Source: a virus | Direction: 5' to 3' (one strand) | Virus record (IMG/VR): IMGVR_UViG_3300027850_000002 | Coordinates: 111,416 to 175,415 of that record | Length of the DNA stretch: 64,000 nt | Shown: one piece after another, positions 1-64,000 of the stretch | How the letters are laid out: the number at the start of each line of letters is the position of its first letter | Position numbering within the stretch: the first letter of the stretch is position 1 | Notes under the pieces: generated by a model | The model's database searches: none | Told to the model about the DNA's origin: nothing | Seen by the model: the letters and a program-made list of their open reading frames with translations, nothing else | Program-made: the position numbers and the translations under genes

Positions 1-1
1 G

Positions 2-352
2 CTCGCGGCCTTTGGCGTGGTTAAGACTGCGACGGGGTTCAAGCAACCGGGGTTCAAGTCCGTCGGAATCCTACTTCCGAAGGCTGCGGATCTTCCGCCG
101 ATCCCACCGCCAAGCGTGCCTTCGCCGCTCGGTATTGGTAGGATCGAGAGCAACTACGACTTCGTACCCAAGGTCGCCTTCAACGTCGGAATGGGGGCTT
201 CGACTTCCACTGACGGAGCGGGCGCTCAGCGGGGAGTTCCAGCGGATACGGGACGTCGTCAACGCAGCGTCATCGACCGGGCGTTCCAACGCAACGAAGA
301 CGATTACGCAACAAGCAGCATGCCGTTGCCAGGGGACGTTGTCGCGCCATGA
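2..352 (+). CDS. Partial hypothetical phage protein (C-terminal part)
   Basis: The reading frame is open from the first bases of the window, so only the C-terminal 116 residues or so are visible. The first visible residues, LAAFGVVKTA, match the end of a short motif found at or near the start of several other proteins here (for example AAAAAFGVKEA at about residue 60 of the 5159 gene), so little may be missing. The middle is proline-rich. It overlaps the next gene by ATGA, which suggests translational coupling. I do not recognise the family; a head or neck role is only inferred from position. Confidence 0.6.
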   Translation, partial: LAAFGVVKTATGFKQPGFKSVGILLPKAADLPPIPPPSVPSPLGIGRIESNYDFVPKVAFNVGMGASTSTDGAGAQRGVPADTGRRQRSVIDRAFQRNEDDYATSSMPLPGDVVAP

Positions 353-1146
353 CGCTCGAACTCATCTACGCAAATGGGCAGCTCGCGGCACTCGAACGCT
401 ACAAGCTCGGATTCCCCGCGCACCCAACGGTCGCGAACAGCGCCGTGCTGACGACGAAGAAAACTTCACCGACACTGCCCGCTGCAGCACAGCAGGGGAT
501 GGCGCCACCATCAACGCCCATGGGCCTCTCTCAGATCTTCGATGCGCACGAACAAGGTGAAACGCGCTCGGAACCTCGGCGCAAGCTGTCGGCCGATAAT
601 CTATGCACGTCGTGCCGAAGGATGAAGCACTACGGCAAATGCAGTCGTCCGCGTGCGATTCCCGAGAAGGCCGCTGATTTAAACATCGGGATGCAGGGCT
701 ACAGCCCTGAACAGGGCAACAACCCATCCACGAGCCCTAACTACCGCTCAGCGGTCAGCTCGATCAGCTCGCTCACGCGCGCGTTAGAGGGTCGCCCCGC
801 CGATGAGCAGGCAGCATCTGGGTTCGCGGACCTGTACCGCGGGGGCGGGATTTCGAACATGGCGGATGAGCCGGGCCAGATGTCGGGCAGCCTCGCCAAA
901 GTCGCGAACAAGCTCAGCGCCTTCATGTTGCCCGACGCAGGGCTCCATTCGATGCACGAGCAGCGGGGACCGACCGTGAACCCGTACGAAGAGCAGCGAA
1001 CACGGATGGGAGCGCCTGTCGGCTTCGGCGACGAGGGGCTGCAACGCATCAATCGGGCCTTCAATCAGATCGACCACGCGGCCGACACCACGAACATCGG
1101 GGGCGGCGCCGGCGATCCAGAGCCAGGGCCGGCGGTCCTTGGCTGA
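349..1146 (+). CDS. Hypothetical protein with N-terminal shared motif and a Cys cluster
   Basis: A 265-residue protein that starts at the ATGA overlap with the preceding gene. Residues 6-21 (IYANGQLAALERYKLG) fit the recurring motif A-x3-G-x3-AL-x2-(F/Y)-G seen in several probable virion proteins of this window. A CxxC followed by another Cys (CTSCRRMKHYGKC, about residue 87) could bind a metal, although a fourth ligand is not obvious. The rest is low-complexity and polar. It lies upstream of neck, sheath and tube genes, so a structural or assembly role is possible. The family is not recognised. Confidence 0.6.
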   Translation: MTLELIYANGQLAALERYKLGFPAHPTVANSAVLTTKKTSPTLPAAAQQGMAPPSTPMGLSQIFDAHEQGETRSEPRRKLSADNLCTSCRRMKHYGKCSRPRAIPEKAADLNIGMQGYSPEQGNNPSTSPNYRSAVSSISSLTRALEGRPADEQAASGFADLYRGGGISNMADEPGQMSGSLAKVANKLSAFMLPDAGLHSMHEQRGPTVNPYEEQRTRMGAPVGFGDEGLQRINRAFNQIDHAADTTNIGGGAGDPEPGPAVLG

Positions 1147-1981
1147 AGTTCACATCACGCGAACTACCGCACTGTTTCCGAGCGCCGTGTTCGTGCAATG
1201 GAACGTGGAATCGGAGGAGAGTGGAGCGTTCTTCGTCGATGTTGCGCGATCCGAGAGTCCCGACGGCCCATGGGAATACATCGCGACAGGTCTTCGTGAA
1301 GCGTACAACTTCGTCGACGATCAGTTCAACCTGCCTCCAGCAGACCCGCGGAACGCAGGTCGCGAGGGCTTGAACCTGTTCTCGCTCGCGCGTGCGGTCT
1401 ACTACCAAATTACAGTGACGCCGCCGTCGGGCTCCGCGAACGCGTTTCACAGCCACGCGGAACCTGTCGAACCTGGACTTGACCGACGCACACGTTTGTT
1501 CAAACGCAAAATCCTCCACGATCAAGCGGTCGGATACCGACGTCTAAACGGGATCCCACTCATCGTGTTGAAACGTCGTCGCTGGGGTGACCGTTGTCCG
1601 AAATGCTACGACCCCGTGACACGGGAATCGACACTCGAGCACTGCTTGACGTGCTTTGGAACGACGTTCGTCGGAGGCTACTGGACTCCGACGCCGATCC
1701 GCGGACGTCGTGAAGCAGCGACGGTCGAAACGAACATCACGGCACATGGCGATAGCGACGTGAAGTTCAACGACTTCAATATCCTTGACTACCCTCTTGT
1801 CGAATACAAAGACATCATTGTTGATGTCGTACGGAATGAACGCTACCAAGTTCAACGCGTTCACCCTACAGAACTGAAAAGCGTCACGGTACACCAGAAA
1901 CTAACGACGTCTCTACTCGGTCACAACTCGATTGAATACAAGCTGCTCGTGGACCTGACGGCAACGCCGTCTCTGTACTAA
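1139..1981 (+). CDS. Probable neck/connector protein with FnIII-like start and zinc ribbon
   Basis: A 280-residue protein that appears to use a TTG start overlapping the previous gene by 8 bases. The first 110 residues alternate beta-strand-like segments with aromatic anchors (FVQWNV, GPWEYIATG), as in fibronectin type III domains. In the middle, CPKCYDP followed about 15 residues later by CLTCFGTTFVGGY forms a four-Cys zinc ribbon. This CxxC...CxxC-GTxFVGGY pattern is, from memory, typical of a virion protein of large myophages placed near the head-tail junction. The gene directly before the terminator-like protein and sheath supports this. The exact role is inferred. Confidence 0.55.
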   Translation: MAEVHITRTTALFPSAVFVQWNVESEESGAFFVDVARSESPDGPWEYIATGLREAYNFVDDQFNLPPADPRNAGREGLNLFSLARAVYYQITVTPPSGSANAFHSHAEPVEPGLDRRTRLFKRKILHDQAVGYRRLNGIPLIVLKRRRWGDRCPKCYDPVTRESTLEHCLTCFGTTFVGGYWTPTPIRGRREAATVETNITAHGDSDVKFNDFNILDYPLVEYKDIIVDVVRNERYQVQRVHPTELKSVTVHQKLTTSLLGHNSIEYKLLVDLTATPSLY

Positions 1982-1984
1982 CCC

Positions 1985-2692
1985 ATGGCCGACAACTATC
2001 CCAAGTACGTACCGGACCCGAAGGTAGTACCTTCACCGGAAGAAACGCAGCAAGTCAGCATCCGTCCTGGGTCAAAACTTGCGGTGTTGGGAGTATTTGT
2101 CGAAATCATCCGAAGGCGTTTCGGGCGAGACATCGTGGGGGATGAATTCCAGTGGCGCTGGGACTCAGATATCAAGGTCACAAAGCTAGCCGTCGAGAGC
2201 GCGTTCAACGAAGACAAAACGCACCGGAACTTCCGTCCTGCCGTCTACGTGGATTGTGACGACCAGACGATGGGCCGTGTCGTACTCGGAGACCGGGCGG
2301 GTCTCAACCTCAAGACCGGGCTTGAAGGCTTCTGGAATCTGCAAACGGTTCCAATCCTGATCGAGTGCGTCACGGGAAAGCGCGCAGAGAGTGCTGCACT
2401 CGGCGACATCATCGGAATTTTCTTGCAGGCCTCGAGTGACCTCATCCAAGGCAAGTTCGGTTTCCACGACATGACGCCTGTTACGGTTGGACGAACACAG
2501 CCAGCGCAGCGCGACAAAGACCAATGGGTGACGTCCGTGACTTTCGTGGTGCAGTACCCGCAGCGTTGGACGAATGCTCCAACGGCACCGCTGCTGCGAG
2601 AGCTGGAGATGGATATCTCCCGTTCCGGTGCAGAATCAGCGACCGAGTTCTTCGAGTCTATCGCCCTGTCTTGGCAGGACGTGCCCGAGTAG
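1985..2692 (+). CDS. Putative tail terminator / neck protein
   Basis: A 235-residue protein 3 bases after its neighbour. It shows a mixed alpha/beta pattern (helical start around VFVEIIRRRFG, then strands RPAVYVDCDD, VPILIECVTG, WVTSVTFVVQYP) resembling the small tail-completion or tail-terminator proteins of contractile phages, which cap the tube where it joins the head. Position just upstream of the sheath gene fits. There is no catalytic motif. The assignment rests on gene order and the strand pattern, not on a recognised signature. Confidence 0.45.
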   Translation: MADNYPKYVPDPKVVPSPEETQQVSIRPGSKLAVLGVFVEIIRRRFGRDIVGDEFQWRWDSDIKVTKLAVESAFNEDKTHRNFRPAVYVDCDDQTMGRVVLGDRAGLNLKTGLEGFWNLQTVPILIECVTGKRAESAALGDIIGIFLQASSDLIQGKFGFHDMTPVTVGRTQPAQRDKDQWVTSVTFVVQYPQRWTNAPTAPLLRELEMDISRSGAESATEFFESIALSWQDVPE

Positions 2693-2724
2693 GGCCCTTC
2701 GTCGTGTTTCGTTGCCCAACACCC

Positions 2725-2730
2725 TATAAT
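2725..2730 (+). promoter_or_regulatory. TATAAT -10 element of the CCTATAATT family, upstream of the sheath
   Basis: TATAAT within CCCTATAATTT. Unlike the other copies in this genome it lies 32 bases before the start codon, and the sheath gene has its own GGAG at 2751-2754, so this transcript would carry a short leader. The leader also contains a five-codon ORF at 2743-2760. No convincing -35 was seen. Confidence 0.6.
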
Positions 2731-2762
2731 TTCCGCAACCCTATGGACTCGGAGAACTGATC

Positions 2763-5156
2763 ATGGCCATCCGACCTGTCGTACTTGTTTACCAGGACCT
2801 GGCCACGCCGACGATTACGCCGACGTCGCCAGACCTGAACTGTTTGGTCGTTGGTCCGGCGTTTTGGATCCAGGACTACTTCCAACCCGGCACCACCGAC
2901 TACGCAGACAAGGCCGATATTCAGGTCACGTCTGCGTACGGTGCGCTGGAAACCAGCCCCGCTGCAGCGTTGCCGACGGGGGCCGCCGTGATCACGGTGG
3001 CATCGCCGCCAAACAACGCGGTGGGAGCGCTACTCGACGGAGACAGCGTCCAGATCTACTTCGACCAGGCCCGTGTTCGCATCGCGGGCAAAGGCGTCGA
3101 CGTTGGTGGCGGCGTTCAAGGAACGACCACGGTCCTGACGCCGAACGTGTTCGACACGGCCGAGGGAACTCCGACCACGTTCGCGACGCCTGGTCCCGGT
3201 CGTGCTCTTCCCGGTGACCGTTTGGTCATCGTGGATGCAGGCGCAGTCGTCATCGCGCGCACCGTGCTCACGGTTGTTACGGACACGCAGCTGCTGCTCA
3301 CGTCGGATGTGACCGGCGGTACGTTCGTGCCCGCGGCGAACCAGAGCTGGTACATCGAGCGCCAGGTCAACGACATCCAGATCAACTCGTCGTTCGTTTC
3401 CAGCACCGGAAACATCGTGAAGATCGCTGGTGGCGTCACGCTCCCCGTCACCGGCCAGGGCAGCAAGCCCGTGTCGTACGCGGTCGTGTACGAGGCGTAT
3501 CGCAGCCTCCAGCAGTCGCTGGTCGATCTCGACACCGTCGAGTCGCTGGTGGACATCGAGTCGAAGATCGGTCGTGTCGACGCGCGCAACCCACTCGCGA
3601 CGGGTGCCTTCGTGGCGCTTCAAAACACGACGTCCGTCGTTCAGTTCATCGGTGTCGTGTCGGACGATCTCCAGGGACATGTGTCCGTGCGAGACCATCT
3701 CTCGGCGCGACCCGACGTCTACGCCATCGTTCCGATGACGACGGACATTTCCATCTTCGTGATGTGGAATGTCGACTGTGTCGGTCTCGCACTGCCCGAC
3801 AACGTTCGCGGCCGTCCGCAGCGTTTCCGTGTCGTGATCGGTAGCGGCACGCTGCCCGTCACTAAGACGATCATCGAGCCTTCGGCCACCGGCCAGTCCG
3901 TGCAGCTCGCGGCCAGCGCGCCCACGGCAATCACCCGCCTCACGCTGACCGGCACGCTGAGCTTGGTCACGAACGGCGTGATTCCGGGCGACGTCCTGAG
4001 CGTCACCGTCACCAGCGCTGCGGGTGTTGTTGCGCTCGGTCTGTACCCGATCGGTGCCGTCGAAAATGCGACGATCGTCGAGGTCGACACAACGTCGCCC
4101 TTCGCGAGCGCCGGTGTCGCCAACATCAGCGTCACGATCTTCGAAGCGGACGGTGTGACGGTTCGTCTCGCGTCACAGGCACTGGTCGGCACAGTCACCG
4201 CGACGAGCGACGACCTCTATCTGATCCTCAAGGATCCGAGCGGGACGTTCGTCGTGAGCGGTGTTGTAGCCGGTGATCTCATCAAGATCCCCGTCGACCC
4301 GAACGCGGCCATCGACGACAACAGCGTGTTCGTCACCCTTGTGGTGAACAACATCATCAGCGACCAACGCTTGCAGCTCGTAAATAACGGGCAGGACTTG
4401 TCGACGGCTCAAAATGAGCTGCCGCACGGCGTGAAGCGAACCGGCAGCGCTCTTGTCGGCCTGACGACGATCAACTACCAAGTCGTGCGTACGCTGTCGA
4501 AAAGCCAGCAGGTGACCGAGCTGGTTGCGGTTGCGCAGTCGTTCAACTCCAAGCGCACGATTCTCGTGTGGCCGGATCGTTGTGATGTCGCAGGCGTGAC
4601 CGGCGGCAACAACCAGCCGGGCTACTACCTCGCAGCGGCAGTTGGCGGCATGACTGCAGGTCTGCCGTCGCAGCAGGGGTTCACGAACCTCGGCATCGCC
4701 GGCGTCAGTCAGATCTTCAACTCAAACACGTACTTCACGGACACCCAGCTCACTGACATCTCGAACGGCGGTTGGTACGTGTTCGCGCAGCAGACGACGA
4801 CGTCGTTGCCGTACACCATCCACCAGCTCACGACGGATCCTTCGACGCTCGAGTCGGGCGAATTCTCGGTCGTCAAGAACTTCGACTTCGTGTCGCTGTT
4901 CTTCGTCGACATCGTCGAGGACTTCCTCGGTCAGTACAACGTCACGGTCGACACGCTGACGTTGCTCGGCGCCGCGCTCAACACGGGAGCGCAGCTTCTC
5001 TTGCTGCGTACCGTTGCGAAGATCGGCGCACCGCTGACCTCGTTCACGCTCACCGGCATCAACGTCTCGCCGGCGTCGGCAGACCGTGTGCTCGTGTACT
5101 GCGCAATCGGTCTACCGAAGCCGCTCAACGTCATCGAACTCCACCTGGTGGCATAA
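2763..5156 (+). CDS. Contractile tail sheath protein
   Basis: A 797-residue protein, long for a sheath but usual for large phages. The N-terminus begins with VVLVYQDL and CLVVGPAFWIQDY, as sheath proteins often do. The C-terminal third carries the conserved core, with KRTILVWPD, then GYYLAAAVGGMTAGLPSQQG and the following GFTNLGIAGV, the region that forms the interlocked inner layer around the tube. The middle is a set of beta-rich insertions. Start ATG follows GGAG by 8 bases. It sits upstream of a probable tube gene and a spike gene. The sheath contracts to drive the tube through the host envelope. Confidence 0.85.
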   Translation: MAIRPVVLVYQDLATPTITPTSPDLNCLVVGPAFWIQDYFQPGTTDYADKADIQVTSAYGALETSPAAALPTGAAVITVASPPNNAVGALLDGDSVQIYFDQARVRIAGKGVDVGGGVQGTTTVLTPNVFDTAEGTPTTFATPGPGRALPGDRLVIVDAGAVVIARTVLTVVTDTQLLLTSDVTGGTFVPAANQSWYIERQVNDIQINSSFVSSTGNIVKIAGGVTLPVTGQGSKPVSYAVVYEAYRSLQQSLVDLDTVESLVDIESKIGRVDARNPLATGAFVALQNTTSVVQFIGVVSDDLQGHVSVRDHLSARPDVYAIVPMTTDISIFVMWNVDCVGLALPDNVRGRPQRFRVVIGSGTLPVTKTIIEPSATGQSVQLAASAPTAITRLTLTGTLSLVTNGVIPGDVLSVTVTSAAGVVALGLYPIGAVENATIVEVDTTSPFASAGVANISVTIFEADGVTVRLASQALVGTVTATSDDLYLILKDPSGTFVVSGVVAGDLIKIPVDPNAAIDDNSVFVTLVVNNIISDQRLQLVNNGQDLSTAQNELPHGVKRTGSALVGLTTINYQVVRTLSKSQQVTELVAVAQSFNSKRTILVWPDRCDVAGVTGGNNQPGYYLAAAVGGMTAGLPSQQGFTNLGIAGVSQIFNSNTYFTDTQLTDISNGGWYVFAQQTTTSLPYTIHQLTTDPSTLESGEFSVVKNFDFVSLFFVDIVEDFLGQYNVTVDTLTLLGAALNTGAQLLLLRTVAKIGAPLTSFTLTGINVSPASADRVLVYCAIGLPKPLNVIELHLVA

Positions 5157-5158
5157 CC

Positions 5159-5611
5159 GTGTCGGACTCCTTTTTCGACAAGTTCATCGCTGACCTCGTG
5201 AAAGGTGCCAACACCAACTCGAGGGAGAATGGCGGGCCCGGCGTGAACATCATCGTGGCGCGCGAAAACCACGGATGTGAAGAGAAACTCGCGAGCGAGA
5301 AGCTTGGAACGATCGCAGACGCCTATGCCAACGGTGCAACGGCAGCTGCTGCGGCGTTCGGAGTCAAGGAAGCGTTTCTCCCGGCGCTCCTTCCGCTCGC
5401 TGGTTCTCTGCTTGGAGGCACTGCGCTCCGTGCCGGTGCGGGCGCCGTCGCCAAAGGGGCGATGGGTCGCGGTGCAGCCGGTCTTGCTTCCAAGGTGGTG
5501 CCGAAGATGACGGGCGGCATCGGTGGCGCAGCCACGGACATGGCAGGTTCGATGGTAGGCGGTGCCATCGGCAACAAGCTCGCGCCGCAGCCGCAGCAGC
5601 AGCCGCAATAG
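5159..5611 (+). CDS. Glycine/alanine-rich hypothetical protein
   Basis: A 150-residue protein with a GTG start 2 bases after the sheath stop. The first 40 residues are polar. Residues around 54-72 contain AYANGATAAAAAFGVKEA, a copy of the motif shared with other probable virion proteins here. The C-terminal half is a string of Gly/Ala zipper segments (GSLLGGTALRAGAGAVAKG, GGIGGAATDMAGSMVGGAIG), which could insert in or pack against membrane, and ends in a Gln/Pro tail. It may be an internal or ejected virion protein, which is inference. Confidence 0.55.
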   Translation: MSDSFFDKFIADLVKGANTNSRENGGPGVNIIVARENHGCEEKLASEKLGTIADAYANGATAAAAAFGVKEAFLPALLPLAGSLLGGTALRAGAGAVAKGAMGRGAAGLASKVVPKMTGGIGGAATDMAGSMVGGAIGNKLAPQPQQQPQ

Positions 5612-5619
5612 ATGAACTG

Positions 5620-6219
5620 ATGAGCGTCGAACGTTTCAAGATCAAGACCGCAAGCTTCGCTTCCGTGTTCCCGTCAGTGGCGGGACCTGCGGTAGGCGGC
5701 TTTGTGGGCTATGGCCTGGGACGTCGATACGGCAACCCAGAACTGGGTGCGTTGCTCGGCACGCTCACCATGGGCACTGCAGGCAAGCTTCTCGGCGAGA
5801 AGGTCCAGCAGGCAGAGGCGCAGGCACAGGCGGTTCCGCCAGGTGCGCCCTTCGATCTCGACGCTACGTCCCAAGACATTCCGGCGTGGGCGCTGCAGGG
5901 TGCGCACCTACTACAGCCACAGATAAAGCAGTCTGGGCACTTCGACGACATCGTAGGCAGCGACATGATGGGCGCCGCATGGCCGGTCGTCGAAGGTGTT
6001 CGCGAACACCAGCCGGCAGGGCAAATCGCGAAAAATGTTGCTGGTCAGGGTCTCGGAACTTTGGGCGGCGGACTGGTCGGACACGGACTCGGTGCACTCA
6101 TCAACAATGCCGCGGGACACCAGGTCCCCGGTATTCTCGGCGTTCCTCTTTCAACCCTGTTAACTGGTCTTGGCGCTACAATCGGTAACGTCAAGGGCCT
6201 CGATTTCGCACGCAAGTAA
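5620..6219 (+). CDS. Glycine-zipper hypothetical protein
   Basis: A 199-residue protein. Two Gly-rich hydrophobic blocks, residues 19-60 (VAGPAVGGFVGYGLGRRYG and the segment after it) and about 145-170 (GLGTLGGGLVGHGLGALI), look like glycine-zipper segments, separated by a polar stretch. The architecture is similar to the preceding gene, so both may belong to one functional group. A membrane-active or structural role between sheath and tube is possible but unproven. Confidence 0.55.
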   Translation: MSVERFKIKTASFASVFPSVAGPAVGGFVGYGLGRRYGNPELGALLGTLTMGTAGKLLGEKVQQAEAQAQAVPPGAPFDLDATSQDIPAWALQGAHLLQPQIKQSGHFDDIVGSDMMGAAWPVVEGVREHQPAGQIAKNVAGQGLGTLGGGLVGHGLGALINNAAGHQVPGILGVPLSTLLTGLGATIGNVKGLDFARK

Positions 6220-6228
6220 GGAGCAACC

Positions 6229-6999
6229 ATGGCGCTCGGTGTAGTCAAAGGTTTCGATACCTGGTCCTTCCAGGAAAGCTACGTCGAGCGCGTGATGGAC
6301 AACGCTGCGTACACCGCAGCGCATCCTGACGACACGCTCGTTCTCGCAGGGCCTGCGCGAAAGCAGAACCTGTCGCAGGGTTTTGCCAACCTCCTCGCAA
6401 TCGGCATGCTGCAGGCGGTCAACTTCACCCAGACCAAGCCGACACAGCCGATGATGGCGATCGGTTCAGGCCGCTCGTTCTACGTCAGCGGTAAGGCGCA
6501 GACACAGTGGACGATGGGTCGCCTGTTCGTGAACGGACGCAACCTACTTCGCGTGCTCTCGCACAACGCGGTCGCCAGCGGCATCGACGTGTCACAGTTT
6601 GACGACATTGCGGCCGAGTCAGATCCGCAGAGCAAGAAGTACTTCATCAACCTCGACTCCGAGCTGTTCCTCATTCCGTTCGGGATGGGAGCGGTGTTCC
6701 GGGACAAGACGCACGGCTTCTGCGGCGGGTTCTACGCTGAGCTGTCGATGATCACGTCGTACGCGATCGGCTGGAACGCGGGTCAGAACCTGGTGCTCGA
6801 GAACGTCTCGGGTATGTCGGATCGGTTGCTTCCGTTCGGACACAACGCGACGCCGCCGGGTCTTCGACCGCACGCACAGGGCGGTATCGGTGTTCGTGCA
6901 TCCAGCATCGATGCGGTGCTTGGATTCATTGATGACAACAACACCGGTGACAATCAGTCGAATGCGCCAGGGGACACGATCCCCAACGAAAACGTCTAA
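6229..6999 (+). CDS. Probable tail tube / major virion protein
   Basis: A 256-residue protein preceded by AAGGAG at a good distance. Sequence is beta-rich with segments such as QPMMAIGSGRSFYVSGKAQ and SSIDAVLGFIDDNNTG. In contractile phages the tube gene follows the sheath, and this is the only medium-sized beta-rich candidate close behind the sheath. It would form the inner tube through which DNA passes. No signature motif was recognised, so the call rests on order, size and the strong ribosome binding site expected for an abundant protein. Confidence 0.5.
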   Translation: MALGVVKGFDTWSFQESYVERVMDNAAYTAAHPDDTLVLAGPARKQNLSQGFANLLAIGMLQAVNFTQTKPTQPMMAIGSGRSFYVSGKAQTQWTMGRLFVNGRNLLRVLSHNAVASGIDVSQFDDIAAESDPQSKKYFINLDSELFLIPFGMGAVFRDKTHGFCGGFYAELSMITSYAIGWNAGQNLVLENVSGMSDRLLPFGHNATPPGLRPHAQGGIGVRASSIDAVLGFIDDNNTGDNQSNAPGDTIPNENV

Positions 7000-7265
7000 T
7001 GCGCTACTCCCGTGAATGGTTTTTCCTCGTCATCGCTGTGCTCTGTATGGGTGCGGACAGTGCGAGCACAAACACGGACATCGCGGGGTTGCTCAGGGAG
7101 TTCGGATTTCCAATCTTCGTTAGCCTCTGGTTCATGTGGCGTGTCGAGAAACGTATGGACCGTTTCACCGATACGATCCAAAACCTGCTCACGGCAGTCA
7201 CCGTCATGGCGAAAACCATTGACGGCCTGCCGCCCCGAGCATCAACACACCAGCCGCATCCGTAA
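6999..7265 (+). CDS. Small membrane protein, YvrJ/BhlA holin-like
   Basis: An 88-residue protein starting in the TAATG overlap with the tube gene. It has a hydrophobic N-terminus (WFFLVIAVLCMG) and then FGFPIFVSLWFMWRVEKRMDR followed by an amphipathic helix. The second part resembles the YvrJ family, whose GFPI...R.E..L pattern lies in a single membrane span followed by a coiled coil. Related small proteins (BhlA/UviB type) are reported as holin-like. Here it sits in the tail operon, apart from the main lysis block, so its role is uncertain. Confidence 0.5.
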   Translation: MRYSREWFFLVIAVLCMGADSASTNTDIAGLLREFGFPIFVSLWFMWRVEKRMDRFTDTIQNLLTAVTVMAKTIDGLPPRASTHQPHP

Positions 7266-7274
7266 GGGAACTCC

Positions 7275-7508
7275 ATGTCTTGGATCATGACAGGCGTTCT
7301 GGCGTTCGTGGTGGGGGTGATTGTGTGGGCGGAGATTCGTTGCGGTCGTCGCAACAAGATCTTCCAAGCAATGATCGACCCCGAGATCGACACGCTCAAG
7401 ACCAACGCCATTTCCAAGTATCGTGAACGGTTTGGCAAGGACCCCACGGGCCCGTACCTGATCGTCAGCGAACCTCGCGCACGCGACGGGCTCGAAAAAC
7501 GGTCATGA
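7275..7508 (+). CDS. Small membrane protein of unknown function
   Basis: A 77-residue protein with one N-terminal membrane span (residues 4-20, MTGVLAFVVGVIVWAEI) and a basic, then charged soluble tail. It overlaps the next membrane protein by ATGA, so the two are probably made together. No family recognised. Confidence 0.5.
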   Translation: MSWIMTGVLAFVVGVIVWAEIRCGRRNKIFQAMIDPEIDTLKTNAISKYRERFGKDPTGPYLIVSEPRARDGLEKRS

Positions 7509-7855
7509 CCATCGCGCTCGTCGTCGCTTCAATCGTGCTCGCGATTGCGTGGCTCCCGCTCGCCGTTCGCTTCCTGCGCGGTTGGCGAAACCGTAAGAAC
7601 CCCGTCAGCCTCGCCATCTGCGCAGCGCTCTGTTTGTTCGCGTACTCGAACATCATGTTCGCGCTTGTGCTCATCGACGGTGCGTCACTGCGATTTCTCG
7701 CTGTTGCGACCCACACGTTTGAACTCGTCGTCTTGGCCAACTTCTACGTCGCGTTCAAATGGTCTGCGAAAAAGTTTCCAGACGCGCGCACTAGCAAGCC
7801 GCCCGAGTACACCGTGCCGCCAATGAACACGTCGAACACCTCGCGCGAGGCGTGA
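7505..7855 (+). CDS. Membrane protein with about three spans
   Basis: A 116-residue protein with hydrophobic segments near residues 3-22, 33-55 and 67-88 and a short polar C-terminus rich in Pro/Thr. The size and topology are compatible with a holin or other small membrane protein, but no family signature is visible. It is coupled by ATGA to the gene before it and lies immediately before the spike gene. Confidence 0.5.
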   Translation: MTIALVVASIVLAIAWLPLAVRFLRGWRNRKNPVSLAICAALCLFAYSNIMFALVLIDGASLRFLAVATHTFELVVLANFYVAFKWSAKKFPDARTSKPPEYTVPPMNTSNTSREA

Positions 7856-7859
7856 TACG
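7854..7859 (+). promoter_or_regulatory. Putative weak -10 (GATACG), leaderless geometry
   Basis: GATACG lies 8 bases before the GTG of the spike gene, which has no Shine-Dalgarno sequence. The wider string CGTGATACGG is repeated on the other strand before the gene starting at 33981, at the same 8-base distance. It overlaps the stop codon of the upstream gene. Confidence 0.3.
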
Positions 7860-7867
7860 GTCGGGTC

Positions 7868-9274
7868 GTGAAGGACCCTCTAAGCGCACAACGTGGCGCC
7901 GCCAACCGCGGCGCTGCAGGTCTAGGACGTGTCGGTAAGGGGAACTGGGAGTTGGGGGTAGTTGTCGCCTACAACTCAGCGACTCATACGTCCATCGTGC
8001 GTACGCACAGTGGACGCCCTCTCCATGACGTGCCGCAGATCAAAGCGAGCGCGAGTGGCTTCGACCACATTCCCACAGGAACAACCGTTGTGATCTCGTG
8101 GGACCTCGGCATTCCAGCAATCGTTGGATGTATGGACATGCCGCGCTCTCCCCAGCCGGCGACGCAATCTCCCACGCTCACGGGCGTCGAGGGAGTTGGA
8201 AACGCAGACCCAACCCAGCTGACGCAGGGTTCGAACAACTACAAACCGACGAACGCACCCACCGACATGGGACAGGGTGACTGGGCCCAAGTAGGCACGA
8301 TGGGCAACCACGTTGCCGTGCTCGAGGGCGGCGTCTCGCTCTTGGGCAGCCCCTCCGCACACCTGCAGTCGCTGGGGACGTCTGGAACGATGCGAACCAT
8401 CGCGCGACGCATCCAACAGTTCTCGGACTTCGGTCAAATGCGAATCGAGAACGACCAAGGCAAGACGTCGTTCATCCTTCGCGCGGGGTCCAACCAGACA
8501 ACACAAACGGGGCAAGACGAACAGCACTGGACCATTCGATTGGACCTAGGCGCCACCGGCGACATGTTCGACTTCCGAATCCTTGAGCCCGAAGGTGCTG
8601 TGCTGTTCCGCCTCCACGCGGGCGCGGATGGACGTGTTCAGATCTTCGGCGAAGGCGGTGTCGATCTATCGTCGGGAGCGAGTGGGACCGGTCAAATGCG
8701 TCACGACATCGCAGGAGCCCGCGCGACTACCGTAGCCGGCGATGACACCCACGTCGTGGATGGGGCTTCTGACACCGTCGTTGCTGCGTCCGCAACCTAC
8801 GCCATCGGACGGGACATAACACGTTCGGTAGGACGCAACGCAACGGAGTTCATCGGAGGGGGCCGAGATGTTGGCGTGAGCGGCGATGAAACGCTCGCAA
8901 CCGCCGGTGATCGATCTACCAAAGTAGGTGGTAACGATAAGACCGATGTCACAGGAAACTCGACCATCAAGGCGATACGGGTAAACACGATCGACGGTGT
9001 TCAGGTCAAGCTCGGTTCGAACGCGGTGCAACCCGTCACCCGGAGCCTGGATTTTGGATCGAAGGTGCTAGCGCCTATCAGCGCAGCAGCGACCACGCTA
9101 CTCGCGGGGGCAGCCGCCGCCACGGTCATCGGTTCGGCGCTCCCCGGCCCGCCCGTGACCACTCCGTTGGCGCTCGCCGCACTGAATGCAGCAGTATCGA
9201 GCTTTGCATCCGCGGTGATCTCAGCCATCGCTGCATTCCCAGGAACCCTCTCCACGAAAGTGAAGACGGAGTAA
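7868..9274 (+). CDS. Baseplate central spike protein (gp5/gpV-like)
   Basis: A 468-residue protein with GTG start. Residues 25-95 (WELGVVVAYN, TGTTVVISWDLGIPAIVGC) look like the OB-fold that begins gpV and gp5-type spikes. Residues about 285-370 contain short imperfect repeats (TTVAGDDTHVVDGASDTVV, IGGGRDVGVSGDETLA) of the kind that forms the triple-stranded beta-helix of membrane-piercing spikes. The C-terminal 90 residues are Ala-rich and probably helical, which is unusual for a spike tip. No lysozyme domain is visible. It would sit at the centre of the baseplate and puncture the host envelope. Confidence 0.7.
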   Translation: MKDPLSAQRGAANRGAAGLGRVGKGNWELGVVVAYNSATHTSIVRTHSGRPLHDVPQIKASASGFDHIPTGTTVVISWDLGIPAIVGCMDMPRSPQPATQSPTLTGVEGVGNADPTQLTQGSNNYKPTNAPTDMGQGDWAQVGTMGNHVAVLEGGVSLLGSPSAHLQSLGTSGTMRTIARRIQQFSDFGQMRIENDQGKTSFILRAGSNQTTQTGQDEQHWTIRLDLGATGDMFDFRILEPEGAVLFRLHAGADGRVQIFGEGGVDLSSGASGTGQMRHDIAGARATTVAGDDTHVVDGASDTVVAASATYAIGRDITRSVGRNATEFIGGGRDVGVSGDETLATAGDRSTKVGGNDKTDVTGNSTIKAIRVNTIDGVQVKLGSNAVQPVTRSLDFGSKVLAPISAAATTLLAGAAAATVIGSALPGPPVTTPLALAALNAAVSSFASAVISAIAAFPGTLSTKVKTE

Positions 9275-9276
9275 GC

Positions 9277-9435
9277 ATGGCTGAAGACCCCAAATGGGAC
9301 GGTACACCTGCGTTAGGCGTCATCCTTGCGCGGATGGCTGAACTCTACGCACGCGTGGTTCAAGTAGAACTCGCGCAGCAAAAAAAGAACGCGGACCGCG
9401 TCGCTGCAATGTTCACAGAGAGCCCGTCCAAATGA
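9277..9435 (+). CDS. 52-residue hypothetical protein
   Basis: A short gene between the spike and the large structural gene, overlapping the latter by ATGA. The product begins MAEDPKWDGTPALG and then forms one amphipathic helix (ILARMAELYARVVQVELAQQ). Tight coupling on the 3' side and 2-base spacing after the spike support it as a real gene, perhaps a small baseplate component. Confidence 0.55.
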   Translation: MAEDPKWDGTPALGVILARMAELYARVVQVELAQQKKNADRVAAMFTESPSK

Positions 9436-11177
9436 GTACGTGGAACTCCATCAACCCGAATCAGTTGATCCCCAGTAGTGTCGTTGCAGCCGTAACCGCG
9501 ATAGGCGACACCCTCACAAGTGCAATCAGTGCAGCGTCAAATCCGCTCAGTAAATTTCCTTCCTTATCGGCACCGAACGTTCCCGACCCCATCACAGCAG
9601 TCGTTAATGCGATTTTGGATACATTGTCAGGTCTCCTCAAGGCCGGTCGTATTCACACACTTGCCGTACCCATTGTAAAAACGGTTCCTAACAAACCGTC
9701 GCCTCGGTTGCCGTCCACTCTAAACGACCTACAAGCCATGCTTGCAGTGCGATTAGGTCCCGCGTCTACCGCGGAACATGACGCATATACGAACATGGTC
9801 ATGCGTACAGGTGGTAATGCGGGCTTCTACCAAACATTCGCCGCGTCGATCATGGATCCGCAAGACTCCAACAGACCGAAATATGACAACGGTAAAGATG
9901 CCGTTGCGATGACGGTCTTAATGATCGGTGCGCCAAGGTTCTCAAGCATCGCATCAGCAGCATCGACGCTAGACCTTCTAACGCGTCCGACGAGTGACAA
10001 CAGCTTCGTCTCTCGCATCATCCCTGTCCCACAAAATCTAGGTACGAAAGTTGTAGGGTCTACGAAACCTCCGGGAATTGGTGTACGTCTCGATTGGGAT
10101 CCTCCAAAACCAGAGAACACACGTCAATTCTTCCCAGGTCTATCTGTCGAAGTAAAACGTTATGCCGTCATTCGAACAACGGACCCACGCGGAGCACGTG
10201 CACGCATGGTCATGGACTTGTTCAAGACGCAAAAGCTGACTGAAGGTCTAACAACAGGAAAGGCCAAGGTCGTCAAAATCGGGTCGGGCAGAAATACAGC
10301 GTATCTAGATACCGACGCGAGCCTCAAGCCCGCGACCCCCGTCTACTACTTCATCGCGTGGGAATGCACCGTGAAAGAGAACGGGGAGACTGTCACACTA
10401 CCGTTCGATAAACTTTCGAACGTGTCCAAGGTTGCGGTAACGAGTCCTGCTGCACCGCAAACGGGAAGCGCACCCAACTGGGTTGCTACGGACTCGGCGA
10501 TCTCTGCATTTCCAAGTCTCGATAACGCGGCCCGTCGCCTCATCGCAGAGACCCAAGTTCTGCTCAAGCCTTCCGCGAGTCCGCTGTCGCGCATTGATGC
10601 GGCGCTCAAAATATCTAAGGATGCAACTGCACGCTTGTCTGCGCGTTCAACGGAATTGATTGACGACGTCAAGCGGTTGACTGCAGCGCTGTCGGCGCCC
10701 ATTCCCGCGGTCTACGTCACCCAGATGTCGAGCGCTACAGGCGGAACAGCGTTTCTTCTAGCTGAGCTAGCTAAACGTCTCGGCGATACAAGTGACCCTT
10801 CACGCCCCCCGTTTGATAACGGTGAGTATGTGATTGGTGTTTGCTTTGTTGCAGGTGCGCCCCGTCTCGCGGACCTAGCGAAGGTCATCGCATTCTTCAA
10901 GGCGCTATTCGGTCCTGCCAACGCTGCGAATCCGCTACTCGGTCTTCTTGCTTCAATCGACACATTGGTGGCTCAAGCAGAAACGGTAGTTTTCCAGCCA
11001 GACATGACGCCGTTCCCTCCAGGAACGGACCTGACGGCCATCGACCCCGCGACGGGACGGCCTCCAACACTTGGTACGGCGGTGATCGCTGCAGATGGAA
11101 CGCCTGTCGCAGCTGACAGCCCGGACAATCCGAACGCAGGTAACACGAACGTCCCGCCGTCTGCCGAGCGCTGCTAG
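9432..11177 (+). CDS. Large structural protein, probably baseplate
   Basis: A 581-residue protein. The centre (about residues 220-335, VRLDWDPPKPE to PVYYFIAWECTV) has a fibronectin-like beta pattern. Two similar modules flank it, both with TGG, a helix, DNG and GAPR: KYDNGKDAVAMTVLMIGAPRF near residue 150 and PFDNGEYVIGVCFVAGAPRL near 455, so the protein contains a diverged internal duplication. Third positions look less GC-rich than in its neighbours. Position after the spike suggests a baseplate or tail-tip role. Family not recognised. Confidence 0.5.
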   Translation: MSTWNSINPNQLIPSSVVAAVTAIGDTLTSAISAASNPLSKFPSLSAPNVPDPITAVVNAILDTLSGLLKAGRIHTLAVPIVKTVPNKPSPRLPSTLNDLQAMLAVRLGPASTAEHDAYTNMVMRTGGNAGFYQTFAASIMDPQDSNRPKYDNGKDAVAMTVLMIGAPRFSSIASAASTLDLLTRPTSDNSFVSRIIPVPQNLGTKVVGSTKPPGIGVRLDWDPPKPENTRQFFPGLSVEVKRYAVIRTTDPRGARARMVMDLFKTQKLTEGLTTGKAKVVKIGSGRNTAYLDTDASLKPATPVYYFIAWECTVKENGETVTLPFDKLSNVSKVAVTSPAAPQTGSAPNWVATDSAISAFPSLDNAARRLIAETQVLLKPSASPLSRIDAALKISKDATARLSARSTELIDDVKRLTAALSAPIPAVYVTQMSSATGGTAFLLAELAKRLGDTSDPSRPPFDNGEYVIGVCFVAGAPRLADLAKVIAFFKALFGPANAANPLLGLLASIDTLVAQAETVVFQPDMTPFPPGTDLTAIDPATGRPPTLGTAVIAADGTPVAADSPDNPNAGNTNVPPSAERC

Positions 11178-11209
11178 CTGCCTGATTTGTTTATTAGGTA
11201 AGCGGCGCC

Positions 11210-11215
11210 TATCAT
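11210..11215 (+). promoter_or_regulatory. TATCAT -10 element, leaderless geometry
   Basis: GCGCCTATCATTCCGC, with the hexamer ending 5 bases before the GTG at 11221. A TTGTTT at 11187-11192 lies 17 bases upstream and could act as a -35. There is no ribosome binding site before the GTG. Confidence 0.6.
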
Positions 11216-11220
11216 TCCGC

Positions 11221-11484
11221 GTGCCCAAGATTCGTGAATACACGTGCGATTGTGGTGCCCGTTTCGAACACATGCACATGACCGAAGATGAGGTCGCGCT
11301 GTGTCCGACGTGCGCGCAATCAGTCGGTCCAAAGGACGAAATGTTGGGCGGGCATTCGTGTACAACAATCGTTCCGATGTCCCGGACCTCGTTGAAAAAC
11401 AAGGCGGGCTACGTCCACTCGCACGGCGACAAGCCGGCTGAAAAGGGCTCGGTTAGCGTGCCGAGCAACAAGGGGAGCTTCTGA
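11221..11484 (+). CDS. Small FmdB-type zinc ribbon protein
   Basis: An 87-residue protein starting at GTG directly behind a CCTATCATT promoter motif. It opens IREYTCDCGARFEHMHM and continues with CPTCAQS, giving C-x-C...CxxC in the layout of FmdB-like zinc ribbons (YxCxxCGxxFE...CPxC). The C-terminal half is Ser/Lys-rich and unstructured. Such proteins occur in many phages and bacteria and are poorly understood. It stands at the head of the lysis block. Confidence 0.6.
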   Translation: MPKIREYTCDCGARFEHMHMTEDEVALCPTCAQSVGPKDEMLGGHSCTTIVPMSRTSLKNKAGYVHSHGDKPAEKGSVSVPSNKGSF

Positions 11485-11990
11485 TGCAGGACCAGATCGA
11501 AACCGTCAGCATGTTGATCGTCAAGGGTGTTGTACTGCCGCTCGTAGGACTCTTTGTCGCGTGGGCATCCATGATGCTGCCGGCGTGGATCAAGGCAAAG
11601 GTGAAGAACGAGAGTGTCGCGGGCGTCCTCGAGCGCCTCTCGACGCTTGCGTTCTCCGTCGTAACGGAGATCCAGCAGACGATCGTCTCAGGTCTCGGCG
11701 ACCAAGCGACCACAGAAGAGCTGCAAAAGGCGCGCGACCAAGCGATCGCAACCCTAAAATCACACCTCGGTGCGAAGGGTATGAAGGAACTGATGACAGT
11801 GTTGGGTCTTGCGGACGCCGCCGTCAACAAGCTGCTCGTCACATTCATCGAATCGGCGGTGCACAACCTTCCAAAGACGTTGATGGCAGGAACGTTGATC
11901 GAGACAAAGTCGACCACGACACCAGAAACGGCGAGCGAACCAGCTACCACCACTGTCACTACCACCGCAGCAACTTCGACCCCGACCTGA
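11484..11990 (+). CDS. Putative holin (LLH-like)
   Basis: A 168-residue protein that starts in the TGATG overlap with the zinc-ribbon gene behind GGGGAG. One N-terminal membrane span (IVKGVVLPLVGLFVAWASM) is followed by a long helix with conserved spacing (ARDQAIATLKSHLGAKGMKE), as in the LL-H holin superfamily, and a Thr-rich C-terminal tail. It is the first gene of a run with an endolysin two genes on, which supports a role in timing membrane permeabilisation. Confidence 0.55.
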   Translation: MQDQIETVSMLIVKGVVLPLVGLFVAWASMMLPAWIKAKVKNESVAGVLERLSTLAFSVVTEIQQTIVSGLGDQATTEELQKARDQAIATLKSHLGAKGMKELMTVLGLADAAVNKLLVTFIESAVHNLPKTLMAGTLIETKSTTTPETASEPATTTVTTTAATSTPT

Positions 11991-12001
11991 AAGGCCTTCC
12001 T

Positions 12002-12409
12002 ATGCGCTTCATTCTCGTCCTCGTTCTCGTCATCGGTCTGGCCAGCACGACCGCGTGTCCTCCAGGTCCAGGTCCTGTCGGTCCGGTGATCAACGCCGTT
12101 GTCGATTGTCTCGGTGCGAACCGCCCGCAAATCGACACCCTTATCAACGAGTTCAAGGGACCGATTCTCGGTGGTGGTTCGGTCTCGTGGCCGGACGTCA
12201 AGCTTCGGGCAACACAGGCCGGCAAGGACATCGGCGGCTGTTTCATCATGGAACTGACGCAGTGGTTCCTCAGTGGAACGCGCGCAGCGCCGGATGCAAA
12301 GGCGGCGCACGACGCTGCAGAGGAATTCCGTAGGACCGTCGGAGGAAACGCGACGTACTCCACGATCTGCGTGCGGGAAGACGGTACCAAGTCGGCGTGT
12401 AAGCTGTGA
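12002..12409 (+). CDS. Putative lipoprotein in the lysis block (o-spanin candidate)
   Basis: A 135-residue protein with a hydrophobic signal (MRFILVLVLVIGLASTTAC) ending at a Cys, then a Pro-rich CPPGPGPVGP stretch. The residue at -3 of the lipobox is Thr, not the usual Leu. Two further Cys pairs lie in the mature part. In lysis blocks of phages of Gram-negative hosts, a small Pro-rich lipoprotein is often the outer spanin. This one is longer than usual and has no clear inner-spanin partner beside it, so the call is tentative. Confidence 0.45.
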   Translation: MRFILVLVLVIGLASTTACPPGPGPVGPVINAVVDCLGANRPQIDTLINEFKGPILGGGSVSWPDVKLRATQAGKDIGGCFIMELTQWFLSGTRAAPDAKAAHDAAEEFRRTVGGNATYSTICVREDGTKSACKL

Positions 12410-13152
12410 CGCTGAAGATCGGCAAAACGGGCGCAGTACCGTCGCGACATGATCCAAAGACGGTCACGTACAAGGCGATCCACAAAGCGCTCGCAATTGC
12501 CGATCCGAGACGTACACCGCCATTTCACGTCGACACTCGGCCACGCAACGCACGCTGGGACATCAACGGCAACGACCGCTACGGCTGCTGCACGTTCGCT
12601 GGCATCGTCCGTATCATGCAGAACAACGCGGCCCGCAAGGGCCGTACGCTTGACATCACGGACGAGGACGTCATCAAGGCGTACCTGGACAGCACAGGTG
12701 GCGTCGACGCAGGGCAGATGCCGATCAACGCGCTGAACTACATGCGCAGCATCGGCATCAAGGGCCACAAGGTGTTGGCGTATGCACGGGTCGGTGACCG
12801 AGACGTGTACGAACGACAAAGCGCGCTCGCGACGTTCGGTTCGCTGTACGTCGCCGCAGGGCTGCCTGCCAAACTCAATGATGATCGGGACCTACGGTGG
12901 GAGTTGACGCCGCGTGAGAAACGCACGGCTAGCGACGAGCCGCGCTCGATGGGCGGACACGCCTACCCGATTTTTGGTTTTCAACGCGGTGAAGAGTTCT
13001 CCGTACCGTGGGACCAGGAGGTCATCGAAGAGGCCAACTGGACGGACTATTACCGCGAGGAGACCTGGGTGTTCGCTGACAACCAGGAAACGGACCAACT
13101 TCTGCTCGGTGTCATGTTCGCGCAACTCGCAGCGATCAAGGAGACCGCATGA
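12406..13152 (+). CDS. Papain-like cysteine peptidase-type protein
   Basis: A 248-residue protein with GTG start overlapping the lipoprotein gene. It contains NGNDRYGCCTFAGIVRIM (about residue 54), resembling the Cys-bearing helix of papain-like folds (...CgnCtf.a), and GGHAYPIFGFQ (about 183) where the catalytic His would be, then WTDYYREETWVF. Proteins of this type occur in several phage genomes next to lysins. It may act on cell wall peptides or process proteins. The presence of CC at the active-site position is unusual, and activity is not certain. Confidence 0.5.
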   Translation: MTLKIGKTGAVPSRHDPKTVTYKAIHKALAIADPRRTPPFHVDTRPRNARWDINGNDRYGCCTFAGIVRIMQNNAARKGRTLDITDEDVIKAYLDSTGGVDAGQMPINALNYMRSIGIKGHKVLAYARVGDRDVYERQSALATFGSLYVAAGLPAKLNDDRDLRWELTPREKRTASDEPRSMGGHAYPIFGFQRGEEFSVPWDQEVIEEANWTDYYREETWVFADNQETDQLLLGVMFAQLAAIKETA

Positions 13153-14147
13153 CCCTCAAGCTAGGCAGTCAAGGACCCGAGGTCGAACAGCTGCAGCTCA
13201 AGTTGAAGGCCGCCGGGTACGACCCTGGCAACGTCGATGGAGACTACGGCAAGCGTACTGTGGACGCCGTGCTCGCGTTCCAAACAGACCGTCCAGATCT
13301 CGACGATGACGGTGCTGCAGGTCCAATGACCCTCGGCGCTCTGGATGCTGCGATTGCAAAGACGAAGCCCGCGTCTGCAACGCCCGTGGCGCCGACATCC
13401 ACCGTGCCTTGCGACGCGACAACGTGGGCCGCTTTCATGTCACTTGTCGACAAGGTCACAAAGCTTCCCGTCAAGTACGGACCTGGGCGAGGTCTTTGGT
13501 CCAAAGACAAATTCGTCATCACGTACAATCCCGGATCGCTCGTGAAAGACGTCAGGTGGACCGGCTGGCCGAACGTTCTCGGAAAGCCGTACCCAAGCTT
13601 TCACTGTACGTCGTGGTGCAACTTCTTCATGAGCTGGTTGTGTCGCCGCAACCAGGACTACACGCACGCGGGCAACATCCCCTCGCTGTTCGACCTTCTT
13701 TCGAAAGGTCCAGAGGTCCATCAGAACCCGGGCGCTGGTCCGTACCGAGGCTTTGGGGACGTGTGCTATCCGATTGTCCCCGATGGGTCAGCTGTGAAGC
13801 GCAGCGGCGTGCCCAAGGTCATGGATGTACGTGAGCTGTACGCACGTCGGGCGGACTTGCCGACCTTCGTCGTGTTCGGCCAATCGACGAAGAAAACCGG
13901 CGGCTGGAATTGGTGGCATCACACAGGGCTGTACGTCGCGCGCGACGGCAAGCTGTTCCGGATCGCCGCCGATGGCTTCAAGGGGTCGAACGGCTACTCT
14001 GCGAGCCCGATGAAGTACGTGGAAATCACGCCCCAGAACCTCAGTGCGTTCGACGGCTGTGTGTACCGCTGCTACGGCGTCCGCACGACGGACGGTACCT
14101 ACGGCGACAAGAGCAGGCCGTACGCGACCGTGGACTTCGAAGCGTAA
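13149..14147 (+). CDS. Endolysin: peptidoglycan-binding domain plus Cys/His amidase-peptidase
   Basis: A 332-residue protein. Residues 1-65 form a PG_binding_1 repeat (LGSQGPEVEQLQLKLKAAGY, then GxY/G-x-TVDAVLAFQ and GPMTLGAL). After a Pro/Thr linker, residues 95-330 carry SFHCTSWCNFF (Cys153 or Cys157) and WNWWHHTGLYVARDG (His257/His258), the nucleophile and base expected in a CHAP or NlpC/P60-like fold. Binding domain at the N-terminus and catalytic domain at the C-terminus is a familiar endolysin order. No signal peptide, so export would depend on the holin upstream. Confidence 0.75.
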   Translation: MTLKLGSQGPEVEQLQLKLKAAGYDPGNVDGDYGKRTVDAVLAFQTDRPDLDDDGAAGPMTLGALDAAIAKTKPASATPVAPTSTVPCDATTWAAFMSLVDKVTKLPVKYGPGRGLWSKDKFVITYNPGSLVKDVRWTGWPNVLGKPYPSFHCTSWCNFFMSWLCRRNQDYTHAGNIPSLFDLLSKGPEVHQNPGAGPYRGFGDVCYPIVPDGSAVKRSGVPKVMDVRELYARRADLPTFVVFGQSTKKTGGWNWWHHTGLYVARDGKLFRIAADGFKGSNGYSASPMKYVEITPQNLSAFDGCVYRCYGVRTTDGTYGDKSRPYATVDFEA

Positions 14148-14163
14148 TCCCGCGTCGGTCCAC

Positions 14164-14169
14164 TATAAT
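14164..14169 (+). promoter_or_regulatory. TATAAT -10 element, leaderless geometry
   Basis: CACTATAATTAGGGC, with the hexamer ending 6 bases before the ATG at 14176. The transcript would begin at or next to the start codon. No ribosome binding site and no clear -35. Confidence 0.65.
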
Positions 14170-14175
14170 TAGGGC

Positions 14176-14541
14176 ATGGCGCAGACCCTGACCGTCGCTG
14201 GCGCGGCCTCCTGTCCTTTCGTGGACGGTGGCGCCGTTGCTCCCATTCCCCTTGCGACTGCTCTCGGCTTCACGTCACGAGCAGACTTCCAGCGGAGCTA
14301 TCTCGGCGCCATTGTCGATGATCCTGTCAACTTCGGGACGCTCGCAGTGCCGGGTGCCAAGGGCGTCATCGTCATGTGCACGGCAGGCAGTTGCACGATC
14401 AAGTTCAACGGCGGTCTCGATGCGTGGCCCCTCTCGCCCGGCGGCTACTTCATTTGGATCAACACCGCGCAGCCATTCCCGACGTCGGCTCTGATCTCGA
14501 CGACAGGTGCTGCAGGCGTGTTCTTCCTCGCGGTAGGATGA
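14176..14541 (+). CDS. Small beta-rich virion-like protein
   Basis: A 121-residue protein made mainly of beta-strand-like segments, including IVMCTAGSCTIKFNGGLDAW and GGYFIWINTAQPFP. This pattern resembles small phage proteins that decorate heads or fibres, though the family is not firmly recognised. It has its own CCACTATAATT promoter with leaderless spacing, which suggests independent, strong expression. Confidence 0.5.
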   Translation: MAQTLTVAGAASCPFVDGGAVAPIPLATALGFTSRADFQRSYLGAIVDDPVNFGTLAVPGAKGVIVMCTAGSCTIKFNGGLDAWPLSPGGYFIWINTAQPFPTSALISTTGAAGVFFLAVG

Positions 14542-14544
14542 CCA

Positions 14545-14994
14545 ATGCTACAAAGGGCTTTCGAACAGGGCTGTAGCAACGCGTGCGCACGCTTCGGCGT
14601 GAAGATCGCAGCTGTCCCTCTCGCGCGCCCGATACCGCGAATGACGACGCCACACGTGCCAAAGCCCGGCTTCAAGCTCACACCTCAAGAAGAAGCGCAG
14701 GCGTTACGCATGAAGAGTCAGTCGCCTGCACAACGGCAACAAGAACTCGGCTTGGACCGTGACACGCAGAACACGCAGTTCGCACAGCGGCACGACCTGC
14801 CCTCTGCATCCCCTGTGGCGGCTGCCGGGCGGGGTGCGCGTGGTGCGGGTGGTTTCATGCGTCCCATCAAGCGGGGCCTCGGTCTCGCTGCGCTCGGGGC
14901 CGCGGGTACGGCAGCCTACGGTCTCCACAAGCAGCACCATATTGACGAAGAGAAAATTCCGCTCGTCTACGCCCCTCTGCAAGGTGGTTTCTGA
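14545..14994 (+). CDS. Hypothetical protein with shared N-terminal motif
   Basis: A 149-residue protein beginning MLQRAFEQGCSNACARFGVK, a clear copy of the motif AF-x2-G-x3-A-x2-(K/R)-FG shared with the 349, 5159, 14994 and 27138 genes. The middle is polar and Gln-rich; a Gly/Ala segment near residues 110-128 could be a membrane span (GLGLAALGAAGTAAYGL). It overlaps the next gene by TGATG. Function unknown; possibly a virion protein. Confidence 0.5.
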   Translation: MLQRAFEQGCSNACARFGVKIAAVPLARPIPRMTTPHVPKPGFKLTPQEEAQALRMKSQSPAQRQQELGLDRDTQNTQFAQRHDLPSASPVAAAGRGARGAGGFMRPIKRGLGLAALGAAGTAAYGLHKQHHIDEEKIPLVYAPLQGGF

Positions 14995-15269
14995 TGACGC
15001 TCAAGCACGCGTACGCGAGAGGTTGTCGAGCGGCGCTCGAGAAGTTCGCGCTCGATCCTCCAACCGCTGTTGACGCGTTCATGGGCGCGGTGGAATCAGG
15101 CAAGGATGTTGCGCCTGAACCGGCATTGCCGCCGATGTCTCATGCACCCGGCGAGATGCTTCCTGCACTCGACGGCACGACGCCACTCTCGACGTCGCCG
15201 CCCATGTCGCCGGACCTCGGTTCCACCATCGGTGCACCGCCACCACCCATGATGGGCGCGCTGGGCTGA
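14994..15269 (+). CDS. Hypothetical protein with shared N-terminal motif
   Basis: A 91-residue protein beginning MTLKHAYARGCRAALEKFAL, the cleanest example of the recurrent N-terminal motif. The remainder is Pro/Met/Ser-rich and probably disordered. That the motif is followed by almost nothing structured suggests it acts as a tag or targeting element, which is inference. Confidence 0.5.
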   Translation: MTLKHAYARGCRAALEKFALDPPTAVDAFMGAVESGKDVAPEPALPPMSHAPGEMLPALDGTTPLSTSPPMSPDLGSTIGAPPPPMMGALG

Positions 15270-15273
15270 TGTG

Positions 15274-16875
15274 ATGATCGGCAAGGGCTGGCTCAAGTTT
15301 GCGATCCTTGGAAGCACGTATGCACGGGCGCTCGAGAATGCGAACACGCGCGCAGGACGCCCTGGCGGAATGTTCTCGTCGATTGCAGAACAGCCACTGG
15401 CCAAACTCAAGCCAGGCGCATCAGCGTATGTGCGTGCGCCCGGTGCGCTGACGCCGACCGCAGACCAACGCGGCATGCAACAGATGCTCGCGAAAACGCC
15501 GTGGGCGGGTGATGACCATGGTGGGTCGCCGCACGCCGAAGCGACGTACAACGCGCTGTTGAAACGTCGGGGTATGGACGTGAAGACGCCGGGCGGCGAT
15601 ACGAACGCGCAAATCGCGAAGAGCTTCGGGGTCGGAGCCCGTGAACCGTCCGAATCCCATACCGCAGTGACGCGTAAAACGGACCTGCAGGGCCGGGCAG
15701 CGCAGACGCCGGACGGACGGAACCCACTCGAACATCAAGACCGTCGACTGCGAACGCCCAATCCAATGGGTGCGGGGGCTGTTGAGGACGTGCATCAGGC
15801 GCGTCCTATCCAACGGGAACGTCCGCGCGAGCCGCTACCCATGGAACGACACCGCCCGCTTCCTCCGATGCAGCAGGCGGCTCCAATGGCTGCGCCCATG
15901 CCTGCTGCACACAGCAGCGCAGCCACCAACGTGCTCACGGCGCCGCGCCCACCACAGCGGAACATTGCGACGAGTGTCATGAAGGCGGGGGCTGCTCAAT
16001 TCAAGATCGCCGGTCCGCTCGCGACGGCCGTGGGCATCGGTATCCCGCTGGCTGTCGGCGGAAGCATGCTCGCGGGTAAGCCGGGCATTCAGTCGAACAT
16101 CAAGAACCTGTTCGCGGGCAAAGGCACGACGGAGGAACAGGACAAAACGAACGAGCTGCCCGCAGGCGCGTTGCGACAAGCAGACGCAGTCCATCAAACA
16201 CTGTTGGCTCGCGGGTTCGACCCGACGTCGATGCGCATCGGGATTGACGCGCCACCCGGTTCCGGCAAGACGACGCTAGCGCGCGCGCTCGCTCACCGCA
16301 CCGGCATGAAGCACTACGGCCTCGACTGGGAGCCCGGCAATGCCTGGAAGTCGACGATTGGTCTGGGTCGTAACGTCGAGAAGATGCCGCACGCGCCTCG
16401 AGCGGGCGAGATCATGGAGCACTACCTGCTCAACCGTACACACGATCCGGAACTGTTCGACGCTCAGATCCACTTGCGTAGAGACCCGAACATCATCCGT
16501 CAGCAGCTCAACCATCGCGGCAACGCCGCATACATCGGGGACATGATGGACCTCGACAAGTCGCTCGCCGTTGCCGACCTTGGCTTTGACACGCTGGGCG
16601 GCGAGACGATCGATCTCGGCGACGGCACGGTCATGAAGCTTCGGCCGCATGGAGGCTGGGGAGACAACCTCGACCAAGCGCTCATGGCGAAGGGCATCAA
16701 CCCAGCAGGCATGAGTCGTCATTCGAAGCTGCTCTCGCTCCACCGCGGGACACCTACGGAAGGTGCTGGCTGGACGCCGTACGTGAAAAATCCACTGTCA
16801 GGCGGTCAGACGCTTGCGCTGGGTGCGTCGATCCCGTTGGGCGTCATGGCTGCGCGCGCGCTCGCTCGTCACTGA
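15274..16875 (+). CDS. P-loop ATPase/kinase-like protein with a long disordered N-terminus
   Basis: A 533-residue protein (a GTG one codon earlier is an alternative start). The first 220 residues are polar, Arg/Pro-rich and low complexity. A Gly/Ala membrane-like segment lies around 245-270. A Walker A motif (DAPPGSGKTTLARAL) is found near residue 325, followed by LDWEPGNAW, so the C-terminal part resembles small nucleoside- or adenylate-kinase-type P-loop proteins. A hydrophobic stretch closes the protein. A P-loop enzyme next to genes carrying the shared motif is unusual and could be a packaged enzyme. Confidence 0.55.
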   Translation: MIGKGWLKFAILGSTYARALENANTRAGRPGGMFSSIAEQPLAKLKPGASAYVRAPGALTPTADQRGMQQMLAKTPWAGDDHGGSPHAEATYNALLKRRGMDVKTPGGDTNAQIAKSFGVGAREPSESHTAVTRKTDLQGRAAQTPDGRNPLEHQDRRLRTPNPMGAGAVEDVHQARPIQRERPREPLPMERHRPLPPMQQAAPMAAPMPAAHSSAATNVLTAPRPPQRNIATSVMKAGAAQFKIAGPLATAVGIGIPLAVGGSMLAGKPGIQSNIKNLFAGKGTTEEQDKTNELPAGALRQADAVHQTLLARGFDPTSMRIGIDAPPGSGKTTLARALAHRTGMKHYGLDWEPGNAWKSTIGLGRNVEKMPHAPRAGEIMEHYLLNRTHDPELFDAQIHLRRDPNIIRQQLNHRGNAAYIGDMMDLDKSLAVADLGFDTLGGETIDLGDGTVMKLRPHGGWGDNLDQALMAKGINPAGMSRHSKLLSLHRGTPTEGAGWTPYVKNPLSGGQTLALGASIPLGVMAARALARH

Positions 16876-16877
16876 TC

Positions 16878-16913
16878 AAAAAAAAAGGCGGGCCCGCTAA
16901 ACCCGAGCCCCGG
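16878..16913 (-). terminator. Rho-independent terminator for the minus-strand block
   Basis: Read on the minus strand, a 7-bp stem (GGGCTCG with CGGGCCC, one G-T pair) with loop GGTTTAG is followed by GCC and nine T residues. It sits 12 bases downstream of the last minus-strand gene and just past the end of the convergent plus-strand gene. Confidence 0.7.
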
Positions 16914-16924
16914 AGAAACCCTTG

Positions 16925-17218
16925 CTAGGGCGTCTCCTGATCTGTTTTGTCACGGTCAGGGTTCGCTCGACGCAGGCCCGCGAGGATGTAGATGGCGGCC
17001 GGCTTGCCCGCGCGCGTCTTACGTCGAGCGGCACGCGCTTCAACGAGCGGCTTCGGCTTCCAGTTCGCCAGTTCATTCACGCGCGCCGAGATGCTCTGGT
17101 GCGAGCGCTTCAATTCAATTTCGATTTCGTCGGTCGTCTTTCCGTCCCAGCCAGCGGTACGGATGATGTTGTAGACCTGCAGCTGCAGATCGCTCAAAAG
17201 GCTTTCGACGTCAGCCAT
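16925..17218 (-). CDS. Winged-helix DNA-binding protein
   Basis: A 97-residue protein with GGGAG before the ATG. The middle reads as a winged helix-turn-helix: TTDEIEIELKRSHQSISARV as helix 2, turn and recognition helix, then a wing with basic residues. Such proteins regulate transcription or act as DNA-end factors in phages. It is the last gene of the minus-strand block and overlaps the preceding gene. Confidence 0.6.
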   Translation of the reverse strand: MADVESLLSDLQLQVYNIIRTAGWDGKTTDEIEIELKRSHQSISARVNELANWKPKPLVEARAARRKTRAGKPAAIYILAGLRRANPDRDKTDQETP

Positions 17219-17417
17219 CTCCCATATGCTCCCTGCATGCCTTACATTCCTTGAACGATTTCTCCTGGATGTTTGATTGGCACGCTTTACATGTTTTGTA
17301 TCCAGAGAAGTCTGACCGTCCCTGTGTCTCGGCTGCGTATGCCAGCCGTGAGACTTGTTGTGTCAGCATCCCGATTGCTTCAATCGCACGTTCGAACAAC
17401 CGTTCGATGTCACGCAT
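17211..17417 (-). CDS. Small zinc-knuckle protein
   Basis: A 68-residue protein with an N-terminal helix (RDIERLFERAIEAIGMLTQQ) and a C-terminal four-Cys cluster (CKACQSN, then CKACREH), probably one zinc. It overlaps both neighbours by about 8 bases. Function unknown. Confidence 0.5.
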   Translation of the reverse strand: MRDIERLFERAIEAIGMLTQQVSRLAYAAETQGRSDFSGYKTCKACQSNIQEKSFKECKACREHMGDG

Positions 17418-17634
17418 TGTCGAGAATATTCTTCTCGGCCCACCACATCTTCACAACCAACTGTCCGACGTCGTCTTGCTTCCACACCTCTGAGTCGTCG
17501 TGAACAACGGATTTGGGAATCCAACGCTGTCCTTCCGCGCTGGTGAAGGCGACAAGAATCGCCTTTTCAGATTCGCGGATACACTTTCCTTCGCCCATCT
17601 TGTGCGGTTCGTCGCCGCTGTTATCGCGTGGCAT
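17410..17634 (-). CDS. Conserved small phage protein (AILV...WIPKS...DSEV type)
   Basis: A 74-residue protein; the start is set by AAGGAG four bases before the ATG. It contains EKAILVAFTSAEGQRWIPKS and DDSEVWKQDD, a pattern I know from small proteins in many unrelated phages that have no established function. It stands 31 bases from the ATPase gene upstream. Confidence 0.55.
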   Translation of the reverse strand: MPRDNSGDEPHKMGEGKCIRESEKAILVAFTSAEGQRWIPKSVVHDDSEVWKQDDVGQLVVKMWWAEKNILDNA

Positions 17635-17665
17635 GTTTCTCCTTCGAGGTCTTGTACCAAGAAAT

Positions 17666-19411
17666 TCAATCAAACAAGGTAGGGCTCGCCATCACGAGCC
17701 CGCGCCCTGCTTTCGAAACCAGTTTCTTGGCCGCAAGCTGTCGCATGTACTCGTAGCGACTTGTGGCTTTGTACTTCGTGGCTTCCTCGAGCGCTTCGTT
17801 CGTAACGGCTTCCGGGTACGCTTCAATCAAAACGTCGAGCAGTGCGCGTTCACCCTTCGACAGGCGGTGTCGCCACCAATCCTGCAACTCAGACCCCACC
17901 GGCAACGGAGCAGCGTCAGGAAGCGCCCGTACACCAACATCTGTCGCGCGAACGATGTCGCCTTGCTCAACAGTGAGATCCTCTTGTTTTAGGATGCGCA
18001 GGAACTCATATAGGCTGGTGGCTTTGTACCCCGTGAGCACGGTCAGCTGTTCACGACGAAGACCCGCGGGATATTGAATCAACGCAGTCAGAATGTTCCG
18101 CGGCCCTTTCGCAAGCGGACTGGCATCGACGATTCCTTTGGGGACCGCCATACGTCCGGTTCCCATCGGTGGATGGCGCTGTGCACCAATCGCAGGAGGT
18201 GCGTCAATCCTCGCTGAGGTCCGCTGTTTCATCGCAAGGTCGATAACAGTCTGACGGAGCATGTTATCGGCGTGCTTGTTGTTGACCTCCGCCTGCGCGA
18301 CCTTGCCGAGCTGGATTGCGACCATCGAACGGAAGTTGTGCAGCTCGCTGACGACGACCTGCTGCGCCTGCGCGAGCGTGTCCGTGACTTTGGCAAGCTT
18401 GTCGACAGCACGTTCAACGACGGCGACTTGCTTCGGATCGAAGATGCGAACTTTCTCAACTTTGGTCTTTGACAGCGCCGTCTCGGGCAGCTTTGTGATT
18501 TTGATCTGGCGCTCGAGGTCGCGGACGCGTGTACGCAGCTCGGACACGGTTTGTTGCTCGACCTCGACTTCCTTGGGCAGGTCAGCGAGCTGTGCCAGGA
18601 TGCGCTTCACACTGGCACGCGGAGGTGTTGGCGGGGCTGCGCGTTCGCCTGCACGCGGGTGTGTTGTCTGAACCTCGCCGATCTTGATAGTGCGAACGTC
18701 GTCGCAGATCGCAGGACCAAACGCATAGAACTGGCCTGCCTTGAGCGCACGAAGTCCGAGCATGTCCGTCGAGTTCGACATGCCCAACTCCGCAGACGCG
18801 CGACGCATGTCGATATCGAGACCGCAGCGTCCGATGAGCTTGTTGTTGCACTCAGCTGCTGCGTCCTTGCTGAGCTTGCTGATCCGCTGGGTAGCAAGCA
18901 CGCCACAGAAGCCGCGCTTGCGTCCGCGCGTCATCAGATCAATGACGGCATGTGCGCTCTCGGCCTTGTCCTTCTCAGGACAGAACATGTGGGCCTCATC
19001 AATAATGACGAGAACCGGATGCCACAGCTCACGCGGCGCCGACATCATAGACTCGAGGAACAGCTTCACGAATCGTTGGCGTTGTGCGCCCAGTTCGTAA
19101 ATGTCGATGATCGCAGAGACGTTCAACTCGAGCAGTCGCCGCGCCAGCAACGCAGCGCTCTTACAGTCGGCCGGACAGTCGCCGCCTTTTTGACCTGCGA
19201 GCACGTAGTCGTACTTCTCGCGCAAGGAGTGAAACTCGCCTTCGACGTCAATCAGGATCTGTTGGGGTCCGCCGTATGTGGTCTCACACAGCTTGCGGAG
19301 CGCGTAGCTCTTACCTCCGCCAGAGTTGGCCTGGAGCAACAGCCGCGTTTCGACGAGGCGCTGAACGTCGATGGAGACGTTCGGCGCCAGTTGTGCGAGG
19401 AGCTTGGTCAC
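17666..19411 (-). CDS. HerA/FtsK-like ATPase with two winged-helix repeats
   Basis: A 581-residue protein; the GTG start overlaps the upstream stop as GTGA. Residues 27-41 carry Walker A (ANSGGGKSYALRK) and 133-143 Walker B (VLVIIDEAHMF), with spacing and flanks (LIDVEGEFHSL, TRGRKRGFCGVLATQR) typical of HerA/DUF87 translocases. The centre is coiled coil. The last 150 residues hold two copies of a winged-helix domain, each with YKATSxYEYxRxL. HerA proteins move along DNA in end processing. A phage copy with tandem DNA-binding tails could serve replication, recombination or defence escape. Confidence 0.7.
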   Translation of the reverse strand: MTKLLAQLAPNVSIDVQRLVETRLLLQANSGGGKSYALRKLCETTYGGPQQILIDVEGEFHSLREKYDYVLAGQKGGDCPADCKSAALLARRLLELNVSAIIDIYELGAQRQRFVKLFLESMMSAPRELWHPVLVIIDEAHMFCPEKDKAESAHAVIDLMTRGRKRGFCGVLATQRISKLSKDAAAECNNKLIGRCGLDIDMRRASAELGMSNSTDMLGLRALKAGQFYAFGPAICDDVRTIKIGEVQTTHPRAGERAAPPTPPRASVKRILAQLADLPKEVEVEQQTVSELRTRVRDLERQIKITKLPETALSKTKVEKVRIFDPKQVAVVERAVDKLAKVTDTLAQAQQVVVSELHNFRSMVAIQLGKVAQAEVNNKHADNMLRQTVIDLAMKQRTSARIDAPPAIGAQRHPPMGTGRMAVPKGIVDASPLAKGPRNILTALIQYPAGLRREQLTVLTGYKATSLYEFLRILKQEDLTVEQGDIVRATDVGVRALPDAAPLPVGSELQDWWRHRLSKGERALLDVLIEAYPEAVTNEALEEATKYKATSRYEYMRQLAAKKLVSKAGRGLVMASPTLFD

Positions 19412-19974
19412 GGTCGGAGCGCCGTAATTGCTGCAACGACCCCGCCCCAGTCGTTCGCGGACGTGCCTTCCCACCCATCACGCGTGTTGTAGCTACGACG
19501 GAACAAAACACCGTGACCTTTGGGGTGGTGCGAACACCACTCCACAAGCGTGGACGTCTTGTCTTCGATGAGAAAGTCACCAGACACGACGTGCTTCCGG
19601 CTACTGCGGACATGTAGTACGTCATCTTTGTGAAAGCCGAGGTTCTGAATGCACCACTGATCCCGTTCGTGCATCCAGTGGTTGCCGCCGAACGGCGACG
19701 TCACAGCTAAGACCTCGGCAATCTTACGTAGCTCTTCGACGCCCTCCTTGGCGCCTGGGTAGACCGGAATGCCCAAACACAGACCCGGCGCCTGCATCGA
19801 TTCATAGATGGTCTTGGCGTCGGGCCCTTCGATGCCGAGAGACTTCATGATGTCCCAGTCACCGATGTCTTCAGGCGTGAAACGTTTCCCGGTATGTTGA
19901 AACACAGCTTCCAGACACGGCGTGAGAAAGTCTCCGCAGACTCCGTCGATATCAAGTAGAACACGTGGCTTCAC
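19408..19974 (-). CDS. 5'(3')-deoxyribonucleotidase, HAD superfamily
   Basis: A 188-residue protein with HAD motif I LLDIDGVCGDF (Asp8 and Asp10), motif II Thr92 in VTSPFGG, and motif IV IEDKTSTL. The order, size and the DIDGV start match the NT5C-type nucleotidases found in many large phages, which dephosphorylate deoxynucleoside monophosphates. It overlaps the methylase upstream by ATGA, grouping it with nucleotide and DNA metabolism. Confidence 0.75.
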   Translation of the reverse strand: MKPRVLLDIDGVCGDFLTPCLEAVFQHTGKRFTPEDIGDWDIMKSLGIEGPDAKTIYESMQAPGLCLGIPVYPGAKEGVEELRKIAEVLAVTSPFGGNHWMHERDQWCIQNLGFHKDDVLHVRSSRKHVVSGDFLIEDKTSTLVEWCSHHPKGHGVLFRRSYNTRDGWEGTSANDWGGVVAAITALRP

Positions 19975-20801
19975 GAAGTTGCTCCATAACTGGTGATGAT
20001 CACTTCGGCGACCTTGCCTCGTTTGTCACCTTTGCTGTTGATTGACCGCCCACACTGGACGGTGTCCATACAGAAATCTTGGTAGAGGTCACGGATGTAA
20101 GGTGTGTCGTTGTTTGACAACATGACGTTCGTGCCACGTTTGCGTAGCTCGCGTGAGTACTCTGCCAACTGTTCTTGTTGTTTCTGACCAAAGACATCCT
20201 TGGTGTACGATGTAAAATTAGATGTCTTTGAATGCGGGTCGTAGGGCGGATCGAAATACACGAAATCGCCCGCGGTCGCGGAAGCAGTCGTCAATTCGTA
20301 CGACGTCTTACGTAGACTGACCCTACCCAATACTTGACTCGCGGTGCGTAACGTTGCGGGTTCAAATATTTTGGGGTTCTCGTAGTCACCGCGTGGGACA
20401 TTGAAACCGCCTGCACGGTTCACGCGCCACAGTCCGTTAAAACAAGTCTTGTTCAGGTAGAGAAACGCGGACGCTCGCGCACTGGGATCCTCTATCCATC
20501 CGCCTTCGTTCCAAATGTCACGAATCTCATAGTAATACTTGGGACGAACATGGGCTCGACGGTGCACTTCAAGCATCCCGATGATTTGTTCAACGTCGTC
20601 AGCGACTGCTTGATATGTGTTGATCAAGGCGTCGTTCATGTCGCCAAGCACCGCGTCCTTGGGCTCAAGAGCGAAGAACAAGGCGGCGCCGCCCGCGAAC
20701 GGTTCGAAATAGCATTTGAACGTCTTAGGTAGACGCGCACGCAATTCAGGGAGGAGTTTGGACTTCCCTCCAACCCACTTCACGATAGGCGAGGCCGGCA
20801 C
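19971..20801 (-). CDS. DNA adenine methylase (Dam/D12 class)
   Basis: A 276-residue protein with GTG start. It has the N-terminal KWVGGKSKLLPEL, the SAM-binding FEPFAGGAALFFAL, and the catalytic DPPY at residues 184-187 (VYFDPPYDP), in the order of class alpha N6-adenine methylases. The usual target of this family is GATC, but specificity cannot be read here. No restriction partner is adjacent, so it may protect phage DNA or mark it for regulation. Confidence 0.85.
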   Translation of the reverse strand: MPASPIVKWVGGKSKLLPELRARLPKTFKCYFEPFAGGAALFFALEPKDAVLGDMNDALINTYQAVADDVEQIIGMLEVHRRAHVRPKYYYEIRDIWNEGGWIEDPSARASAFLYLNKTCFNGLWRVNRAGGFNVPRGDYENPKIFEPATLRTASQVLGRVSLRKTSYELTTASATAGDFVYFDPPYDPHSKTSNFTSYTKDVFGQKQQEQLAEYSRELRKRGTNVMLSNNDTPYIRDLYQDFCMDTVQCGRSINSKGDKRGKVAEVIITSYGATS

Positions 20802-20809
20802 CGAGGAAC

Positions 20810-20815
20810 CCTATA
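20810..20815 (-). promoter_or_regulatory. Putative TATAGG -10 for the methylase, leaderless geometry
   Basis: On the minus strand TATAGG lies 8 bases before the GTG of the methylase, and no ribosome binding site is present. Spacing equals that of the clearer TATAAT sites elsewhere. The match to consensus is only partial. Confidence 0.35.
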
Positions 20816-20933
20816 TGTTTATGCCGCAAACGTCAACTAACGGCCAAAAAACAACCAGGTGCGATCTCTCGCCAATCCCACCGTCCAAGACGGCACCGCC
20901 ACCACGCGAATGCTCGCCCATGCAGATACGCAT
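20811..20933 (-). CDS. Possible 40-residue protein
   Basis: A short frame in the 162-base gap upstream of the methylase, product beginning MRICMGEHSRGG and ending WPLVDVCGINI. There is no clear ribosome binding site and no relative is known. Its stop overlaps the methylase -10 candidate. It may be non-coding. Confidence 0.25.
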   Translation of the reverse strand: MRICMGEHSRGGGAVLDGGIGERSHLVVFWPLVDVCGINI

Positions 20934-20963
20934 GTTCAGCAAGCACTCGCGCGATGTTGGAGG

Positions 20964-21221
20964 TCATCGATTCTTACGTTCGTCCGATGTTAGTTCGCTG
21001 GTGAAGCCGAATAGTTGGTCCAACTCGTCCGCGAACCCTTCAAACGATTCACGCATAGCCGCATTCCTGACGCCATCCAGGTCCGACGTGTAGTGGTCGT
21101 CGTGCATCCAATACGCACGTGAACGAAACCGTTTGGCCAACGTGAACATCTGCCCAACAGTTACCGTTTGGACCGCGTCGGGCGGCTGCCACATCTGGTT
21201 GTCGTCGTTGTCGCCTGTCAT
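20964..21221 (-). CDS. Hypothetical protein
   Basis: An 85-residue acidic protein starting in a TGATG overlap. It contains a helix-rich centre (QMFTLAKRFRSRAYWMHDDH) and ends in a charged tail. It belongs to a run of five small coupled genes. Family not recognised. Confidence 0.5.
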   Translation of the reverse strand: MTGDNDDNQMWQPPDAVQTVTVGQMFTLAKRFRSRAYWMHDDHYTSDLDGVRNAAMRESFEGFADELDQLFGFTSELTSDERKNR

Positions 21222-21514
21222 CACGACACGACAGGTTCGAAATCCAACACGTCAACAAGCGTCTTGGGACGATCGCCACCAAGGAGCAGAACGGTTTGAC
21301 CGCGGTCCTTGAGCTGGTTTGCAGCCCACGCCGCAGCGTCATACGGGGTCGTAAAGCCGTTCTTCCCCAAGTGAACGACGGCACGTTCCATCTGACGGTA
21401 CTCCGGGCAGAGCGACAACGTCGCAGCCCACCTCCCGTCTTGGCCGTCGAGAAGGACTTCCCACGCGGCCCAGCGTGCGGCCCAGAGACCTGTATCGAGC
21501 TGTACCGCCTTCAC
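21221..21514 (-). CDS. Hypothetical protein
   Basis: A 97-residue protein rich in Trp and Ala (LWAARWAAWEVLLDG), with an alpha/beta pattern. It overlaps the upstream gene by ATGA. No family recognised. Confidence 0.5.
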   Translation of the reverse strand: MKAVQLDTGLWAARWAAWEVLLDGQDGRWAATLSLCPEYRQMERAVVHLGKNGFTTPYDAAAWAANQLKDRGQTVLLLGGDRPKTLVDVLDFEPVVS

Positions 21515-21765
21515 GAAGCGACCTCGAAGGCGAGAGACGCGTTGTGTAGTTTGCGAGCGAGCACGATACGACGTTCGACCTGCGCGAGTTTGTCATCGTA
21601 CGCAAAGTAGTGTTTGTCGTCGGGGTAGCGGGTCTCAACGTACGACGCTGCAGGTGTACGACGTGCAGCGAACTCGCCAAGCGCGTCCACGAGCAGGTAG
21701 CGGAGGTCGGTCTGTTCTTGTTCGGTGAGTCCGTCTTCGACTGTCAGAACGATTTTGGTAATCAT
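21511..21765 (-). CDS. Hypothetical protein
   Basis: An 84-residue protein. The start is chosen at the ATG 9 bases after AAAGGA, giving MITKIVLTVEDGLTEQEQ. Predicted helices (LRYLLVDALGEFAARR, LARKLHNASLAFEV) dominate. Coupled to the next gene by ATGA. Function unknown. Confidence 0.5.
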   Translation of the reverse strand: MITKIVLTVEDGLTEQEQTDLRYLLVDALGEFAARRTPAASYVETRYPDDKHYFAYDDKLAQVERRIVLARKLHNASLAFEVAS

Positions 21766-21788
21766 ATTCGTTGGTCCTTTCATGCGCG

Positions 21789-22007
21789 TCAGCGCGAACC
21801 AGTGTCTTTGGAAATTCGAATAACAAGAGGTAATTCGTTCGGCCTGCCGTCAACAGGCGTCAGGTCGTCATTTTCATCAAGTTCATCGGAAAGACGCAGG
21901 CGAACTTGAAACTCGGCGATCAATGCCGCTTTGACTGTCCGAGCAAGCATCAGTACATCCTCTGATGGTTGTTCGGGCAGGCAAAGCAAGACGCGTCGTC
22001 GACGCAT
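21789..22007 (-). CDS. Hypothetical protein
   Basis: A 72-residue protein that begins with four Arg in a row and contains an amphipathic helix (SEDVLMLARTVKAALIAEFQ) and an acidic centre. It starts in a TGATG overlap. Family not recognised. Confidence 0.45.
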   Translation of the reverse strand: MRRRRVLLCLPEQPSEDVLMLARTVKAALIAEFQVRLRLSDELDENDDLTPVDGRPNELPLVIRISKDTGSR

Positions 22008-22333
22008 CAATGCACCAAGTGCATGTGTTTCATCAGACCGTCACGATTGCGGTCATAGAGCACATACGTATCGTGGTCGTCAGAAGACCCGGAAACTTGG
22101 AACTCGCCTTTCTTGCGTGTGCCATCACGTAAGATCACTTCGATCTCGTAATCCACAACGGACTCGTCGTGGTCGGGGCATTGGTGCACCGTCACCGCGC
22201 GAACGTCGCGAACATCGACATCTTGCATCAGCTCCCGAACGCGGACCGGCAGTGCGAACGCCACGGGGAGTTCACACCGCAGGCCCGCTTGCAGGAGCGC
22301 GTTGCTCAGGCAGTTGAACTCGTTGTTGCTCAC
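22007..22333 (-). CDS. Hypothetical protein
   Basis: A 108-residue protein with GTG start and beta-rich centre (DYEIEVILRDGTRKKGEFQV). No motif of known function. It heads a set of short coupled genes. Confidence 0.45.
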   Translation of the reverse strand: MSNNEFNCLSNALLQAGLRCELPVAFALPVRVRELMQDVDVRDVRAVTVHQCPDHDESVVDYEIEVILRDGTRKKGEFQVSGSSDDHDTYVLYDRNRDGLMKHMHLVH

Positions 22334-22348
22334 AGACAGAAGTGTAGG

Positions 22349-22636
22349 TCACGCATCGTCTGGAGCCACACTACGAAAATCATCTTCAGTAACAGCCGTG
22401 TCGATCTCCTCAGTGGTCAAGAAGCCGATCTCGAGAATCAAATCTTCGGTCTGTCGCATGAGGCGGTTGACGTGTTTCATGAGCCAGAACGCGGCTTCCT
22501 TTTCTGTCTTGCCGGCTGCGTGAACGATCTTGCGTTCGTTCTCGTAGACAGTGAGATGAACCGAGCCATCCCGTACTTCTTGGGAGAGCTTCAGCTTCCG
22601 TTCGTATTGAAGAATCGTCCGCGGTTTGAGCGGCAT
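22349..22636 (-). CDS. Hypothetical protein
   Basis: A 95-residue, mostly helical protein (EAAFWLMKHVNRLMRQTEDL) 3 bases downstream of the basic membrane protein gene. AAGG precedes its ATG. Function unknown. Confidence 0.45.
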   Translation of the reverse strand: MPLKPRTILQYERKLKLSQEVRDGSVHLTVYENERKIVHAAGKTEKEAAFWLMKHVNRLMRQTEDLILEIGFLTTEEIDTAVTEDDFRSVAPDDA

Positions 22637-22639
22637 GAC

Positions 22640-24355
22640 TCAAACCTTCTTACCAGAGAACGCTCCCTGAAAGACCTTGGCCAACGCCACCGGCTTGCTC
22701 TCGACCTCGACAGCGCTTCCGTTCAAGGCGCGGTCGACACTGTTACGCGCGTCCATGACGATATCCTTCACGAGCCGCTTGGCTGCAGCTTTGTGACGGT
22801 CCGACTTGAGTGCGACGCCCAGCGCTTCAGCGTCATACATCCGCGTGTGGCGGTCGTAAGTCACTGTTCCAACAACGTCGCCGTTGTCGAGCAAGCCCCA
22901 CTGACGAGCGTGCTCGACGTTGTCACGCGTCCGCCACGACGACATCGCCAACCACTGCATCTCTGCAGAGTTGGCTTTTGACGCGATGTACTCCGGAGAA
23001 GCTTCGATACCCGCCGGAAGCAGCGGCACATGTACGTGCCGCGCCTTGAGCGACACGCCTGTGAACCGCAACGCGTCTTCTTCGCACTGCGCATCGAAGC
23101 ACGGCGAGCAGAGGCCGTTCGTTTCGACCGAGCCTTCCGTCGCCGACCGCATTCCCGGTTCCGTCGTGCCGCACGCGAAGCACGGTGTGTTCACCGCGAT
23201 CGCATGACCTTCGTCGGCGTCGTCGTGAACGACGACCATCGTCGGCGGAACGTCGTGCGCCGTGCCCCACAACTCCTCCGTGCCCTTTGCGCGCAGGGTG
23301 TTCCCGCGCGTCCAGGTCTCGGGATTGTTCGGGGCGTCCGCCGGCGTGATGTCGATTCCATGATCGTGCGCAACCCGAAGAACTCGGGCCTGCGCGACAC
23401 CTTCCGTGGTTCCCACACGGGATTCGCTCGTGACGATTTTTGGGACGGCCGCCTCGAACTTACCTTGTAGAGCAAGTCCGAGCGGCGAATCCGCGGGAAC
23501 CTCCCGAACGGCGGGTGCGACCACTTCGATCGACTTCGACTTGGTCGTCAACATCGTGCGCACGCGGACAGACGGCTTACGAGGAGCCACTGCACCTTCC
23601 GTCACGAGCTGCGACGACGCACCGTTCATCGCAGAACGAATCATGTCGGGAATGGTCGCGGAGGTCCAGTTCCCGATCGAACGCATCACCAACTCGGTGA
23701 TGAACACGAGCGCCAGCGGCAACGAGATTGAAGCGGCGAGCAGCGTCATCGCGCCTGCGCCCACGTAGAGCGCGACGCGAACGGCCTGAGCCACTGCTTC
23801 GAGGAAGTCCCGTGTGAACTTCGCCAGCTTCGACTTCGACTTCTCGAGCCAGCCGACGCCCTGCGCGGCTGCGAGTGCCACGAGACCTGCTGCCGCGGTC
23901 ACTGCCGATGTCGCCAACGGCGCAATCGAGAGCGAGACCAACCACGCGGCGGCGCCGAACAGAAAGCCCCAGTCCTGGAGGAAGGGGCGGAGGACCGTGC
24001 GCCACGCGTGCGCCACGCGCGCCCACGCCGCCTGACCCAACTCACGGAGCGCGACGACCGGCCGGCTGTTCGCTGCCTTGCTGTAGACCCGGACGATCCG
24101 CTTCGTGACCGGCTCGACGAGCTTGGCGACCTTGAGTGCTGCCGCCTTGGTCGAGCGCGCCACACGGAGCGCTGCCGCCTTCGTCATGCGCGCAAGCCGC
24201 TTCGCCGCTGCCTTGGCGCGGTGACCGGCTGCCGAACCCATCCGTGCGACCTTGCGGAGGGCGCGCTTGATTGAACCTTCCGAACGAACGGTGCGTGCCT
24301 TGCGAACGGTCTTACGGCTCGTGCGGGGAACTGAAACTGTTGCTGTCGTTGCCAT
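22640..24355 (-). CDS. Membrane protein with histone H1-like Lys/Ala-rich N-terminus
   Basis: A 571-residue protein; the start is the ATG behind GGAG and the leader hairpin at 24370-24381. Residues 8-105 are Lys/Arg/Ala-rich with repeats such as TKAAALRVARSTKAAALKVA, like histone H1 or bacterial Hc1 tails. Then come about three hydrophobic spans (roughly 130-230), and a soluble part holding CFACGTTEPGM and CSPCFDAQC, a possible zinc site. A DNA-binding-like tail on a membrane anchor suggests tethering of nucleic acid to membrane, which is inference. Family not recognised. Confidence 0.55.
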   Translation of the reverse strand: MATTATVSVPRTSRKTVRKARTVRSEGSIKRALRKVARMGSAAGHRAKAAAKRLARMTKAAALRVARSTKAAALKVAKLVEPVTKRIVRVYSKAANSRPVVALRELGQAAWARVAHAWRTVLRPFLQDWGFLFGAAAWLVSLSIAPLATSAVTAAAGLVALAAAQGVGWLEKSKSKLAKFTRDFLEAVAQAVRVALYVGAGAMTLLAASISLPLALVFITELVMRSIGNWTSATIPDMIRSAMNGASSQLVTEGAVAPRKPSVRVRTMLTTKSKSIEVVAPAVREVPADSPLGLALQGKFEAAVPKIVTSESRVGTTEGVAQARVLRVAHDHGIDITPADAPNNPETWTRGNTLRAKGTEELWGTAHDVPPTMVVVHDDADEGHAIAVNTPCFACGTTEPGMRSATEGSVETNGLCSPCFDAQCEEDALRFTGVSLKARHVHVPLLPAGIEASPEYIASKANSAEMQWLAMSSWRTRDNVEHARQWGLLDNGDVVGTVTYDRHTRMYDAEALGVALKSDRHKAAAKRLVKDIVMDARNSVDRALNGSAVEVESKPVALAKVFQGAFSGKKV

Positions 24356-24369
24356 AGTGATTCTCTCCT

Positions 24370-24381
24370 GCCCGTCTGGGC
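24370..24381 (-). promoter_or_regulatory. Leader hairpin copy 1 (GCCC-AGAC-GGGC) before a ribosome binding site
   Basis: On the minus strand a 4-bp stem with a 4-base loop lies one base upstream of GGAG in the leader of the basic membrane protein gene. Three other genes in this block have the same element, with loop TGAC. Confidence 0.55.
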
Positions 24382-24467
24382 GTTGTTGAACAGATACCGA
24401 CGGGAAGGGGTTGAAGCGGAATTGCTTCAATCCTTTCCCGTAGGCGCGACCGCGAGGTCGCGTGGGA

Positions 24468-24800
24468 CTAGTTCGAAATGAACGGGACCACGAAGGCTTC
24501 GTCCGTCTTGTCGACGAACTCCATCTTCGACGCGTGTGCTTCTGGAGTCGGATCGTGCATCCGCGCCAAGAAGTTGCGCGCCTGGGTCTTCAGCTCGTCG
24601 GCCGTCGACGTCTCGCGAACAACCACGACGGTTGCCTTGTCGATGTCATCAGACACGACGATAACGGGCATGATCGTGAACAACACGCCACGCAACGAAC
24701 TGACGCGATACTCACTGCCCGTGAGACGTGCCAACTTCAGCGCGGCCACGATGACGTGGTCGAGCGCTGCCTTGATCTCTGCATCACACTTAGTACACAT
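24468..24800 (-). CDS. Hypothetical protein with N-terminal CxxC
   Basis: A 110-residue protein starting MCTKCDAEIKAALDHVIVAA; the CTKC is a possible half metal site. An alpha/beta pattern follows. Its leader holds hairpin copy 2 and GGAG, which overlap the end of the receiver gene upstream. Function unknown. Confidence 0.5.
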   Translation of the reverse strand: MCTKCDAEIKAALDHVIVAALKLARLTGSEYRVSSLRGVLFTIMPVIVVSDDIDKATVVVVRETSTADELKTQARNFLARMHDPTPEAHASKMEFVDKTDEAFVVPFISN

Positions 24801-24810
24801 GGAAATCTCC

Positions 24811-25188
24811 TCACCCGTCAGGGTGGTTGTTCGTTAGTACGTTCTGAATGGTTGAGCGAAGCACTGGGACGTCCGAGCCTTTGGCGACGCAGGGCACGCC
24901 GCGGTCTTGAGCAGATTCGTCCGACGTCAGGAACAAGAACCGCTTCACGAGATGTGAAACGTGAGTCTCGACCCATTCGAGAACGTCCCCACCCGTACGC
25001 GGTCCGATCAGATTCCAGTCGCAGATGATCAAGTCGAACTCGCGTTCGAGCACGCTCTCCTTGAGGTACTCGATTGCGAGGTCGGCGTTGTCTGAGACCC
25101 AGACGTCTACGTCGCCGTACTGACGACGTAGAAGCCTGGCGAGAACCCGTTGAATGTCCGCGCAATCTTCAACGAGGAGGACCTTCAC
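24811..25188 (-). CDS. CheY-like response regulator receiver protein
   Basis: A 125-residue stand-alone receiver domain with all key residues: acidic pair Glu7/Asp8, phosphoacceptor Asp57 (LIICDWNL), Thr88 (FLFLTSDE) and Lys103. No output domain is fused. Single-domain receivers normally transmit phosphoryl signals to a partner. A phage copy could divert host two-component signalling. Its last codons (His-Pro-Asp-Gly-stop) form leader hairpin copy 2 of the next gene. Confidence 0.75.
   Translation of the reverse strand: MKVLLVEDCADIQRVLARLLRRQYGDVDVWVSDNADLAIEYLKESVLEREFDLIICDWNLIGPRTGGDVLEWVETHVSHLVKRFLFLTSDESAQDRGVPCVAKGSDVPVLRSTIQNVLTNNHPDG
24812..24825 (-). promoter_or_regulatory. Leader hairpin copy 2 (CACCC-TGAC-GGGTG)
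   Basis: A 5-bp stem with loop TGAC, directly before GGAG of the 24800 gene. Compared with copies 3 and 4 a G-C pair is replaced by A-T on both sides of the stem, a compensatory change. It includes the stop codon of the upstream receiver gene. Confidence 0.6.
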
Positions 25189-25847
25189 GGCGTCACGCTC
25201 CTACCGCGACGGTAGATGTACATGTCGTCATGAATGCCGTCCCAGTTGGGAAGGTGCACTGCCTTCACCTCAGTCCAATCCCTCTCGAGCGCGTCATGGA
25301 ACGCGTAGTCGCCGGTACATCCTCCGCGACCTTCACCGATGTACGCCACCGTGTCGCCGGTGTAGTACCAAAGACACGACGACGCGAAGTCGGTGTTGTA
25401 GTTCGGCCAGCACAAGAAGAGGGCGCGGTCAGCGCGCTTCTTGAGCTTGCCTGGCAGACCGTGCACCACACCCGTCCACCGCTTGGTGAACTGGTAGTGG
25501 TTGGTTTTGCCCGGGTGCTTGTCGTACGCCTGAACGTCCACGCCACGCTTGCGCAGCAAGTACGCCCAGTATCCCGACCCGGCGCCCATCTCGATGATGG
25601 GCCCCAGAGCCGCGAGTGCGTCGATAGCCTCGTCGTTGGGAATCGCGAACGAGAACTGCTTGATCAGCTCGCCGCGGACCGTGAACGATGAGCACACTGA
25701 GCCGTAGCGCCAGGAATCACGCGTAGTGTTCTTGGTGGCCTCGAAGCGCGCGCGGTAGTCGTCCTCGGGCAGCTTCGCGAGCCGCTCGAGAAACGTTTCG
25801 TGCGCAATCTTGTACTGGGTCAAGTACTGCCCGTAGCCCAGGTTCAC
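25185..25847 (-). CDS. SAM-dependent methyltransferase-like protein
   Basis: A 220-residue protein; the GTG start overlaps the upstream stop as GTGA. Residues 84-98 read PIIEMGAGSGYWAYL, the SAM-binding motif I, followed by an acidic YDKHPGK after the next strand. Strands such as ADRALFLCWPNYN follow in Rossmann order. The catalytic motif and substrate are not evident. Close relatives in eukaryotes and phages are uncharacterised. Coupled by ATGA to the receiver gene. Confidence 0.6.
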   Translation of the reverse strand: MNLGYGQYLTQYKIAHETFLERLAKLPEDDYRARFEATKNTTRDSWRYGSVCSSFTVRGELIKQFSFAIPNDEAIDALAALGPIIEMGAGSGYWAYLLRKRGVDVQAYDKHPGKTNHYQFTKRWTGVVHGLPGKLKKRADRALFLCWPNYNTDFASSCLWYYTGDTVAYIGEGRGGCTGDYAFHDALERDWTEVKAVHLPNWDGIHDDMYIYRRGRSVTP

Positions 25848-26467
25848 AGCGCGGCTCCGTTCGGCGCAACGAGCGCGTGCGTGGCCCAGAAGATCTGAGC
25901 CTCGCTGAGCTGCGCCTCGAGCCGTGCCCGCCTCTCCAAGCCCTCCTGCGTGCTGTCCTCGGGGAGCGCAGCGAGCTTGTTCTCGAGGTCGCCAGCCTCC
26001 ATCGACGCAGTCGGCATATCGAGCGAAGCGACGCCGTACGCCGTGTAGAGGACGCAGGCGACCGCGGTCACCTTGGTGCCCTTGCACTCCACACACTCGA
26101 CCTGGAACTTCACGCTCGGTCCACTGAGACCTGCGGTCCAAGTCCAACCCTCACCCATGCAGTAGTCGCACTTCTCCTCGTGGGGACCTGCGATGACGCG
26201 CACGAATCGCGTCGGCCGCTTGGGCTTGGCGACCAGGCGCGAGTCGCACGTACGCATGCCGCGCTTGGCATAGAACACCTCGCCCTCGTCGACCGGCGCG
26301 TCGCCTGCCGTCGGTCCGTACAGTTCGTTCGTGACCGTCCCGAGGTCTTCGGGCAGCTCGAGTGTTTCGATGAAGAACGCCGTCTTGTCAGCGTACTTCG
26401 CGAAGATGTGATCCCACTGCGCCTGAGTGAAACCGTGGTCCATATGTGATTCAGCGTGCTTCTTCAT
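25844..26467 (-). CDS. Protein with DnaJ-like zinc ribbon
   Basis: A 207-residue protein. Residues about 100-132 hold CDYCMGEGWTW and CVECKGTK, the CxxCxGxG repeats of DnaJ-type zinc centres, between an N-terminal unknown part and a C-terminal helical region. Its leader contains hairpin copy 3 followed by AAGGAG. Function unknown, perhaps a chaperone-like or RNA-binding accessory. Confidence 0.5.
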   Translation of the reverse strand: MKKHAESHMDHGFTQAQWDHIFAKYADKTAFFIETLELPEDLGTVTNELYGPTAGDAPVDEGEVFYAKRGMRTCDSRLVAKPKRPTRFVRVIAGPHEEKCDYCMGEGWTWTAGLSGPSVKFQVECVECKGTKVTAVACVLYTAYGVASLDMPTASMEAGDLENKLAALPEDSTQEGLERRARLEAQLSEAQIFWATHALVAPNGAAL

Positions 26468-26479
26468 GTTGATCTCCTT

Positions 26480-26491
26480 GCCCGTCAGGGC
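26480..26491 (-). promoter_or_regulatory. Leader hairpin copy 3 (GCCC-TGAC-GGGC)
   Basis: Minus-strand hairpin two bases before GGAG in the leader of the 26467 gene. The upstream bases CATTCAACC are also found before the 29366 gene. Confidence 0.6.
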
Positions 26492-26503
26492 GGTTGAATG
26501 TGT

Positions 26504-26695
26504 TTAGTAACGATACCTGGTGGTTGCTCCGATGCCGAGTCGTGCGTACCGCTCGGCCGTGGCGTAGTCACCGCGCTCGGCAGCCTTGCTCGCTTCGGCG
26601 TACCAGTACTTCGGAGAGGTCGTCTTCTCGACCGCCACAGCCATAACCGCGAGCCCGCCGCCGATTGCTTTCATCGCTTTCTTGAACTTACCCAT
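26504..26695 (-). CDS. Small hydrophobic/helical protein
   Basis: A 63-residue protein with a basic start, a short hydrophobic stretch (AIGGGLAVMAVAVEK) and a helix-turn-helix of TPR flavour (AAERGDYATAERYARLGIG). It is the first gene after a 218-base regulatory gap and carries hairpin copy 4 plus AAGGAG. Function unknown. Confidence 0.5.
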   Translation of the reverse strand: MGKFKKAMKAIGGGLAVMAVAVEKTTSPKYWYAEASKAAERGDYATAERYARLGIGATTRYRY

Positions 26696-26710
26696 AACAT
26701 CTGTCTCCTT

Positions 26711-26722
26711 GCCCGTCAGGGC
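26711..26722 (-). promoter_or_regulatory. Leader hairpin copy 4 (GCCC-TGAC-GGGC)
   Basis: Minus-strand hairpin two bases before GGAG of the 26695 gene. A second small palindrome, ATGCCT-TTCACT-AGGCAT, lies about 12 bases further upstream (26734-26751). Confidence 0.6.
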
Positions 26723-26766
26723 GGTTTATTGAATGCCTAGTGAAAGGCATGGTTTATCGACATAGT

Positions 26767-26798
26767 CTTATACCTATTTTCGAGGTCATTTTTTAGAC
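26767..26798 (-). promoter_or_regulatory. Putative promoter, GTCTAAA-N19-TATAAG
   Basis: On the minus strand GTCTAAA (26798-26792) is followed after 19 bases by TATAAG (26772-26767). The same pair with an 18-base spacer occurs before the minus-strand unit starting at 29366. It would drive the block headed by the 26695 gene. Confidence 0.45.
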
Positions 26799-26854
26799 TC
26801 ATTGGGTCAAGGATAGACGGCCATCTAGACCGCCCATCGTTCAACCAATGCGTA

Positions 26855-26888
26855 TTAACGGAGGTCTCGGATATCCATAGGCACCTCC
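26855..26888 (-). promoter_or_regulatory. Micro-ORF with sequestered Shine-Dalgarno
   Basis: On the minus strand AAAGGAGGT precedes a seven-codon ORF (MDIRDLR, 26878-26855). The Shine-Dalgarno bases GGAGGT (26888-26883) are the perfect complement of ACCTCC inside that ORF (26865-26860), so the start codon would sit in the loop of a hairpin. The site lies in the 218-base gap between 26696 and 26913 and may be a translational or attenuation control element. Confidence 0.4.
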
Positions 26889-26913
26889 TTTCTTTGAATG
26901 AAAGAGGGGCCTG

Positions 26914-27114
26914 CTAGGGCTTGAACACGATCTTCGATTCGCCGTTCACGCGAGCATCGGGGTCACGGACGATAGCGCCGTCCACCGTGACCTTGCCTCG
27001 CAGGATGGCTTTTCGAGCCTTGCCCTTCGACAGTTTGACGTCCTCGGAAACGACGTCGAGTAGCGCGAATGTGAACACCGTCGGGATGTTCTGGAGGGGT
27101 GGTAGGCCTTTCAC
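26914..27114 (-). CDS. Small S4-like RNA-binding domain protein
   Basis: A 66-residue protein with GTG start 4 bases after AGGAG. LSKGKARKAILRGKVTVDGA and the following strand fit the S4 RNA-binding fold (S-x-x-A-x-x-x-I-x-x-G-x-V-x-V-(N/D)-G). Free-standing S4 proteins bind structured RNA and act in translation. It is divergent from the 27138 gene; the two starts are 24 bases apart. Confidence 0.6.
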   Translation of the reverse strand: MKGLPPLQNIPTVFTFALLDVVSEDVKLSKGKARKAILRGKVTVDGAIVRDPDARVNGESKIVFKP

Positions 27115-27122
27115 GGAACTCC

Positions 27123-27128
27123 TATAAT
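27123..27128 (+). promoter_or_regulatory. TATAAT -10 element, leaderless geometry
   Basis: CTCCTATAATTACAG, the hexamer ending 9 bases before GTG 27138. No ribosome binding site serves that GTG. The same bases on the other strand contain the AGGAG of the divergent S4 gene, so the two genes share 24 bases of control sequence. Confidence 0.65.
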
Positions 27129-27137
27129 TACAGCGAC

Positions 27138-28532
27138 GTGGAAAATTACCTGAAGATAGCTTTCCTCGACGGAGCGCAGGATGCCCTGTCACGACATGGC
27201 CTCGCTCCCAAGCGGGAGAAATCCATGCTTCGGAAGGTGCTTCCTTGGGCAGCGGCGCTTGGCGCGGGGGCAGGGGCGTACAAATTCTTACGGACGCCAT
27301 CGTTCTCCGCGAACCCGCTCCTTCGGAAGGTGCAACAGCAAGCCGCGAGCAAGGGCTTCCACCGCATCGTCGACGTCACGCCGGACGGAACCGGCGGACT
27401 GTTTCGTCCGGTGGCCAACGCCGAAGGCAAGCTGTCTCCGTGGAACAAGCTGAAGATGTTCCTCAACGAGGGTACGACCGAAGCGATTCCGATCTCGCAC
27501 GCAGGTGACGTTCCGAAAGTCGTCGGGCACAAGGGGCCGCGTCGCGTGCAGGGCGTCACCCACGGGCGGCATGACGTCTTCGGAACCTCCGACGCCGTAC
27601 GTGGCGGCATCGACATCGAGGGGCCGCAAGAGACGATGACAGCGATGAACCGCGTATCCAAGGGCGGCAAGAAGTTCGAAGCAAACCTGTTGAACAAACA
27701 CGCTCCGGGGTCGATGCCCGAGACACATACCGACCTCGGTCAACTGTTCGAAGGTCTACCTGCCGATCGCCAGCAAGCCGTTGCGGAGCTGCAGAGCCGG
27801 GTTCTTTCAAACCACGGCGAGAACGTATTGCTGAAACCGAACCAGGGCTTGGCATCCGGAGGAAAGTTCCCTCGTGCAAACCAGGACTGGAGTTCACAGC
27901 TTCAAGCATACGATGCACACATGGCAGACCCTGCCAAACGCCAAACGTGGCGAGCAGCGAAGCAAGTCGGCGGAAACGAACTGTCGAAATACATGATCGA
28001 CAACGGATTGTATGAAGGTGGCGTTCTCCATCAGGCGCTGCGCAACCCGAAGTCGGTGCTTGCACAGAAACTGATCGAGAATCCATTGGGTGAATGGCGG
28101 GCACACACGATGGCGGGCAGCGTGCCTGCGAACATGATGTTCCCGCGTTTCTCCAAAGGACCGAAGGCCATCGCGGGCGTCATCCATCGTGACAAGGCGA
28201 TGCAGAGTTTTCTCGAGGATACGGTCGCGAAGCTGCCGCCGAAGTATCAGTCGGGGAACTACGCGTTCGATGTGATGCCACACCGCCAACCGGATGGTTC
28301 CATCGGATACAAGATTCTCGAGATGAACCCAACCGAACAAGCCACGGCGACGGCGGCGGGTGGTGGATCTGGTTTCTTGGATCCGTCCACCGTACCGTTC
28401 ACCGGACACTCGCATTACCGCGCTGCGACGGGCCGCCACACGCCGTTGGTGGCGGGCTTGGGCGGCGTCGGCGCCGCGAGTCTCGCAGGTCTCGGCACGC
28501 GCGCGCTCACTCGTGACGAGGACGAACAATAA
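27138..28532 (+). CDS. Possible ATP-grasp-fold protein with shared N-terminal motif
   Basis: A 464-residue protein starting at GTG behind CCTATAATT. The first residues (YLKIAFLDGAQDALSRHGL) carry the motif shared with other probable virion proteins, then a hydrophobic segment. LLKPNQGLASGG near residue 230, EWRAHTMAGSV near 325, YAFDVM near 375 and ILEMNPTEQ near 394 follow the order of nucleotide- and metal-binding elements in ATP-grasp ligases. A Gly/Ala hydrophobic tail closes the protein. Substrate unknown. Alternative: a structural protein with chance resemblance. Confidence 0.5.
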   Translation: MENYLKIAFLDGAQDALSRHGLAPKREKSMLRKVLPWAAALGAGAGAYKFLRTPSFSANPLLRKVQQQAASKGFHRIVDVTPDGTGGLFRPVANAEGKLSPWNKLKMFLNEGTTEAIPISHAGDVPKVVGHKGPRRVQGVTHGRHDVFGTSDAVRGGIDIEGPQETMTAMNRVSKGGKKFEANLLNKHAPGSMPETHTDLGQLFEGLPADRQQAVAELQSRVLSNHGENVLLKPNQGLASGGKFPRANQDWSSQLQAYDAHMADPAKRQTWRAAKQVGGNELSKYMIDNGLYEGGVLHQALRNPKSVLAQKLIENPLGEWRAHTMAGSVPANMMFPRFSKGPKAIAGVIHRDKAMQSFLEDTVAKLPPKYQSGNYAFDVMPHRQPDGSIGYKILEMNPTEQATATAAGGGSGFLDPSTVPFTGHSHYRAATGRHTPLVAGLGGVGAASLAGLGTRALTRDEDEQ

Positions 28533-28992
28533 CCCCGTCGTTCATCCACCGCTGCTTGAAGCGTTGGATGGGCGTCCACCGGCGCAGTTGTCGGCGAACG
28601 CTCGGATCAGCGAGGTAGACAATGTCTTCATCCTCGTCGATCGCATGTACGACGCCGTAATGGTCGTCGTCCAAGCCAACCAGGACCACGTTGCCACGCT
28701 TCAATGCGCGCACGAGGCCTAACCAACTTAGGCGTTCGCGCGGAGCGACCCGCAGGTCACACGAACGCAAGAACCGAACGATCGGTCCCTCCGCGGTGCC
28801 TTCACTCGTGGTGCCGACTGCGTCGAGAACCTCTGTGTAACTAACGTCAGCACCGAAGAACGACGCAATCGCGTAGGTGCAGCAAGGGCCGCACGTGTAG
28901 CGCGTGAACTGAAGCTCGCGTGGAAAGTCGATGTAGCCGACAAGCACTGGGCGCCTCCGAGGCAGGTCTTCGTGAGTGTTCACGGTGATCAT
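28507..28992 (-). CDS. C39-like cysteine peptidase
   Basis: A 161-residue protein; the start overlaps the lipoprotein gene by ATGA. LQFTRYTCGPCCTYAIASFF holds the likely nucleophile Cys34, HYGVVHAIDED the His (111 or 116) and LADPSV the Asp (129), the triad order of C39 bacteriocin-processing peptidases. There is no transporter domain, so it resembles the free-standing C39-like proteins. Its 3' end overlaps the convergent gene by 26 bases. Substrate unknown. Confidence 0.65.
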   Translation of the reverse strand: MITVNTHEDLPRRRPVLVGYIDFPRELQFTRYTCGPCCTYAIASFFGADVSYTEVLDAVGTTSEGTAEGPIVRFLRSCDLRVAPRERLSWLGLVRALKRGNVVLVGLDDDHYGVVHAIDEDEDIVYLADPSVRRQLRRWTPIQRFKQRWMNDGVIVRPRHE

Positions 28993-29366
28993 GACGGCAG
29001 CACGAAGACGGCGGACGTAAAGGTTTCGCAAACTACGACTGCGTGACCATCGCCCACGAACAGCGCGGAGCCTGCTAAAGACCGTGTGACTGTACGACCG
29101 CCCAGTTGACTCGCAGCTCCAACACGCCACGCCGTTAGCTGGAGCAAGTCCGAAGCTGTTTTGCCTGGGTACAGGTGAATGGCGTACCCGTTGGAACACG
29201 TCACGGTCGCCGTCGACACCATCGACACAGCACCACTGTCGGTAACGGCCGTGCCACCGCCGTCTATCGCTACACTGCCGGCATCAGGAAGTATTTCCTC
29301 TCGACCATCGTTCCGACCTTCGACACCGCAACCGAACATTAAAGCGAGAACCAGGACGATCTTCAT
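28989..29366 (-). CDS. Putative lipoprotein
   Basis: A 125-residue protein with a short signal (MKIVLVLALMFGCG) that ends in Phe-Gly-Cys, compatible with lipid attachment at Cys13, then a polar Gly/Ser region and a beta-rich C-terminus with two Cys. It is paired with the C39-like peptidase. Possible superinfection-exclusion or envelope protein; not proven. Confidence 0.5.
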   Translation of the reverse strand: MKIVLVLALMFGCGVEGRNDGREEILPDAGSVAIDGGGTAVTDSGAVSMVSTATVTCSNGYAIHLYPGKTASDLLQLTAWRVGAASQLGGRTVTRSLAGSALFVGDGHAVVVCETFTSAVFVLPS

Positions 29367-29413
29367 AGAGAGCCTTTGGTTGAATGTGTATTCCGCATAC
29401 CTGTAGACACATC

Positions 29414-29444
29414 CTTATGCCCAAATCGTAGGGCCGATTTAGAC
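29414..29444 (-). promoter_or_regulatory. Putative promoter, GTCTAAA-N18-CATAAG
   Basis: On the minus strand GTCTAAA (29444-29438) and CATAAG (29419-29414) are 18 bases apart, and 12 of 18 positions from the hexamer onward agree with the 26767 promoter. It would serve the lipoprotein and peptidase pair. The rest of the gap 29367-29598 holds two copies of GTCCAACCG and otherwise nothing recognised. Confidence 0.45.
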
Positions 29445-29598
29445 CGCCCCTTGACAGGGTCCAACCGACGAGGCTGCCAGCGTGCGGGTGTGGGTGTTGT
29501 GACGTCCAACCGCGGCCCGGCAGGACCGGACCCCGCTGCCCGCCCTCAAACCATCGCCAACGAGTTGCGTGCGTGTCCTCCCAACTAAGGAGGATCGA

Positions 29599-29859
29599 AT
29601 GGCAGCAGCTACCCCCCGACCGTTGTCCGGCGACGACCCGCCACGCAACGCGTTCACAACCCAGCCTGAATGGATCTCCGCTGCTCGTCTAGCGAACCTC
29701 CTGGATGTTCGCGTAGACCATCTCCGTTCTCTGGTCGCCCGGCGCGAAATCCCGTTCGGCCGGGTCGGCAGACTCGTCAGGTTTCACTGGCCGACGATCC
29801 AGCGCTGGATCGGTGAAGCAGCGGCAGCAGGCCGGGCCCCCGCCAGGGTGTCCCCGTGA
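29599..29859 (+). CDS. Excisionase-type helix-turn-helix protein
   Basis: An 86-residue protein behind a perfect AAGGAGG. Residues 25-70 (WISAARLANLLDVRVDHLRS, then FGRVGRLVRFHWPTIQRWI) fit the MerR/excisionase-like HTH_17 fold, where a short HTH is followed by a basic wing and a Trp near the end. No integrase gene is visible in the window, so it may be a transcription regulator and not a true excisionase. Confidence 0.65.
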   Translation: MAAATPRPLSGDDPPRNAFTTQPEWISAARLANLLDVRVDHLRSLVARREIPFGRVGRLVRFHWPTIQRWIGEAAAAGRAPARVSP

Positions 29860-30056
29860 CGTCGCGCCAGCTGAGCATGTTGAACGAGCGCGATCGCCGC
29901 TACGTCGGCGCGGACGCCTCGTTCATGATCAACATCGCGAAGCGCTGCACGAGCGTGCCATCAACGATCAGCGCGTTCGTGGCGGACGTCGTGTCCGGAT
30001 CGCCGAAGGCCGTCATGTTCTCCGAACAGAGCCGATCCCAGCGTGGGAGCAACTGA
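29856..30056 (+). CDS. Conserved small phage protein, apparently frameshifted
   Basis: A 66-residue frame with GTG start overlapping the HTH gene as GTGA. NERDRRYVGADASFMINIAK resembles the start of a small protein known from many phages, but the expected C-terminus (PIPAWEQLTIEERSNWCATA) is found in the -1 frame and runs to 30124. No start codon serves that second part. This looks like a real frameshift, a recoding site or a sequence error. Confidence 0.45.
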   Translation: MTSRQLSMLNERDRRYVGADASFMINIAKRCTSVPSTISAFVADVVSGSPKAVMFSEQSRSQRGSN

Positions 30057-30124
30057 CCATAGAGGAGCGATCGAACTGGTGCGCCACTGCAATGGCGGTG
30101 TTCCCACAGCTGAACGACGCGTAG

Positions 30125-30388
30125 CTACGCGTCTGCGGGCGGGTTCGCCTTCGCGAACGCCTTGAACACGCGCTTGTACTCAGCCTTGTTCTTGAGCTTG
30201 AGCTGAGCACTGCCCGCGAGATTCTGCAGCTGTTCAGCAGCAAGCTCACTGAGCACATCCATCGACGCGTCCGGATCACGGCCTTCGCTGAGGGCGGACG
30301 CGAGATCGACAGGGAGGTTGATGATGATCGGCGTCTTGCCGATCTTGGTGGTGAACTGCGCAGTGATGGTGGACTTGGTCTTAGGCAT
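30125..30388 (-). CDS. Hypothetical protein
   Basis: An 87-residue protein with a beta start (STITAQFTTKIGKTPIIINL) and helical C-terminus rich in Lys/Ala. Its end abuts the convergent frameshifted gene. Function unknown. Confidence 0.5.
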   Translation of the reverse strand: MPKTKSTITAQFTTKIGKTPIIINLPVDLASALSEGRDPDASMDVLSELAAEQLQNLAGSAQLKLKNKAEYKRVFKAFAKANPPADA

Positions 30389-30400
30389 GGCGATGTTTAT

Positions 30401-30895
30401 CTAGCAACCCGATGCAGTCGTCAACTCTTGATCCTGCCATTGCAGCTGCTTCACTTGACGTTTCACATGCGCCGCGTACTCAAGGCAGTTGAACGTTCCG
30501 CCTGCTGAGCCGTCGTGCACAGACAAGAGCAGGCTGCAGTGGTCGACCATCCACTCGTTACGTCGTTGCATCTTCCAAGGCTTGTACGGTCCCGCGGAGA
30601 CGACGTGGATCTCTTTTGCTTTGTTCAGGAGTGCTCGGTACCGCTCTTGAGAAGGCAGTGGCCAGTTCTCGCCCCACCCATCGCAAGGCAGCGCCGCGAT
30701 GAACGGTATGCCCAGCTCGACGCATGTCTCGGCTGCCCAGGTATCGACACCGAGTGCCATGCCCGAGATTGCGTAGACTGGCCAGTTCGCGCAAAGGGCA
30801 TTACGTAACGCAATACGGATGCACAATACGACGGGGTGAAGAGGGTCCCAGCCGCCCAACTTGTCTGGACGATGTCCCGTGAATGCAACAATCAC
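30401..30895 (-). CDS. YpsA/DUF1273-type SLOG domain protein
   Basis: A 164-residue protein; GTG start gives VIVAFTGHRPDKLGGWD, the signature of the YpsA branch of the SLOG superfamily. AISGMALGVDTWAAETCVEL and the C-terminal DGSAGGTFNCLEYA are the other two nucleotide-binding stretches. SLOG proteins bind NAD- or nucleotide-derived ligands and are found in conflict systems. It lies next to macro-like and RyR genes. Its start overlaps the divergent membrane protein gene by 24 bases. Confidence 0.7.
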   Translation of the reverse strand: MIVAFTGHRPDKLGGWDPLHPVVLCIRIALRNALCANWPVYAISGMALGVDTWAAETCVELGIPFIAALPCDGWGENWPLPSQERYRALLNKAKEIHVVSAGPYKPWKMQRRNEWMVDHCSLLLSVHDGSAGGTFNCLEYAAHVKRQVKQLQWQDQELTTASGC

Positions 30896-31093
30896 GCGTG
30901 GTACCGTCCGAGGACGTTCACTCTCATTGCAGTTATTGTTGCCGTTGGTGTCATTGTGTGGGCGATCAACTACGCCATCCCGATGGAGCCGATGTTCAAG
31001 CGGGCGGTTACCGCGGTGGCTGTTGTATGTGTCGTACTTTACGCGCTGAAGGTCTTTGGCCTGTTCACAGGCCACATGCGTTTCCCGGGCTAA
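30872..31093 (+). CDS. Thivi_2564-like two-span membrane protein
   Basis: A 73-residue protein with two membrane spans (TLIAVIVAVGVIVWAINY and AVTAVAVVCVVLYALKVFGL) separated by IPMEPMFKR. This W...N..IPM...(K/R)....V....L.(V/L)FGL layout matches a family of small membrane proteins known from bacteria and phages. It is the only plus-strand gene among minus-strand neighbours and overlaps the SLOG gene at their 5' ends. Confidence 0.55.
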   Translation: MSRECNNHAWYRPRTFTLIAVIVAVGVIVWAINYAIPMEPMFKRAVTAVAVVCVVLYALKVFGLFTGHMRFPG

Positions 31094-31437
31094 GGCTCAT
31101 TCCGCCAGCCCGGCGGCAACCTGCAGTTCGTAGGAGCGGACTCGAACATCGGAGCGATTTCAGCTTCGGTGAAGCCTGCGAGTCCGCAACCAATCTTGAC
31201 GACCTGGAACTCCAGTTCGGGGTGTTCGTGCGCGTACGCGACGAACGTTTTGACGGACGACGCGACGTCGTCGAGAGGGCGTACACGAAGGTTCGCGTCC
31301 TTGGTCGGAATTGCGTAGGCCCTGCTGGTGCGGCCTTCGCCGACGCCGTAGACCGCGCCGTAGGTCTCGCGTGCCTCGAGCGCGGAGCCCTTGCCGTGGC
31401 GACCGGCGAGGTTGGAACCGAAGACGAAGATCTTCAA
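31090..31437 (-). CDS. Macro-domain-like protein (A1S_2505 family)
   Basis: A 115-residue protein with IFVFGSNLAGRHGKGSALEA at the start, AYAIPTKD in the middle and VVKIGCGLAGFTEAEIAPMF near the end. This pattern defines the A1S_2505 phage family, related to macro domains that bind ADP-ribose derivatives. It lies between SLOG and RyR genes, overlapping the next gene by ATGA, which supports a joint role in nucleotide-derivative metabolism. Confidence 0.7.
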   Translation of the reverse strand: MKIFVFGSNLAGRHGKGSALEARETYGAVYGVGEGRTSRAYAIPTKDANLRVRPLDDVASSVKTFVAYAHEHPELEFQVVKIGCGLAGFTEAEIAPMFESAPTNCRLPPGWRNEP

Positions 31438-31781
31438 GGTCCCGTCATCCTCACACCGTGCAGCCGCCCGACATCCCGCACCTGCTTGACCACGTTCTCC
31501 CAGTGCTTGGAGCCGCTTCGCGTCAGCTCGCCTTCGACGATCCCGGGGTGTGTCTTTTTTTCTTCGTCCAGGACGCGGTCCCAGCGCCAGCCCTGCAACG
31601 TCATCGCGAGGAACCAGGCGCTGCGTGTGAAGTCAGGGCTGCCTGTGTTCAATGCAGCGTCTGCAACTGCGTAGGCGGCGACCCGACGCCAATCCGGCGC
31701 CTCAGTCCACGGGACTGGATCGAAGTCGTGCTCGAGAGCGGCCTTCGCACACGTCGTGAAGTACTCGTCGTACGGCCTCAT
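31434..31781 (-). CDS. RyR-domain-like protein
   Basis: A 115-residue protein whose last 60 residues (MTLQGWRWDRVLDEEKKTHP then ELTRSGSKHWENVVKQ) match the bacterial/phage RyR domain: GW.yg..kd..kk.hP......L. Its first half is a helical unit (WRRVAAYAVADAALNTG) similar in position to the next gene, so the two are probably paralogues. Coupled by ATGA on both sides. Confidence 0.6.
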   Translation of the reverse strand: MRPYDEYFTTCAKAALEHDFDPVPWTEAPDWRRVAAYAVADAALNTGSPDFTRSAWFLAMTLQGWRWDRVLDEEKKTHPGIVEGELTRSGSKHWENVVKQVRDVGRLHGVRMTGP

Positions 31782-32206
31782 GCCGGGCGCGGGGTGACCT
31801 GAAGGCTCTCACGCACATTCAGCGCCGTGCTCCCCATCACTGGGTGGTTGAGCGCCATCGCAACCGAGAGCACCGTGCTCACGAACAGGAAGTCCTTTGC
31901 CTTCTGTTCTTCGGTCAGCTCGTCGTAGGGAACGAAGCACGGATGCTCCTTCTTCGTTGGGTCTTTCACCGCGCCGAACTTCCAACCGTCCGCGGCCTTC
32001 TCTGCCAACCACGACTCGTGGGCCGCGCGAGGATTGTTCCCTGCGAACACGCCGTCAACGCCGTTGATCGCGCTCTTACGCTGCCAGTCCTCGGCTGCGC
32101 TCCAGGAGGGTTGGGTGAAGTCGCCCAGGGCCCTGCAGTAAGTCGCATTAACCTCGTGCGCAGCTTCCGCGCAAATCAATCGAACCTCTTTACACGTTCG
32201 CGGCAT
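31778..32206 (-). CDS. RyR-domain protein
   Basis: A 142-residue protein. AAHESWLAEKAADGWKFGAV followed by DPTKKEHPCFVPYDELTEEQ is a clear RyR domain, a short domain found in phages and in bacterial conflict systems and originally named from ryanodine receptors. It is thought to recognise a small ligand. It overlaps the GIY-YIG gene by 17 bases. Confidence 0.7.
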   Translation of the reverse strand: MPRTCKEVRLICAEAAHEVNATYCRALGDFTQPSWSAAEDWQRKSAINGVDGVFAGNNPRAAHESWLAEKAADGWKFGAVKDPTKKEHPCFVPYDELTEEQKAKDFLFVSTVLSVAMALNHPVMGSTALNVRESLQVTPRPA

Positions 32207-32807
32207 TTCGCATTCTCTCGTGGTAGGCCTTCGTCGCCGCGCTCAATTTGGCGCGTTTCTCCGGTGTACATTTTTGGGCAGCCATACTCAATTTGGCACG
32301 ATGTTCGTCGGACTGCGGTCCGAGTTTTTGTCCGCGCTTCATTAGACTGACCTTGGCGCGCACATCAGGACGCAGCATGGGGTTGCGTCCAATCAACGCA
32401 GTACGTTGTTTCGCGCGAAACGCCTCGGATCGAGGCGGACGTGTTCGTCCCGCGTTCGCCGCGCTGATCTTGGCACGTGTTTCGGCTGAAACGACTTTTC
32501 CGGGTGTGCCTTGACCGCCGTCAGTCGTGTTCGTTAACCGACAACCGATGGTACGAAAGAATTTAATCCAATACCGCTCAGCGGTCGCCCATTCCGTCAA
32601 CGGGACTTCCTGCAAAAGTAGAATGATCGGAACCATCGTCAGTCGACGGAGTACCTCTAGCCATTGAGCGCGATGGAATGTCTTGTGTTTCTCGCGCAGG
32701 TGGCAAGCGAGACGTCTCTGAAGTGTCTTGTTCGTCCAACCCACGTAACGGATCTCCCCGTCGTGGGAGTCCACTAGCACGTAGATTCGAGCAATCATCG
32801 ACTCCAT
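32190..32807 (-). CDS. GIY-YIG homing endonuclease
   Basis: A 205-residue protein with IYVLVDSHDGEIRYVGWTNK at the N-terminus (the GIY...YIG core as IYV...YVG), a catalytic-type Arg (LQRRLACHL) and a Glu in TEWATAERYWI. The C-terminal half has NUMOD3-like repeats (SAETRAKISAANAG, SDEHRAKLSMAA, TPEKRAKLSAAT) that bind DNA. Free-standing genes of this type are selfish elements in phages. It overlaps the RyR gene by 17 bases. Confidence 0.75.
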   Translation of the reverse strand: MESMIARIYVLVDSHDGEIRYVGWTNKTLQRRLACHLREKHKTFHRAQWLEVLRRLTMVPIILLLQEVPLTEWATAERYWIKFFRTIGCRLTNTTDGGQGTPGKVVSAETRAKISAANAGRTRPPRSEAFRAKQRTALIGRNPMLRPDVRAKVSLMKRGQKLGPQSDEHRAKLSMAAQKCTPEKRAKLSAATKAYHERMRNAANV

Positions 32808-32885
32808 GTTTACCTCGCAAGCAAGGCCAGGTGCAAGGGGTCTCCATGCCGGAGAGCCATCCGTCGTCGTACGGAGACACGGACA

Positions 32886-33488
32886 TCAATCAGCGTCAGA
32901 AACGCCGCAAACCACGCACACATCGTTGGAGAAACGATGAATCGCACAGGACTCAGGAGAAACGAGCGTGGAGTGTTGAGCACCGCCGAAGTCCTGTGAT
33001 GCGATGTCCGTAGGGGCGTCGAGCATGCCCATCAGCGACTTGAACCGTGTCATCTGATCGGGTCCCATACGGTCAACGACGATGCCGGCCTCCCGCAGGA
33101 AATCGGGAACATCGGCGCTCTTGCCGTAGCGGCTCTCGTAGTGCTCGTCGTAGCAGACCCTCGAGATGCCCGCATTGACGACGCGCTTGGCACAATCCCA
33201 ACACGGAGTGACCGTTACGTAGAGCGTGCAGCCCTCCGCGAAGCGGCCCGCGAAATCGATCGCGTTCGACTCGGCGTGAAGGGTTCGTACACAGTGCCCT
33301 TCGACCATCTGGCAACCAACCTCATCGCACGATGGCTGGTGTCGGGGAGCGCCGTTGTAGCCTGTGGCCACGATACGGTGCGCCGAATCGGTGATGATCG
33401 CGCCAACGTGTTTGCGAGGGCAACTTGCCCGCATCGCAGCAACGTAAGCGAAGCGCATCATGTAGGTATCCCAATCAGGGCGAGACAT
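32886..33488 (-). CDS. dCMP deaminase
   Basis: A 200-residue protein with the zinc site HAE at 71-73 and PCWDC at 95-99, and extra Cys residues (54, 59, 66) as in T4-type dCMP deaminases that carry a second zinc. It converts dCMP to dUMP for thymidylate supply. A C-terminal addition with CAIHRF and CVVCGV could hold another metal and is unusual. It starts in a TGATG overlap. Confidence 0.8.
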   Translation of the reverse strand: MSRPDWDTYMMRFAYVAAMRASCPRKHVGAIITDSAHRIVATGYNGAPRHQPSCDEVGCQMVEGHCVRTLHAESNAIDFAGRFAEGCTLYVTVTPCWDCAKRVVNAGISRVCYDEHYESRYGKSADVPDFLREAGIVVDRMGPDQMTRFKSLMGMLDAPTDIASQDFGGAQHSTLVSPESCAIHRFSNDVCVVCGVSDAD

Positions 33489-33673
33489 CAGATGTCCTTC
33501 CGTTTGTAGGTCAAGACCAGCGTGAATTCGCCGGTGGGCTTGTATTCAACGCGGCCCGCCGCGTTGGACGTCGGCATCGCGTTCTGCGACGTTTCAATGT
33601 TGCCGAGGTCGTAGGAACTGTCCCGCAATCCTGCGGCGATGTGTTCAAGTGTCTTCACGGCATGGGCCGTCAC
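33488..33673 (-). CDS. Hypothetical protein
   Basis: A 61-residue protein with GTG start overlapping the upstream stop as GTGA. It has an N-terminal helix and a C-terminal beta hairpin (GEFTLVLTYKRKDI). Function unknown. Confidence 0.45.
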   Translation of the reverse strand: MTAHAVKTLEHIAAGLRDSSYDLGNIETSQNAMPTSNAAGRVEYKPTGEFTLVLTYKRKDI

Positions 33674-33981
33674 TGCGGGTGCTCCTCGAAGCCGTCGGTA
33701 GGCCGCCAACCGGCTCGTTGAAACGGTGCAGTATGCGCTTCGTCGTCTTGGGAGACGTGCATGAAACGCGGCTGTCCGTCCTTCTCACCCAGAAAGACCG
33801 AGAGCGCACGTACCCATACAATGCCGTCGGGACCTGCGTAGATGACGACAGGTGCAAGCGTTGCTTCGTCGATGCCCGTAGCGATTACGGTATAGCGGCG
33901 TCCCGTCTTCCCATGCAGCCAGCTCTGTCCAGGACAGACCTCGGATGCGTCAATCGTCTGCAACGCGTCTTCCTTCGTCAT
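33670..33981 (-). CDS. DUF1653-like protein
   Basis: A 103-residue protein with GKTGRRYTVIATGIDEAT, VVIYAGPDGIVWVRALSVF and PRFMHV, the G..Y.vi......p.viY....g..w.R...F......RF layout of DUF1653 proteins. These small beta-rich proteins are common in bacteria and phages without known function. A GATACG element 8 bases before the ATG may be its promoter. Confidence 0.55.
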   Translation of the reverse strand: MTKEDALQTIDASEVCPGQSWLHGKTGRRYTVIATGIDEATLAPVVIYAGPDGIVWVRALSVFLGEKDGQPRFMHVSQDDEAHTAPFQRAGWRPTDGFEEHPQ

Positions 33982-33989
33982 CCACCGTC

Positions 33990-33995
33990 CGTATC
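33990..33995 (-). promoter_or_regulatory. Putative weak -10 (GATACG), leaderless geometry
   Basis: On the minus strand GATACG ends 8 bases before the ATG at 33981. The string CGTGATACGG matches the one before the spike gene at 7852-7860, at the same distance. Confidence 0.3.
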
Positions 33996-34002
33996 ACGCA
34001 CG

Positions 34003-34188
34003 TCAGTCCACTGCCAACACCTTGCGTACGCACTCGCTAAATTCTTCGAAGGGATGCTCCGCGAATTTTCGACCGCACCCACCACATTGCTCTTGTTGTT
34101 GCCGTGTCTGTTCAAGACGTGCAATTGCCTTTAGAAACCGTTCATCCCATTCACGACGGAGCCGAGCGATTGGTTGCCATACACTCAC
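34003..34188 (-). CDS. Small hypothetical protein with CxxC
   Basis: A 61-residue helical protein (ERFLKAIARLEQTRQQQEQ) with CGGCGRKF and a distant Cys near the end, possibly a zinc knuckle. It has small gaps on both sides. Function unknown. Confidence 0.45.
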   Translation of the reverse strand: MSVWQPIARLRREWDERFLKAIARLEQTRQQQEQCGGCGRKFAEHPFEEFSECVRKVLAVD

Positions 34189-34215
34189 GTGCGGTCTCCT
34201 AGATGGGATGTCCGG

Positions 34216-34560
34216 TCATCGGCCAGCCTTGGCCTCGTACAAAAAGAGCGGCATGCCGGTGGCCTCGTCGACGTAGGAGTAGAGGAATTTCAGATCGCCT
34301 GGATACTCGAGCGCTTTGCCGGCAGGCAACCACACGTACGAACGCTTGCGCGGTGTGGTGTCGGGATCCACTTCAAACACGAGGGCAGGCCGCGCGATCA
34401 TCTCCGCTGCGGGCGGCTGTCCCATCGACGCGGGAATGATCGAGCTGGGAGGCTCGTATCCGGTAAGGATCGTACGGAGTACTCCCGGATCTTTCACTTC
34501 AAGCGTGAACGGCGAATAACTGTCGTTGGGTGAACTCAGGACTTCGATGGCGCGCTTCAT
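34216..34560 (-). CDS. Hypothetical protein
   Basis: A 114-residue protein, beta-rich with many Pro residues (PFTLEVKDPGVLRTILTGYE). It overlaps the membrane protein gene by ATGA. Function unknown; placed downstream of tail genes. Confidence 0.45.
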   Translation of the reverse strand: MKRAIEVLSSPNDSYSPFTLEVKDPGVLRTILTGYEPPSSIIPASMGQPPAAEMIARPALVFEVDPDTTPRKRSYVWLPAGKALEYPGDLKFLYSYVDEATGMPLFLYEAKAGR

Positions 34561-34820
34561 GGCTGCCTCATATCACGGACGACCTCGAGCAGTTCAATCC
34601 GTTTCTCAAGAGACCGTGTGCGTTCGTGGCCCCAAAATTTGATCAGTGAGGACGCAACCAAGGCGATCGCAATAACAACAGTGGACCAACGAATAGTGCG
34701 CCGTGCTTGAGCAATCGTCTCGGGTATAGACACACTCTTAGCAACGATTTCAAGAGCGCTAACCTGAAGTTTCAGATCGGCGAGACTGCGGGATACTTGT
34801 TCGACGTCTTGCGGTGCCAC
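34557..34820 (-). CDS. Small membrane protein with coiled coils
   Basis: An 87-residue protein with GTG start. A heptad-type helix (VSRSLADLKLQVSALEIV), one membrane span (WSTVVIAIALVASSLIKFW) and a second charged helix. This resembles YvrJ/XkdX-neighbouring or spanin-like small proteins, but no family is certain. Confidence 0.45.
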   Translation of the reverse strand: MAPQDVEQVSRSLADLKLQVSALEIVAKSVSIPETIAQARRTIRWSTVVIAIALVASSLIKFWGHERTRSLEKRIELLEVVRDMRQP

Positions 34821-34824
34821 AAGT

Positions 34825-35151
34825 TCACGGAGTCACAACGGCAATCTCATCGGTCTCATACGCGACGAGAAAGGCCCGTTTATACATGCTGGGTAGGCTC
34901 AGGCTGGCGGGCTGTTGTACGCGCATGTTGTCGATAATGTTTTCCATCGCCATGAGCACAACGTTGATCGCTGTTGGAACAACGATACGAACCGGATCTT
35001 GTGAAAGGGAGAGGTTGAGCGGGTCGGCGTCGGGGCGCGGTGCAGGCAGCGCGGGCACAGGCACGGACTGTGTGATCATGCCCTTCGTGGTGACCGTGAC
35101 GCCGCGCCCCGACGGGGAGCCTTTTGAACCGTGTGCTCCGCCGTTGCTCAC
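34825..35151 (-). CDS. Hypothetical protein
   Basis: A 108-residue protein overlapping the structural gene upstream by ATGA. A Gly/Ser start is followed by helices (AINVVLMAMENIIDNMRV). It may be a small tail component by position only. Confidence 0.4.
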   Translation of the reverse strand: MSNGGAHGSKGSPSGRGVTVTTKGMITQSVPVPALPAPRPDADPLNLSLSQDPVRIVVPTAINVVLMAMENIIDNMRVQQPASLSLPSMYKRAFLVAYETDEIAVVTP

Positions 35152-35774
35152 TGGCGGACCGCCCGATGTGTTGCGATCTTGTTAGGACCTGTGTACGTGG
35201 TCGTGATGTTGAATGTCGCGAACTCGCCTTGGCCCGAGCCGCCGTCGGTGGCGAGAGCTGTAGCTGCGCCCGTTCGGAACACGCGTAGCCGCGCGAATAT
35301 TTGTCCGTTCGGGTCAGTGTTGTTTGTCTGGTCCATGTAGAAGTTGCCTTGGAGAAGACCGGCGGCGACTGCGATCGCATCTCCGACACTGCCGACGACG
35401 GCGTGTGCCGTGAGCAAGTCGTCGAGGACGGCAGCGGCGATCGCGGGTGCAAGAGGAAGATCGTCGGTGTTGCGCGTCAGGATGTTGAACGACGCGACGC
35501 CGCTGACCGGGCATCGTGCAGTCACGCCGCCGACAGTGACCTCGGCGTAGCTGCTGTACTCGTGACCCACGAGAAAGCCGTTGCCTGTCGTCAAGACCGC
35601 CTGAATCTCGTAAAGCCCGACAGCCTTCAACGCGACGACAGGCGCGTAGCCCATCGGCGTGCCTTGATCGAGGATCACACAGACCGGAAGGGAATCTGCG
35701 TTCTGTGCAGCGCCCGTTCCAAAATTCGCAGTCCCAAAGGTTCCGCGGAGGGTTTCACCAAGTTTGACGTACAT
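35148..35774 (-). CDS. Tail/baseplate structural protein candidate
   Basis: A 208-residue protein overlapping the kelch gene upstream. The first 90 residues are beta-rich (PVVALKAVGLYEIQAVLTTG). The middle has LLTAHAVVGSVGDAIAVAAG, the H...GSVGeal pattern common in phage tail proteins. The end is again beta-rich. Role inferred from motif and neighbours. Confidence 0.5.
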   Translation of the reverse strand: MYVKLGETLRGTFGTANFGTGAAQNADSLPVCVILDQGTPMGYAPVVALKAVGLYEIQAVLTTGNGFLVGHEYSSYAEVTVGGVTARCPVSGVASFNILTRNTDDLPLAPAIAAAVLDDLLTAHAVVGSVGDAIAVAAGLLQGNFYMDQTNNTDPNGQIFARLRVFRTGAATALATDGGSGQGEFATFNITTTYTGPNKIATHRAVRQ

Positions 35775-38700
35775 CAGCCACCTCCACGCAGAATGTTCGA
35801 ACCCACCAAGACGCCGCCGCCGCCACTGCCGCCAGCAATGATCTCGAGCGGATCTTGCGCCAGGAGAAGCGGATCGACTTCAACCTCGACTTGACTCGGC
35901 AACACGATGATCGAGCCGGTCACCGCTTGAATGGGCACGCCAATCGAACTACGCGAACCGTCAGCCACTGTACGGAACTCGGTGTTGCCGCTGTACGGTC
36001 CTTGCGGGTCGACGCTGTTGAGCGGGACGCTGCCGTTCCAAGGTACAGCGAATGCGTGACGCGACTGATCGGTTTGATACAAGTTGTTCGTCTTGAACAC
36101 GACCTTGTGCATCATGTAGTCGCGGGCAGTGCTCACCGTGATCGAAGTGCCGCCGTAGCCGTACGCTCGATCCGGCAAGTGCAAGAAGGACGATTCGCCC
36201 TTGATGCCACGACCCGCAGGCGCACCGCCGGTCTGTAACCACACCCACGGCCACAACCGCAGGTGGTTGCCTCCGACAGCAGGGTCACACCCAAAGAGTC
36301 CTCCGCCACCGCTACCACCACCCGCGATGGTGCCGTAGAGCGTCTCGTAGGTCGGAGAGCCGACGTTCGTCCAAAGCGCGTTCTCAGCAGTGAACGCCTC
36401 GCCGTAAAAAAACGCTGCGAAGGGTTGTGCGAACGGCGGGTAGTTGCTGTTTCCGCTGGAGTTGAATGCGCCCTGCATCCCGGAGAAGCCTTGTCCAGGC
36501 GAACTCCGCTGAGACACGTAGACAACGTACGGATCAGGGTCGGACGGGTCTGCGTTCTTGATCGGGTCATAGAACATGAACCCGGACGCTGAGCCGTTGA
36601 ACTTGCCGGTGTACCAGTGGTGTCCTGCGTGAACGAAGTGCGCACGACTTCGTGAGACGTCGTACGCGGTCGCGGCATATCCGTCGGAGCCTCCGGTGTA
36701 TGGCAACGCCTGGCCTTGGTTGTTGCCAGTCGGCGCCTCGAAGAAGTCCGTCTCCTGTTGCCAACCAAACACGGTGTCGACACGGTCCCAGAAGTATCCA
36801 GGTCCAGGGATGAAGCCTGAGTAGTTGCGCCCGCCTGCCATCGCGAGAACACCGCGCGCGTTGTCAAACCACATCGACCCGCCGACGCGCGGCAGGCTTG
36901 CCGGCAGAAACGTTTGCAGGACCCAATTTCCGCCGACCCATTTCCACGTATCGGTAGGAAAGATGCTGCCGTTGTACCCGCCGTACAGCCACACATTCGT
37001 TCCATCGCCACACATCGCCACCGACTCGCGCGTCCCTGGATTGTTCGCGGGTGCGAGCAAAGTCCAGTTTGATCCGTTCCACGAGTACGTCGAGGACTGG
37101 AGTGTCGGAGAACCGTCGTAGCCTCCGTACAAGATGACGCGGTCGCCGGCGCCATCCCATGCCATCGCGTGAAGAAACCGTGTCGCGGGTGTCGTCACGG
37201 GAACGGCGTTCGTCCACGTCACGCCGTTGTACATCCACGTGTCCGAGAGTGCGCTGTTGTTGCGATCACGACCGCCGAAGAGCACGACACGGCTGTTGGC
37301 CACGTCGTATGCCATCGAATGGTGGTACCGCGCTGACGGAGACGTTGTAGGAAAGATGCGTGTCCACTTCGTGCCGTCGAATTCCCATGTTCGATCGGTC
37401 GCGCCGTTTGGTGGCGTAACCGTGTCGTTGTATCCACCGAACCAGACGAGCACCTGTCGAACAGGGTCATAAACCATCTGTGAGCCGTGCCCAGCAGACG
37501 GAATGGCGCGGACAACACTCCACTGCGTACCGTTCCACAACCAGGTTTGGTTGCTGGTCTGGTTGCTGAACCCCCACGGAGCGTAGTCGTTTCCCGATGG
37601 AAACCCGGAATGCACAACCATACGTGCTCGATCAGAATCGAAACACGTAGCTGCACTGGCACGCCGACTCGGGGCACGTTCGTCCGGAAGCGAAAACGGT
37701 GTCGACGGTGATGCGACGGCCAGTGTCCAGTTCGTGCCGTTCCATGTGTATGTAGCACCGTCGTAGATGCCGCCAGCGAGCAACCCGCCCAACATCACAA
37801 TCTTACCGTTGGTCGTGTCTGTCACCATCGCTTGCGTCGAGCGTGCTGGTGGTATGGTGCCCGGAGCAAGCAACGTCCACGTATTGGTCGCTGTATTGAA
37901 CTCGTACGTCTGGCTGTTCGGGACTCCGCCGTTCTCGCCGCCGAACATGATGATGCGTCCGTTGGACGGGCTGATGCCCATGCCAGCGCCCGCGCATGCG
38001 GTCGGTGTTCCAACGGTTACGAGCAACGACCAATCCGTGCCGTCCCACTTCCAGGTGTCGTTCAGATACGTGCCACCCTGATCCTTGCCGCCGAACATGA
38101 TGATCGCATCCGCCGCGGGCGACCACACCATGGATTGTTGCTGGCGTGCGGGCGGTGTCGTAGTGACTGTAGTCGATGGGTGCCAACGCACGCCGTTCCA
38201 GATCATGGTCGTGGGCGTGGTTTCGATGTTGAAGTTGTCGATGAGGCCACCGAACAACACAACCTCTTGACGAGTCTCGTCGTACGCCATCGCGCCATTG
38301 CGACGAGGCCGCGGAGATCCGTTCCACGAGACCGTCGCAGCTTTCCAATCCGTGCCGTCCCACAGCCATGTTTGGATGTCGACGAAGTTGCCGCCAAACA
38401 AAACGCCTCGCTGACGAGCCTTGTCGTAGGCCATCATCGCGCCATCAGCAGCCGGCGGTGAATGTGCCAGTGAGTCAGGGTTACTGTCCCCACTGGTATC
38501 GAGCACGACCCAATCGTCGACGGCCAGCCCGCCTGCAACGAACCACCCGTCAAGATTGTAGCCGTACCCGCCTGCCCACCATCCATAGGGCGCAGCGTTG
38601 TCAGCGCTGATCGTGAACGTCTGATCCCCGTCTGGGTAGAGCGGGACGACGGCGAACGTCGGTGCTGCATCTGTTCCGCCACCGACAATGATGTGCTCAT

Positions 38701-39109
38701 CAACAGACGTCGGTGTTTCGATTGCGGACGGTGTTCCGCTCGTGAAAGGCGCAAACAGCGTGTACTTGATACGCCAACACAGGTTTGCAGAAAATCCAAG
38801 GAGGGGCGCGTACCCGAGTGTGTTGAGCGCTGCCGGATACACCGTGGCGTCGTCGACACGCTGAAAACAGAACATCGCACCGCTGTCCGGCTTCTTGATT
38901 ACAAACCACGCGAGTGTGTTCGCCATGCCGCCTGCGCCTGCGCCTGCGGTCGTGATGACGTCGTTGACGTTGCCTGGCGTTGTAGAGAACGTCGTACCAT
39001 CACTCGACGCTTGTACGACCCAACCGCAGCTCTTGAGCAACTGCTTGATTCGGAAGATCGCCTCCGCGAACGTGGCGGGAATGAAATTGGCGTCGAATTG
39101 CATGGTCAT
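35774..39109 (-). CDS. Tail protein with inserted kelch beta-propeller
   Basis: A 1111-residue protein. The N-terminus (FRIKQLLKSCGWVVQASSDG to about residue 200) and the C-terminus are paralogous to the two genes upstream. Between about 215 and 840 lie roughly eleven kelch-type repeats, each with a MAYD-like strand, VVLFGG, and a W-x-(W/F)-(D/N)-G-x-x-W end (for example GVLFGGNFVD, WDGTDWKAA). Eleven exceeds a single 6-7-bladed propeller, so two propellers or one large one are possible. The propeller probably faces out and binds host or debris glycans. Confidence 0.7.
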   Translation of the reverse strand: MTMQFDANFIPATFAEAIFRIKQLLKSCGWVVQASSDGTTFSTTPGNVNDVITTAGAGAGGMANTLAWFVIKKPDSGAMFCFQRVDDATVYPAALNTLGYAPLLGFSANLCWRIKYTLFAPFTSGTPSAIETPTSVDEHIIVGGGTDAAPTFAVVPLYPDGDQTFTISADNAAPYGWWAGGYGYNLDGWFVAGGLAVDDWVVLDTSGDSNPDSLAHSPPAADGAMMAYDKARQRGVLFGGNFVDIQTWLWDGTDWKAATVSWNGSPRPRRNGAMAYDETRQEVVLFGGLIDNFNIETTPTTMIWNGVRWHPSTTVTTTPPARQQQSMVWSPAADAIIMFGGKDQGGTYLNDTWKWDGTDWSLLVTVGTPTACAGAGMGISPSNGRIIMFGGENGGVPNSQTYEFNTATNTWTLLAPGTIPPARSTQAMVTDTTNGKIVMLGGLLAGGIYDGATYTWNGTNWTLAVASPSTPFSLPDERAPSRRASAATCFDSDRARMVVHSGFPSGNDYAPWGFSNQTSNQTWLWNGTQWSVVRAIPSAGHGSQMVYDPVRQVLVWFGGYNDTVTPPNGATDRTWEFDGTKWTRIFPTTSPSARYHHSMAYDVANSRVVLFGGRDRNNSALSDTWMYNGVTWTNAVPVTTPATRFLHAMAWDGAGDRVILYGGYDGSPTLQSSTYSWNGSNWTLLAPANNPGTRESVAMCGDGTNVWLYGGYNGSIFPTDTWKWVGGNWVLQTFLPASLPRVGGSMWFDNARGVLAMAGGRNYSGFIPGPGYFWDRVDTVFGWQQETDFFEAPTGNNQGQALPYTGGSDGYAATAYDVSRSRAHFVHAGHHWYTGKFNGSASGFMFYDPIKNADPSDPDPYVVYVSQRSSPGQGFSGMQGAFNSSGNSNYPPFAQPFAAFFYGEAFTAENALWTNVGSPTYETLYGTIAGGGSGGGGLFGCDPAVGGNHLRLWPWVWLQTGGAPAGRGIKGESSFLHLPDRAYGYGGTSITVSTARDYMMHKVVFKTNNLYQTDQSRHAFAVPWNGSVPLNSVDPQGPYSGNTEFRTVADGSRSSIGVPIQAVTGSIIVLPSQVEVEVDPLLLAQDPLEIIAGGSGGGGVLVGSNILRGGG

Positions 39110-39113
39110 GGGT

Positions 39114-40247
39114 TCACGTCAACGGCAGCGAGCCGTTCCAATCGAGGATGACCTTGCCCACGACGATCTTATCGCGTGAGGTGACGGCCTTGAGTGCTTG
39201 TCCGTTGGAAAGATGTGCGTTGCAGAACTGCATCAACGACGACACCCCTTTGTAGCCGCGGATCATGCCGGGTGCAGACAATCCAAACCCGTCGGTGCCC
39301 ACTTGAAATTGGGGGGCTGTGATTTTGTTGTTGTAGCTGTTGTACGACCAACCCATGGGGAGGCCGTACACGACAGGCCACCGATCAACTTTGTTGTTGA
39401 TCGGATTTTGCATTCGTCGTTCAGACGCTACGTAGTCCGGGAAGTGTGTTTGCATCGGAAGCCACGTCTCGACAGGGCCGCCGTAGTCGATGTACCCCCA
39501 GATCGAACTCTGTCCGGGTTGAAACGCGTATTGAAGCTCGTCGTCGAGAGCGTTTCCGTAACCCGCCCACGTGAAGTAGAACGCGTACGGATCGAGGTCT
39601 CCTGGAACAGCATGCATGATCGGGTCGAACACGGCGGCCCAGCCTGTGCGTCCGCTGAGGTGTCCGTCACCTTGCATGCCGTAGCCAACTATCCACCAGC
39701 CATACGGGGCAGCGTTGTCAGCCGCAATGTGGAAGATGGTGCCGGTGATGCGCTGCGACCCGAGCCACTCGGACCATTGAGGCGACGCATCTGTTCCAAA
39801 CCGTGCGGGGTCTGATCCGTATTTGCCGAGTACGAACTGTTCATCCAGCGCGTACGGAGTCTGGATGGCACTCGGTGTACCGCTGGTGAAGCCAACGTTG
39901 ACGGAGTATTTGATTCGAAACCCCGTGGACTGCGGATTCGCGGTATCGCCCAATCGACGCTGAATCTGAAAACACAACTGTCGGTTGTCGTCGGGCTTCT
40001 TGATCACGAACCACGCGAAGTCTTGGTTCATCTTGTCAACGGTCGTGATGACATCATTGGCGTTGCCCGGCGTCGTGTTGAACGACGTGCCGTCACTCGA
40101 TGCTTGGATGACCCAGCCCACCGACTTCAAGTGCTCCTTCAGCGTGAAAAGCATTGTTGCATGTAGACCTGCGGTCCCCAGACCCCCACTGGTGCTCCAG
40201 TCAGGATCAAAGCCGCGCAGAATATTGTTTGCGCTGAATTGCATCAT
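39114..40247 (-). CDS. Tail/fibre protein, paralogue without propeller
   Basis: A 377-residue protein. LKEHLKSVGWVIQASSDGTS near residue 37, FAWFVIKKPDD, FTSGTPSAIQTP and DNAAPYGWWIVGYG are shared almost word for word with the 39109 gene, as is the C-terminal V.SRDKIVVG...DWNGS.P. It lacks the kelch block. Probably a tail-tip or fibre subunit. It overlaps the third paralogue by ATGA. Confidence 0.6.
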   Translation of the reverse strand: MMQFSANNILRGFDPDWSTSGGLGTAGLHATMLFTLKEHLKSVGWVIQASSDGTSFNTTPGNANDVITTVDKMNQDFAWFVIKKPDDNRQLCFQIQRRLGDTANPQSTGFRIKYSVNVGFTSGTPSAIQTPYALDEQFVLGKYGSDPARFGTDASPQWSEWLGSQRITGTIFHIAADNAAPYGWWIVGYGMQGDGHLSGRTGWAAVFDPIMHAVPGDLDPYAFYFTWAGYGNALDDELQYAFQPGQSSIWGYIDYGGPVETWLPMQTHFPDYVASERRMQNPINNKVDRWPVVYGLPMGWSYNSYNNKITAPQFQVGTDGFGLSAPGMIRGYKGVSSLMQFCNAHLSNGQALKAVTSRDKIVVGKVILDWNGSLPLT

Positions 40248-41218
40248 GCGATGTCTCGCTTCGGCAGGGTGCCGTTCCAGGGTGCCGCGACGAGATAGCC
40301 GAACCCAGGGCCAAGGATGATGCGATCGCCTAGGGTGTCGACGGTCAAGACTGTGCCGATCGATCGCGGATTCAACACGTTCTTGAACAACGACGACAAC
40401 CCTTTGACGCCTTGTCCCATGCTCTTCGTGAAGCCGTAGATGATAGGACCGAGGTCGTCTTTGCCGTTGTATGGATTCGCACCTTGTCCATCGTATTCTG
40501 AACCAGGCATCACGATCCCCGAGGAGTAGTCATCGTAGAGCCACTGACCGTCGTACATCGCGAAGCGTTGCTGTGTGCCCGTACCGACGTACCCCCAACC
40601 AAACAAGTAATGGTCGGCCGTGCAGATGTACACGTATGGATCCGGGTCGATGGACACAGCAAGTGTGTTTGGATGGAGTGCGTCCATCGCGATCATCTGC
40701 GCGTATTCGTAGTCGCCGTTGCTGCCGTCCAACACGGCGGCATAGAATCGCCAGGGCGCCGTGTCTTCGACACAAATGTTCCACCGGATATCGCGATTGA
40801 AGCCGCCGAGATTGAACCCGTAAAAGTTGTCGTCGGAGACGAAACCACTGTCTGGTGCGGTTGGCTTGTCCGTCGCGGGGATCGCGCCTGCGACGAACCC
40901 CGCAGTCTTCGACACTCCGATGTACCAGTACTGAGAGCTAATGTTGTTGTCTGGGCCTTGTGGAAACAAGCCGCGCTGGAACATCCACTCATGTAGATTG
41001 TCCGGCGCCCGGACAACGAACCACGCGTTGTTGTTGTCCATGCCGTTGGCGCCGCTGTTGCGGTGTGCGATCTGATCGCCTGAGGCGTTGTACGTGATGC
41101 CGTCGGACGAGATCGGCACCGTCCACCCCACCGCCTTCAACGCTTCCTTGAGTGCGAAGACGGCCCACGGTGTGAACCCGTAGCGCAGGAAGATGTTGTT
41201 GTTGAAAACGAAGGCCAC
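40244..41218 (-). CDS. Tail/fibre protein, third paralogue
   Basis: A 324-residue protein with GTG start 1 base after the upstream stop. ALKEALKAVGWTVPISSDGI, NAWFVVRAPDN, EDTAPWRFYAAVLDG and DRIILGPGFG correspond to the shared elements of the two downstream paralogues, though more diverged. Its C-terminal PWNGTLPKRD matches theirs. Probably part of the same tail assembly. Confidence 0.6.
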   Translation of the reverse strand: MAFVFNNNIFLRYGFTPWAVFALKEALKAVGWTVPISSDGITYNASGDQIAHRNSGANGMDNNNAWFVVRAPDNLHEWMFQRGLFPQGPDNNISSQYWYIGVSKTAGFVAGAIPATDKPTAPDSGFVSDDNFYGFNLGGFNRDIRWNICVEDTAPWRFYAAVLDGSNGDYEYAQMIAMDALHPNTLAVSIDPDPYVYICTADHYLFGWGYVGTGTQQRFAMYDGQWLYDDYSSGIVMPGSEYDGQGANPYNGKDDLGPIIYGFTKSMGQGVKGLSSLFKNVLNPRSIGTVLTVDTLGDRIILGPGFGYLVAAPWNGTLPKRDIA

Positions 41219-41219
41219 G

Positions 41220-41636
41220 TTAGGGCTCCTTGGGCTTGTCGGGCTTGTCGGGTTTATCGTGTTTGGCGGGCTCGCCTGCTTCACCGTTCACGAGCAATCG
41301 ATCGGGAATCGGCGGCATCAGAACAGGTGTTGGTGTCGGCTCGACGGGCAAGACAGTCGGACCGACGATCCAACCGCCCGCCTTCAAGATCGACAGGGCC
41401 TCGAGAGGTGCGTCGAACTCGGTCTCCGGTTCTCCGAGAAAATCAACAAGGCCCCATGTGATGGGAAACCGCCCTCGCTTCACACGAGCACGCACCCGCA
41501 CGCGCACAGTGTTGTTGGGGACGGGCGCGTCCTTGGACTCGGGCTCAGCTTTACCCAGTGCAGCAGGTGCGCCTTGAAGTTCAGTTTTTTCCTGTGCAAC
41601 AGGTGCACGCAGCGGTCGTTTCACCTGACGCTTCAT
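41220..41636 (-). CDS. Pro/Lys-rich hypothetical structural protein
   Basis: A 138-residue protein starting at an ATGA overlap. Residues 45-110 look folded (VRVRVRARVKRGRFPITWG, LSILKAGGWIVGPTVLPV); the GGWIVGP part echoes the GWVV segment of the tail paralogues. The tail is a KPDKPDKPKEP repeat. Function unknown. Confidence 0.45.
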   Translation of the reverse strand: MKRQVKRPLRAPVAQEKTELQGAPAALGKAEPESKDAPVPNNTVRVRVRARVKRGRFPITWGLVDFLGEPETEFDAPLEALSILKAGGWIVGPTVLPVEPTPTPVLMPPIPDRLLVNGEAGEPAKHDKPDKPDKPKEP

Positions 41637-42145
41637 GGTTGCGGCTCCCATACTCCATTGGTGACGTGACCGTGAGCGCCGCACGTACGGCACTTCAAGC
41701 TCGGCGTCAGCGTGAGCGGTTCAACGCAGATGATCTGGTGGACCGGAGCCCCGTCGAGAGGTCGCACGGCGCAGAACGACTGGCACACGGCGTTCGAGTT
41801 GCGTGCGTCGATGTGCGTGTGCAGCCAGCCGATGAGGATCTCGTCTTTATCGAGCACGGCCTCGAACGTGTGGCCATGTCCCAGCTCAAGTGCTCCGACG
41901 TGGACAAGCGGCTCCTTGGATGTAGGCTGCGCCTTCGTGGGATCATCACGCCACGCGGGCCTGCCATTGATCTCGTCGAGGTCATCGGCGGTGCGCGCGA
42001 TCGGCTCCTCGAACCTTTGCTTACGCAAGCAGTCACTGCACAACGGGCGGTGTGCGAGCGGCGTGTTCGGGACATGATAGAGACGCTCGTCGATGCGCTT
42101 GCAGTCGCACTCGCCGACGCCGACGTAGACCGGACGCTCCATCAT
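41633..42145 (-). CDS. Zinc-site protein of unknown function
   Basis: A 170-residue protein with three metal-type clusters: CDC near residue 13, CSDC near 36, and a C-terminal CRTCGAHGHVTNGVWEP. The last resembles the end of DUF6527-like proteins. ILIGWLHTHIDARN and the closing LTLTPSLKC suggest a compact domain. Overlaps both neighbours. No function can be named. Confidence 0.45.
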   Translation of the reverse strand: MMERPVYVGVGECDCKRIDERLYHVPNTPLAHRPLCSDCLRKQRFEEPIARTADDLDEINGRPAWRDDPTKAQPTSKEPLVHVGALELGHGHTFEAVLDKDEILIGWLHTHIDARNSNAVCQSFCAVRPLDGAPVHQIICVEPLTLTPSLKCRTCGAHGHVTNGVWEPQP

Positions 42146-43533
42146 CAGCGCCGTCCCGGCAACGCGAACGCGGCAGCGGCGGCTTCCTCACCCAGCGAGG
42201 CCCACTTCGGATTCTGTGGTGGGCTGTGTTCTTGGATGAGGGGCTTCGCGTTGCCGAACGCCTGGCCCATCAGGTTGCCGGGACGGGCCGGGTCCTTGAT
42301 GTAGTTCGTGAACGCGTGGTTCATGCCGTGCTGGTGCGCAGCTGCAGCAGCTTCGCCGCGCTCTATCACATCAGTACGAAGGCCCGTGGGCTGACCCGGC
42401 TTGATCGGAAGGTAGTCCACGGCTTTGCCACCGACGATGTTGCCTTCGTGCACGTCGTGCAGACGCATGCCGTTGGGACGCTCGCCGCGCACGCGCGTGG
42501 CCGCTTCGAAGCTGGACGTCGCGCCCGGGTGATCGGTGGCGTGCTCGTAGAAGTGCGCGGGTCCGATCTTTGTCGGGGTCTCACCCTTGTACTGCGCGAC
42601 GTACGGGTTGCCGCGCAGTGCGGTTCCGGCCTCCGCCTTGTTCGCGACCATCAGGGGACCGGAGATGCCTTGCGGGTCGTAGACCTTGCGGACCGCGATG
42701 CCGTGCTCGGGGTGCGCGACGAGCGTCGACGTTCCCTCCATGCCGCTGCCGATGTGTTTGATCTGGCTGCCGGCCGCAGACGGCTTGAGCACGCCGGGCG
42801 TGGTAGCGAGCCGGTTCGCTGCACCCATGTTGCCGGTGTTGATGTGCTGCTGGATTGCACGCATGCCTGCGCGCGCAGCCGTCTTCTCCGTTGAGAACGA
42901 TGCGGCCTTCTCGCCGAGCGACTTCTCGCGTCCGGTCAGCGGGATCTCGTGGTGATCGCGTGCCGCTACGTGCGCGTGGTCGATCGTGAACTTTGCATCG
43001 AACGCGGGAAGGTGACCTTCAACGCGCCCCTTGTCGCCGAGGTAGCCAAGCGTAATGTGCGGGGTGAAGGTGTGGAGATCGGACGGGTCGATACCGTGCG
43101 TAGAAAGAGCACGCGACATGTCGACGTGGAGGTGTTCGAGGCCTGGCGCGTCGAGTAGCGCGACCAGAGCAGTCGAAGGCTTGCCGCCGCTCGAGGCGCC
43201 ATCGAAGTAGCCCCAGCCTTGGATCTTGGCGTCGATGGGTTCGGTCTTTTCGCCGACCTGGCGAAGCGCGGAGAGTGCGGCATGTACCTTCTCGGGTGGA
43301 TGGTCCTCGGCGGGCTTGCGCGTGTAGACCAACGTGACGTGGTCAATGTCCTTGTGCTTCGACGCATCCGGGATGACCTTCCTCTGGATTTCCCGAAGGT
43401 TGTCAGCGACATGCTCGGGCACGCGAACGTGCACGAAGAACGTCTTTGGATCAGTCGAAATCCTCGCAGTCTTCACCTGGCTGGAGGCCAGAAGAAGCTC
43501 ATCGAGCACCGCGGCAAACGAGACGGTTCGCAC
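42145..43533 (-). CDS. 2H phosphoesterase fused to a kinase-like domain
   Basis: A 462-residue protein with GTG start behind CCTATAATT. Residues 25-195 carry the two HxT motifs of the 2H superfamily: HVT at 65-67 (DHVTLVY) and HIT at 159-161 (FTPHITLGYL). Residues about 258-380 look like a phosphotransferase/kinase fold: IGSGMEGTSTLV as glycine loop, VRKVYD as the strand with Lys, and RLHDVHEGNI (359-365) as the catalytic H-D...N, then VDYL. 2H enzymes hydrolyse or ligate 2'-5' and cyclic phosphodiesters; the T4 anti-CBASS protein Acb1 is one. The end is Ala-rich and disordered. Confidence 0.65.
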   Translation of the reverse strand: MRTVSFAAVLDELLLASSQVKTARISTDPKTFFVHVRVPEHVADNLREIQRKVIPDASKHKDIDHVTLVYTRKPAEDHPPEKVHAALSALRQVGEKTEPIDAKIQGWGYFDGASSGGKPSTALVALLDAPGLEHLHVDMSRALSTHGIDPSDLHTFTPHITLGYLGDKGRVEGHLPAFDAKFTIDHAHVAARDHHEIPLTGREKSLGEKAASFSTEKTAARAGMRAIQQHINTGNMGAANRLATTPGVLKPSAAGSQIKHIGSGMEGTSTLVAHPEHGIAVRKVYDPQGISGPLMVANKAEAGTALRGNPYVAQYKGETPTKIGPAHFYEHATDHPGATSSFEAATRVRGERPNGMRLHDVHEGNIVGGKAVDYLPIKPGQPTGLRTDVIERGEAAAAAHQHGMNHAFTNYIKDPARPGNLMGQAFGNAKPLIQEHSPPQNPKWASLGEEAAAAAFALPGRR

Positions 43534-43539
43534 GGGGAA

Positions 43540-43545
43540 ATTATA
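43540..43545 (-). promoter_or_regulatory. TATAAT -10 element, leaderless geometry
   Basis: On the minus strand CACCTATAATTTCCCC ends 6 bases before the GTG at 43533. It is divergent from the plus-strand CCTATCATT at 43586, the two hexamers being 42 bases apart, with a run of nine A between them. It probably drives the whole tail run down to about 34 kb. Confidence 0.65.
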
Positions 43546-43587
43546 GGTGTTCCGGCCGTTTGCACCGGAACCAAAAAAAAATCCACC

Positions 43588-43593
43588 TATCAT
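43588..43593 (+). promoter_or_regulatory. TATCAT -10 element, leaderless geometry
   Basis: CACCTATCATTACATGATG: the hexamer ends 3 bases before one ATG and 6 before the next. Same variant (TATCAT) as at 11210. An A-tract (43573-43581) lies just upstream. Confidence 0.6.
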
Positions 43594-43599
43594 TACATG

Positions 43600-43632
43600 A
43601 TGGTCCCACCACCACCGAAGACGATCGCGGCG
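43600..43632 (+). other. N-terminal segment note for the membrane protein start
   Basis: Two ATG codons stand in tandem at 43597 and 43600. By analogy with the other leaderless genes the second is preferred (6 bases after the -10). This affects only one residue. Confidence 0.3.
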
Positions 43633-44028
43633 ATCATTGCTGGTGTCGTCATCGCAATCACGCCTGCACTGTTTGGTTACTTGCAGAGCCGTGATGAGAT
43701 CAGCGCGAAGTATCGACTGACCCAGGATGAAGCCGCGAACGGCTACACCGCGCTTGCCACGTCAGTCAAAGAACTTCAGGCCGCGATGACGGCACAGCAC
43801 GACTACATCGTGAAGCTCGAGGGACATCTCGAGGCGATGGACAAATTCGTGCTGTCGAACATCGACAAGCCCATGCTGATGCCTACGGTCGACGGCCATC
43901 AGCCGCCTGGAAAGCCTGTCACACCGGAGCAACCACCCAAGCCGATCGAACCGCCTGCAAAGCCCTCGTTTGGGGATCTACCGGCCGATTTCACTGCGGC
44001 GACGCAACAGGCTGCACCGTCGTCGTAG
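43600..44028 (+). CDS. Membrane-anchored coiled-coil protein
   Basis: A 142-residue protein with one membrane span near the start (TIAAIIAGVVIAITPALFGY), a long charged helix (residues 30-85) and a Pro-rich C-terminus (PEQPPKPIEPPAKP). This architecture, next to a transglycosylase, resembles an inner spanin, although spanins are usually embedded in or overlap lipoprotein genes and none is adjacent. A structural or host-envelope role is equally possible. Confidence 0.5.
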   Translation: MVPPPPKTIAAIIAGVVIAITPALFGYLQSRDEISAKYRLTQDEAANGYTALATSVKELQAAMTAQHDYIVKLEGHLEAMDKFVLSNIDKPMLMPTVDGHQPPGKPVTPEQPPKPIEPPAKPSFGDLPADFTAATQQAAPSS

Positions 44029-44033
44029 TGTGT

Positions 44034-44039
44034 TAAGAT
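44034..44039 (+). promoter_or_regulatory. Putative TAAGAT -10, leaderless geometry
   Basis: GTTAAGATCC lies 7 bases before the ATG of the transglycosylase gene, which has no ribosome binding site. The hexamer differs from TATAAT but the spacing is the same as in the clearer sites. Confidence 0.35.
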
Positions 44040-44046
44040 CCGCGAC

Positions 44047-44577
44047 ATGTCAATCATTATCGCGTTTCTGACGTTGTTTCTTGTATCGGCAGATGATGTA
44101 GAGACCTTCCGAGCGACCGCGCCGTCCTACCTCACGACAGAGACCGCACGTGATCACCTGGTCGCAGCACGTATGGCCGCTGTGTATCATCGTGTCGATG
44201 CGGACTTGCTGCTCTCGATCGCATGGTTCGAGAGTCGTTACACCATCGACGCGGTAGGGCCGATGGTCCGCGGCAAGCGTGCATGTGGCGTCCTCCAGCC
44301 GATCATGGAGCAGAGGTGCAGCGAGACGCCGTCTCTGATGGGCGGATACTTCGAAGGCGCCAAGCACCTGCGCGAATGGATGAACGCGGCGCGTGGTGAC
44401 ATGCGCACGGCGATGCTCGGGTACGCCGGCGGCTACGCACTGATCAAGGCCTGCGACGAAGGGCCGTTGATGGTGCAACGCGGCGGCCGTGAGGTGGACC
44501 TGTGCACCGTCGTCAACGCCCGCTTCTCCCGCATGCGTTGGATTCAACGTATGAGAGCAAAAAAGACCGCCGTCTAG
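44047..44577 (+). CDS. Secreted lytic transglycosylase
   Basis: A 176-residue protein with signal-like start (MSIIIAFLTLFLVSA). DADLLLSIAWFESRYTIDAV places the catalytic Glu62 in the SLT context, followed by GVLQPI and AMLGYAGGYALI, the typical G.mQ and aL..YngG elements. It would cleave peptidoglycan glycan strands. Being away from the endolysin block and next to a membrane protein, it may act at lysis or at DNA entry. Confidence 0.65.
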   Translation: MSIIIAFLTLFLVSADDVETFRATAPSYLTTETARDHLVAARMAAVYHRVDADLLLSIAWFESRYTIDAVGPMVRGKRACGVLQPIMEQRCSETPSLMGGYFEGAKHLREWMNAARGDMRTAMLGYAGGYALIKACDEGPLMVQRGGREVDLCTVVNARFSRMRWIQRMRAKKTAV

Positions 44578-44590
44578 CGAAGCTTGATCT

Positions 44591-44614
44591 ACACAAGCGC
44601 ACCCGCGCTTGTGT
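44591..44614. terminator. Perfect 10-bp palindrome between convergent genes
   Basis: ACACAAGCGC and its exact complement GCGCTTGTGT are separated by ACCC. No T-run follows on either side. It lies between the convergent ends at 44577 and 44666, where a bidirectional transcript end is expected. Confidence 0.5.
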
Positions 44615-44665
44615 TGACCGCCGCTACACAGCGGATCTCGTGAGAGGTCCACGGAGTGGCTGGAG

Positions 44666-44863
44666 CTACTCGAACAGGTCGAGCAGGTCGCCACCCGTGC
44701 TTTCGTCCTCCAACGGGGCCTCGCCTGCTACTTGCCGGCGTAGCCACGTGCGGTGACGTCGTTTGAGCAACGCCAGTCGCTTCGCTTTGCTGAACGCTTC
44801 CGCGAAGCTCGTCGCGCCGAGAAAGGGCACGCCATGGGGCTTGCCGTTGGTCCACGTCATCAC
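44666..44863 (-). CDS. Small basic hypothetical protein
   Basis: A 65-residue protein (GTG start, or ATG one codon later) overlapping the upstream stop. It reads SFAEAFSKAKRLALLKRRHR in the middle and ends in an acidic DLLDLFE. Last gene of the Cys-knuckle array, itself without the knuckle. Confidence 0.45.
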   Translation of the reverse strand: MMTWTNGKPHGVPFLGATSFAEAFSKAKRLALLKRRHRTWLRRQVAGEAPLEDESTGGDLLDLFE

Positions 44864-45108
44864 TCACCGCTTGGTATCACATCGTCAAGAGGCGCAGCAA
44901 CGATACATTGAAGACACGTCGGGAAGCCGTCGACCTTCGTTCGAGCGTTGACGTCGTCCACCGTTACTTGCAGACGACAGAGAGTTGTGTATTCGACACG
45001 GTCAACACCGTGGGGCGTGCCGTACACGAGCTTGAGGATCGAGTGCTTCAGCTTTCGTAGAGGATCGAACCAGAGCCAGGGTATGTTCTCGCGGGTTTGA
45101 AACGTCAC
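44860..45108 (-). CDS. Cys-knuckle family protein (array member 1)
   Basis: An 82-residue protein with GTG start in a GTGA overlap. His-Gly-Val-Asp then YTTLCRLQV and PTCLQCIVA provide the family's His, single Cys and CxxC. The layout H-x(n)-C-x(n)-TCxxC suggests one zinc ion per protein. Function unknown. Confidence 0.55.
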   Translation of the reverse strand: MTFQTRENIPWLWFDPLRKLKHSILKLVYGTPHGVDRVEYTTLCRLQVTVDDVNARTKVDGFPTCLQCIVAAPLDDVIPSGE

Positions 45109-45596
45109 GGCTTGGGCATTGTGGTAAGCATCCCGGCGAGCCACGCTTGGTAGTCGACGATGTTCTTGTAGTCGTCGAAGATGGAGACGACGCGCCGACC
45201 GTTCATCTTCGGCGGAGGTATGTTCTGTAGTGGAATTTGCGGTCCAGGATACGGCGTACGTCCGGAGACGGTCTTTCCATATCGTGCGGCGAACGTCAGG
45301 GTCTTCTGTTCGTAGCGAAAGCTGACGCCGTCCGTTGAGTGTCCAGACAAACAACGAATACATGTGAGCATGTGGTCGTCGTTGATGTAGACGCCTTCAC
45401 GTGCGCGTCCTTTAGACCCGGGGTACAACGTGACAAGGACGCCACACTCCGTGATGCCCTCGACGGGATACATATCGTTGACGTCCATCTGTTCGTAGCT
45501 CGTGACGTAGGTTGCAAGCACTGTATGCGTGAGACTGTCGTGGTCGGGACCACGATCGTAAAAGAACGTCCAACGGTTGCGGCCGAGGGGCTTCAC
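45105..45596 (-). CDS. Cys-knuckle family protein with C-terminal extension (member 2)
   Basis: A 163-residue protein with GTG start in a GTGA overlap. SLTHTVL, ITECGVLV and MLTCIRCLSG give the family ligands, here in the middle of the protein. About 75 residues follow (FRYEQKTLTFAARYGKT and a Pro-rich part), absent from other members, so this is an extended or fused form. Confidence 0.55.
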   Translation of the reverse strand: MKPLGRNRWTFFYDRGPDHDSLTHTVLATYVTSYEQMDVNDMYPVEGITECGVLVTLYPGSKGRAREGVYINDDHMLTCIRCLSGHSTDGVSFRYEQKTLTFAARYGKTVSGRTPYPGPQIPLQNIPPPKMNGRRVVSIFDDYKNIVDYQAWLAGMLTTMPKP

Positions 45597-45883
45597 TCCA
45601 CCTGCTCCCGTGTCCCCAAACACTCGAGGCAGTTGATTATGGCTGGTTCGTCGGTTTGCGCGTCGTCCCATGTTTTAGCCAACACGTCTGTGCAGAGGAT
45701 GGTGTAGCCGATGATGACATCGACGTGATCGACGCCGGCACCGAGGATGTTGTCTGCGGATTGCCGTACCAGCACGGCGCCGTGGTGAACGAGCTGCGTC
45801 GCAGGGTCACGCCAGCGAAACGCTGCGGGCAGGAGCAGGATTCGAGGAACGACTCTTCGTGAGTCGAGTTTTCCAAAGCTCAT
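45593..45883 (-). CDS. Cys-knuckle family protein (member 3)
   Basis: A 96-residue protein behind GGAGGAG, in a TGATG overlap. TQLVHHGAVLVRQ, IGYTILCTDV and IINCLECLGT are the His, Cys and CxxC elements. The N-terminus is basic and hydrophobic. Function unknown. Confidence 0.55.
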   Translation of the reverse strand: MSFGKLDSRRVVPRILLLPAAFRWRDPATQLVHHGAVLVRQSADNILGAGVDHVDVIIGYTILCTDVLAKTWDDAQTDEPAIINCLECLGTREQVE

Positions 45884-46062
45884 CACTCCTCCTTGGCCAG
45901 GCACTGTAAGCATGTGCGTACCCGGTCGCCTTGTTGAACTTCGTCGCTGCCGAACGTCTGATCGCACAACGTCAGGTAGGCCATCGCGCTGCGGCCCGGA
46001 AACACGATGGCGTGCACGAGGCCTGTGCTATCGACGACCGACCAGATGGTTCGGGCCGTCAT
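45883..46062 (-). CDS. Cys-knuckle family protein (member 4)
   Basis: A 59-residue protein, one of the most compact members. IWSVVDSTGLVHAIVFPG, YLTLCDQTF and VRTCLQCLAKEE cover almost its whole length, so this approximates the minimal domain. ATG in an ATGA overlap. Confidence 0.6.
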   Translation of the reverse strand: MTARTIWSVVDSTGLVHAIVFPGRSAMAYLTLCDQTFGSDEVQQGDRVRTCLQCLAKEE

Positions 46063-46229
46063 CGCAGGCATTCAGGCTTCACCATCTCCTTGACGGTGTC
46101 GTGCACGCGGTCCTCGTAGCCGTGTGAATAGTTCCACGACCGTTCGAGCTGCCACGCGCCGTAGCTGACGAAGCTGAGAACAATGACCACGACGACGTAG
46201 AACGCCACGGACGGCTTGAAGGTCTTCAC
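46059..46229 (-). CDS. Small membrane protein
   Basis: A 56-residue protein with GTG start in a GTGA overlap with the gene upstream and ATGA with the one downstream. One membrane span (VAFYVVVVIVLSFVSYGAW) and a charged helix with VKPECLR at the end. It interrupts the Cys-knuckle array. The competing reading frame on this strand has no such features. Confidence 0.55.
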   Translation of the reverse strand: MKTFKPSVAFYVVVVIVLSFVSYGAWQLERSWNYSHGYEDRVHDTVKEMVKPECLR

Positions 46230-46801
46230 GGCTTTTCTTTCTCCTTCTCGAGTTTCTCCTGTTCCTCGTACGCACGCATCAGTGCTTCCTGTTTGAGGCG
46301 CTCGGGCCAGTAGTACTCAGGCGTGTCGTAGTACGAGACCTTCTCTTCAACGACGGGCCGCACATAGTGCTCACGTTGGACATCCTTGTTCTTAGGCCAG
46401 TCTTCCCAAGCGCTGTCCTCTATCTCGTCTTGATCGAAGTACCACTCCATCCGCGCGTCGATGAGCTTCTGCTTCGCAGCGGGCGATAACCCTGTCATGC
46501 ACTGGCCGCCGGCCTTCATGTCGGGGAAGAAGTTCTCCTCCAGGTCGTTCCAAAGCTGTTCGTAGATCCAACCCTCGCACGCGAAGTGATCGCGGATCTC
46601 GACACACAACAAGCACGTCTTGAACGAATCGGGTCGACCGTCCCAGACGCTGGTAGCGTAGTCGTACTTCGTGCCTGCGGAGATGACCTCACGGCATTCA
46701 CCGCATACATGCTCCTTGCGGGCCTTGCGTACCGTTCGTGACGAACACGTCGGGCCTTCGCCGTCGTTGCCTTGAAGCGGACAGCAGACGATGTCACCCA
46801 T
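46226..46801 (-). CDS. Double-CxxC zinc protein
   Basis: A 191-residue protein. RKARKEHVCGECREVISAGT and FKTCLLCVEIRDHF form a four-Cys zinc domain of the RKArK..C.eC...I..G..Y...(14)..k.C..C type known from phages and bacteria. The C-terminal 80 residues are acidic and aromatic, ending in a coiled coil. It has the TCxxC signature in common with neighbours but two complete pairs. Confidence 0.55.
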   Translation of the reverse strand: MGDIVCCPLQGNDGEGPTCSSRTVRKARKEHVCGECREVISAGTKYDYATSVWDGRPDSFKTCLLCVEIRDHFACEGWIYEQLWNDLEENFFPDMKAGGQCMTGLSPAAKQKLIDARMEWYFDQDEIEDSAWEDWPKNKDVQREHYVRPVVEEKVSYYDTPEYYWPERLKQEALMRAYEEQEKLEKEKEKP

Positions 46802-46959
46802 CACAGCACCCAGTAGATGGGTTCAAGACCAATACACGCGAAGCATGTCAACGGACCGTCCACGGTGTCCCATGTTCGGGTGAGCTGACTCTCGTTGCAC
46901 AACGAGAGATGGTGACGAGGCCGTTCAATGTGAACAAGCCCGTCACCACCTGAGTGCAC
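46801..46959 (-). CDS. Cys-knuckle family protein (member 5)
   Basis: A 52-residue protein. GDGLVHIERPRHHLSLCNES and GPLTCFACIGLEP provide the full ligand set. The GTG start lies within the coding region of the motif and no ribosome binding site is visible, so the true start could be slightly upstream with a non-standard codon. Confidence 0.5.
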   Translation of the reverse strand: MHSGGDGLVHIERPRHHLSLCNESQLTRTWDTVDGPLTCFACIGLEPIYWVL

Positions 46960-46997
46960 GGAAAGCGTTACGTAGTCGAACCGAGGTTGCGTGAGAC

Positions 46998-47243
46998 CTA
47001 CGGTGCTGCGTCCTTCGCAATCTTGTTGAGGGCTGAAACGTCGATCGGACGAGCCACGCGACGCGGCATCATCTTGAGCTTGACGCCTTCCTTGCGGAGG
47101 CGCGTCGACATTGCCGACACTGTGTTGCGGGAGAGGCCCGTCGCGGCCACCACCTCGGCGATGTTCGTCGCCTTCTGCCAGTTCTTCACAAAGGCCTCGT
47201 AAGCGTACGGGGCCGTCTTGGTCTTTCCATTCATCTTGGTCAT
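46998..47243 (-). CDS. Helix-turn-helix protein
   Basis: An 81-residue protein. NIAEVVAATGLSRNTVSAMS is a clear HTH, followed by TRLRKEGVKLKMMPRR, a combination common in small phage regulators that act on homologous sites. It lies in the array between members 5 and 6 and could regulate it. Confidence 0.6.
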   Translation of the reverse strand: MTKMNGKTKTAPYAYEAFVKNWQKATNIAEVVAATGLSRNTVSAMSTRLRKEGVKLKMMPRRVARPIDVSALNKIAKDAAP

Positions 47244-47313
47244 ATTGCTTTTCTGGCATGGCTCGGCACCTCCGTCAAGAGTCTAGTCAGTTCAATAAAC
47301 ACAGCTCGACAGT

Positions 47314-47517
47314 TCAGAACTCGCCCCACGGCCTTTCAACCAGGCAGCGAAAGCATGTGGTAGGTCCGAACTCGTAGTACACGGGCGACTTTGTACGGCC
47401 CATCCCGCATACAGTGGTGCCCCGAGAATTAGCACGGTGCATGAGGTCGTCGTGACCAGCCACATAGCCGTAGCGCCAGAGTCGGCGTTCAGCATCGAAG
47501 TCGACTATATCCCTCAG
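47314..47517 (-). CDS. Cys-knuckle family protein (member 6), CTG start
   Basis: A 67-residue protein. DDLMHRANSRGTTVCGMG and GPTTCFRCLVERP supply the ligands. The only start compatible with the neighbour is CTG in a CTGA overlap, paralleling the ATGA and GTGA overlaps elsewhere. The start is therefore uncertain, the domain is not. Confidence 0.5.
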   Translation of the reverse strand: MRDIVDFDAERRLWRYGYVAGHDDLMHRANSRGTTVCGMGRTKSPVYYEFGPTTCFRCLVERPWGEF

Positions 47518-47732
47518 GTTGTTGGATCTTTCGTCCAATCGTGCATCGTAACGCCGGCAGCGCAGCCCATGCACGAGACCGGCAACGAGGTGACTGACGA
47601 CATCGCGAAGCCCCAGCCGCATGTGAACCAGGGCCACTCAGATTTGTTGTCCCGTTCGTTGGTCTCGCCGATATGGACAAGGCCGGTCGTGCGGTCGAGG
47701 AAGTGGTTATTGATGAGTGTTGGCGTTGGCAC
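47514..47732 (-). CDS. Cys-knuckle family protein (member 7)
   Basis: A 72-residue protein with GTG behind AAGGAG. DRTTGLVHIGETNE, WPWFTCGWGF and PVSCMGCAAG match the family. It overlaps the upstream gene by 26 bases. Function unknown. Confidence 0.55.
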   Translation of the reverse strand: MPTPTLINNHFLDRTTGLVHIGETNERDNKSEWPWFTCGWGFAMSSVTSLPVSCMGCAAGVTMHDWTKDPTT

Positions 47733-48126
47733 GTACCTCTCCTTCCCGTGCGATGCACTGCAGGCAGTTGACGGTCACTTCGTGGCTGAGAATACATTCG
47801 GCGTCGACACTCTCGTAGTCGCAGAACCGCATCCAGTGATCAATGCCGTCCCGAGTGTTGATGCCGGCGGAGTGCGTGAGCTGCTCGCGGCCAAGCGCAC
47901 GCCACTGGCGATAGGGTTCGTGAACGATGGGTGCGACCAAGAAGACCTGCGAGATGAACAAGAGGCGGCTCATCATCGATGAAGTGGTCGGCGACCAAGG
48001 CCCGACCTTGTTCTTGGTCATCTCGTCGACAGGCTGTCCGATCATCGGCTTGAGCGCGTCCCTCAAGTAGTCCGACATCCGTTGATGGATCTTCTTGATC
48101 CGCTTGTTGCGCTGTCGTTTGTTCAT
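47707..48126 (-). CDS. Cys-knuckle family protein with basic start and hydrophobic segment (member 8)
   Basis: A 139-residue protein starting at an ATGA overlap. The first 20 residues are Lys/Arg-rich (MNKRQRNKRIKKIHQRM), a hydrophobic segment follows (SRLLFISQVFLVAPIV), then HWMRFCDYES and VTVNCLQCIAREG. A membrane-associated variant seems likely. Confidence 0.55.
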   Translation of the reverse strand: MNKRQRNKRIKKIHQRMSDYLRDALKPMIGQPVDEMTKNKVGPWSPTTSSMMSRLLFISQVFLVAPIVHEPYRQWRALGREQLTHSAGINTRDGIDHWMRFCDYESVDAECILSHEVTVNCLQCIAREGEVRANANTHQ

Positions 48127-48602
48127 TCGTGTTCCGCCGCGATGCACTGAAGGCACGACAGGATGGGCGGGTCCTTGGGCAAGTACATGAAGCATGTGAC
48201 TGTGGTCGTTTGCGGGCACTGCCACAGGAACAGCATCCCACACAAGAGAACGCCGGCCTGTTCAGCGAACGGCCACACCTGGACACGGTGAGCGAGGTCC
48301 GTGTTGGCGTCGGCGACAATGAACGGACGCTTGGTTTCGTTGCCTCGTAGCGGACTCTCTTGAATCTCGAGCGACTCGTCCTCGACCTCGGTGGTGTAGA
48401 GGCGGTGGCACAACATGAAGTCGTCGTTCTCGTAGGCGTCAGCGATAGCGCGTCGAACATCGGCGTCGGACACTTCGTCCTCGATGTTATTCATGATGAT
48501 TTCGGCACGCGCCTCCCGGGCGTCTTCAAGGGAGGCCCACGTGGTCACGTTTTCTCCGTGCCGATGCTTGTAGTGCAGCACGTACGTGTACTGCTTCATC
48601 AT
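48123..48602 (-). CDS. Cys-knuckle family protein, long form (member 9)
   Basis: A 159-residue protein with an N-terminal region of about 60 residues (TYVLHYKHRHGENVTTWASL, then helices) unlike other members. VLLCGMLFLWQC and PILSCLQCIAAEHE form the C-terminal knuckle. Start in an ATGA overlap. Confidence 0.5.
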   Translation of the reverse strand: MMKQYTYVLHYKHRHGENVTTWASLEDAREARAEIIMNNIEDEVSDADVRRAIADAYENDDFMLCHRLYTTEVEDESLEIQESPLRGNETKRPFIVADANTDLAHRVQVWPFAEQAGVLLCGMLFLWQCPQTTTVTCFMYLPKDPPILSCLQCIAAEHE

Positions 48603-48907
48603 CCGAAGCTCCCGACGCTGAGGCATTGCAGGCAGGTTGGAATCTCACGCACGTGGTACTCGACGATTTGGAATCGAGGCGAGCTGTGGGTCATCGTCAC
48701 GGCGGGAAGGGTGGAGCCGTGCCAATAGATGCCGCGCTGGTTGATTCCGTCGAATTGCTCGACCTTCGGGTGACATGCCGTCGAAACGTGCAGCGTGCAA
48801 AGCTTGTCTTCATCGTCAAAGAACCGCGCAACCATCGAATTGTGCAGGAGGCCCATGTCATCGCGGCAGACCCAGTGGTCGCGTTTGTTACGGGACGTCA
48901 CAGACAC
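48599..48907 (-). CDS. Cys-knuckle family protein (member 10)
   Basis: A 102-residue protein with GTG start one base after the upstream stop. DHWVCRDDMGLLHNSMV, KLCTLHVSTAC and EIPTCLQCLSVG. It has extra Cys/His residues between the standard ligands, so a second site is possible. Confidence 0.55.
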   Translation of the reverse strand: MSVTSRNKRDHWVCRDDMGLLHNSMVARFFDDEDKLCTLHVSTACHPKVEQFDGINQRGIYWHGSTLPAVTMTHSSPRFQIVEYHVREIPTCLQCLSVGSFG

Positions 48908-48908
48908 G

Positions 48909-49121
48909 TCAATGCCACGCGCCGCACGAACACGGGCCACTACGGACATCGCACGACTGCCCACCGTTCGTACCAAGCGACGCGTGCTCACCATGGGCGT
49001 CCATCAGACCGAGGTCCATCGCGCCGTTGACGAAGCAGCATTGCTGCAGTCCGTTGAAGTCGTGTTTGTGTTTCTCGGGGTGATTCTTGATATCGAGCAT
49101 CTTGGCTTGTCGCGCATTCAT
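48909..49121 (-). CDS. Conserved small phage protein with CSCGAWH end
   Basis: A 70-residue protein. GLQQCCFVNGAMDLGLMDAH, then QSCDVRSGPCSCGAWH, a pattern I know from several phages and bacteria, probably metal-binding, without known function. It overlaps the following frame by 133 bases, which is unusual here. Confidence 0.55.
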   Translation of the reverse strand: MNARQAKMLDIKNHPEKHKHDFNGLQQCCFVNGAMDLGLMDAHGEHASLGTNGGQSCDVRSGPCSCGAWH

Positions 49122-49287
49122 CGTCGATAACTCTCCCGAAGCTCCCGGTGCAGCGCTTGTTCGTCATGAGCATGTACACGAGGTCGTAGGCCGCGTCGTA
49201 CATCGCGTTCGGGCGGGCTTTGACCTCGGAGGTCGAGATTGTATCGCCTGTCACGATGACGAGCTTGATGCGTGGTTTGTAGGCCAC
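48988..49287 (-). CDS. Hypothetical protein with long 3' overlap
   Basis: A 99-residue frame with GTG start in a TAGTG overlap. The first 50 residues (RIKLVIVTGDTISTSEVKAR, AYDLVYMLMTNKRC) look protein-like. The remaining part overlaps the 49121 gene and looks like its shadow. The real product may be shorter through a frameshift, or both frames are used. Confidence 0.4.
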   Translation of the reverse strand: MAYKPRIKLVIVTGDTISTSEVKARPNAMYDAAYDLVYMLMTNKRCTGSFGRVIDDECATSQDARYQESPRETQTRLQRTAAMLLRQRRDGPRSDGRPW

Positions 49288-49592
49288 TACGTCATCGCTC
49301 CGGTTGTGAGGTTGAGGCTGTACAGCTTGTAGATCTCGGGTTGATACAACGTCGCGTTGACGCTGCACACGTGCTGCTTGCACAGTGCATAATTGGTCCA
49401 GGCCCCGGTCGACACCTTGAGCCCGAACGGATCGTTGGCCAGCTCCTCCGGTGTCCATGTGATTGGGTGCGTGCGGTCGAACAACGAATCGAGAACGATC
49501 GTCTCGGCTTCACGTCGGCTGCATGCGCTCACGAGGTAGACGGTCTCGATGTCGTCTTTTTTGTGGATGACCTTCCAGACGTTGAGGGTCAT
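49287..49592 (-). CDS. Hypothetical protein
   Basis: A 101-residue alpha/beta protein (NVWKVIHKKDDIETVYLVSA at the start) with two Cys near residues 71 and 75. Starts in an ATGA overlap. Function unknown. Confidence 0.45.
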   Translation of the reverse strand: MTLNVWKVIHKKDDIETVYLVSACSRREAETIVLDSLFDRTHPITWTPEELANDPFGLKVSTGAWTNYALCKQHVCSVNATLYQPEIYKLYSLNLTTGAMT

Positions 49593-49804
49593 ACGTACTC
49601 CGGCCAGACAAAGACGTCGTCAGGGAACCCGCCCTTGAGCTGCTTTCGATAGGCACCACCGGCCATGGCCATCGTGCGCCGATACTCGTCGTCGTCCTCG
49701 GTGCACTGGCGCATGGCGGCGGATGCTTCGACCTGTGACTTGAAGGGGCCGCACTTCGCGATGCCGCCACCTCGTGCGAACCATTGCAGTTTCTTTTTCG
49801 CCAT
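49589..49804 (-). CDS. Hypothetical protein
   Basis: A 71-residue protein beginning MAKKKLQWFARGGGIAKCGP and ending FPDDVFVWPEYV, with a helix between. TGATG overlap at the start. The start sequence resembles small conserved phage proteins but no function is known. Confidence 0.45.
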   Translation of the reverse strand: MAKKKLQWFARGGGIAKCGPFKSQVEASAAMRQCTEDDDEYRRTMAMAGGAYRKQLKGGFPDDVFVWPEYV

Positions 49805-50016
49805 CACGCGCTCCCGAAGCGAAACGACTGGAAGCACGGATCGCCGTCTGAATCGCTGATGAAGAACCCGAGCGTCTCAAGACGTTTTTCGTCGGCCGCG
49901 GAGACTTTCCCCGGGTCAATGCCGCAAATGGTCAGAACGTCGTGCTCGCAGTGTGTCGGGTTGCGCGGGTTGCCGTACTTGAGGAAGATGGTGAGCGCTT
50001 CGATGAGGTCCTTCAT
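49804..50016 (-). CDS. Conserved small phage protein
   Basis: A 70-residue protein. IFLKYGNPRNPTHCEHDVLT, LETLGFF and FQSFRFGSA recur, from memory, in many phage genomes with no assigned function. His-Cys-Glu-His could bind a metal. ATGA overlap. Confidence 0.5.
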   Translation of the reverse strand: MKDLIEALTIFLKYGNPRNPTHCEHDVLTICGIDPGKVSAADEKRLETLGFFISDSDGDPCFQSFRFGSA

Positions 50017-50204
50017 GTCTTCTCCATCCGGGCGACGGCGTGGCGTGCGGCGTCGACGTGCGTTTGAGCACTCGCGATGTCGATGCGCGCAGCGTCTCTC
50101 GGCGAACCCGCGAGAGGCGCAGGTAGTCGACGGGAGGCTTCCTTCAAGGCCATCTGCGCCGTCAGCAACAGTCCGTAGATGACGCCGATGTCTTCGTCGC
50201 TCAT
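50013..50204 (-). CDS. Small helical protein
   Basis: A 63-residue protein, mostly helix (YGLLLTAQMALKEASRRL, AQTHVDAARHAVARMEK). Coupled by ATGA on both sides. Function unknown. Confidence 0.45.
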   Translation of the reverse strand: MSDEDIGVIYGLLLTAQMALKEASRRLPAPLAGSPRDAARIDIASAQTHVDAARHAVARMEKT

Positions 50205-50248
50205 GGCTGGATGCGCTTGTCGAGGTCATCGGGATCGATGTCAGACAC
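50201..50248 (-). CDS. Possible 15-residue peptide gene
   Basis: GTG start inside the end of the upstream gene and stop in an ATGA overlap with the downstream start; product VSDIDPDDLDKRIQP. The overlaps at both ends mimic those of the real genes around it, which is the only support. No ribosome binding site. Confidence 0.35.
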   Translation of the reverse strand: MSDIDPDDLDKRIQP

Positions 50249-51581
50249 TGAGCACCTCACTCGTCTGCCGTTCGAGGTCCCAGTGCTTCTCGATGAAGTC
50301 GATGACGAGCTTGGGGTCGACGTTCTTGTTGAACACGATGTTGGGTCCGTGCTTCTCGAGCATCACCGCCTTCACGGGGTATTTGAGGTTGCCGTTGTAG
50401 AGGTCAAAAACTTTCAGCCCGTCGCTCGTGTTCTTGCCGCACTCGTGCGAGCCGCACTCGTGGGCTTCTTGCGACCGCATGGGGATGTCACCACGCACGA
50501 GGTTCTCGTGGCGGTCGCCCTTCATCGGGCAGTGGAAGTGCACGATGCAATCGACGTCCGGATGGTCCGCGAAGATGATGCGCTGACTCTGGCCGCCGAC
50601 CGAGGGCTTCGCACCCATGGCGATCACGTTGTCGTCGCCTTTGGCGAGCACCATCACCATACCGACCTTGTCCAGCTCGTTGAAGTTCACGCCGCGCCGA
50701 GACGTCACGAACACGCCGTTGTCGACCTTGAACGCGAAGTGTCCGACGGTCTTACCGTTGAACGGCTTGTACGCACCGCGCTTGATGCAGTGGTCGACGA
50801 CGGTGCGTAGCGACGCAGGAACGGTCTCGCCGGTCCACGTGACAGGCTCACCTTCACGAACCTCGCTGCGTGTGAAGTGTCCCTTCGACCGATCAACCGC
50901 CATCGACACCAGGCCGTTGATCGCCGAGCGTCGGTCGTAGGTCATGTAGTACGGCGCCTGCTCGGGCGTGACGACCATGTTCATGCGGGTCTCGAGGTCG
51001 TTGGCGAGCACGAGGTTGCATGACGCCTTCTTCACGAGGTTCAGGCCGGCGTCGAACTGCTGTTCGGGGGTGGCGCCGGTCGTCGTCTTGAAGCCGACGA
51101 GGAAGATGTCCTTGCGGGTGCGTCGGACCTTCTGGATGACCTTCTCGGACGGACGGAGGTTGAGCCCGTACTCGTGCGCCGAGGACAAGCGTGAGTACGC
51201 CTTGCCGATGTCACGAAGCTTCTCGCCCATCGACCACAGCCCGTCGATGGACTCGACCTCGAAGTCACACAGCGCCGCCGGCAAGATGATGACCTTGGGC
51301 TTAGGGTCGGTGCACAGCTCGTTGAGCAGAGCTGCGATGTCTTCGTTGGTCTCGAGGTTCTTGGGCTCGACATCGTCACGCCCCGTACGCGCCGACCAGA
51401 TCGAATGACGGTTGCCCGCCATCTTCGTCGTGTACGAGTGGACGAGGCCGTCGAAGTTGTTCTGGTACAGCGCCTCCTCGATGTCACGCACGACCTTGCC
51501 GTACGCAGGAGCCGAGAGCGCGAGATGCGGACGGATGTGGAACACGGTTCCGCCGCCGATGATGTGGACGGGCTTGTTCAT
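50241..51581 (-). CDS. CoaB-like domain fused to class II aldolase/adducin domain
   Basis: A 446-residue protein with AAGGAA before the ATG. Residues 1-235 resemble the phosphopantothenoylcysteine synthase (CoaB/DFP) half: HIIGGGT start, VIILPAALCDFEVESIDG, IFLVGFKTTTGATPEQQF, LVLANDLETRM. Residues 270-446 resemble class II aldolases: VGHFAFKVDNGVFVTSRRG, HPDVDCIVHFHCP with the His pair for metal, and LEKHGPNIV. I know no common host protein with this pair. The product might act on a coenzyme or nucleotide-sugar metabolite. Confidence 0.65.
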   Translation of the reverse strand: MNKPVHIIGGGTVFHIRPHLALSAPAYGKVVRDIEEALYQNNFDGLVHSYTTKMAGNRHSIWSARTGRDDVEPKNLETNEDIAALLNELCTDPKPKVIILPAALCDFEVESIDGLWSMGEKLRDIGKAYSRLSSAHEYGLNLRPSEKVIQKVRRTRKDIFLVGFKTTTGATPEQQFDAGLNLVKKASCNLVLANDLETRMNMVVTPEQAPYYMTYDRRSAINGLVSMAVDRSKGHFTRSEVREGEPVTWTGETVPASLRTVVDHCIKRGAYKPFNGKTVGHFAFKVDNGVFVTSRRGVNFNELDKVGMVMVLAKGDDNVIAMGAKPSVGGQSQRIIFADHPDVDCIVHFHCPMKGDRHENLVRGDIPMRSQEAHECGSHECGKNTSDGLKVFDLYNGNLKYPVKAVMLEKHGPNIVFNKNVDPKLVIDFIEKHWDLERQTSEVLSV

Positions 51582-51790
51582 GGTGTTTCCTTGTGAGCGT
51601 GTGCATCGCAGCGCACGCAGATCTTCTTCTTGCGTCCGCCGGTCTGGCGGAACCAGTGCCATTCGTGGGAGCCGAGCCTGCACAGAAGCTGCCCAGCGAC
51701 GTACGACGCGAGCTGCGGTGCTCGCCGGACGTAGTCATGCCAGCGCAGACCTTCTTCGATGCCTGCTCGATAGTCGCGCGAGGGGCGCAT
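51578..51790 (-). CDS. Small zinc-site protein
   Basis: A 70-residue protein with LLCRLGSHEWHWFRQTGGRK followed by ICVRCDAHAH: C...H...CxxC, a compact zinc site known from small phage proteins. It shares the C-H-CxxC theme but not the order of the array family. Overlaps both neighbours. Confidence 0.5.
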   Translation of the reverse strand: MRPSRDYRAGIEEGLRWHDYVRRAPQLASYVAGQLLCRLGSHEWHWFRQTGGRKKKICVRCDAHAHKETP

Positions 51791-51966
51791 TACTCCTCCG
51801 GTTCGATGGGCTCGCTCGCCTCGTAGTTGGGGTCGGTGAGAACTTCGGGACGGAAGCACTTCAGCTTCTCGTCGATGCATTCGTTGCAGACGCGTGCGAG
51901 GGGAATGCCGCGAGCGTCGTTCTCCCACCACGAGCCGTCACCCTTAGTGTGCTGATGCGCCGTCAT
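51790..51966 (-). CDS. Conserved small phage protein (WENDARGIPLARVC)
   Basis: A 58-residue protein with WWENDARGIPLARVCNECID, then KCFRPEVLTDPNYEASEPIE. This combination is, from memory, widespread in phages and prophages of many hosts, with a CxxC site and unknown function. Stop overlaps the next start as TAATG. Confidence 0.6.
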   Translation of the reverse strand: MTAHQHTKGDGSWWENDARGIPLARVCNECIDEKLKCFRPEVLTDPNYEASEPIEPEE

Positions 51967-51978
51967 GCCGAAGCCTTT

Positions 51979-52003
51979 CGTTCGTATTTTGACGTTCGTA
52001 TTT
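51979..52003. repeat. Two copies of an 11-bp direct repeat
   Basis: CGTTCGTATTT at 51979-51989 and 51993-52003, in the 45-base gap between genes. TACGTC follows twice just after. On the minus strand this is directly upstream of the 51966 gene and could be an operator. Confidence 0.4.
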
Positions 52004-52011
52004 CTACGTCT

Positions 52012-52239
52012 TTACGTCATGGAGATGTTTGTTTGACAGACCTCTCTTGCTTTCCCTGTCTCAAAGCGCAGACTCCCCTTGTGTTGGTTGCGTTCATCCA
52101 GGCGAACCGCACCATCCTCATTGAGCGTGCGCAAGAACGCCTCATTGAGCGTGCGCAAGAACGCCTCATTGAGCGTGCGCAACGCGCCCCACATGCCGTA
52201 GGTGTTTGCGATGCGGGTGTAGCGCTTCGTCGGTTTCAC
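52012..52239 (-). CDS. Hypothetical protein with internal octapeptide repeat
   Basis: A 75-residue protein. The centre is nearly three copies of an eight-residue unit (LRTLNEAF) encoded by a 24-bp tandem repeat. The flanks (IANTYGMWGA and FETGKAREVCQT) are unrelated. ATGA overlap with the upstream gene. Function unknown. Confidence 0.45.
   Translation of the reverse strand: MKPTKRYTRIANTYGMWGALRTLNEAFLRTLNEAFLRTLNEDGAVRLDERNQHKGSLRFETGKAREVCQTNISMT
52117..52182. repeat. 24-bp tandem repeat, 2.75 copies
   Basis: Units at 52117-52140, 52141-52164 and the partial 52165-52182 are identical where they overlap (CTCATTGAGCGTGCGCAAGA is the first part). The unit is in frame with the host gene, so copy number changes keep the frame open. 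Confidence 0.8.
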
Positions 52240-52547
52240 GCGGCATCGGCCTTGGCCTTTGCATCGAGCTTGACTCGAACCCGTCGAAGCTTTGCATAGA
52301 GCGCGGGGTCCTCGCTCTCATGCATGAGCGACGGATTGGGGTCGCGGCCTTCCATGTCGCAGTCTTCGCAGAACGAGTTGTCACCGTTGTTCCACGAGCC
52401 GCACAGATCGTGGGTCTGGTCGGTGTTGGGCGAATACCAGATCGAGTACTGCACGTCGTGCGAGCCACAGACTCGACAACAACAGAAGTCCGTGTCAGGC
52501 GCCGTCGTCGTCTTCGACTTCTTTTTCTTCTTCTTCAATGTAGCCAC
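52236..52547 (-). CDS. Zinc-site protein with poly-Lys start
   Basis: A 103-residue protein with CCCRVCGSHDVQYSIWY and SFCEDCDMEGRD, a four-Cys zinc domain separated by an acidic/aromatic stretch containing HDLCGSW. The N-terminus is six Lys in a row. It overlaps the preceding small gene by 53 bases; a TTG three codons later is an alternative start. Confidence 0.5.
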   Translation of the reverse strand: MATLKKKKKKSKTTTAPDTDFCCCRVCGSHDVQYSIWYSPNTDQTHDLCGSWNNGDNSFCEDCDMEGRDPNPSLMHESEDPALYAKLRRVRVKLDAKAKADAA

Positions 52548-52587
52548 GTTCGTACGCCTCCTTGGCGATGTTGAAACCGAACTTCAC
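52495..52587 (-). CDS. 30-residue acidic-tail protein
   Basis: A short gene with GTG in a GTGA overlap; product begins VKFGFNIAKEAYERGYIEEE and ends in Glu/Asp. The first half looks like conserved small phage peptides. It overlaps the zinc-site gene in another frame, so one of the two may be shorter than drawn. Confidence 0.4.
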   Translation of the reverse strand: MKFGFNIAKEAYERGYIEEEEKEVEDDDGA

Positions 52588-52715
52588 GTTCTCGAGGGGT
52601 GGCCTGTGACCTCGAGAAGGGTGAGATCACACTCCGTGATGATGATGGGTTGATGTTCCGGTGTTTCGTAGATGATGTGGACGAGACCGTCATCGTCGCA
52701 GTTGAACTGGTTCAT
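52584..52715 (-). CDS. Cys-knuckle relative lacking the CxxC (degenerate member)
   Basis: A 43-residue protein in an ATGA overlap. CDDDGLVHIIYETPEHQP and IITECDLTLLE keep the GLVH and single-Cys parts of the array family, but it stops before the CxxC. It may be a truncated copy or a half-site partner. Confidence 0.45.
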   Translation of the reverse strand: MNQFNCDDDGLVHIIYETPEHQPIIITECDLTLLEVTGHPSRT

Positions 52716-52951
52716 GGTTCAGGCCCTTGTTCGTTCGGTGAACGAACGCCCCATTGAAACCATTGAAGCCCCGAACCATCGGAGCCGCCGATGCACCAGA
52801 AGCACGTCGGCACCGCGTTGCGATCGTAATGTTGGTCCATCGTGGCAGCTCCGAAGCTGCCCTTGCAGACCGAAAGGCTCAGGCTCTTAACGTCGCGCAG
52901 GTGTACGACCGGGTCGGGTCCTTTGATGCGGGTGTAGTCGGTGTACTTCAC
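52712..52951 (-). CDS. Cys-knuckle family protein (member 11)
   Basis: A 79-residue protein with GTG in a GTGA overlap. GPDPVVHLRDVKSLSLSVCK and AVPTCFWCIGGSDG. A Trp/Gly-rich tail of about 20 residues follows. Function unknown. Confidence 0.55.
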   Translation of the reverse strand: MKYTDYTRIKGPDPVVHLRDVKSLSLSVCKGSFGAATMDQHYDRNAVPTCFWCIGGSDGSGLQWFQWGVRSPNEQGPEP

Positions 52952-53199
52952 TTCCAGAAACTCCTCCCTGAGAGGCACCAGAGACATGTGACGGGTGCGA
53001 GCGTCTCGACCATACGGTGGTCGATCAAGCACACCGTCATACCGAGGTGGTTGGCGGTCACCTGTTGACTGCTCTCGTGAACGACGCCGTTGTCGTCAGC
53101 CCAGTGCCACGACAGACCCGCGCCAAGTCGTTGCGAGAGCACAGAGCCTTGCTCGCTCGTCGGTAGAGGTGTGTGTGGTGTAAACGTTCGACGCTTCAT
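52948..53199 (-). CDS. Cys-knuckle family protein (member 12)
   Basis: An 83-residue protein in an ATGA overlap. LSWHWADDNGVVHESSQQ, GMTVCLIDH and APVTCLWCLSGRS. The first 25 residues are polar and Thr/Pro-rich. Confidence 0.55.
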   Translation of the reverse strand: MKRRTFTPHTPLPTSEQGSVLSQRLGAGLSWHWADDNGVVHESSQQVTANHLGMTVCLIDHRMVETLAPVTCLWCLSGRSFWK

Positions 53200-53438
53200 G
53201 GTTCGAACTCTTTTGCCAAACACTGGAGGCAAGTTACGAAACCGTTGAACAGGTGCGGCGGTTTGTTGGTGCGAGATGTGGTGACTATCACCTCGTAGAG
53301 GCCGCAAAGCGTGACCCAGGTGACCGATTCTTCTTCGAAGACATTGTGAAGAACTCCGTGACGAAGACCGTGAAGACTCCAGACCTTGCCTTCGAGGTAC
53401 ATGAGCTGCCACCCACGATCGACGGCCGCGTGCCTCAC
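53196..53438 (-). CDS. Cys-knuckle family protein (member 13)
   Basis: An 80-residue protein with GTG in a GTGA overlap. VWSLHGLRHGVLHNVFEE, TWVTLCGLYE and GFVTCLQCLAKEFEP. The C-terminus is nearly identical to member 4 (TCLQCLAKE), showing recent common origin. Confidence 0.6.
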   Translation of the reverse strand: MRHAAVDRGWQLMYLEGKVWSLHGLRHGVLHNVFEEESVTWVTLCGLYEVIVTTSRTNKPPHLFNGFVTCLQCLAKEFEP

Positions 53439-53980
53439 GACGTTTCGATCTCAATCAGTGGTCGACCGTAACCCTGCCACTCCTTCACACAGTCTTCGCA
53501 CGTGATGACAGCCTCCTTAGTCGTACGCAGTCGTCGTGTGGATGCACCACACATTGTGTAGTTCGTGTCGACGATACCGATGTGAACTGTACCAGGACGT
53601 CCTGCGCTCATATGTGGGTACTGGAGCAGACGAGCTATATCACTCGGTCCAAGCGTGTACGCTTTGTCGGTAGGCGGATTGGCGTAACGCCAATGACGCG
53701 GGTTGATACATGTAGCCAAACCACACGTGTTCTCGAGAAACAGACGGCGGATGCCAACACCGTCATTGTCCCAACACCAAAGCAATCGGGCGACAACGAA
53801 CTGTACCGAGACCTCGGCCGGCGGCGTCCACGGAAAGATGGCGATCGGTCCTGCACCATCGTCATGGAACTCAGCGAGCCAATACCAGTGGTTCGGTGTG
53901 ACCTCCACGAAGGGGTCAACCAGCTCACGGGGAGGGATCACAACCGTACGTCCGAAATGTCCAGGTAACCGGATACCCAT
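53435..53980 (-). CDS. HNH-like domain fused to Cys-knuckle domain (member 14)
   Basis: A 181-residue protein. VVARLLWCWDNDG and NTCGLATCINPRHW resemble the C...CxNPxHL core of HNH-type nuclease folds. The C-terminal PGTVHIGIVD, YTMCGAST and VITCEDCVKEW is the array domain. A full catalytic His pair is not evident, so nuclease activity is uncertain. Confidence 0.5.
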   Translation of the reverse strand: MGIRLPGHFGRTVVIPPRELVDPFVEVTPNHWYWLAEFHDDGAGPIAIFPWTPPAEVSVQFVVARLLWCWDNDGVGIRRLFLENTCGLATCINPRHWRYANPPTDKAYTLGPSDIARLLQYPHMSAGRPGTVHIGIVDTNYTMCGASTRRLRTTKEAVITCEDCVKEWQGYGRPLIEIETS

Positions 53981-54570
53981 CAGCAACCGCCTTTACATGT
54001 GATGACTGCGTTGGTGGCGAGCACTGTGGAAACGTCGGGGACGATGACGGCTTCGCACATCGCAACAAACCTGGACGTCAGAACCGGGAGCACGGGCACT
54101 GCGTGCGAAACCCCGTGCTGGTCACGTACCGCGAGTAGCAGGCGCTTCTCCACAGGGCGTCCTGTTCGGCGCTCGACCACACGCCAACCCCCGTACTCGG
54201 CAGGGTCGAAGCGATACCGGGGCACAGGTTCAACCCATGTCCAGTGGTCCGGATTCACACAGCCCGGGTGACCGCACTTCAGTGTGAAGCTAGAACGTTC
54301 GGGGAACGGTCCTTTGTGGTGTTCGATAAGCAATCGAGCAACGACAAATATTCCACGCTTAACATTTGTGTTGGGCGCCCACGATATAACCGCATGGCCG
54401 TACTCACTAAGACGACGTGGAAACTTGGCCTCGAGATCGACAGACCATAACCAATGCCCTGAAGTGTCTTCGTCCTTCACTATATAACGCAGTAAAAGCG
54501 CCATCGGAGGCTGTTGTTTTCGGAGCCAAGTCGCTCCATGTGTTTTCAACAAGTTGGCGGAATATGACAT
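53980..54570 (-). CDS. HNH-like domain fused to Cys-knuckle domain (member 15)
   Basis: About 196 residues from the chosen ATG at 54570; GTG 54624 and ATG 54504 are alternatives, none with a good ribosome binding site. VVARLLIEHHKGPF and LKCGHPGCVNPDHWTW form an HNH-like part. DQHGVSHAVP, AMCEAVIV and VITCKGGC form the C-terminal knuckle, with C-x3-C in place of CxxC. Its order and sequence parallel member 14, so they arose by duplication. Confidence 0.5.
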   Translation of the reverse strand: MSYSANLLKTHGATWLRKQQPPMALLLRYIVKDEDTSGHWLWSVDLEAKFPRRLSEYGHAVISWAPNTNVKRGIFVVARLLIEHHKGPFPERSSFTLKCGHPGCVNPDHWTWVEPVPRYRFDPAEYGGWRVVERRTGRPVEKRLLLAVRDQHGVSHAVPVLPVLTSRFVAMCEAVIVPDVSTVLATNAVITCKGGC

Positions 54571-55030
54571 ATCCGTTTTAAAACTCGCGATGGGCCTATT
54601 CTGGCCTGGAAGAAAGAAACCCACGGCCCGCCGCAGCGCCTCTACTCTACTCTATCTAGGAGGATCATAATGGTTTTAGTTTAGGGGGACGCTGGGGGCA
54701 ACCAAAACCACGATTAATCGCGACTGCTGCTTTGGGATGGAGGTGTTATTACGGCGTATACTTGATCGCGGGAGCCCGTATTTGTGAGTAGGTTTGTGTA
54801 GGTGGAGATGTGTGAGCCACGGACACGTCCTGAAAACACGTTAAAATCGTTAAAAACATGCCCTCCCGAAAAGAAGTGTGCGCCGTAACAACATGTCCGT
54901 ACTTGTGGAACGGTCGTTTTATTTCTTGTTTTTGATGTACACAACCTTGACCTTCTTGTTACGTTTAACATATCCCTGATTGTGGTCACCTTCGTTTTTC
55001 CAAACCAACTACTCAATTAGGGCATTCGCA
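54571..55030. other. AT-rich intergenic control region
   Basis: About 460 bases without a convincing gene, clearly more AT-rich than the surroundings, between the divergent array and the Myb-like gene. It holds AGGAGG (54658-54663) six bases before a four-codon ORF (MVLV, 54670-54684), an inverted repeat TGGTTTT/AAAACCA (54671-54677 and 54704-54710), CTACT repeats, and a TTG-started 29-residue frame on the minus strand (54919-55008, basic end VKRNKKVKVVYIKNKK). Divergent promoters or an origin are plausible. Confidence 0.4.
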
Positions 55031-55846
55031 ATGTCAAAACATAAAACACACTTTCACTACAGCTTCAAGCCGTTGGACTGGGTGGAGGCGCATAGCTGCG
55101 AGCGTCTCGGTGCACGTTTGCGTGATGATGGATCTACGTTCGAATTCAATGGGTTGAACGCCTGGCAGGCACGGCATCAGTGGCAGCTCGAGGTCCCTCT
55201 GGGTCTCTTCGCACACGATTTCCGTCCCGGCCTCATCACCCCAGAACAAGACGTCGCCGCACGCGACGCCCTCTTCGCCAAGATGCGTCCCAAGCGCTTC
55301 CACCAGGCGCGAGACGTTATCGTGCGCGACGACGTCACGTACTACCGCAAGCCGGTGCTTGAGCAGGTCCGGGGGCATCACGACCACCCCGAGCTGATCG
55401 ACGCCCTGCTGGCGTTCTGGAACGCGGCAGAGCGTGACCGCACAATCATCAAGCCACCCAAGCCCAAGAAGCCCCACCTCGAGCCGTGGGAGCGAAAGCA
55501 ACGCTTCGGCACCGAATGTCGCGGTCCGAGCTGGACAAACGAAGAAGACGACGTGATCCGAAAGTGGTTCGGACGCCGCACCATCGGTCCCTATGCCGGT
55601 TCGCACGTCCCGCTCACATCCGACGAATGGAACACCGTGCTCGACGCCCTTGGTCGCCGTCGCACCAAAGCCGGCGTGCATCAACGTCTCGTCATCCTCA
55701 ACAACCGACTCCGCCAAGAGTTCGTCGATCGCAAGTACATCTTCGGTGGCTTCATCGGACGCGCACACCATGGAGAGTGGTTGAATCGCGTGCTCGGCGA
55801 ACGCCCCCGACCATTGCAGGTGCGACCATCGCGACGACGAGCCTAG
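55031..55846 (+). CDS. Myb/SANT-like DNA-binding protein
   Basis: A 271-residue protein. Residues about 160-225 (RGPSWTNEEDDVIRKWFG, LTSDEWNTVLDALGRRRTKA) fit a Myb/SANT-type helix-turn-helix with the W...eEd...(22)...W..(L).l..RT pattern. The N-terminal 150 residues are unknown and rich in Arg/His. It is the first gene after the AT-rich region and could control either side. Confidence 0.5.
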   Translation: MSKHKTHFHYSFKPLDWVEAHSCERLGARLRDDGSTFEFNGLNAWQARHQWQLEVPLGLFAHDFRPGLITPEQDVAARDALFAKMRPKRFHQARDVIVRDDVTYYRKPVLEQVRGHHDHPELIDALLAFWNAAERDRTIIKPPKPKKPHLEPWERKQRFGTECRGPSWTNEEDDVIRKWFGRRTIGPYAGSHVPLTSDEWNTVLDALGRRRTKAGVHQRLVILNNRLRQEFVDRKYIFGGFIGRAHHGEWLNRVLGERPRPLQVRPSRRRA

Positions 55847-55849
55847 CCC

Positions 55850-55855
55850 TATAAT
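55850..55855 (+). promoter_or_regulatory. TATAAT -10 element, leaderless geometry
   Basis: AGCCCTATAATTTCGAG, ending 11 bases before GTG 55867. No ribosome binding site. It starts the second tail module. Confidence 0.65.
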
Positions 55856-55866
55856 TTCGAGAACCT

Positions 55867-56478
55867 GTGCCACCGCCGAAGGATCTCGTTCGCTTCAAAG
55901 AAGTCCGCGTCGCGGATCTGCGAAACGATCAGAAGACCGCCGCACAGATTCTCAACGCCGACGCTGCGTCGCTCACACAAGAGCAGTTCCAAGAATTCAT
56001 CCTCTCGCAGATCAAGCGCATCATCCACGGCGACAATGTCGGCGTTTGGAAAGACGACTTCCTCGCGCTCGGCATCCTCGACCTGCAGGACATCAGCGCG
56101 GGGCAACTTCTCCCCGCTGACTGCCAAGCCGGCGACTCACCCGGTGCAGCCGTGCGCATCACGGGTCCCTATGTTTTGGGGGTTGCCCAAGTAACGACGT
56201 GCGACGTCTCTATCGCCGGCGGCTATCCAGCGATCGGCATCATCCAATACAAGACAAGCCCCACGCGTTGCTTCGTTCGCATGGCAGGACCGCTCGCGGG
56301 GTACATCACGCTGACGCCCGGCGTGACCTACTTCGTCGGCTTCGACGGCATGCCCGCAGCAGCCCCGCTCCCCGCGTCCATCACCGGCTTCACCGCGGTG
56401 CAGGCACTCGGCGTCGCCATCGACGCAACAACACTGCAAGTCTCCGTCACGCCGAACCGTTTCCTTCGTTCAAGCTGA
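55867..56478 (+). CDS. Tail-fibre module protein
   Basis: A 203-residue protein with GTG start. VRFKEVRVADLRNDQKTAAQ and LNADAASL at the start, a short helix, then a beta-rich body (VRITGPYVLGVAQVTTCDVS) typical of capsid-decorating or fibre-attached beta-sandwich proteins. Function inferred from neighbours. Confidence 0.5.
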   Translation: MPPPKDLVRFKEVRVADLRNDQKTAAQILNADAASLTQEQFQEFILSQIKRIIHGDNVGVWKDDFLALGILDLQDISAGQLLPADCQAGDSPGAAVRITGPYVLGVAQVTTCDVSIAGGYPAIGIIQYKTSPTRCFVRMAGPLAGYITLTPGVTYFVGFDGMPAAAPLPASITGFTAVQALGVAIDATTLQVSVTPNRFLRSS

Positions 56479-56486
56479 CCAACGCC

Positions 56487-56492
56487 TATAAT
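56487..56492 (+). promoter_or_regulatory. TATAAT -10 element, leaderless geometry
   Basis: ACGCCTATAATTCCGG, ending 8 bases before ATG 56501, no ribosome binding site. Confidence 0.65.
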
Positions 56493-56500
56493 TCCGGTGA

Positions 56501-56959
56501 ATGGGCAAGGCATTGCAAACCCCGGAACTCGATGAGGATGGACAGCTCATCCTTCGCGGGGAGCTGTTCTGGAAATGGAAAGCGCTTCACGAAGCGGTGC
56601 AGCGTTGCGACGCTGAGATCAAGCTTCGCAACCCGCTCATCGACGCTCTGCTCGATCAGCAGCCCGACCTGAAGAAGCTGCTCGGCGAGCGCTCGACGTA
56701 CATCCAACAGTCCGTCACCGCACGGCACGAGTACAAGACCGTGCTCGCCGCGCTCGAGGCCCACTTCGGCTTCTCGATGGCGGAGGTCTCGATCGACGAC
56801 ATCACGGGCGTCGTGCATCGCCTCTCGCCCGCGCCCGTGCCCGTCGCGCCAGTGAAGAACGGCGTCAACGCACACACGCCTCGTCGCCCCGCCAAACCAT
56901 CTCCCGTCGCATCCGGCTCCACCACGCGCAAGACACCCACGAAGAAGAAAAGGACGTAG
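56501..56959 (+). CDS. Helical structural/assembly protein
   Basis: A 152-residue protein, mostly helix (FWKWKALHEAVQRCDAEIKL, a coiled-coil-like middle) with a Lys/Pro/Thr tail. It may be a fibre assembly factor or small virion protein. Family not recognised. Confidence 0.45.
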   Translation: MGKALQTPELDEDGQLILRGELFWKWKALHEAVQRCDAEIKLRNPLIDALLDQQPDLKKLLGERSTYIQQSVTARHEYKTVLAALEAHFGFSMAEVSIDDITGVVHRLSPAPVPVAPVKNGVNAHTPRRPAKPSPVASGSTTRKTPTKKKRT

Positions 56960-56962
56960 ACC

Positions 56963-58180
56963 ATGGCCCTCCGCAAGCTTGTCGTATTCAATGCCACCGA
57001 GGGTTATCCCACCGATGTCATCGGCGCCGACGACTTCGATGTTGGCTCTCGCCTTCTCTCCAACGTGCTCAACCCCGTTGCAGCACAGGACGCAGCCACC
57101 AAGGCCTACGTCGATCTCTACGTGCAGGGCATCTCGTGGAAGTCGCCCGTGCGTCTCGCGACTGCGGCGGCTCTGTCGCCTGCGAACACCTACGCCAACG
57201 GCGCCTCGGGCGTCGGCGCGACGCTGACCGCGACCGGCAACGGCACGCTCACCGTCGATGGCTCGCTCACCGTCATTGGCGATCGCATCCTCGTGAGGAA
57301 CGAGGTCGCGGCACTGGGCAACGGTATCTACGTCGTCACCACGGCGGGCGCCGCCGCCGCTGCCTACATCCTCACCCGCGTCACCGACGCCGACATCGCC
57401 GCCGAGCTGCTGCAGGCCGCCGTGTTCGCGCAGGAGGGCACCGCCAACGGCGACATCGCATTCGTCGGCACGGCCAACGCACCGATCACGGTCGGCACCA
57501 CGGCACTGCCGTTCATCGCCTTCACGACCACGACGGCCTACACGTTCGACGCAGGCCTTCTCAACACGGCCGGCGCGATCTCGGTCGAGCTGGACACGGC
57601 CGCTGCAGCAGCGACGGCTGGTAACGGCGGCGGTAGCTCAGGCCTGGAGTTCGACGCAGCAGGCGTCGCAGGCAAGCTTCGCGCAGCCGTTGTTTCAACG
57701 GGCGGTCTGACGCGCCAGGCAACGGGCCTGGGCATCCTCGTTGACCCGGTCGCGAACACCGCCGGCAACAACCCGTCGTCATCGACGTCGGCCACGGGCT
57801 TCAAGGTGCTGCGTGCGCCCAAGGTCGACGACAACTACCTCATCAACTCGGCAGTCGCCGTTGGTGATGCGGTGAACTTCTCAGCCACAGCCAACCGCAT
57901 CAAGAAGAGCGATGCCGCTGTCGACGCGGACTCCCGCGTCATCGGCGTGGCACGCACCGCTGGCACCGTCCCCGGCACCGACACCGTCCAGGTGGTCAGC
58001 GCGGGTCCGTGCCTCGGCGTCATCGCTGGCGCAACGGTCAACACGCCGTACTACCTGCAGAGCGGCGGCGGCATCGGAACCGCGCTGCCCAGCGGTGGCA
58101 CGCGCACCATCCAGGTCGGCAAGGCCATGAACACGACCGACCTCTGGGTGCAGATCATCGACTTCGGCAAGAAGGCGTAG
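56963..58180 (+). CDS. Tail fibre / receptor-binding type protein
   Basis: A 405-residue protein with AAAGGA before the ATG. The N-terminus (NPVAAQDAATKAYVD, then ISWKSPVRLATAAALSPAN, GSLTVIGDRILVRNE and GIYVVTTAG) is the familiar fibre/hyaluronidase-like repeat of phages. The rest is beta-rich. It probably forms trimers. Confidence 0.65.
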   Translation: MALRKLVVFNATEGYPTDVIGADDFDVGSRLLSNVLNPVAAQDAATKAYVDLYVQGISWKSPVRLATAAALSPANTYANGASGVGATLTATGNGTLTVDGSLTVIGDRILVRNEVAALGNGIYVVTTAGAAAAAYILTRVTDADIAAELLQAAVFAQEGTANGDIAFVGTANAPITVGTTALPFIAFTTTTAYTFDAGLLNTAGAISVELDTAAAAATAGNGGGSSGLEFDAAGVAGKLRAAVVSTGGLTRQATGLGILVDPVANTAGNNPSSSTSATGFKVLRAPKVDDNYLINSAVAVGDAVNFSATANRIKKSDAAVDADSRVIGVARTAGTVPGTDTVQVVSAGPCLGVIAGATVNTPYYLQSGGGIGTALPSGGTRTIQVGKAMNTTDLWVQIIDFGKKA

Positions 58181-58191
58181 TCAGATAGGTT

Positions 58192-58566
58192 ATGGCGATC
58201 ATTCGTACCCTTCCTGAGAAAGACTCCACCGAAGGGTACGAGACCGAGTTCGATCGCAATAGCGATGCTGCGGATATGCGTGGCGCGTATTTGCAGAACG
58301 ACGTGAGCAACGACGCGACGGTCTTGGTGTCGCGCGATGCCTCAGACAACCTGACGTTTACGGATCCCGTCGTGGGCGTCACCAAGACGTTGACCGACTT
58401 GCTCGCAGGTGGTGGTGGCGCGAGCGCGCTCGCTCTCAACAAGCACGTGCTGTCCGCGAACTTCACCGTGACAGCGGCGTATGGCGTCGTCGTGCCTCGC
58501 TACATCGAAATCGCAGCAGGCATCACGCTGACGCTCGGCGACGACGCCGACTTGGAGATTTCATGA
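58192..58566 (+). CDS. Small structural protein of the fibre module
   Basis: A 124-residue protein. The first half is polar (DRNSDAADMRGAYLQNDVSN), the second beta-rich and ends in ITLTLGDDADLEI, a strand repeat common near fibre tips. It overlaps the next gene by ATGA. Confidence 0.45.
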   Translation: MAIIRTLPEKDSTEGYETEFDRNSDAADMRGAYLQNDVSNDATVLVSRDASDNLTFTDPVVGVTKTLTDLLAGGGGASALALNKHVLSANFTVTAAYGVVVPRYIEIAAGITLTLGDDADLEIS

Positions 58567-59765
58567 GCTATTTGACGCAATCCAAGTTGGCTGCGCCGTC
58601 CACACCCGCGAGCGGCAAGGGCACCTGGTACATCGACGTAAACGGCGAGCCTCGCTTCAAGGACGACAACGGCGTCGACATCGCGCTCTCTCCGAAGTGG
58701 AAGTACAACTGGATGCGCAACGGCGGCTTCTGGTTCGCACAGCGCCAAGCGCCCGGCACGCTCACGACGTACTCGAACTTGACGGGTCGCGCGATCGCAG
58801 CAGACGGCTGGGGGATCACCAACGAGAACGCGAGCGTGCAGTACCTCCGCGTCGATACGATGACGTCGCCGGAGACGAATCTCTACGCGCGGTACTACGG
58901 ACAGTTTACCAAAATCACTAGCACGGGAAAGCTCGTCATCTCGCAAGTCGTCGAAGGCTTCGATACCGCGAACCTACGCGGCAGCACGTTTCGTATCCAG
59001 GCCAAGATCAAGGCCGTGACCTCGAACATCACGGTGCGGTTGGCGGTCGCGTTCCTGACGACGGGATCACCCGACACAGGCATGCCGGCGACGTTCGTCA
59101 CGGCGTTCGGAGCCAACGCCACCGACCCGACCCTGGGAACCAACCTCGCCTATATCACGCCGAAGGCAGGCGTCAACGCAGACGGCGGCACGGTGCGCGG
59201 CAACGCGATCGACTGCACGGTGACGAGTGCTGTGTGGGGTCGGTTTGGTGGTGTGTTCGACATTCCAACCAGCGCACGCAACATCGTCATCCTGGTCTTC
59301 AGTGACAGCCAGCTCATTCCCAACAACGGTATCTCGATTTCGGAAGTGTCCCTGACGGATGGCCAGGCGACCCAAGACTGGGCGCCCAACTCGATCTCAC
59401 AGGAACTCGTGAAGGTGCAGCGCTTCTACTGCAAGAGCTTCAACATCGACGTGCTGCCTGCGCAAAACGTAGGTCTTGTCGGCGCCGTTCGCGGTTACGT
59501 GAGCGTTGCGGGCGCGACCGCCAACCAGCCTGTCGGTGTGCGGTTCCCCGTGCCAATGCGCGCAGCTCCGACTACCTTCGTGTTCTACAACCCGTCGGCG
59601 GCCAACGCTTTCGCACGCAACACAACAGCAGCAACCAACGCGACCGCGCTCGCCCTGGGCGGAACGTCTGGTGACCAGGGGTTCGACGCGTTCTTCACCG
59701 GCATCGCGGCGTGGACCATCGCGCAGTCGGTTGCGTTTCACTTCACGGCCGACGCGGAGATCTAA
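58563..59765 (+). CDS. Tail fibre protein (paralogue A)
   Basis: A 400-residue protein. GTWYIDVNGEPRFKDDNG starts a fibre-like region, then NWMRNGGFWFAQRQAPGTLT and a beta-sandwich with VSLTDGQATQDWAPNSISQE. Its C-terminal 110 residues match those of the next gene (VQRFYCKSFN, ANAFARNTTAATNATA). Confidence 0.6.
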   Translation: MSYLTQSKLAAPSTPASGKGTWYIDVNGEPRFKDDNGVDIALSPKWKYNWMRNGGFWFAQRQAPGTLTTYSNLTGRAIAADGWGITNENASVQYLRVDTMTSPETNLYARYYGQFTKITSTGKLVISQVVEGFDTANLRGSTFRIQAKIKAVTSNITVRLAVAFLTTGSPDTGMPATFVTAFGANATDPTLGTNLAYITPKAGVNADGGTVRGNAIDCTVTSAVWGRFGGVFDIPTSARNIVILVFSDSQLIPNNGISISEVSLTDGQATQDWAPNSISQELVKVQRFYCKSFNIDVLPAQNVGLVGAVRGYVSVAGATANQPVGVRFPVPMRAAPTTFVFYNPSAANAFARNTTAATNATALALGGTSGDQGFDAFFTGIAAWTIAQSVAFHFTADAEI

Positions 59766-61085
59766 ATGCGCCAGCGAGCGCGGTACGCACCAATGCCGGT
59801 TGCTGGCAAGACGCACCGCTACGTCGAGCGCAACCGTGGGACGACCGACCTCAACGGATTGACGGAGCCTCCGACCATCATCCCGTTCGCACAGGAAGAC
59901 AGCGGTGCTCGCTACACACTGAACCGTGACAGCACGTACAACTATCTTCGCAACGCTGGGTTCTGGTCTACCCAACATCAACGGTTGGGCGTTACCGGCT
60001 TGCCCCAAATATTCATCCCTGCGGGCACGCGGATCATGGCGTTTGACGGTTGGGCTCTTAACATGGGGTCGACTACAGGTAATAACGCGGTGACCCGCGT
60101 GTCAGCTGTCACAAACGGGCAATACTACAGAAACCCGTACTATTCAGCAGTCGTAAGACAGTGGGACGGTGTCGACTTCGCAGGTCGATGGATGTGGTCA
60201 CAGGTGATCGAAGCCTCCGACGTTGCAACATTGCGAGGCAAGGTTGTAAGGCTGCAGGCAAAGGTGACCTGCCCGAGTTTTTGGATCGCGAACGCGAGGT
60301 TTAACAACTCGGTGATTCGACTCGGCCTGTTGAAGTTATCAGGCGGGACGGACGACACGATTCCAACGACGTTCACGACGAACTCCACGGCAGGTGTTAT
60401 CCCGACGTTTGGAACCGGGCTCTCCCTCATTCCACCTTTGACCTACGGTATAGATGGCGCTGGTGCAGACCAGTACTCGCTCTTCTCCAACGACCCCGGC
60501 GCCACCAAACTGCCCTTTTTTGCCGACTTCGAATCAACCATCGCGACGTACCCGTTCGGTAGGAGGCTCGGTGGACTGTGGCAAATCCCTTCTGACGCTC
60601 AGAACCTAATCTTCGTGGTATGGACACACAATGTGACGACGGGCGGGTTTGGCGGCATGGGTCTTGTCCTATCACAACCACAGCTCACCGTCGGTGAGTC
60701 CGTCAAAGAGTGGACGTGCCTGTCACCTGCGCTTGAGCGTGTACGCAGCCAGCGGTTCGTATGTAGCAGCTTCAACGATAACCCAAGACAGAACGCAGGG
60801 CTCGCAGGCGCTCTTCGCGGGCACGCGAACGCCGCGGGTGCTGCTGCCGACCAGGTTCTGCCCGTACGATTCCCTGTCCAGATGCACCGCGCACCCACAA
60901 TCACGCTCTACAACCCGCTCGCCGCCAACGCGTTCGTGCGCAACACCGTCAACATCACGGATGCGAGCGCGTCGTCGTTCGCGAATGCGTCCGAGCAAGG
61001 GGCAGACATAACGTTCACCGGACTGAGTACCTGGGACGTAGGAGCGTCTGTCGCTGTACATTACAAGGCAAGCGCTGAACTATAG
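59766..61085 (+). CDS. Tail fibre protein (paralogue B)
   Basis: A 439-residue protein beginning at the base after the previous stop. NYLRNAGFWSTQHQRLGVTG, then QLTVGESVKEWTCLSPALER, RSQRFVCSSFNDN and NPLAANAFVRNTVNITDAS correspond to paralogue A in order. The pair may give the phage alternative host-binding tips. Confidence 0.6.
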   Translation: MRQRARYAPMPVAGKTHRYVERNRGTTDLNGLTEPPTIIPFAQEDSGARYTLNRDSTYNYLRNAGFWSTQHQRLGVTGLPQIFIPAGTRIMAFDGWALNMGSTTGNNAVTRVSAVTNGQYYRNPYYSAVVRQWDGVDFAGRWMWSQVIEASDVATLRGKVVRLQAKVTCPSFWIANARFNNSVIRLGLLKLSGGTDDTIPTTFTTNSTAGVIPTFGTGLSLIPPLTYGIDGAGADQYSLFSNDPGATKLPFFADFESTIATYPFGRRLGGLWQIPSDAQNLIFVVWTHNVTTGGFGGMGLVLSQPQLTVGESVKEWTCLSPALERVRSQRFVCSSFNDNPRQNAGLAGALRGHANAAGAAADQVLPVRFPVQMHRAPTITLYNPLAANAFVRNTVNITDASASSFANASEQGADITFTGLSTWDVGASVAVHYKASAEL

Positions 61086-61122
61086 GTCCGACCTAGTGTA
61101 GGGTTCTCCCAAGGAGATGTAT

Positions 61123-61359
61123 ATGAAGCTACTGCTCACTGCCATCCTCATCACAGCAACCATCACCGCCGTCTCGTCGGCGGTGTTCACCCCCACGAAC
61201 TACGGGTACCAGAACATCGTCGTGACAGGCGTCGACGACATGCTCCATGACGGCAACATCGTCTATTACACCCTCACGGACTTCTGCACGAGCACGGACC
61301 TTGCCTACAATGGCTCGAATCCCACCACAGTGGCGTTGTCCAACAAAGACAATGACTGA
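61123..61359 (+). CDS. Small secreted or membrane-tethered protein
   Basis: A 78-residue protein behind AAGGAG. It has a signal-like N-terminus (MKLLLTAILITATITAVSSA), then polar residues with one Cys. It is placed among fibre genes. Function unknown. Confidence 0.5.
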   Translation: MKLLLTAILITATITAVSSAVFTPTNYGYQNIVVTGVDDMLHDGNIVYYTLTDFCTSTDLAYNGSNPTTVALSNKDND

Positions 61360-61365
61360 TCTTTG

Positions 61366-61650
61366 ATGAAGATCATCATCGAGCGAATCACGGCGTTGAC
61401 CAACCAGAAGGTCACCAAGGAGCTGGTCGCCGTCATCGACGCCGACATGCTCCCTGCACTTCCGGGCGACGCCTTGTGGATCGCCGATGACAACGGCTCG
61501 CGCGAGCGCCACATCATCCTGGCTGTTCGCCCGTGCGTCCAAGGCACTCAGGTCGCGCAGATCTTAGACGTCGCCAAGGCAAGCCTGGCCAAGACGCTCG
61601 ACCGCGCCATGCTCGCCAAGGCCCAAGGCGACACCGAGACGTCGTCATGA
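61366..61650 (+). CDS. Hypothetical protein
   Basis: A 94-residue protein, helical C-terminus (VAKASLAKTLDRAMLAKA). Coupled to the next gene by ATGA. Function unknown. Confidence 0.45.
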   Translation: MKIIIERITALTNQKVTKELVAVIDADMLPALPGDALWIADDNGSRERHIILAVRPCVQGTQVAQILDVAKASLAKTLDRAMLAKAQGDTETSS

Positions 61651-61859
61651 CGCACGTCCTCTCCATCGAGACGAGCAACGGCGCCATCTCGGTGTTCACG
61701 TGCCCCCTTCCCTGGGGCCCGCAAGGACCGACGGTGACGCTCAACGGCCGCGCCTTGTCCGAGGGCTACACCATCCTCTCGAGCACGCAGGTTCGTTTCA
61801 CCGAAGCGCCTCGTATGGACGATGTCGTCGGTTTCTTCGTGGCGACGACCTACACTTAG
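61647..61859 (+). CDS. Small beta-rich protein
   Basis: A 70-residue protein. PQGPTVTLNGRALSEGYTIL and VRFTEAPRMDDVVGFFVATT resemble short beta-sandwich pieces found in phage head or fibre genes (the V.LNG...y.....v.F..aP..gD.v...Y pattern). Probably structural. Confidence 0.5.
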   Translation: MTHVLSIETSNGAISVFTCPLPWGPQGPTVTLNGRALSEGYTILSSTQVRFTEAPRMDDVVGFFVATTYT

Positions 61860-61862
61860 GTC

Positions 61863-62318
61863 ATGGCCAACACGCGCATCATGTTGATGCAGGGGCTGAT
61901 CGACGGTTCCAACCGTGTGTTCAGCACCGGCGTGCCCTACGTGCTGGGCTCGACCGCGTACATCCTCAACGGCCGCATCCACAACCGCCTGGGCTCGGAC
62001 AGCGACTACGGCTACGTCGAGTCCAACCCCGACTCCGGCGAGATCACGGTCGACGTTGCACCACTCACCGACGACGTCGTGCAGCTGTTCTTCTGGGACC
62101 GTGTGGTGTCGCCGCCATCGCCCATCCAGCAGCTCACGGGCGTCGTGGTGACGGGGGCGACGCTCACCGGCGTTGCTCGAGAGCCTGTGGTCGAACGTCT
62201 CTCGGGCGTCGTGCGCACGCGTGCGTTGCAAGGTGCCGTCCGAAGCCCCGACGAAACACGGCTCGCGGGCGTCGTCCGCACGCAACGAATCATCGGAACG
62301 ATCAAGGAGCGATGCTGA
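61863..62318 (+). CDS. Structural protein with C-terminal repeats
   Basis: A 151-residue protein. The first half repeats the pattern of the previous gene (STAYILNGRI, GEITVDVAPLTDDVVQLFFW). The last 65 residues contain four related units (LTGVVVTGATLTG, LSGVVRTRALQGA, LAGVVRTQRIIGT). TACACT at 61851-61856 lies 6 bases before the ATG and could be a further leaderless promoter. Confidence 0.5.
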   Translation: MANTRIMLMQGLIDGSNRVFSTGVPYVLGSTAYILNGRIHNRLGSDSDYGYVESNPDSGEITVDVAPLTDDVVQLFFWDRVVSPPSPIQQLTGVVVTGATLTGVAREPVVERLSGVVRTRALQGAVRSPDETRLAGVVRTQRIIGTIKERC

Positions 62319-62968
62319 TGTCCAACCGTATCTCCCTCATCCGCGGCACGACCAAAAAACTGAGCGTTGACCTCGTCGACGAGACCGGCGAGCCCATCGC
62401 AGTCAGCCGTCTTGTCGGTGCAACGGCCGAGTTCCTGATGCGCGAGGCGCCCGAGGATGTCGTCAACATCCTGCGCTACACGACCGCGCTCAATCCGACG
62501 AACCTCGCGTTCCAGGTCGGCGTGCCCGTGCTCGACCTGACGTTCCTCGCGACCGACACCCCGACGCTCGCGCTCAAGCTCTACTACTACCAGGTGATGG
62601 TCACGCTCACGACGGGCGACGTGCTTCCCGTCATCGAGTGGGACCTGCTCGACCTGAACCTCGGCGGCGCTGCTGTCGTGCCGCCCGCACCGTTCGCGAG
62701 CACGGTGACGATCACGGCCGACTACCCACTGTCCAACGACATGACGTACATGACGCCGGGCGGCTCGCCGATCGTCGGTGCGCAGGTACGGCTCTACTTG
62801 AAGAGCGAGTACGACATCGGCAACCTCGCGAATCCGATCGGCATCACGACGACGGACACGCACGGCAAGTGGATGAACCCGATCCTCGTGCTGCCGGGCT
62901 ACACGTACGTCGCACGCTTCGAGAAGCCCAACGAGTTCGGACCCGACAAGGTCGAGTTTTTCGCCTAG
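62318..62968 (+). CDS. Beta-rich structural protein
   Basis: A 216-residue protein behind AAGGAG in a TGATG overlap. The N-terminal half (IRGTTKKLSVDLVDETGEPI, KLYYYQVMVTLTTGDVLPVI) and the C-terminal half (GSPIVGAQVRLYL...YTYVARFEKPNEFGP) look like two immunoglobulin-like or carbohydrate-binding-like domains of phage fibres. Confidence 0.5.
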   Translation: MSNRISLIRGTTKKLSVDLVDETGEPIAVSRLVGATAEFLMREAPEDVVNILRYTTALNPTNLAFQVGVPVLDLTFLATDTPTLALKLYYYQVMVTLTTGDVLPVIEWDLLDLNLGGAAVVPPAPFASTVTITADYPLSNDMTYMTPGGSPIVGAQVRLYLKSEYDIGNLANPIGITTTDTHGKWMNPILVLPGYTYVARFEKPNEFGPDKVEFFA

Positions 62969-63222
62969 CTCAACTCGTCGAGACGGCCGAACTGATTCTC
63001 GAGCCTAGCCAGTATGGCAGGGCTTTCGGTGTGAAGGCGTGCGCGTTCTTGAACAAGAAATTGTTTGAGCGCCGCTTCGAAAATCGCGCGTAGCGTCGCG
63101 CGTTCCCCGCGTTCTTTCCTGTGCATCATGCGAAGCATGTCGAGCTTAATACGCAGCGTGTACGGCAGCTCAACACTCAGTACGGCTGTCTTGTTTGGAC
63201 CAGCATCCTTGGTGGATGGCAT
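62965..63222 (-). CDS. Small ribbon-helix-helix-like protein
   Basis: An 85-residue protein convergent with the fibre module, overlapping it by 4 bases. TAVLSVELPYTLRIKLDMLR then helices ATLRAIFEAALKQFL suggests a strand followed by two helices as in RHH repressors. AGGAG lies 11 bases before the ATG. Confidence 0.5.
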   Translation of the reverse strand: MPSTKDAGPNKTAVLSVELPYTLRIKLDMLRMMHRKERGERATLRAIFEAALKQFLVQERARLHTESPAILARLENQFGRLDELS

Positions 63223-63293
63223 GTCGATTGCGCTCCTACAAAAATAGGTTTGTGGGTGTCCGACCGTCTAAACGGGACTGGATGCTACTAACA

Positions 63294-63368
63294 TGGACGG
63301 CTTGAGCACCATGAACAGCACGTCGTACGTCTTGTACGCCGTTGCAGCGCGCGTGTTTATCGTGTAAG
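63294..63368 (+). CDS. Possible 24-residue peptide gene
   Basis: A short hydrophobic frame (MDGLSTMNSTSYVLYAVAAR) in the 155-base gap before the nuclease gene. No ribosome binding site. The gap also contains GTCTAAA (63271), part of the second promoter type, but without the matching TATAAG. Confidence 0.2.
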
Positions 63369-63377
63369 CCTCAGAGG

Positions 63378-64000
63378 ATGAGCGACCATGCCATCCCCAC
63401 CACATACAACGGTGTCCGATTCCGCTCGCGACTCGAGGCGCGTTGGGCCGCATTCTTTGATCTCTGCAAGTGGCCGTGGTCGTACGAGCCTCTCGACCTC
63501 AAGGGTTACATTCCTGACTTCATTCTCTCGTTCAAGTCTCCACTGCTTGTCGAGGTGAAGCCCTTGATGTGGGACTCTTCGTTCGAGGAGCAAGAAGCTG
63601 TCACGGCAGCACAGAGAAAGATTGCAACTGCTGGATGGCGGAAGGAATCGATCATCGTGGGTGCCCGCGTCATCCAAGGGCCTGTTCTAGACAACAAGCT
63701 CGGCGTATGCAGTGATCGACACGTCCATTATGACGCTTTCGATACGCCAGTCTCTGCTGAGTTTATATGGGACGACGCGTTTTACTATTGTTGTTCGAAC
63801 TGTAAGCAGGCCACATTCGGAAATACAACACAGTCATGGCGTTGTCGTACGTCCGATTGTTACGACGGAGACCGCTATCTGACGGATGGATGGGATGCCG
63901 CTGCGATGTTTAACGAGGCGGGCAACAAGGTACAGTGGAAGGCGCCTCAGTCATCAATAGTTAAGACGCGAGGCAAGGTACGTACCAAACCACGCGCCAG
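63378..64000 (+). CDS. PD-(D/E)XK nuclease with zinc ribbon (partial, runs off the window)
   Basis: Open to the last base, 207 residues visible. VRFRSRLEARWAAFFD (Glu20), YIPDFIL (Asp47) and LLVEVKPLM (Glu59, Lys61) form the catalytic core of the PD-(D/E)XK fold. CCSNCKQATFG and WRCRTSDCYD give a four-Cys zinc ribbon behind it. Proteins of this type in phages are thought to be endonucleases for host DNA breakdown or recombination. GAGG precedes the ATG. Confidence 0.7.
   Translation, partial: MSDHAIPTTYNGVRFRSRLEARWAAFFDLCKWPWSYEPLDLKGYIPDFILSFKSPLLVEVKPLMWDSSFEEQEAVTAAQRKIATAGWRKESIIVGARVIQGPVLDNKLGVCSDRHVHYDAFDTPVSAEFIWDDAFYYCCSNCKQATFGNTTQSWRCRTSDCYDGDRYLTDGWDAAAMFNEAGNKVQWKAPQSSIVKTRGKVRTKPRA

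Follow-up and report, generated by a model that had tools for sequence, protein, structure and literature searches.

RyR1, RyR2, a macro-like protein of the A1S_2505 family, and a YpsA-type SLOG protein are encoded by four neighboring minus-strand ORFs of a phage (Table 1), an arrangement described in an earlier note on this DNA and borne out by the ORF list. The window, which is the whole stretch of 64,000 nucleotides that was analyzed, corresponds to bases 111416–175415 of a 175,415-base virus record that has no near relative at the DNA level among 50,697 phage records.

Organization of the locus

The trio of RyR1, RyR2, and the macro-like gene is held together by four-nucleotide overlaps. 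They had all been read as ATGA; this is correct for RyR1/RyR2, while the RyR2/macro overlap is TTGA. The SLOG gene had been taken to adjoin the trio in a compact cluster, which does not hold, since 194 bp lie between the macro stop and the SLOG start. As first called (30401–31075), the SLOG ORF was over-extended, and its first 60 codons are antisense to a plus-strand ORF of the Thivi_2564 family. The corrected start, GTG 30895, is matched by the start codons of the SLOG homologs in two related loci (ATG in L010 and GTG in L170), in both of which the SLOG start overlaps the stop of the preceding gene by 4 nt.

The 194-bp gap is occupied by the Thivi_2564 ORF on the opposite strand, whose start codon is uncertain (30836 or 30872). 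This ORF is absent between the corresponding genes of L010, L170, and L092 and is probably an unrelated insertion. A GIY-YIG/NUMOD3 endonuclease gene sits between the dCMP deaminase gene and RyR1, overlaps the RyR1 start with its last 17 nt, and is absent in L010, L170, L175, and L092. Additionally, a short frame (MSPYDDGWLxGMxIPC..RGKH) is kept between the dCMP deaminase and RyR genes in the window, in L010 (~9919–10000), and in L170 (~9280–9370); it is possibly a small gene or a leader.

Table 1 Features of the RyR locus and of its surroundings, in window positions
Feature	Position	Strand	Description
D12-class adenine methyltransferase	19971–20801	-	
Peptidase_C39-like protein	28507–29199	-	close to the cassette
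Small conserved protein MPKTKSTITAQFTTK..	30125–30388	-	downstream neighbor; also in L092, L170, L175
YpsA-type SLOG	30401–30895	-	164 aa; corrected start GTG 30895
Thivi_2564-family membrane-protein ORF	30872 (or 30836)–31093	+	between macro and SLOG; NF041949 E 5e-13
A1S_2505/PHROG 2072 macro-like protein	31090–31437	-	115 aa; TTG start
RyR2	31434–31781	-	115 aa; diverged protein with a probable RyR fold
RyR1	31778–32206	-	142 aa; stand-alone RyR (R12, PF02026) domain, RyDEP homolog
GIY-YIG/NUMOD3 homing endonuclease	32190–32807	-	PF01541 2.6e-6, PF07460 1e-5
Short frame MSPYDDGWLxGMxIPC..RGKH	~32810–32889	-	
dCMP deaminase	32886–33488	-	upstream neighbor; PF00383 7e-23
2H phosphoesterase-domain protein	42145–43593	-	482 aa; PF13563 1.5e-14, motifs HVT85/HIT179

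RyR1 and the RyDEP pocket

A preprint of May 2026 (PMC13232231) describes RyDEP, an RyR enzyme/sponge with which a phage defeats Thoeris. Phage RyR domains bind or cleave 2′/3′cADPR and overcome this defense; Thoeris is blocked in vivo by RyDEP and by two sponge-type homologs (PMC13232231). Pectobacterium H7 and Ruegeria H4 are the sponge-type homologs, and two of the eight homologs assayed formed no stable complex with either ligand (PMC13232231). The phage that encodes RyDEP, DyoEdafos (L337), also carries a DprA-like gp89 (10387–10803), ~5 kb from the RyDEP gene.

RyR1 is matched by PF02026 (E 1.8e-13, 50.9 bits, above the gathering cut-off of 27.4) and is aligned by BLASTP to RyDEP with 39% identity over 54 aa (E 3e-13). 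For the residue comparison the RyDEP sequence was taken from L337:4664–5080. In the alignment, H75, W78, H100, and D117 of RyDEP correspond to H63, W66, H88, and D105 of RyR1, and the catalytic dyad and the ligand residues are all retained. A pattern scan with the single RyR1 sequence gave no usable matches, and homologs had to be collected with alignments; the equivalents of H75, W78, H100, and D117 are invariant in 42 further viral homologs. In the Pseudomonas phages 8P (L006 4010–4870) and USP_25 (L007 3992–4822), the RyR domain forms the N-terminal part of a longer protein that is encoded amid structural genes, a siting by which this protein may be packaged into the virion.

Q54, a pocket residue of RyDEP that was mutated by its authors (PMC13232231), was taken as the mark of the glycosidase subtype, and RyR1 carries Ser (S45) in its place. 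The same Ser is found in 42/42 viral homologs and in the RyR protein of Pectobacterium phage Nepra; Pectobacterium phage homologs are ~53–55% identical to RyR1. As this Ser is shared with viral homologs including a Pectobacterium phage RyR, RyR1 would more probably be a sponge than a glycosidase, judged from one residue and from the genus-level match to the proven Pectobacterium-phage sponge.

RyR2, a paralog without the catalytic dyad

RyR2 stays under the cut-off of PF02026 (E 0.16, 12.7 bits against 27.4), and its kinship is visible in a match to phrog_5154 (E 4.5e-7), in PHROG matches that are those of RyR1, and in a BLASTP alignment to RyR1 (30% over 90 aa, E 4e-9). The top structural matches of its AlphaFold2 model (pLDDT 93) are RyR domains, namely human RyR3 Repeat12 and a Bacteroides RyR protein. 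Their Z of 6.3 is low for a bundle of helices, and the Foldseek E is 0.1; the Foldseek copy of the PDB predates 35TM, the RyDEP structure.

The five RyR2 sequences (window, L010, L170, L175, and L092) form one clade on a long branch with a support of 100/100. None has a His at the position of H75, which is taken by Arg in four and Phe in one, and the position of D117 is Trp in all five. The equivalents of W78 and H100 are retained throughout, and the first helix is ~9 residues shorter. The earlier suggestion that RyR1 and RyR2 arose by local duplication gains no support from the tree, in which the RyR2 clade does not stand beside the RyR1 of its own lineage, although the branches are long and the bootstrap values unsettled. 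Between the window and L170, RyR2 shows a dN of 0.12 and a dS of 0.97, a ratio that points to purifying selection, and hence to a gene that is maintained and not to a decaying copy.

The macro-like and SLOG proteins

The macro-like protein is assigned by NF049995 (A1S_2505; E 3e-41, 140 bits against a cut-off of 45) and by PHROG 2072 (E 2e-41), and the Pfam Macro model (PF01661) does not detect it. An AlphaFold2 model built with 62 sequences reaches a pLDDT of 95. TARG1 with ADP-ribose ligands is its best match (Z 11.4, 2.5 Å over 108 aa), and the macro domains of DarG follow with a Z of about 10.5. In a profile alignment with a weak sequence match (E 0.9), K46 falls on the Lys of the TARG1 motif LITKK and A87 on the Asp of GCGLD, which we take to be the catalytic K84 and D125. 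Both K46 and A87 are invariant in the 62 sequences of the family. The model thus presents the A1S_2505 protein as a TARG1/DarG-type macro fold in which the nucleophile position is predicted to be kept and the second catalytic residue to be gone. In Rhodobacter phage RcBigEagle (L009), a DprA-like gene (974–1342) lies ~2.7 kb upstream of the A1S_2505 gene (3998–4366), which is annotated there as an ADP-ribosyltransferase.

The SLOG protein matches PF06908 (YpsA) with an E of 5e-14 as first called and of 2e-14 with the corrected start (54.3 bits against a cut-off of 27.7). A search of bacterial genomes gave distant relatives only, mainly from Clostridia and cyanobacteria. Viral SLOG-Macro associations and fusions have already been read as countering ADPr signals (PMC9503650).

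Gene content within and outside the lineage

Loci were retrieved for each family, and five diverged loci that share one site make up the lineage. The site is bounded by the dCMP deaminase in 5/5 loci and by the small MPKxKTKFTA protein in 4/5. Its content varies from RyR1, RyR2, macro, and SLOG in the window to RyR1, RyR2, and SLOG in L010; RyR1, RyR2, another gene, and SLOG in L175; RyR2, another gene, and SLOG in L170–L173; and RyR2 with a macro::SLOG protein in one frame of 292 codons in L092. RyR2 and SLOG are accordingly present in all five loci, RyR1 in three, and macro in two. A scan of viral sequences with the RyR2 family gave 7 contigs, every one of which carries SLOG, the scan patterns being derived from those same sequences.

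Overlaps of four nucleotides join RyR1, RyR2, and macro in the window, RyR2 and SLOG in L010, and RyR2 and macro::SLOG in L092; they were re-formed with differing partners as ATGA, TTGA, and GTGA. A second, unrelated macro::SLOG fusion is found in L229, and RyR1 and macro overlap as a pair in L036/L073, which are likewise unrelated. As the wider locus, with the dCMP deaminase and the small downstream protein, is likewise syntenic, the co-retention may be plain inheritance.

The association outside the lineage was measured within 10 kb after removal of the own lineage and merging of near-duplicates, with dCMP-deaminase loci (n = 58) as the control. SLOG was found at 0/73 RyR loci, and macro at 2/73 RyR loci compared to 1/58 in the control. 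A general RyR-SLOG or RyR-macro module beyond the lineage is rejected by these counts. SLOG was found at 6/65 macro loci (control 1/58, p = 0.08) and macro at 6/61 SLOG loci (control 1/58, p = 0.07). This macro-SLOG link is statistically weak, yet two fusions and earlier work (PMC9503650) speak for it. The RyR and A1S_2505 families each occur in hundreds of phage records, and in the annotated phage regions examined their genes occur without each other. The earlier note had tied its reading to a repeated co-occurrence of the domains in other genomes, which is seen in part: five diverged loci keep RyR2 with SLOG, two of them with macro, while outside the lineage there is no enrichment of RyR in the vicinity of either SLOG or macro.

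Proposed function and alternatives

The proteins of the run are members of families known to bind alarm molecules of the ADP-ribose type. Because RyR1 closely resembles RyDEP, the run of genes is probably a counter-defense cassette, and we lean toward a phage cassette that would act against NAD-derived (ADP-ribose-type) immune signals and be anti-Thoeris in effect. Its observed basis consists of homology, fold, conserved pocket residues, purifying selection, the overlapping-gene architecture, and macro::SLOG fusion. The ligands, the sponge mode, the joint action, and the anti-Thoeris outcome are what we infer from it. The earlier proposal that the genes sense or remove a small nucleotide signal as anti-defense has a strong precedent for RyR (PMC13232231), and RyR1 keeps the H75, W78, H100, and D117 set; for the whole cassette it is partly supported.

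In the proposed mechanism, RyR1 would bind the 2′/3′cADPR made by the host TIR protein of Thoeris in a RyDEP-type pocket and take this signal out of circulation; of the two modes, a high-affinity sponge is more probable than a glycosidase. RyR2, with the catalytic His and Asp gone and the adenine-stacking Trp and phosphate-binding His kept, would be a binding-only partner that possibly serves another ADPR isomer or completes a RyR dimer as its second half. Linear ADPR derivatives would be bound or processed by the macro protein of TARG1 type, and the ligand of the YpsA-type SLOG would be a further adenine-nucleotide or ADPR messenger. The net effect of the cassette would be a lowered level of free ADPR-type immune signals. 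A more speculative version, which we think rather doubtful, sees in RyR2 the first RyR subunit that is dedicated and non-catalytic. RyR2 would pair with RyR1 (as a split form of the R1-R2 tandem of animals), with SLOG or macro::SLOG, or with both kinds of partner, and so form a multi-ligand sponge for ADPR signals. The conserved core of this sponge would be RyR2-SLOG, and RyR1 or macro would be modules that can be exchanged to set its specificity.

Counted against the cassette are the lack of RyR enrichment outside the lineage, a macro protein without the TARG1 Asp, and the absence of an NAD-resynthesis partner of the NARP1 kind. In the 175-kb record, which may be a fragment and was covered beyond the locus by reading loci and by bulk scans of a part, PF04095 (NAPRTase/Namat, as in NARP1-type NAD salvage) was not found, and neither was a homolog of NADAR, KptA (PF01885), or Tad2, nor the TIR (PF13676) signal maker of Thoeris. 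The locus itself has no SIR2-SLOG or TM-macro ThsA fusion. The 482-aa 2H protein reaches PF23474 (Acb1) at the borderline, just under the cut-off in one scan and at the cut-off in another. By these matches it is a candidate for a second counter-signaling (anti-CBASS-like) gene, which would fit a phage that invests in counter-signaling.

The strongest rival is an accessory-gene hotspot of independent genes, in which RyR1 alone would be anti-Thoeris, and macro, SLOG, and RyR2 would be separate "moron" genes in a spot beside the dCMP deaminase, with no joint action. We regard it as a serious possibility, if an unlikely one. It agrees with the counts outside the lineage and with a spot of varying content, into which the GIY endonuclease, the Thivi_2564 ORF, and unrelated genes of 92 and 124 aa were inserted too, and most RyR and A1S_2505 genes of other phages are alone or distant from each other (in the records of Pectobacterium phages CB3 and CB4, for instance, at about 4 kb and about 42 kb). 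The four-nucleotide overlaps that were re-formed with different partners argue against it, as do the constant RyR2-SLOG pair of the lineage and the two independent macro::SLOG fusions.

Improbable, in our view, is a housekeeping role, in which macro and the 2H phosphoesterase would clear ADPr-1″-phosphate and cyclic phosphates from RNA repair, and SLOG would take part in nucleotide metabolism. Macro domains do work on Appr1p in RNA repair (PMC9503650). The same phage also encodes the 2H protein with its two HxT motifs and has the dCMP deaminase as a neighbor of the locus, but the 2H gene lies 10 kb off with its Acb1 match, and KptA is missing from the record. To our knowledge, RyR domains have no link to RNA repair, which also counts against this role. 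Very improbable is a phage-borne defense or superinfection exclusion, in which RyR or SLOG would sense a signal and trigger an effector against other phages: SLOG domains serve as Thoeris sensors, the SLOG protein weakly matches DprA-like ShosA antitoxin models, and a membrane-protein ORF adjoins, but that ORF is on the opposite strand and missing in relatives, the TIR signal maker is absent, the cassette has no recognizable toxin or NADase effector, and the PADLOC models match nothing in it apart from weak ShosA.

For the counter-defense cassette, the locus shows how phage RyR domains, recognized as Thoeris inhibitors only in 2026, may be built into a larger unit with macro and SLOG. RyR2 is a natural RyR paralog without the catalytic dyad and is useful for parting binding from hydrolysis. 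The locus is also a concrete test site for the predicted neutralization of ADPR-type immune signals by SLOG and macro proteins of viruses.

Comparison with known systems

RyDEP (Mycobacterium phage DyoEdafos gp78, PDB 35TM; PMC13232231) is, like RyR1, a stand-alone phage PF02026 domain with the H75/W78/H100/D117 set. Compared to RyDEP, RyR1 has Ser for Q54, is not part of a NARP1 operon, and has as partners a macro protein, SLOG, and a second RyR that is catalytically bare. The RyR protein of Pectobacterium phage Nepra has the same Ser54/His/Trp/His/Asp set as RyR1, and, unlike at the window locus, its gene has neither another RyR gene nor SLOG annotated next to it. The NARP1 operons with RyDEP likewise place an RyR gene within a short NAD/ADPR-related operon, with the difference that their NAPRTase-type Namat has no counterpart in the present record.

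TARG1 (OARD1/C6orf130) and the macro domains of DarG share the fold and the invariant Lys with the macro-like protein, which is much shorter than TARG1 and has Ala at the Asp125 position in all aligned sequences. The YpsA-clade SLOG and the macro::SLOG fusions (L092 and L229) are held in common with the viral YpsA-like SLOG and SLOG-Macro fusions surveyed before (PMC9503650). RyR domains are unmentioned in that survey, whereas the window lineage ties SLOG to an RyR paralog. Phage RyR, macro, and SLOG proteins directed against signals are of kinds already known or predicted. What the locus adds is an RyR subfamily with a dead site (RyR2), the coupling of RyR2 through four-base overlaps to SLOG or macro::SLOG, and a combination in which RyR stands with both macro and SLOG.

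Follow-up and report, generated by a model that had tools for sequence, protein, structure and literature searches.

A 2H phosphoesterase joined to a minimal protein kinase domain in a probable late phage gene

The 2H phosphoesterase fold is found in RNA 2',3'-cyclic phosphodiesterases of the LigT/ThpR type, such as Deinococcus drCPDase (5h7e) and E. coli LigT, and in the phage protein Acb1 (T4 gp57B and its FBB1 counterpart), which is encoded near virion genes (PMC9117128). The residues by which Acb1 stacks on or contacts the bases of its substrate are Y12, W74, F107, E141, and W147 (PMC9117128). In addition, polyvalent proteins hold both 2H domains and kinases without a C-lobe, and for the 2H domains a role as RNase or in the degradation of a nucleotide signal has been suggested, according to the part of that account consulted (Iyer et al., 2017; PMC5512222). 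The phage protein described here resembles polyvalent proteins, as far as they are presented in that part, in being a multi-domain, conflict-type enzyme with shuffled modules. No pairing of a 2H domain and a kinase came up in the same portion of the account (PMC5512222). Each half of the protein is of a known kind; what is new is their combination, together with the swappable second half.

The gene lies in a window of 64,000 nucleotides (positions 111,416 to 175,415 of the viral record IMGVR_UViG_3300027850_000002), where a minus-strand ORF at 42145-43593 is open over 482 codons. This ORF has the highest coding score among the genes between 39110 and 50000, and it is conserved among relatives. 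The start appears best placed at GTG 43533, because a CTATAAT box is located directly 5' of it and all six aligned 2H loci have both the box and a GTG in this position. From this GTG the 2H phosphoesterase-minimal protein kinase fusion (42145..43533, minus strand) would have 462 aa, and residue numbers counted from the GTG are those of the 482-codon ORF minus 20. The dN/dS values against a relative with the same architecture (L002) were ∼0.23 for the 2H part and ∼0.20 for the kinase part plus C-terminal region, showing that the 2H half and the kinase half are both under purifying selection.

The 2H domain and its likeness to Acb1

The window protein carries, with near certainty, a 2H phosphoesterase domain (42949..43449, minus strand; ORF residues 49-215, or 29-195 from the GTG). 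It matched Pfam PF13563 (2_5_RNA_ligase2) at E=1.5e-14 (54.8 bits vs. a cut-off of 27), LigT_PEase at E=5.4e-9, and PHROG 755 'RNA ligase' at E=6.8e-9. The first catalytic motif, HVT, is encoded at 43333..43341 and the second, HIT, at 43051..43059 (both minus strand). The preliminary description had placed them at residues 65-67 and 159-161, which is exact in the numbering from GTG 43533. In the AlphaFold model, built from six aligned sequences, the domain has a pLDDT of ∼70-84, and the two motifs are predicted on paired strands of the duplicated 2H fold, as that description had anticipated.

Foldseek matches to the full window model ran through the 2H half only. After structural realignment the best fold match was drCPDase (Z 14.7), with LigT at Z 13-14 and a Burkholderia phage phosphodiesterase at Z 11.5; a literature search on the latter enzyme, from phage BCSR5, gave no paper. 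LigT/ThpR-type cyclic phosphodiesterases were also the best sequence match among solved structures (E=3.4e-4). LigT/ThpR-type enzymes, however, are cellular and single-domain, whereas the window protein is a phage fusion.

With Acb1 the window domain has in common the 2H fold, the HxT/HxT pair, a significant pairwise similarity, and its occurrence as a phage gene near virion genes. Pairwise BLASTP against T4 Acb1 gave E=9e-7 with 27% identity over 135 residues and both HxT motifs aligned, and structural realignment to FBB1 Acb1 (7t26) gave Z 11.8, although Acb1 was not among the best 50 Foldseek matches listed for the window model. The Pfam Acb1 profile (PF23474) scored 25.1 bits, slightly below its curated cut-off of 27. 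In BLASTP and MAFFT alignments W74 of Acb1 corresponds to the invariant W127 and Y12 to F53 of the window protein. The five contact residues Y12, W74, F107, E141, and W147 align as F, W, L, I, and no equivalent, respectively, so that ∼2/5 are kept, in an alignment whose C-terminal part is uncertain. The adenine-contacting E141, the lid residue W147, and F107 have no equivalent in the alignment. On this evidence the 2H head could be an Acb1-type anti-CBASS nuclease destroying cyclic di- or trinucleotide signals, with the kinase as an add-on, but we consider this somewhat unlikely: the LigT/CPDase group fits better in both profile and fold, the three contact residues just mentioned lack counterparts, and late expression would be odd for counter-defence unless the protein is packaged. 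The fused kinase is a further difference from Acb1. The broader suggestion made earlier, that the protein acts on a nucleotide signal, is plausible in view of the pairwise and structural similarity to the T4 and FBB1 proteins.

The kinase half

We conclude that the second half is almost certainly of the protein kinase kind (Aurora, PknB) with the C-lobe missing, as judged from the predicted structure of a relative. Three relatives of this half were found, one with the same 2H-kinase architecture (L002) and two in which the kinase stands alone (L013 and L016). The minimal kinase domain of the window protein (42394..42780, minus strand; ORF residues 272-400) has a Gly loop GSGMEG, the lysine of a VRK strand, a DVHEGN catalytic loop, and DY replacing DFG, and is not followed by a C-lobe. 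Its own AlphaFold model is of low confidence, with one close relative only, and the assignment therefore rests on homology to L016 (37-41% identity).

L016 has a Pfam Pkinase match (E=0.0036) that falls short of the curated cut-off, and its model has a core block-mean pLDDT of 78-93. The predicted order is beta1-beta2-beta3-alphaC-beta4-beta5-helix-catalytic loop-DFG, with the five N-lobe strands at residues 53-60, 64-71, 75-82, 111-116, and 122-127 and with a Gly loop and a beta-3 Lys. After the DFG position confidence collapses, and past residue 192 there is no confident fold, i.e., the helical C-lobe is absent. Foldseek followed by structural realignment gave Z 12.9 to Aurora and Z 10.5 to PknB. 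An aminoglycoside phosphotransferase (APH)-type kinase had been proposed for the second half. A kinase at residues ∼250-380 is upheld by the relatives, among them L016 with its modelled N-lobe and catalytic loop. The kind is more probably that of a eukaryote-like protein kinase without C-lobe. The APH profile gave no Pfam match, and the fold matches listed for L016 were protein kinases and their relatives.

Five residues do not vary across the four kinase members found: the Glu of the Gly loop, the Lys of VRK, the catalytic Asp, the Asn, and the DFG-like Asp (the last three are D142, N147, and D155 in alignment A4, n=4). With its catalytic residues kept, the domain looks active from its sequence. 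It has in common with the Ser/Thr protein kinases PknB, Stk1, and Aurora the N-lobe, the Gly loop, the beta-3 Lys, the catalytic Asp/Asn, and the DFG-like Asp, but differs from them in the lack of a C-lobe, the Glu in the Gly loop, and the non-conserved catalytic-loop His.

The kinase half of the window protein had no match in Pfam or PHROGs, and a consensus kinase sequence had none in Pfam. Searches of the phage collection with this half gave only matches with E of at least 2, and the genome collection yielded no relative. A degenerate-DNA scan recovered the L013 contig only, again, and a sequence search of solved structures with the kinase profile returned nothing relevant. Two further candidates were discarded: L011 was a chance match within a tape-measure-like protein, and the MT835604 match of L016 is a Ser/Thr kinase of the PASTA type that seems to be bacterial.

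Compared with polyvalent-protein kinases as characterized in the part of the account available (PMC5512222), the window kinase has lost the C-lobe, kept the active site, and carries a Glu directly N-terminal to strand 2 (E63 of L016, directly before strand 64-71 and invariant in the four members). Two signatures stated in that part are absent: there is no Gln in the last N-lobe strand (strand 5 reads AHFYEHA/AHMMEYV) and no His-Asp insert (HDVHEGN runs without it). The polyvalent-kinase profile PF18762 likewise gave no match at E<=10 in this record and that of L002. As for the surroundings of the stand-alone kinases, the one in L013 directly follows a gene judged portal-like by sequence, with no Pfam support, and that in L016 directly follows a P-loop protein and lies two genes after a weakly ART-like protein (PARP/Tpt1, E 0.03-0.05).

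Promoter, operon, and the exchangeable second half

The CTATAAT box (43540..43546, minus strand) has no -35 element, and the first T of its TATAAT stands 12 nt ahead of the G of GTG 43533. No promoter came out of a two-hexamer sigma-70 scan, in line with a -10-only box. The 175-kb record contains 12 CTATAAT copies vs. 1.5 expected; most are 11-17 bases before a start codon, virion-region genes included, and one is directly upstream of the tail sheath gene. In the record 11 sites have an ATG or GTG 4-12 bases after the box, compared with 6-7 apiece in three relatives, and that of the 2H gene is the sole one on its strand in all four phages. Within the window the sites are at 2725, 14164, 27123, 43545 (minus strand), 55850, and 56487, and a scan of the window found no second copy on the minus strand. 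From the genes it precedes, CTATAAT looks like the late promoter of this phage. The preliminary description had assigned the gene its own promoter; the box is there, but it is of a -10-only, late type common to virion genes. The spacing between box and start in the four related phages suggests leaderless or near-leaderless transcripts.

Because the 2H-kinase gene has the box that virion genes also carry, and this box is conserved in three related phages, it probably belongs to the late genes and is the first of the tail-fibre operon. The support for late expression is good but indirect. The position of the gene also agrees with the earlier view of it as the first gene of the tail run. The downstream gene (41633..42145, minus strand; 170 aa) is beside the 2H gene in all operon relatives read, and its product has a conserved Cys/His-rich tail, whose similarity to DUF6527 is weak and sub-threshold. 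The rest of the operon (35774..41284, minus strand) comprises genes for 346-, 377-, and 1111-aa proteins, the last with Kelch repeats; position and repeats make these likely tail-fibre/appendage proteins. The Kelch repeats of the 1111-aa protein (35774-39109) are many, and the neighbouring 346- and 377-aa proteins show a similar N-terminal part.

The second half at this locus differs among relatives. It is a kinase in the window and L002, a cupin in L007 (Cupin_2, E=4.2e-16 in Pfam; identical in L003, L006, and L008), and missing in L004 and L005. The window 2H domain is closer to that of the cupin-bearing L007 (81% identity) than to that of the kinase-bearing L002 (76%), and this sequence relationship points to cassette exchange, with loss and rate differences as alternatives. 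The C-termini of the 2H proteins of L002, L004, L005, and L007 have related tails, 'PGKGxTSPxxGGxPxQTGGMHSGGG', after the variable module; the tail is absent from the window protein, which ends ALPGRR.

The junction between the halves, 'STEKTAARAGMRAI' (42853..42894, minus strand), aligns with the N-terminus of the stand-alone kinases (ELQKIAARRGLKEI). The stand-alone kinases start '...FSDELQKIAARRGLKEI' and '...FKDELEKISARAGFRLI', and the junction aligns to both. Near the other end, 'GQAFGNA' of the window protein aligns with 'GQAFRGA' of L016. Given these two alignments, the window protein seems to consist of a 2H protein fused to a complete stand-alone kinase protein, the junction being a trace of this fusion and a possible processing site.

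At the N-terminus, the predicted helix 'VRTVSFAAVLDELLLASSQVKTAR' (43462..43533, minus strand) is similar to N-terminal segments of the stand-alone kinases ('FSDELQKIAAR') and of certain virion-region proteins, a likeness that was spotted after the fact. The pattern K[TILVF]A, chosen post hoc, occurs in 12/39 virion-region genes vs. 3.2 in shuffles. The helix is, speculatively, a candidate packaging or processing signal.

Proposed role of the two-headed protein

We favour, at roughly even confidence, a phage effector of the polyvalent-protein kind that is expressed late, is directed against the bacterial host, and has two heads, the 2H domain and the kinase. The 2H head would cleave RNA or a 2',3'-linked or cyclic nucleotide defence signal. 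Phage T7 protein kinase phosphorylates host proteins, and the kinase head may do likewise. The protein would travel in the virion and act as the next infection begins, possibly once it has been cleaved between its 2H and kinase parts. Two points lead to the proposal that it is possibly packaged: its production is probably late, and its N-terminal segment resembles the N-termini of virion-region proteins. The effector reading is also supported by the capsid-protease polyproteins elsewhere that contain 2H domains, by the neighbours of the stand-alone kinases in L013 and L016, and by the occurrence of both domain types in polyvalent proteins (PMC5512222). Weighing against the effector are the location in a tail-fibre operon and not among head genes, the lack of a PF18762 match for the kinase, and the small set of four kinase members found. 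The polyvalent proteins compared, as covered in the part consulted (PMC5512222), differ in this location. A more specific version of the effector is rather doubtful: the first position of this divergent late operon would be a polymorphic effector slot, with a constant, signal-bearing 2H domain and a swappable kinase, cupin, or no cassette; the kinase cassette would be a new C-lobe-less family in which the Gly-loop Glu perhaps replaces the alpha-C Glu, and it would be packaged and freed by cleavage at the EKTA junction.

A role in morphogenesis, where a late protein processes RNA or phosphorylates virion or tail-fibre proteins during assembly and is not injected, is unlikely. The first place in the tail-fibre operon and the late-type promoter agree with it, as do L009 and gp7 of Microbacterium phage ValentiniPuff, where a 2H domain is fused to an XkdF capsid protease and lies inside virion-module proteins. 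The partner there is a capsid protease and that of the window protein a kinase, and the XkdF profile (PF14550) had no match in six records, this phage included. Against a role in assembly, the kinase/cupin half is dispensable (L004 and L005), unlike a core assembly factor, and the available part of the polyvalent-protein account presents 2H and kinase domains as typical of conflict proteins (PMC5512222). The L009 fusion (4371-9671) is a 1766-aa polyprotein in which a 2H domain is combined with those of an ATP-dependent DNA ligase and an XkdF capsid protease, beside a Mu-F-like protein.

We regard it as quite improbable that the kinase half is a nucleotide-binding pseudokinase gating the 2H nuclease in an RNase L-like way. 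The catalytic-loop His and the alpha-C Glu are not conserved across the four kinase members, the C-lobe that normally binds protein substrates is lacking, and RNase L was among the fold matches of the L016 model; but the invariant Lys, both Asp, and the Mg-binding Asn in four diverged members favour catalysis, and in L013 and L016 the domain occurs without a 2H partner. The break-and-reseal role raised in the preliminary description, with the 2H domain opening 2',3'-cyclic ends as 2H-type cyclic phosphodiesterases do in some systems (PMC7824862) and the kinase phosphorylating 5' ends to allow the resealing of cut tRNAs, has very little chance of being correct, as the kinase has a protein kinase fold and not that of a P-loop polynucleotide kinase, and neither RNA_ligase (PF09414) nor RtcB (PF01139) was matched in this record and three relatives (four possibly incomplete records, with T4 Rnl1-type ligases outside the search).

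In the effector that we favour, one small protein joins two enzyme types of phage-host conflict and is tied to a recognisable late regulon, a link that leads to concrete tests of virion carriage for such proteins. As the C-termini are exchanged in nature (kinase, cupin, or none), the contribution of each module can be compared, and a very small protein kinase would help to ask what a kinase does without its C-lobe.

Several other features of the window were observed. Many virion-region proteins (14545-15269, 27123-28532, and in the upstream part of the record) share short N-terminal stretches, for example 'AYxxGxxxALxKFG', or a first helix ending in K[TIL]A, segments that could be a scaffold/packaging or processing signal. 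The mechanical start of ORF 27099-28532 is probably wrong; a late box inside it points to a GTG start giving 'MENYLKIAFLDGAQDALSRHGL'. A 480-aa protein at 50241-51683 matches both the DFP flavoprotein and the class II aldolase domains, here in a phage.

Follow-up and report, generated by a model that had tools for sequence, protein, structure and literature searches.

Small proteins sharing one H..C..CxxC domain are encoded in about 45 copies across a 175-kb viral record, where they form two minus-strand arrays and one singleton. Related uncultured phages carry 27–80 copies each, with every match on one strand per genome, and the array carriers are large tailed phages of one uncultured clade. 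The array copies are real genes under purifying selection. Our reading of them, which we hold tentatively and at somewhat below even chances, is that they represent an old, lineage-specific expansion of zinc-held scaffolds, i.e., non-structural copies that may each bind a different partner for host takeover or counter-defence. Given how densely phages pack their genomes, tens of genes for one tiny domain need explaining.

Genome Setting and the Window Array

The stretch analysed here (64,000 nucleotides; hereafter the window) covers bases 111416–175415 of the 175,415-base IMG/VR record IMGVR_UViG_3300027850_000002 (genome G000). A 99.9% identical contig bridges the record end to the record start via ~227 extra bases (L036 20353–20654; window 63926–64000; L003 position 1), which makes it probable that we are dealing with a nearly complete, circular or circularly permuted genome of ~175.6 kb. 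A large structural protein in the window is here called the putative tail sheath, partly on the basis of remote similarity. Salmonella phage Arash and three Vibrio phages encode proteins to which it aligns at 28–39% coverage and 32–34% identity, and its nearer relatives are found only in uncultured phages. No relative was found in the bacterial genomes searched with this gene for host assignment.

The original prediction for this DNA had listed 15 small minus-strand proteins between 44.86 and 54.57 kb of the window, and at all 15 stop positions an ORF is present that ends in the described Cys motif (Table 1). The proposed C-terminal motif, (T/N/S)C-x2-C, holds generally, with member 15 slightly off in that it ends in TC-x3-C (ITCKGGC), as does its ortholog G002_58647. 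The family as a whole is not confined to this interval: ~27 further copies lie near the start of the record and one lies between. The proposed fusion of the genes by overlaps was also borne out, with four-base ATGA/GTGA-type overlaps available at ~10 junctions of the window array, and co-expression of the members from these overlapping genes is plausible. The array lies on the strand opposite to the plus-strand genes that include the putative sheath. Sigma-70 promoters showed no excess over chance, and the 15 terminators found are not convincing against an expectation of 9.8 (sd 3.7).

Table 1. Domain copies and other features of the window and genome. Positions are those of the window unless marked as genome positions; E-values are from the own-genome profile unless stated otherwise.
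Feature	Position	Strand	Description	E-value	Orthologs
Member 1	44860..45108	-	82 aa with GTG start; 4-base overlap with upstream stop	3e-11	G002, G003
Member 2	45105..45596	-	163 aa	7e-4; clade model 4e-8	G002, G003
Member 3	45593..45883	-	96 aa; AGGAGG-like site before ATG	0.24 (weak); clade model 1e-6	G003
Member 4	45883..46071	-	62 aa, minimal domain; AlphaFold2 pLDDT 74.5	2.5e-14	
Member 5	46801..47259	-	152 aa	1.6e-12	present
Member 6	47314..47637	-	up to 107 aa, start uncertain	2.7e-12	G003
Member 7	47514..47732	-	72 aa	4.8e-13	present
Member 8	47707..48126	-	139 aa	0.02; clade model 1.3e-6	present
Member 9	48123..48602	-	159 aa	1.5e-10	present
Member 10	48599..48994	-	131 aa, long H-to-C loop	2e-7; clade model 0.04	present
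Truncated 16th member	52584..52715	-	43 aa; DDGLVH...C kept, without CxxC; absent from the original prediction	8.5e-9 (partial model only)	
Member 11	52712..52951	-	79 aa	9.8e-13	G002
Member 12	52948..53199	-	83 aa	1.1e-12	G002
Member 13	53196..53438	-	80 aa	1.9e-14	G002
Member 14	53435..53980	-	181 aa; HNH-like N-terminal half + domain	1.8e-13	aligns with member 15 and relatives
Member 15	53980..54570	-	~196 aa, start uncertain; HNH-like N-terminal half + variant domain TC-x3-C	2.5e-5	
Window array	genome 156.3–166 kb	-	found by profile		
Second array	genome 0.16–21.5 kb	-	~27 further copies, found by profile		
Singleton	genome 64.0 kb		one copy, found by profile		
Putative tail sheath	2763–5156		large structural protein		
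Other gene	17666–19474	-	HerA/Zot-like ATPase with winged-helix-like end; also matches large-terminase PHROG phrog_2666	1.2e-16 (phrog_2666)	
Other gene inside array	46226–46804	-	different Cys-rich protein (CGECREVISAGTKY); matches phrog_19515 (unknown function)	8.7e-14 (phrog_19515)	
Other gene in array region	50241–51683	-	CoaB-like (DFP) domain fused to class II aldolase/adducin domain; probably an auxiliary metabolic gene		
Repeat in array region	52116–52182		24-base unit repeated perfectly in tandem (2.8 copies); lies in a short minus-strand ORF that encodes FLRTLNEA repeats		

One Domain With Near-Invariant Ligands and Variable Loops

A profile built from the genome itself (seeded with 12 domains and iterated for four rounds) connected the members, as the prediction had anticipated. 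By round four it recovered 40 ORFs of G000 at E<0.01, all on the minus strand. In the same rounds the best plus-strand ORF reached only E 0.39–1.6, and a control set of 6,804 reversed or shuffled ORFs gave nothing better than E 0.028–0.12, except that one shuffled ORF came to 0.0055 with the last model. A larger profile, A3, matched G000 45 times at E<0.02 and 47 times when the limit was relaxed to E<1, and a few of these matches are split or partial. Among 8,682 ORFs from seven records, 274 matches were obtained at E<0.1, on a single strand per genome in all cases, and the full H..C..CxxC pattern is kept in 250 of them, leaving 24 exceptions.

The consensus is roughly W-x-D-x-x-G-[LV]-V-H ... 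T-L-C-G ... V-T-C-[VL]-x-C-[IL]-A. Across 118 aligned domains the H, C, and CxxC ligands are near-invariant, and these four ligands make it likely, as judged from sequence, that the domain binds zinc. The loops between them vary in both length and sequence, with 5–38 residues from H to C (median 15) and 7–35 from C to CxxC (median 20). The conserved positions other than the ligands resemble a fold core and not a common exposed face. For the 62-aa member 4, AlphaFold2 run on the 118-row alignment predicted five strands and a C-terminal helix that starts within the CxxC knuckle (pLDDT 74.5, pTM 0.56), a model of medium confidence. A fold search with this model returned only weak small-barrel matches, the best at E 0.5 in the PDB and E 0.1 among viral models.

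Occurrence in Related Phages and Beyond

By profile, 44–45 copies are present in G002 and 31 in the near-identical partial genome G005; G003 has 27–30, G006 has 77–80, and the near-identical G007 shows 39 over the portion that was read. Seven copies occur in a phage whose sheath is 66% identical; no copy was found in records with 59, 48, and 37% sheath identity, which may be fragments, or in phage T4 when searched with the profile. In scans of viral contigs for TCLQC[LI]A[KA] and for a DNA pattern of VTCVxCxA, several copies per contig occurred only in this clade and in L075, a 12-kb fragment on which three members lie side by side and which is probably part of the clade. Single copies were found by A3 in an Amycolatopsis plasmid, in Arthrobacter phage Ottawa (gp31), and in the Brevundimonas jumbo phage Papperlapapp, at per-record E-values of 8e-8 to 6.5e-6; these three records were pre-selected by consensus tblastn, and the collection-wide significance is much weaker than the per-record values. 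The copy in Papperlapapp is an unannotated ORF (L059 1504–1632, record 105607–105738).

Long degenerate tandem repeats also lie near the arrays of two relatives. In G002 (L018 9750–13468) the units are ~102–111 bases and the minus strand gives a collagen-type GPx reading, and in G006 (L026 11464–13635) the unit is ~63 bases.

An Old Expansion Under Purifying Selection

Reciprocal best hits link 30 members between G000 and G002, 22 between G000 and G003, and 23 between G002 and G003; gene order is preserved, and the median identity is ~50%. G000 and G006 share 12 orthologs at 37%. Within G000, by contrast, only eight of 47 members have any paralog detectable by BLAST at 1e-4. Since the orthologs are collinear at ~50% identity and the paralogs are barely alignable, the expansion is old, and the copies were distinct before the phages separated; recent tandem duplication is ruled out on the same grounds. 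The proposal that one domain was duplicated and diversified in place is supported by the profile links and the copies in relatives.

The comparison between related phages gave pN<pS in 75 of 75 ortholog pairs (median pN/pS 0.52), from which we conclude that the array ORFs are genes. The true ratios would be lower than 0.52, as synonymous sites are near saturation. Constraint on the array is looser than on a comparison set of mostly virion genes from the same phage pairs (median 0.34, slightly lowered because this set was filtered at pN/pS<0.8). At the whole-gene level no positive selection was seen among the 75 pairs, and closer relatives are 99.9–100% identical. The suggestion that diversification was driven by varied host targets finds no support in these results: the orthologs keep their order, purifying selection acts on all 75 pairs, and the divergence of the paralogs is older than the phage split.

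The looser constraint, the variation of copy number among genomes, and the existence of truncated or ligand-losing members (the 16th window member; the 24 exceptions above) would fit a mostly neutral build-up, in a genome with spare room, of small genes that arose by duplication. We regard this as improbable, since the shared gene order and the pN<pS of all 75 ortholog pairs indicate that most copies are kept by selection, and the paralogs are old rather than recent tandem copies.

Added Modules and the Possible Role of the Domain

Two of the 16 window members, 14 and 15, have N-terminal halves with an HNH-like CxxxCxNPxHW signature, which is invariant in five aligned proteins and is common to HNH endonucleases (phrog_1872, phrog_826). 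Residues 50–141 of the stop-to-stop frame of member 15 match the phrog_1872 endonuclease at E 1.8e-9, and member 14 gives no such match. HNH endonucleases usually have a His directly before the first signature Cys, whereas members 14 and 15 have LENTCG and TLKCG instead, and none of the five aligned sequences has a His at this position (the structure model of an HNH-like member, at pLDDT 37, was unusable). As the usual first His seems to be replaced, nuclease activity of these two members is doubtful. Other additions are an N-terminal phrog_6115 module with a weak Lar-like score (L003:12078–12539) and a protein with two copies of the domain (L003:9698–10351).

The HNH-like halves, together with the frequent binding of DNA or RNA by small zinc-type domains, are consistent with the copies acting as regulators that bind nucleic acid or as structural DNA-binding proteins, the role put forward for the small zinc ribbons of Bacillus phage G (PMC7824862). 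A shared role of this kind would predict a basic bias, but the domains are neutral to slightly acidic on average (mean -0.75), the charge of single domains spanning -8 to +8, and we consider it unlikely, with an appreciable chance nonetheless. It is also conceivable, but quite improbable in our judgment, that the members share the domain as a C-terminal tag, by which varied N-terminal parts would all dock onto a single partner or cell site. The last Cys lies no more than 20 residues from the protein end in 88% of members, and the N-terminal parts differ, including the HNH-like and phrog_6115 modules, as expected of a tag; yet many members, such as the 62-aa one, hardly exceed the domain and have no cargo, and the conserved positions look structural, with no evident common docking face.

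We return to the reading of the copies as a set of scaffolded binders. One zinc ion would probably hold the five strands and single helix of the mini-fold in place and leave two loops free to vary. We take the copies to be non-structural proteins whose overlapping genes would be expressed jointly, and the loops or added N-terminal module of each may bind a different host or phage partner during infection; as these parts differ, the partners probably differ as well. Such a set could serve host takeover or counter-defence, a step inferred from the layout. We count in its favor the near-invariant ligands with variable loops, the charge range, and the core-like conservation; the multiple one-strand copies, the overlapping genes, and the orientation of the window array opposite the putative sheath; and the separately conserved orthologs, their looser constraint than most virion genes, and the extra N-terminal modules. 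Against it, the whole-gene pN<pS of all 75 pairs offers no hint of an arms race, array members match no known anti-defence or defence-linked family, and the structure model, of medium confidence, matches no known fold. A bolder version, that this lineage has assembled a standing repertoire of up to ~80 zinc-scaffolded miniproteins with a partner each, a modular set of binders for takeover of the host or for counter-defence and perhaps unmatched in size among single-domain gene families of one phage genome, seems to us possible but doubtful.

Should the partners prove to be different host proteins, the array would amount to a list of host weak points and to a natural zinc-stabilized binding scaffold. 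The ordered orthologs under purifying selection make each copy a separately testable gene, and the unnamed domain now has a profile that detects it in plasmids and other phages.

Comparison With Known Families and Systems

Sequence searches of Pfam, PHROGs, NCBIfam, PADLOC, and the PDB gave no family common to the members. The member with two domain copies matches DUF3039 (PF11238) over 28 of 56 positions around LCG...PTCPxC, at best with 18.3 bits, below the cut-off of 22.7 and at this one locus; the other 43 members were scanned without a match. A search of the genome for zf-HC3 (PF16827) came back empty at E up to 1, and one member reached E 0.06 in hmmscan, at 14 bits against a cut-off of 25. 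The proteins of the Amycolatopsis plasmid, Ottawa, and Papperlapapp have the same H..LCG..TCxxC ligand layout as the members here, with one copy per record, no array, and no Pfam family.

The original prediction held that no such array is known from described phages, which needs to be qualified. In the literature searched we found one comparable phage expansion, unrelated to this one, in Bacillus phage G, where ~35 copies of a small zinc ribbon have been reported and the expansion called unprecedented (PMC7824862). We reject homology between the two expansions, since the motif differs and a search of phage G with A3 yields no match at E up to 10: the phage G proteins have CPxC...CxxxC and a conserved YWKENDRYLA tail without H..C..CxxC, whereas the members here have H..C..CxxC. 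The kind of event is therefore already known; as far as our searches reach, neither this clade nor its domain nor so high a copy number has been described. In phage G (e.g., YP_009015343.1), as here, tens of small zinc-type paralogs occur in one large phage and several copies lie close together (gp32, 34, 35, 37, 46), with ~35 copies in phage G compared to up to ~80 in this clade.
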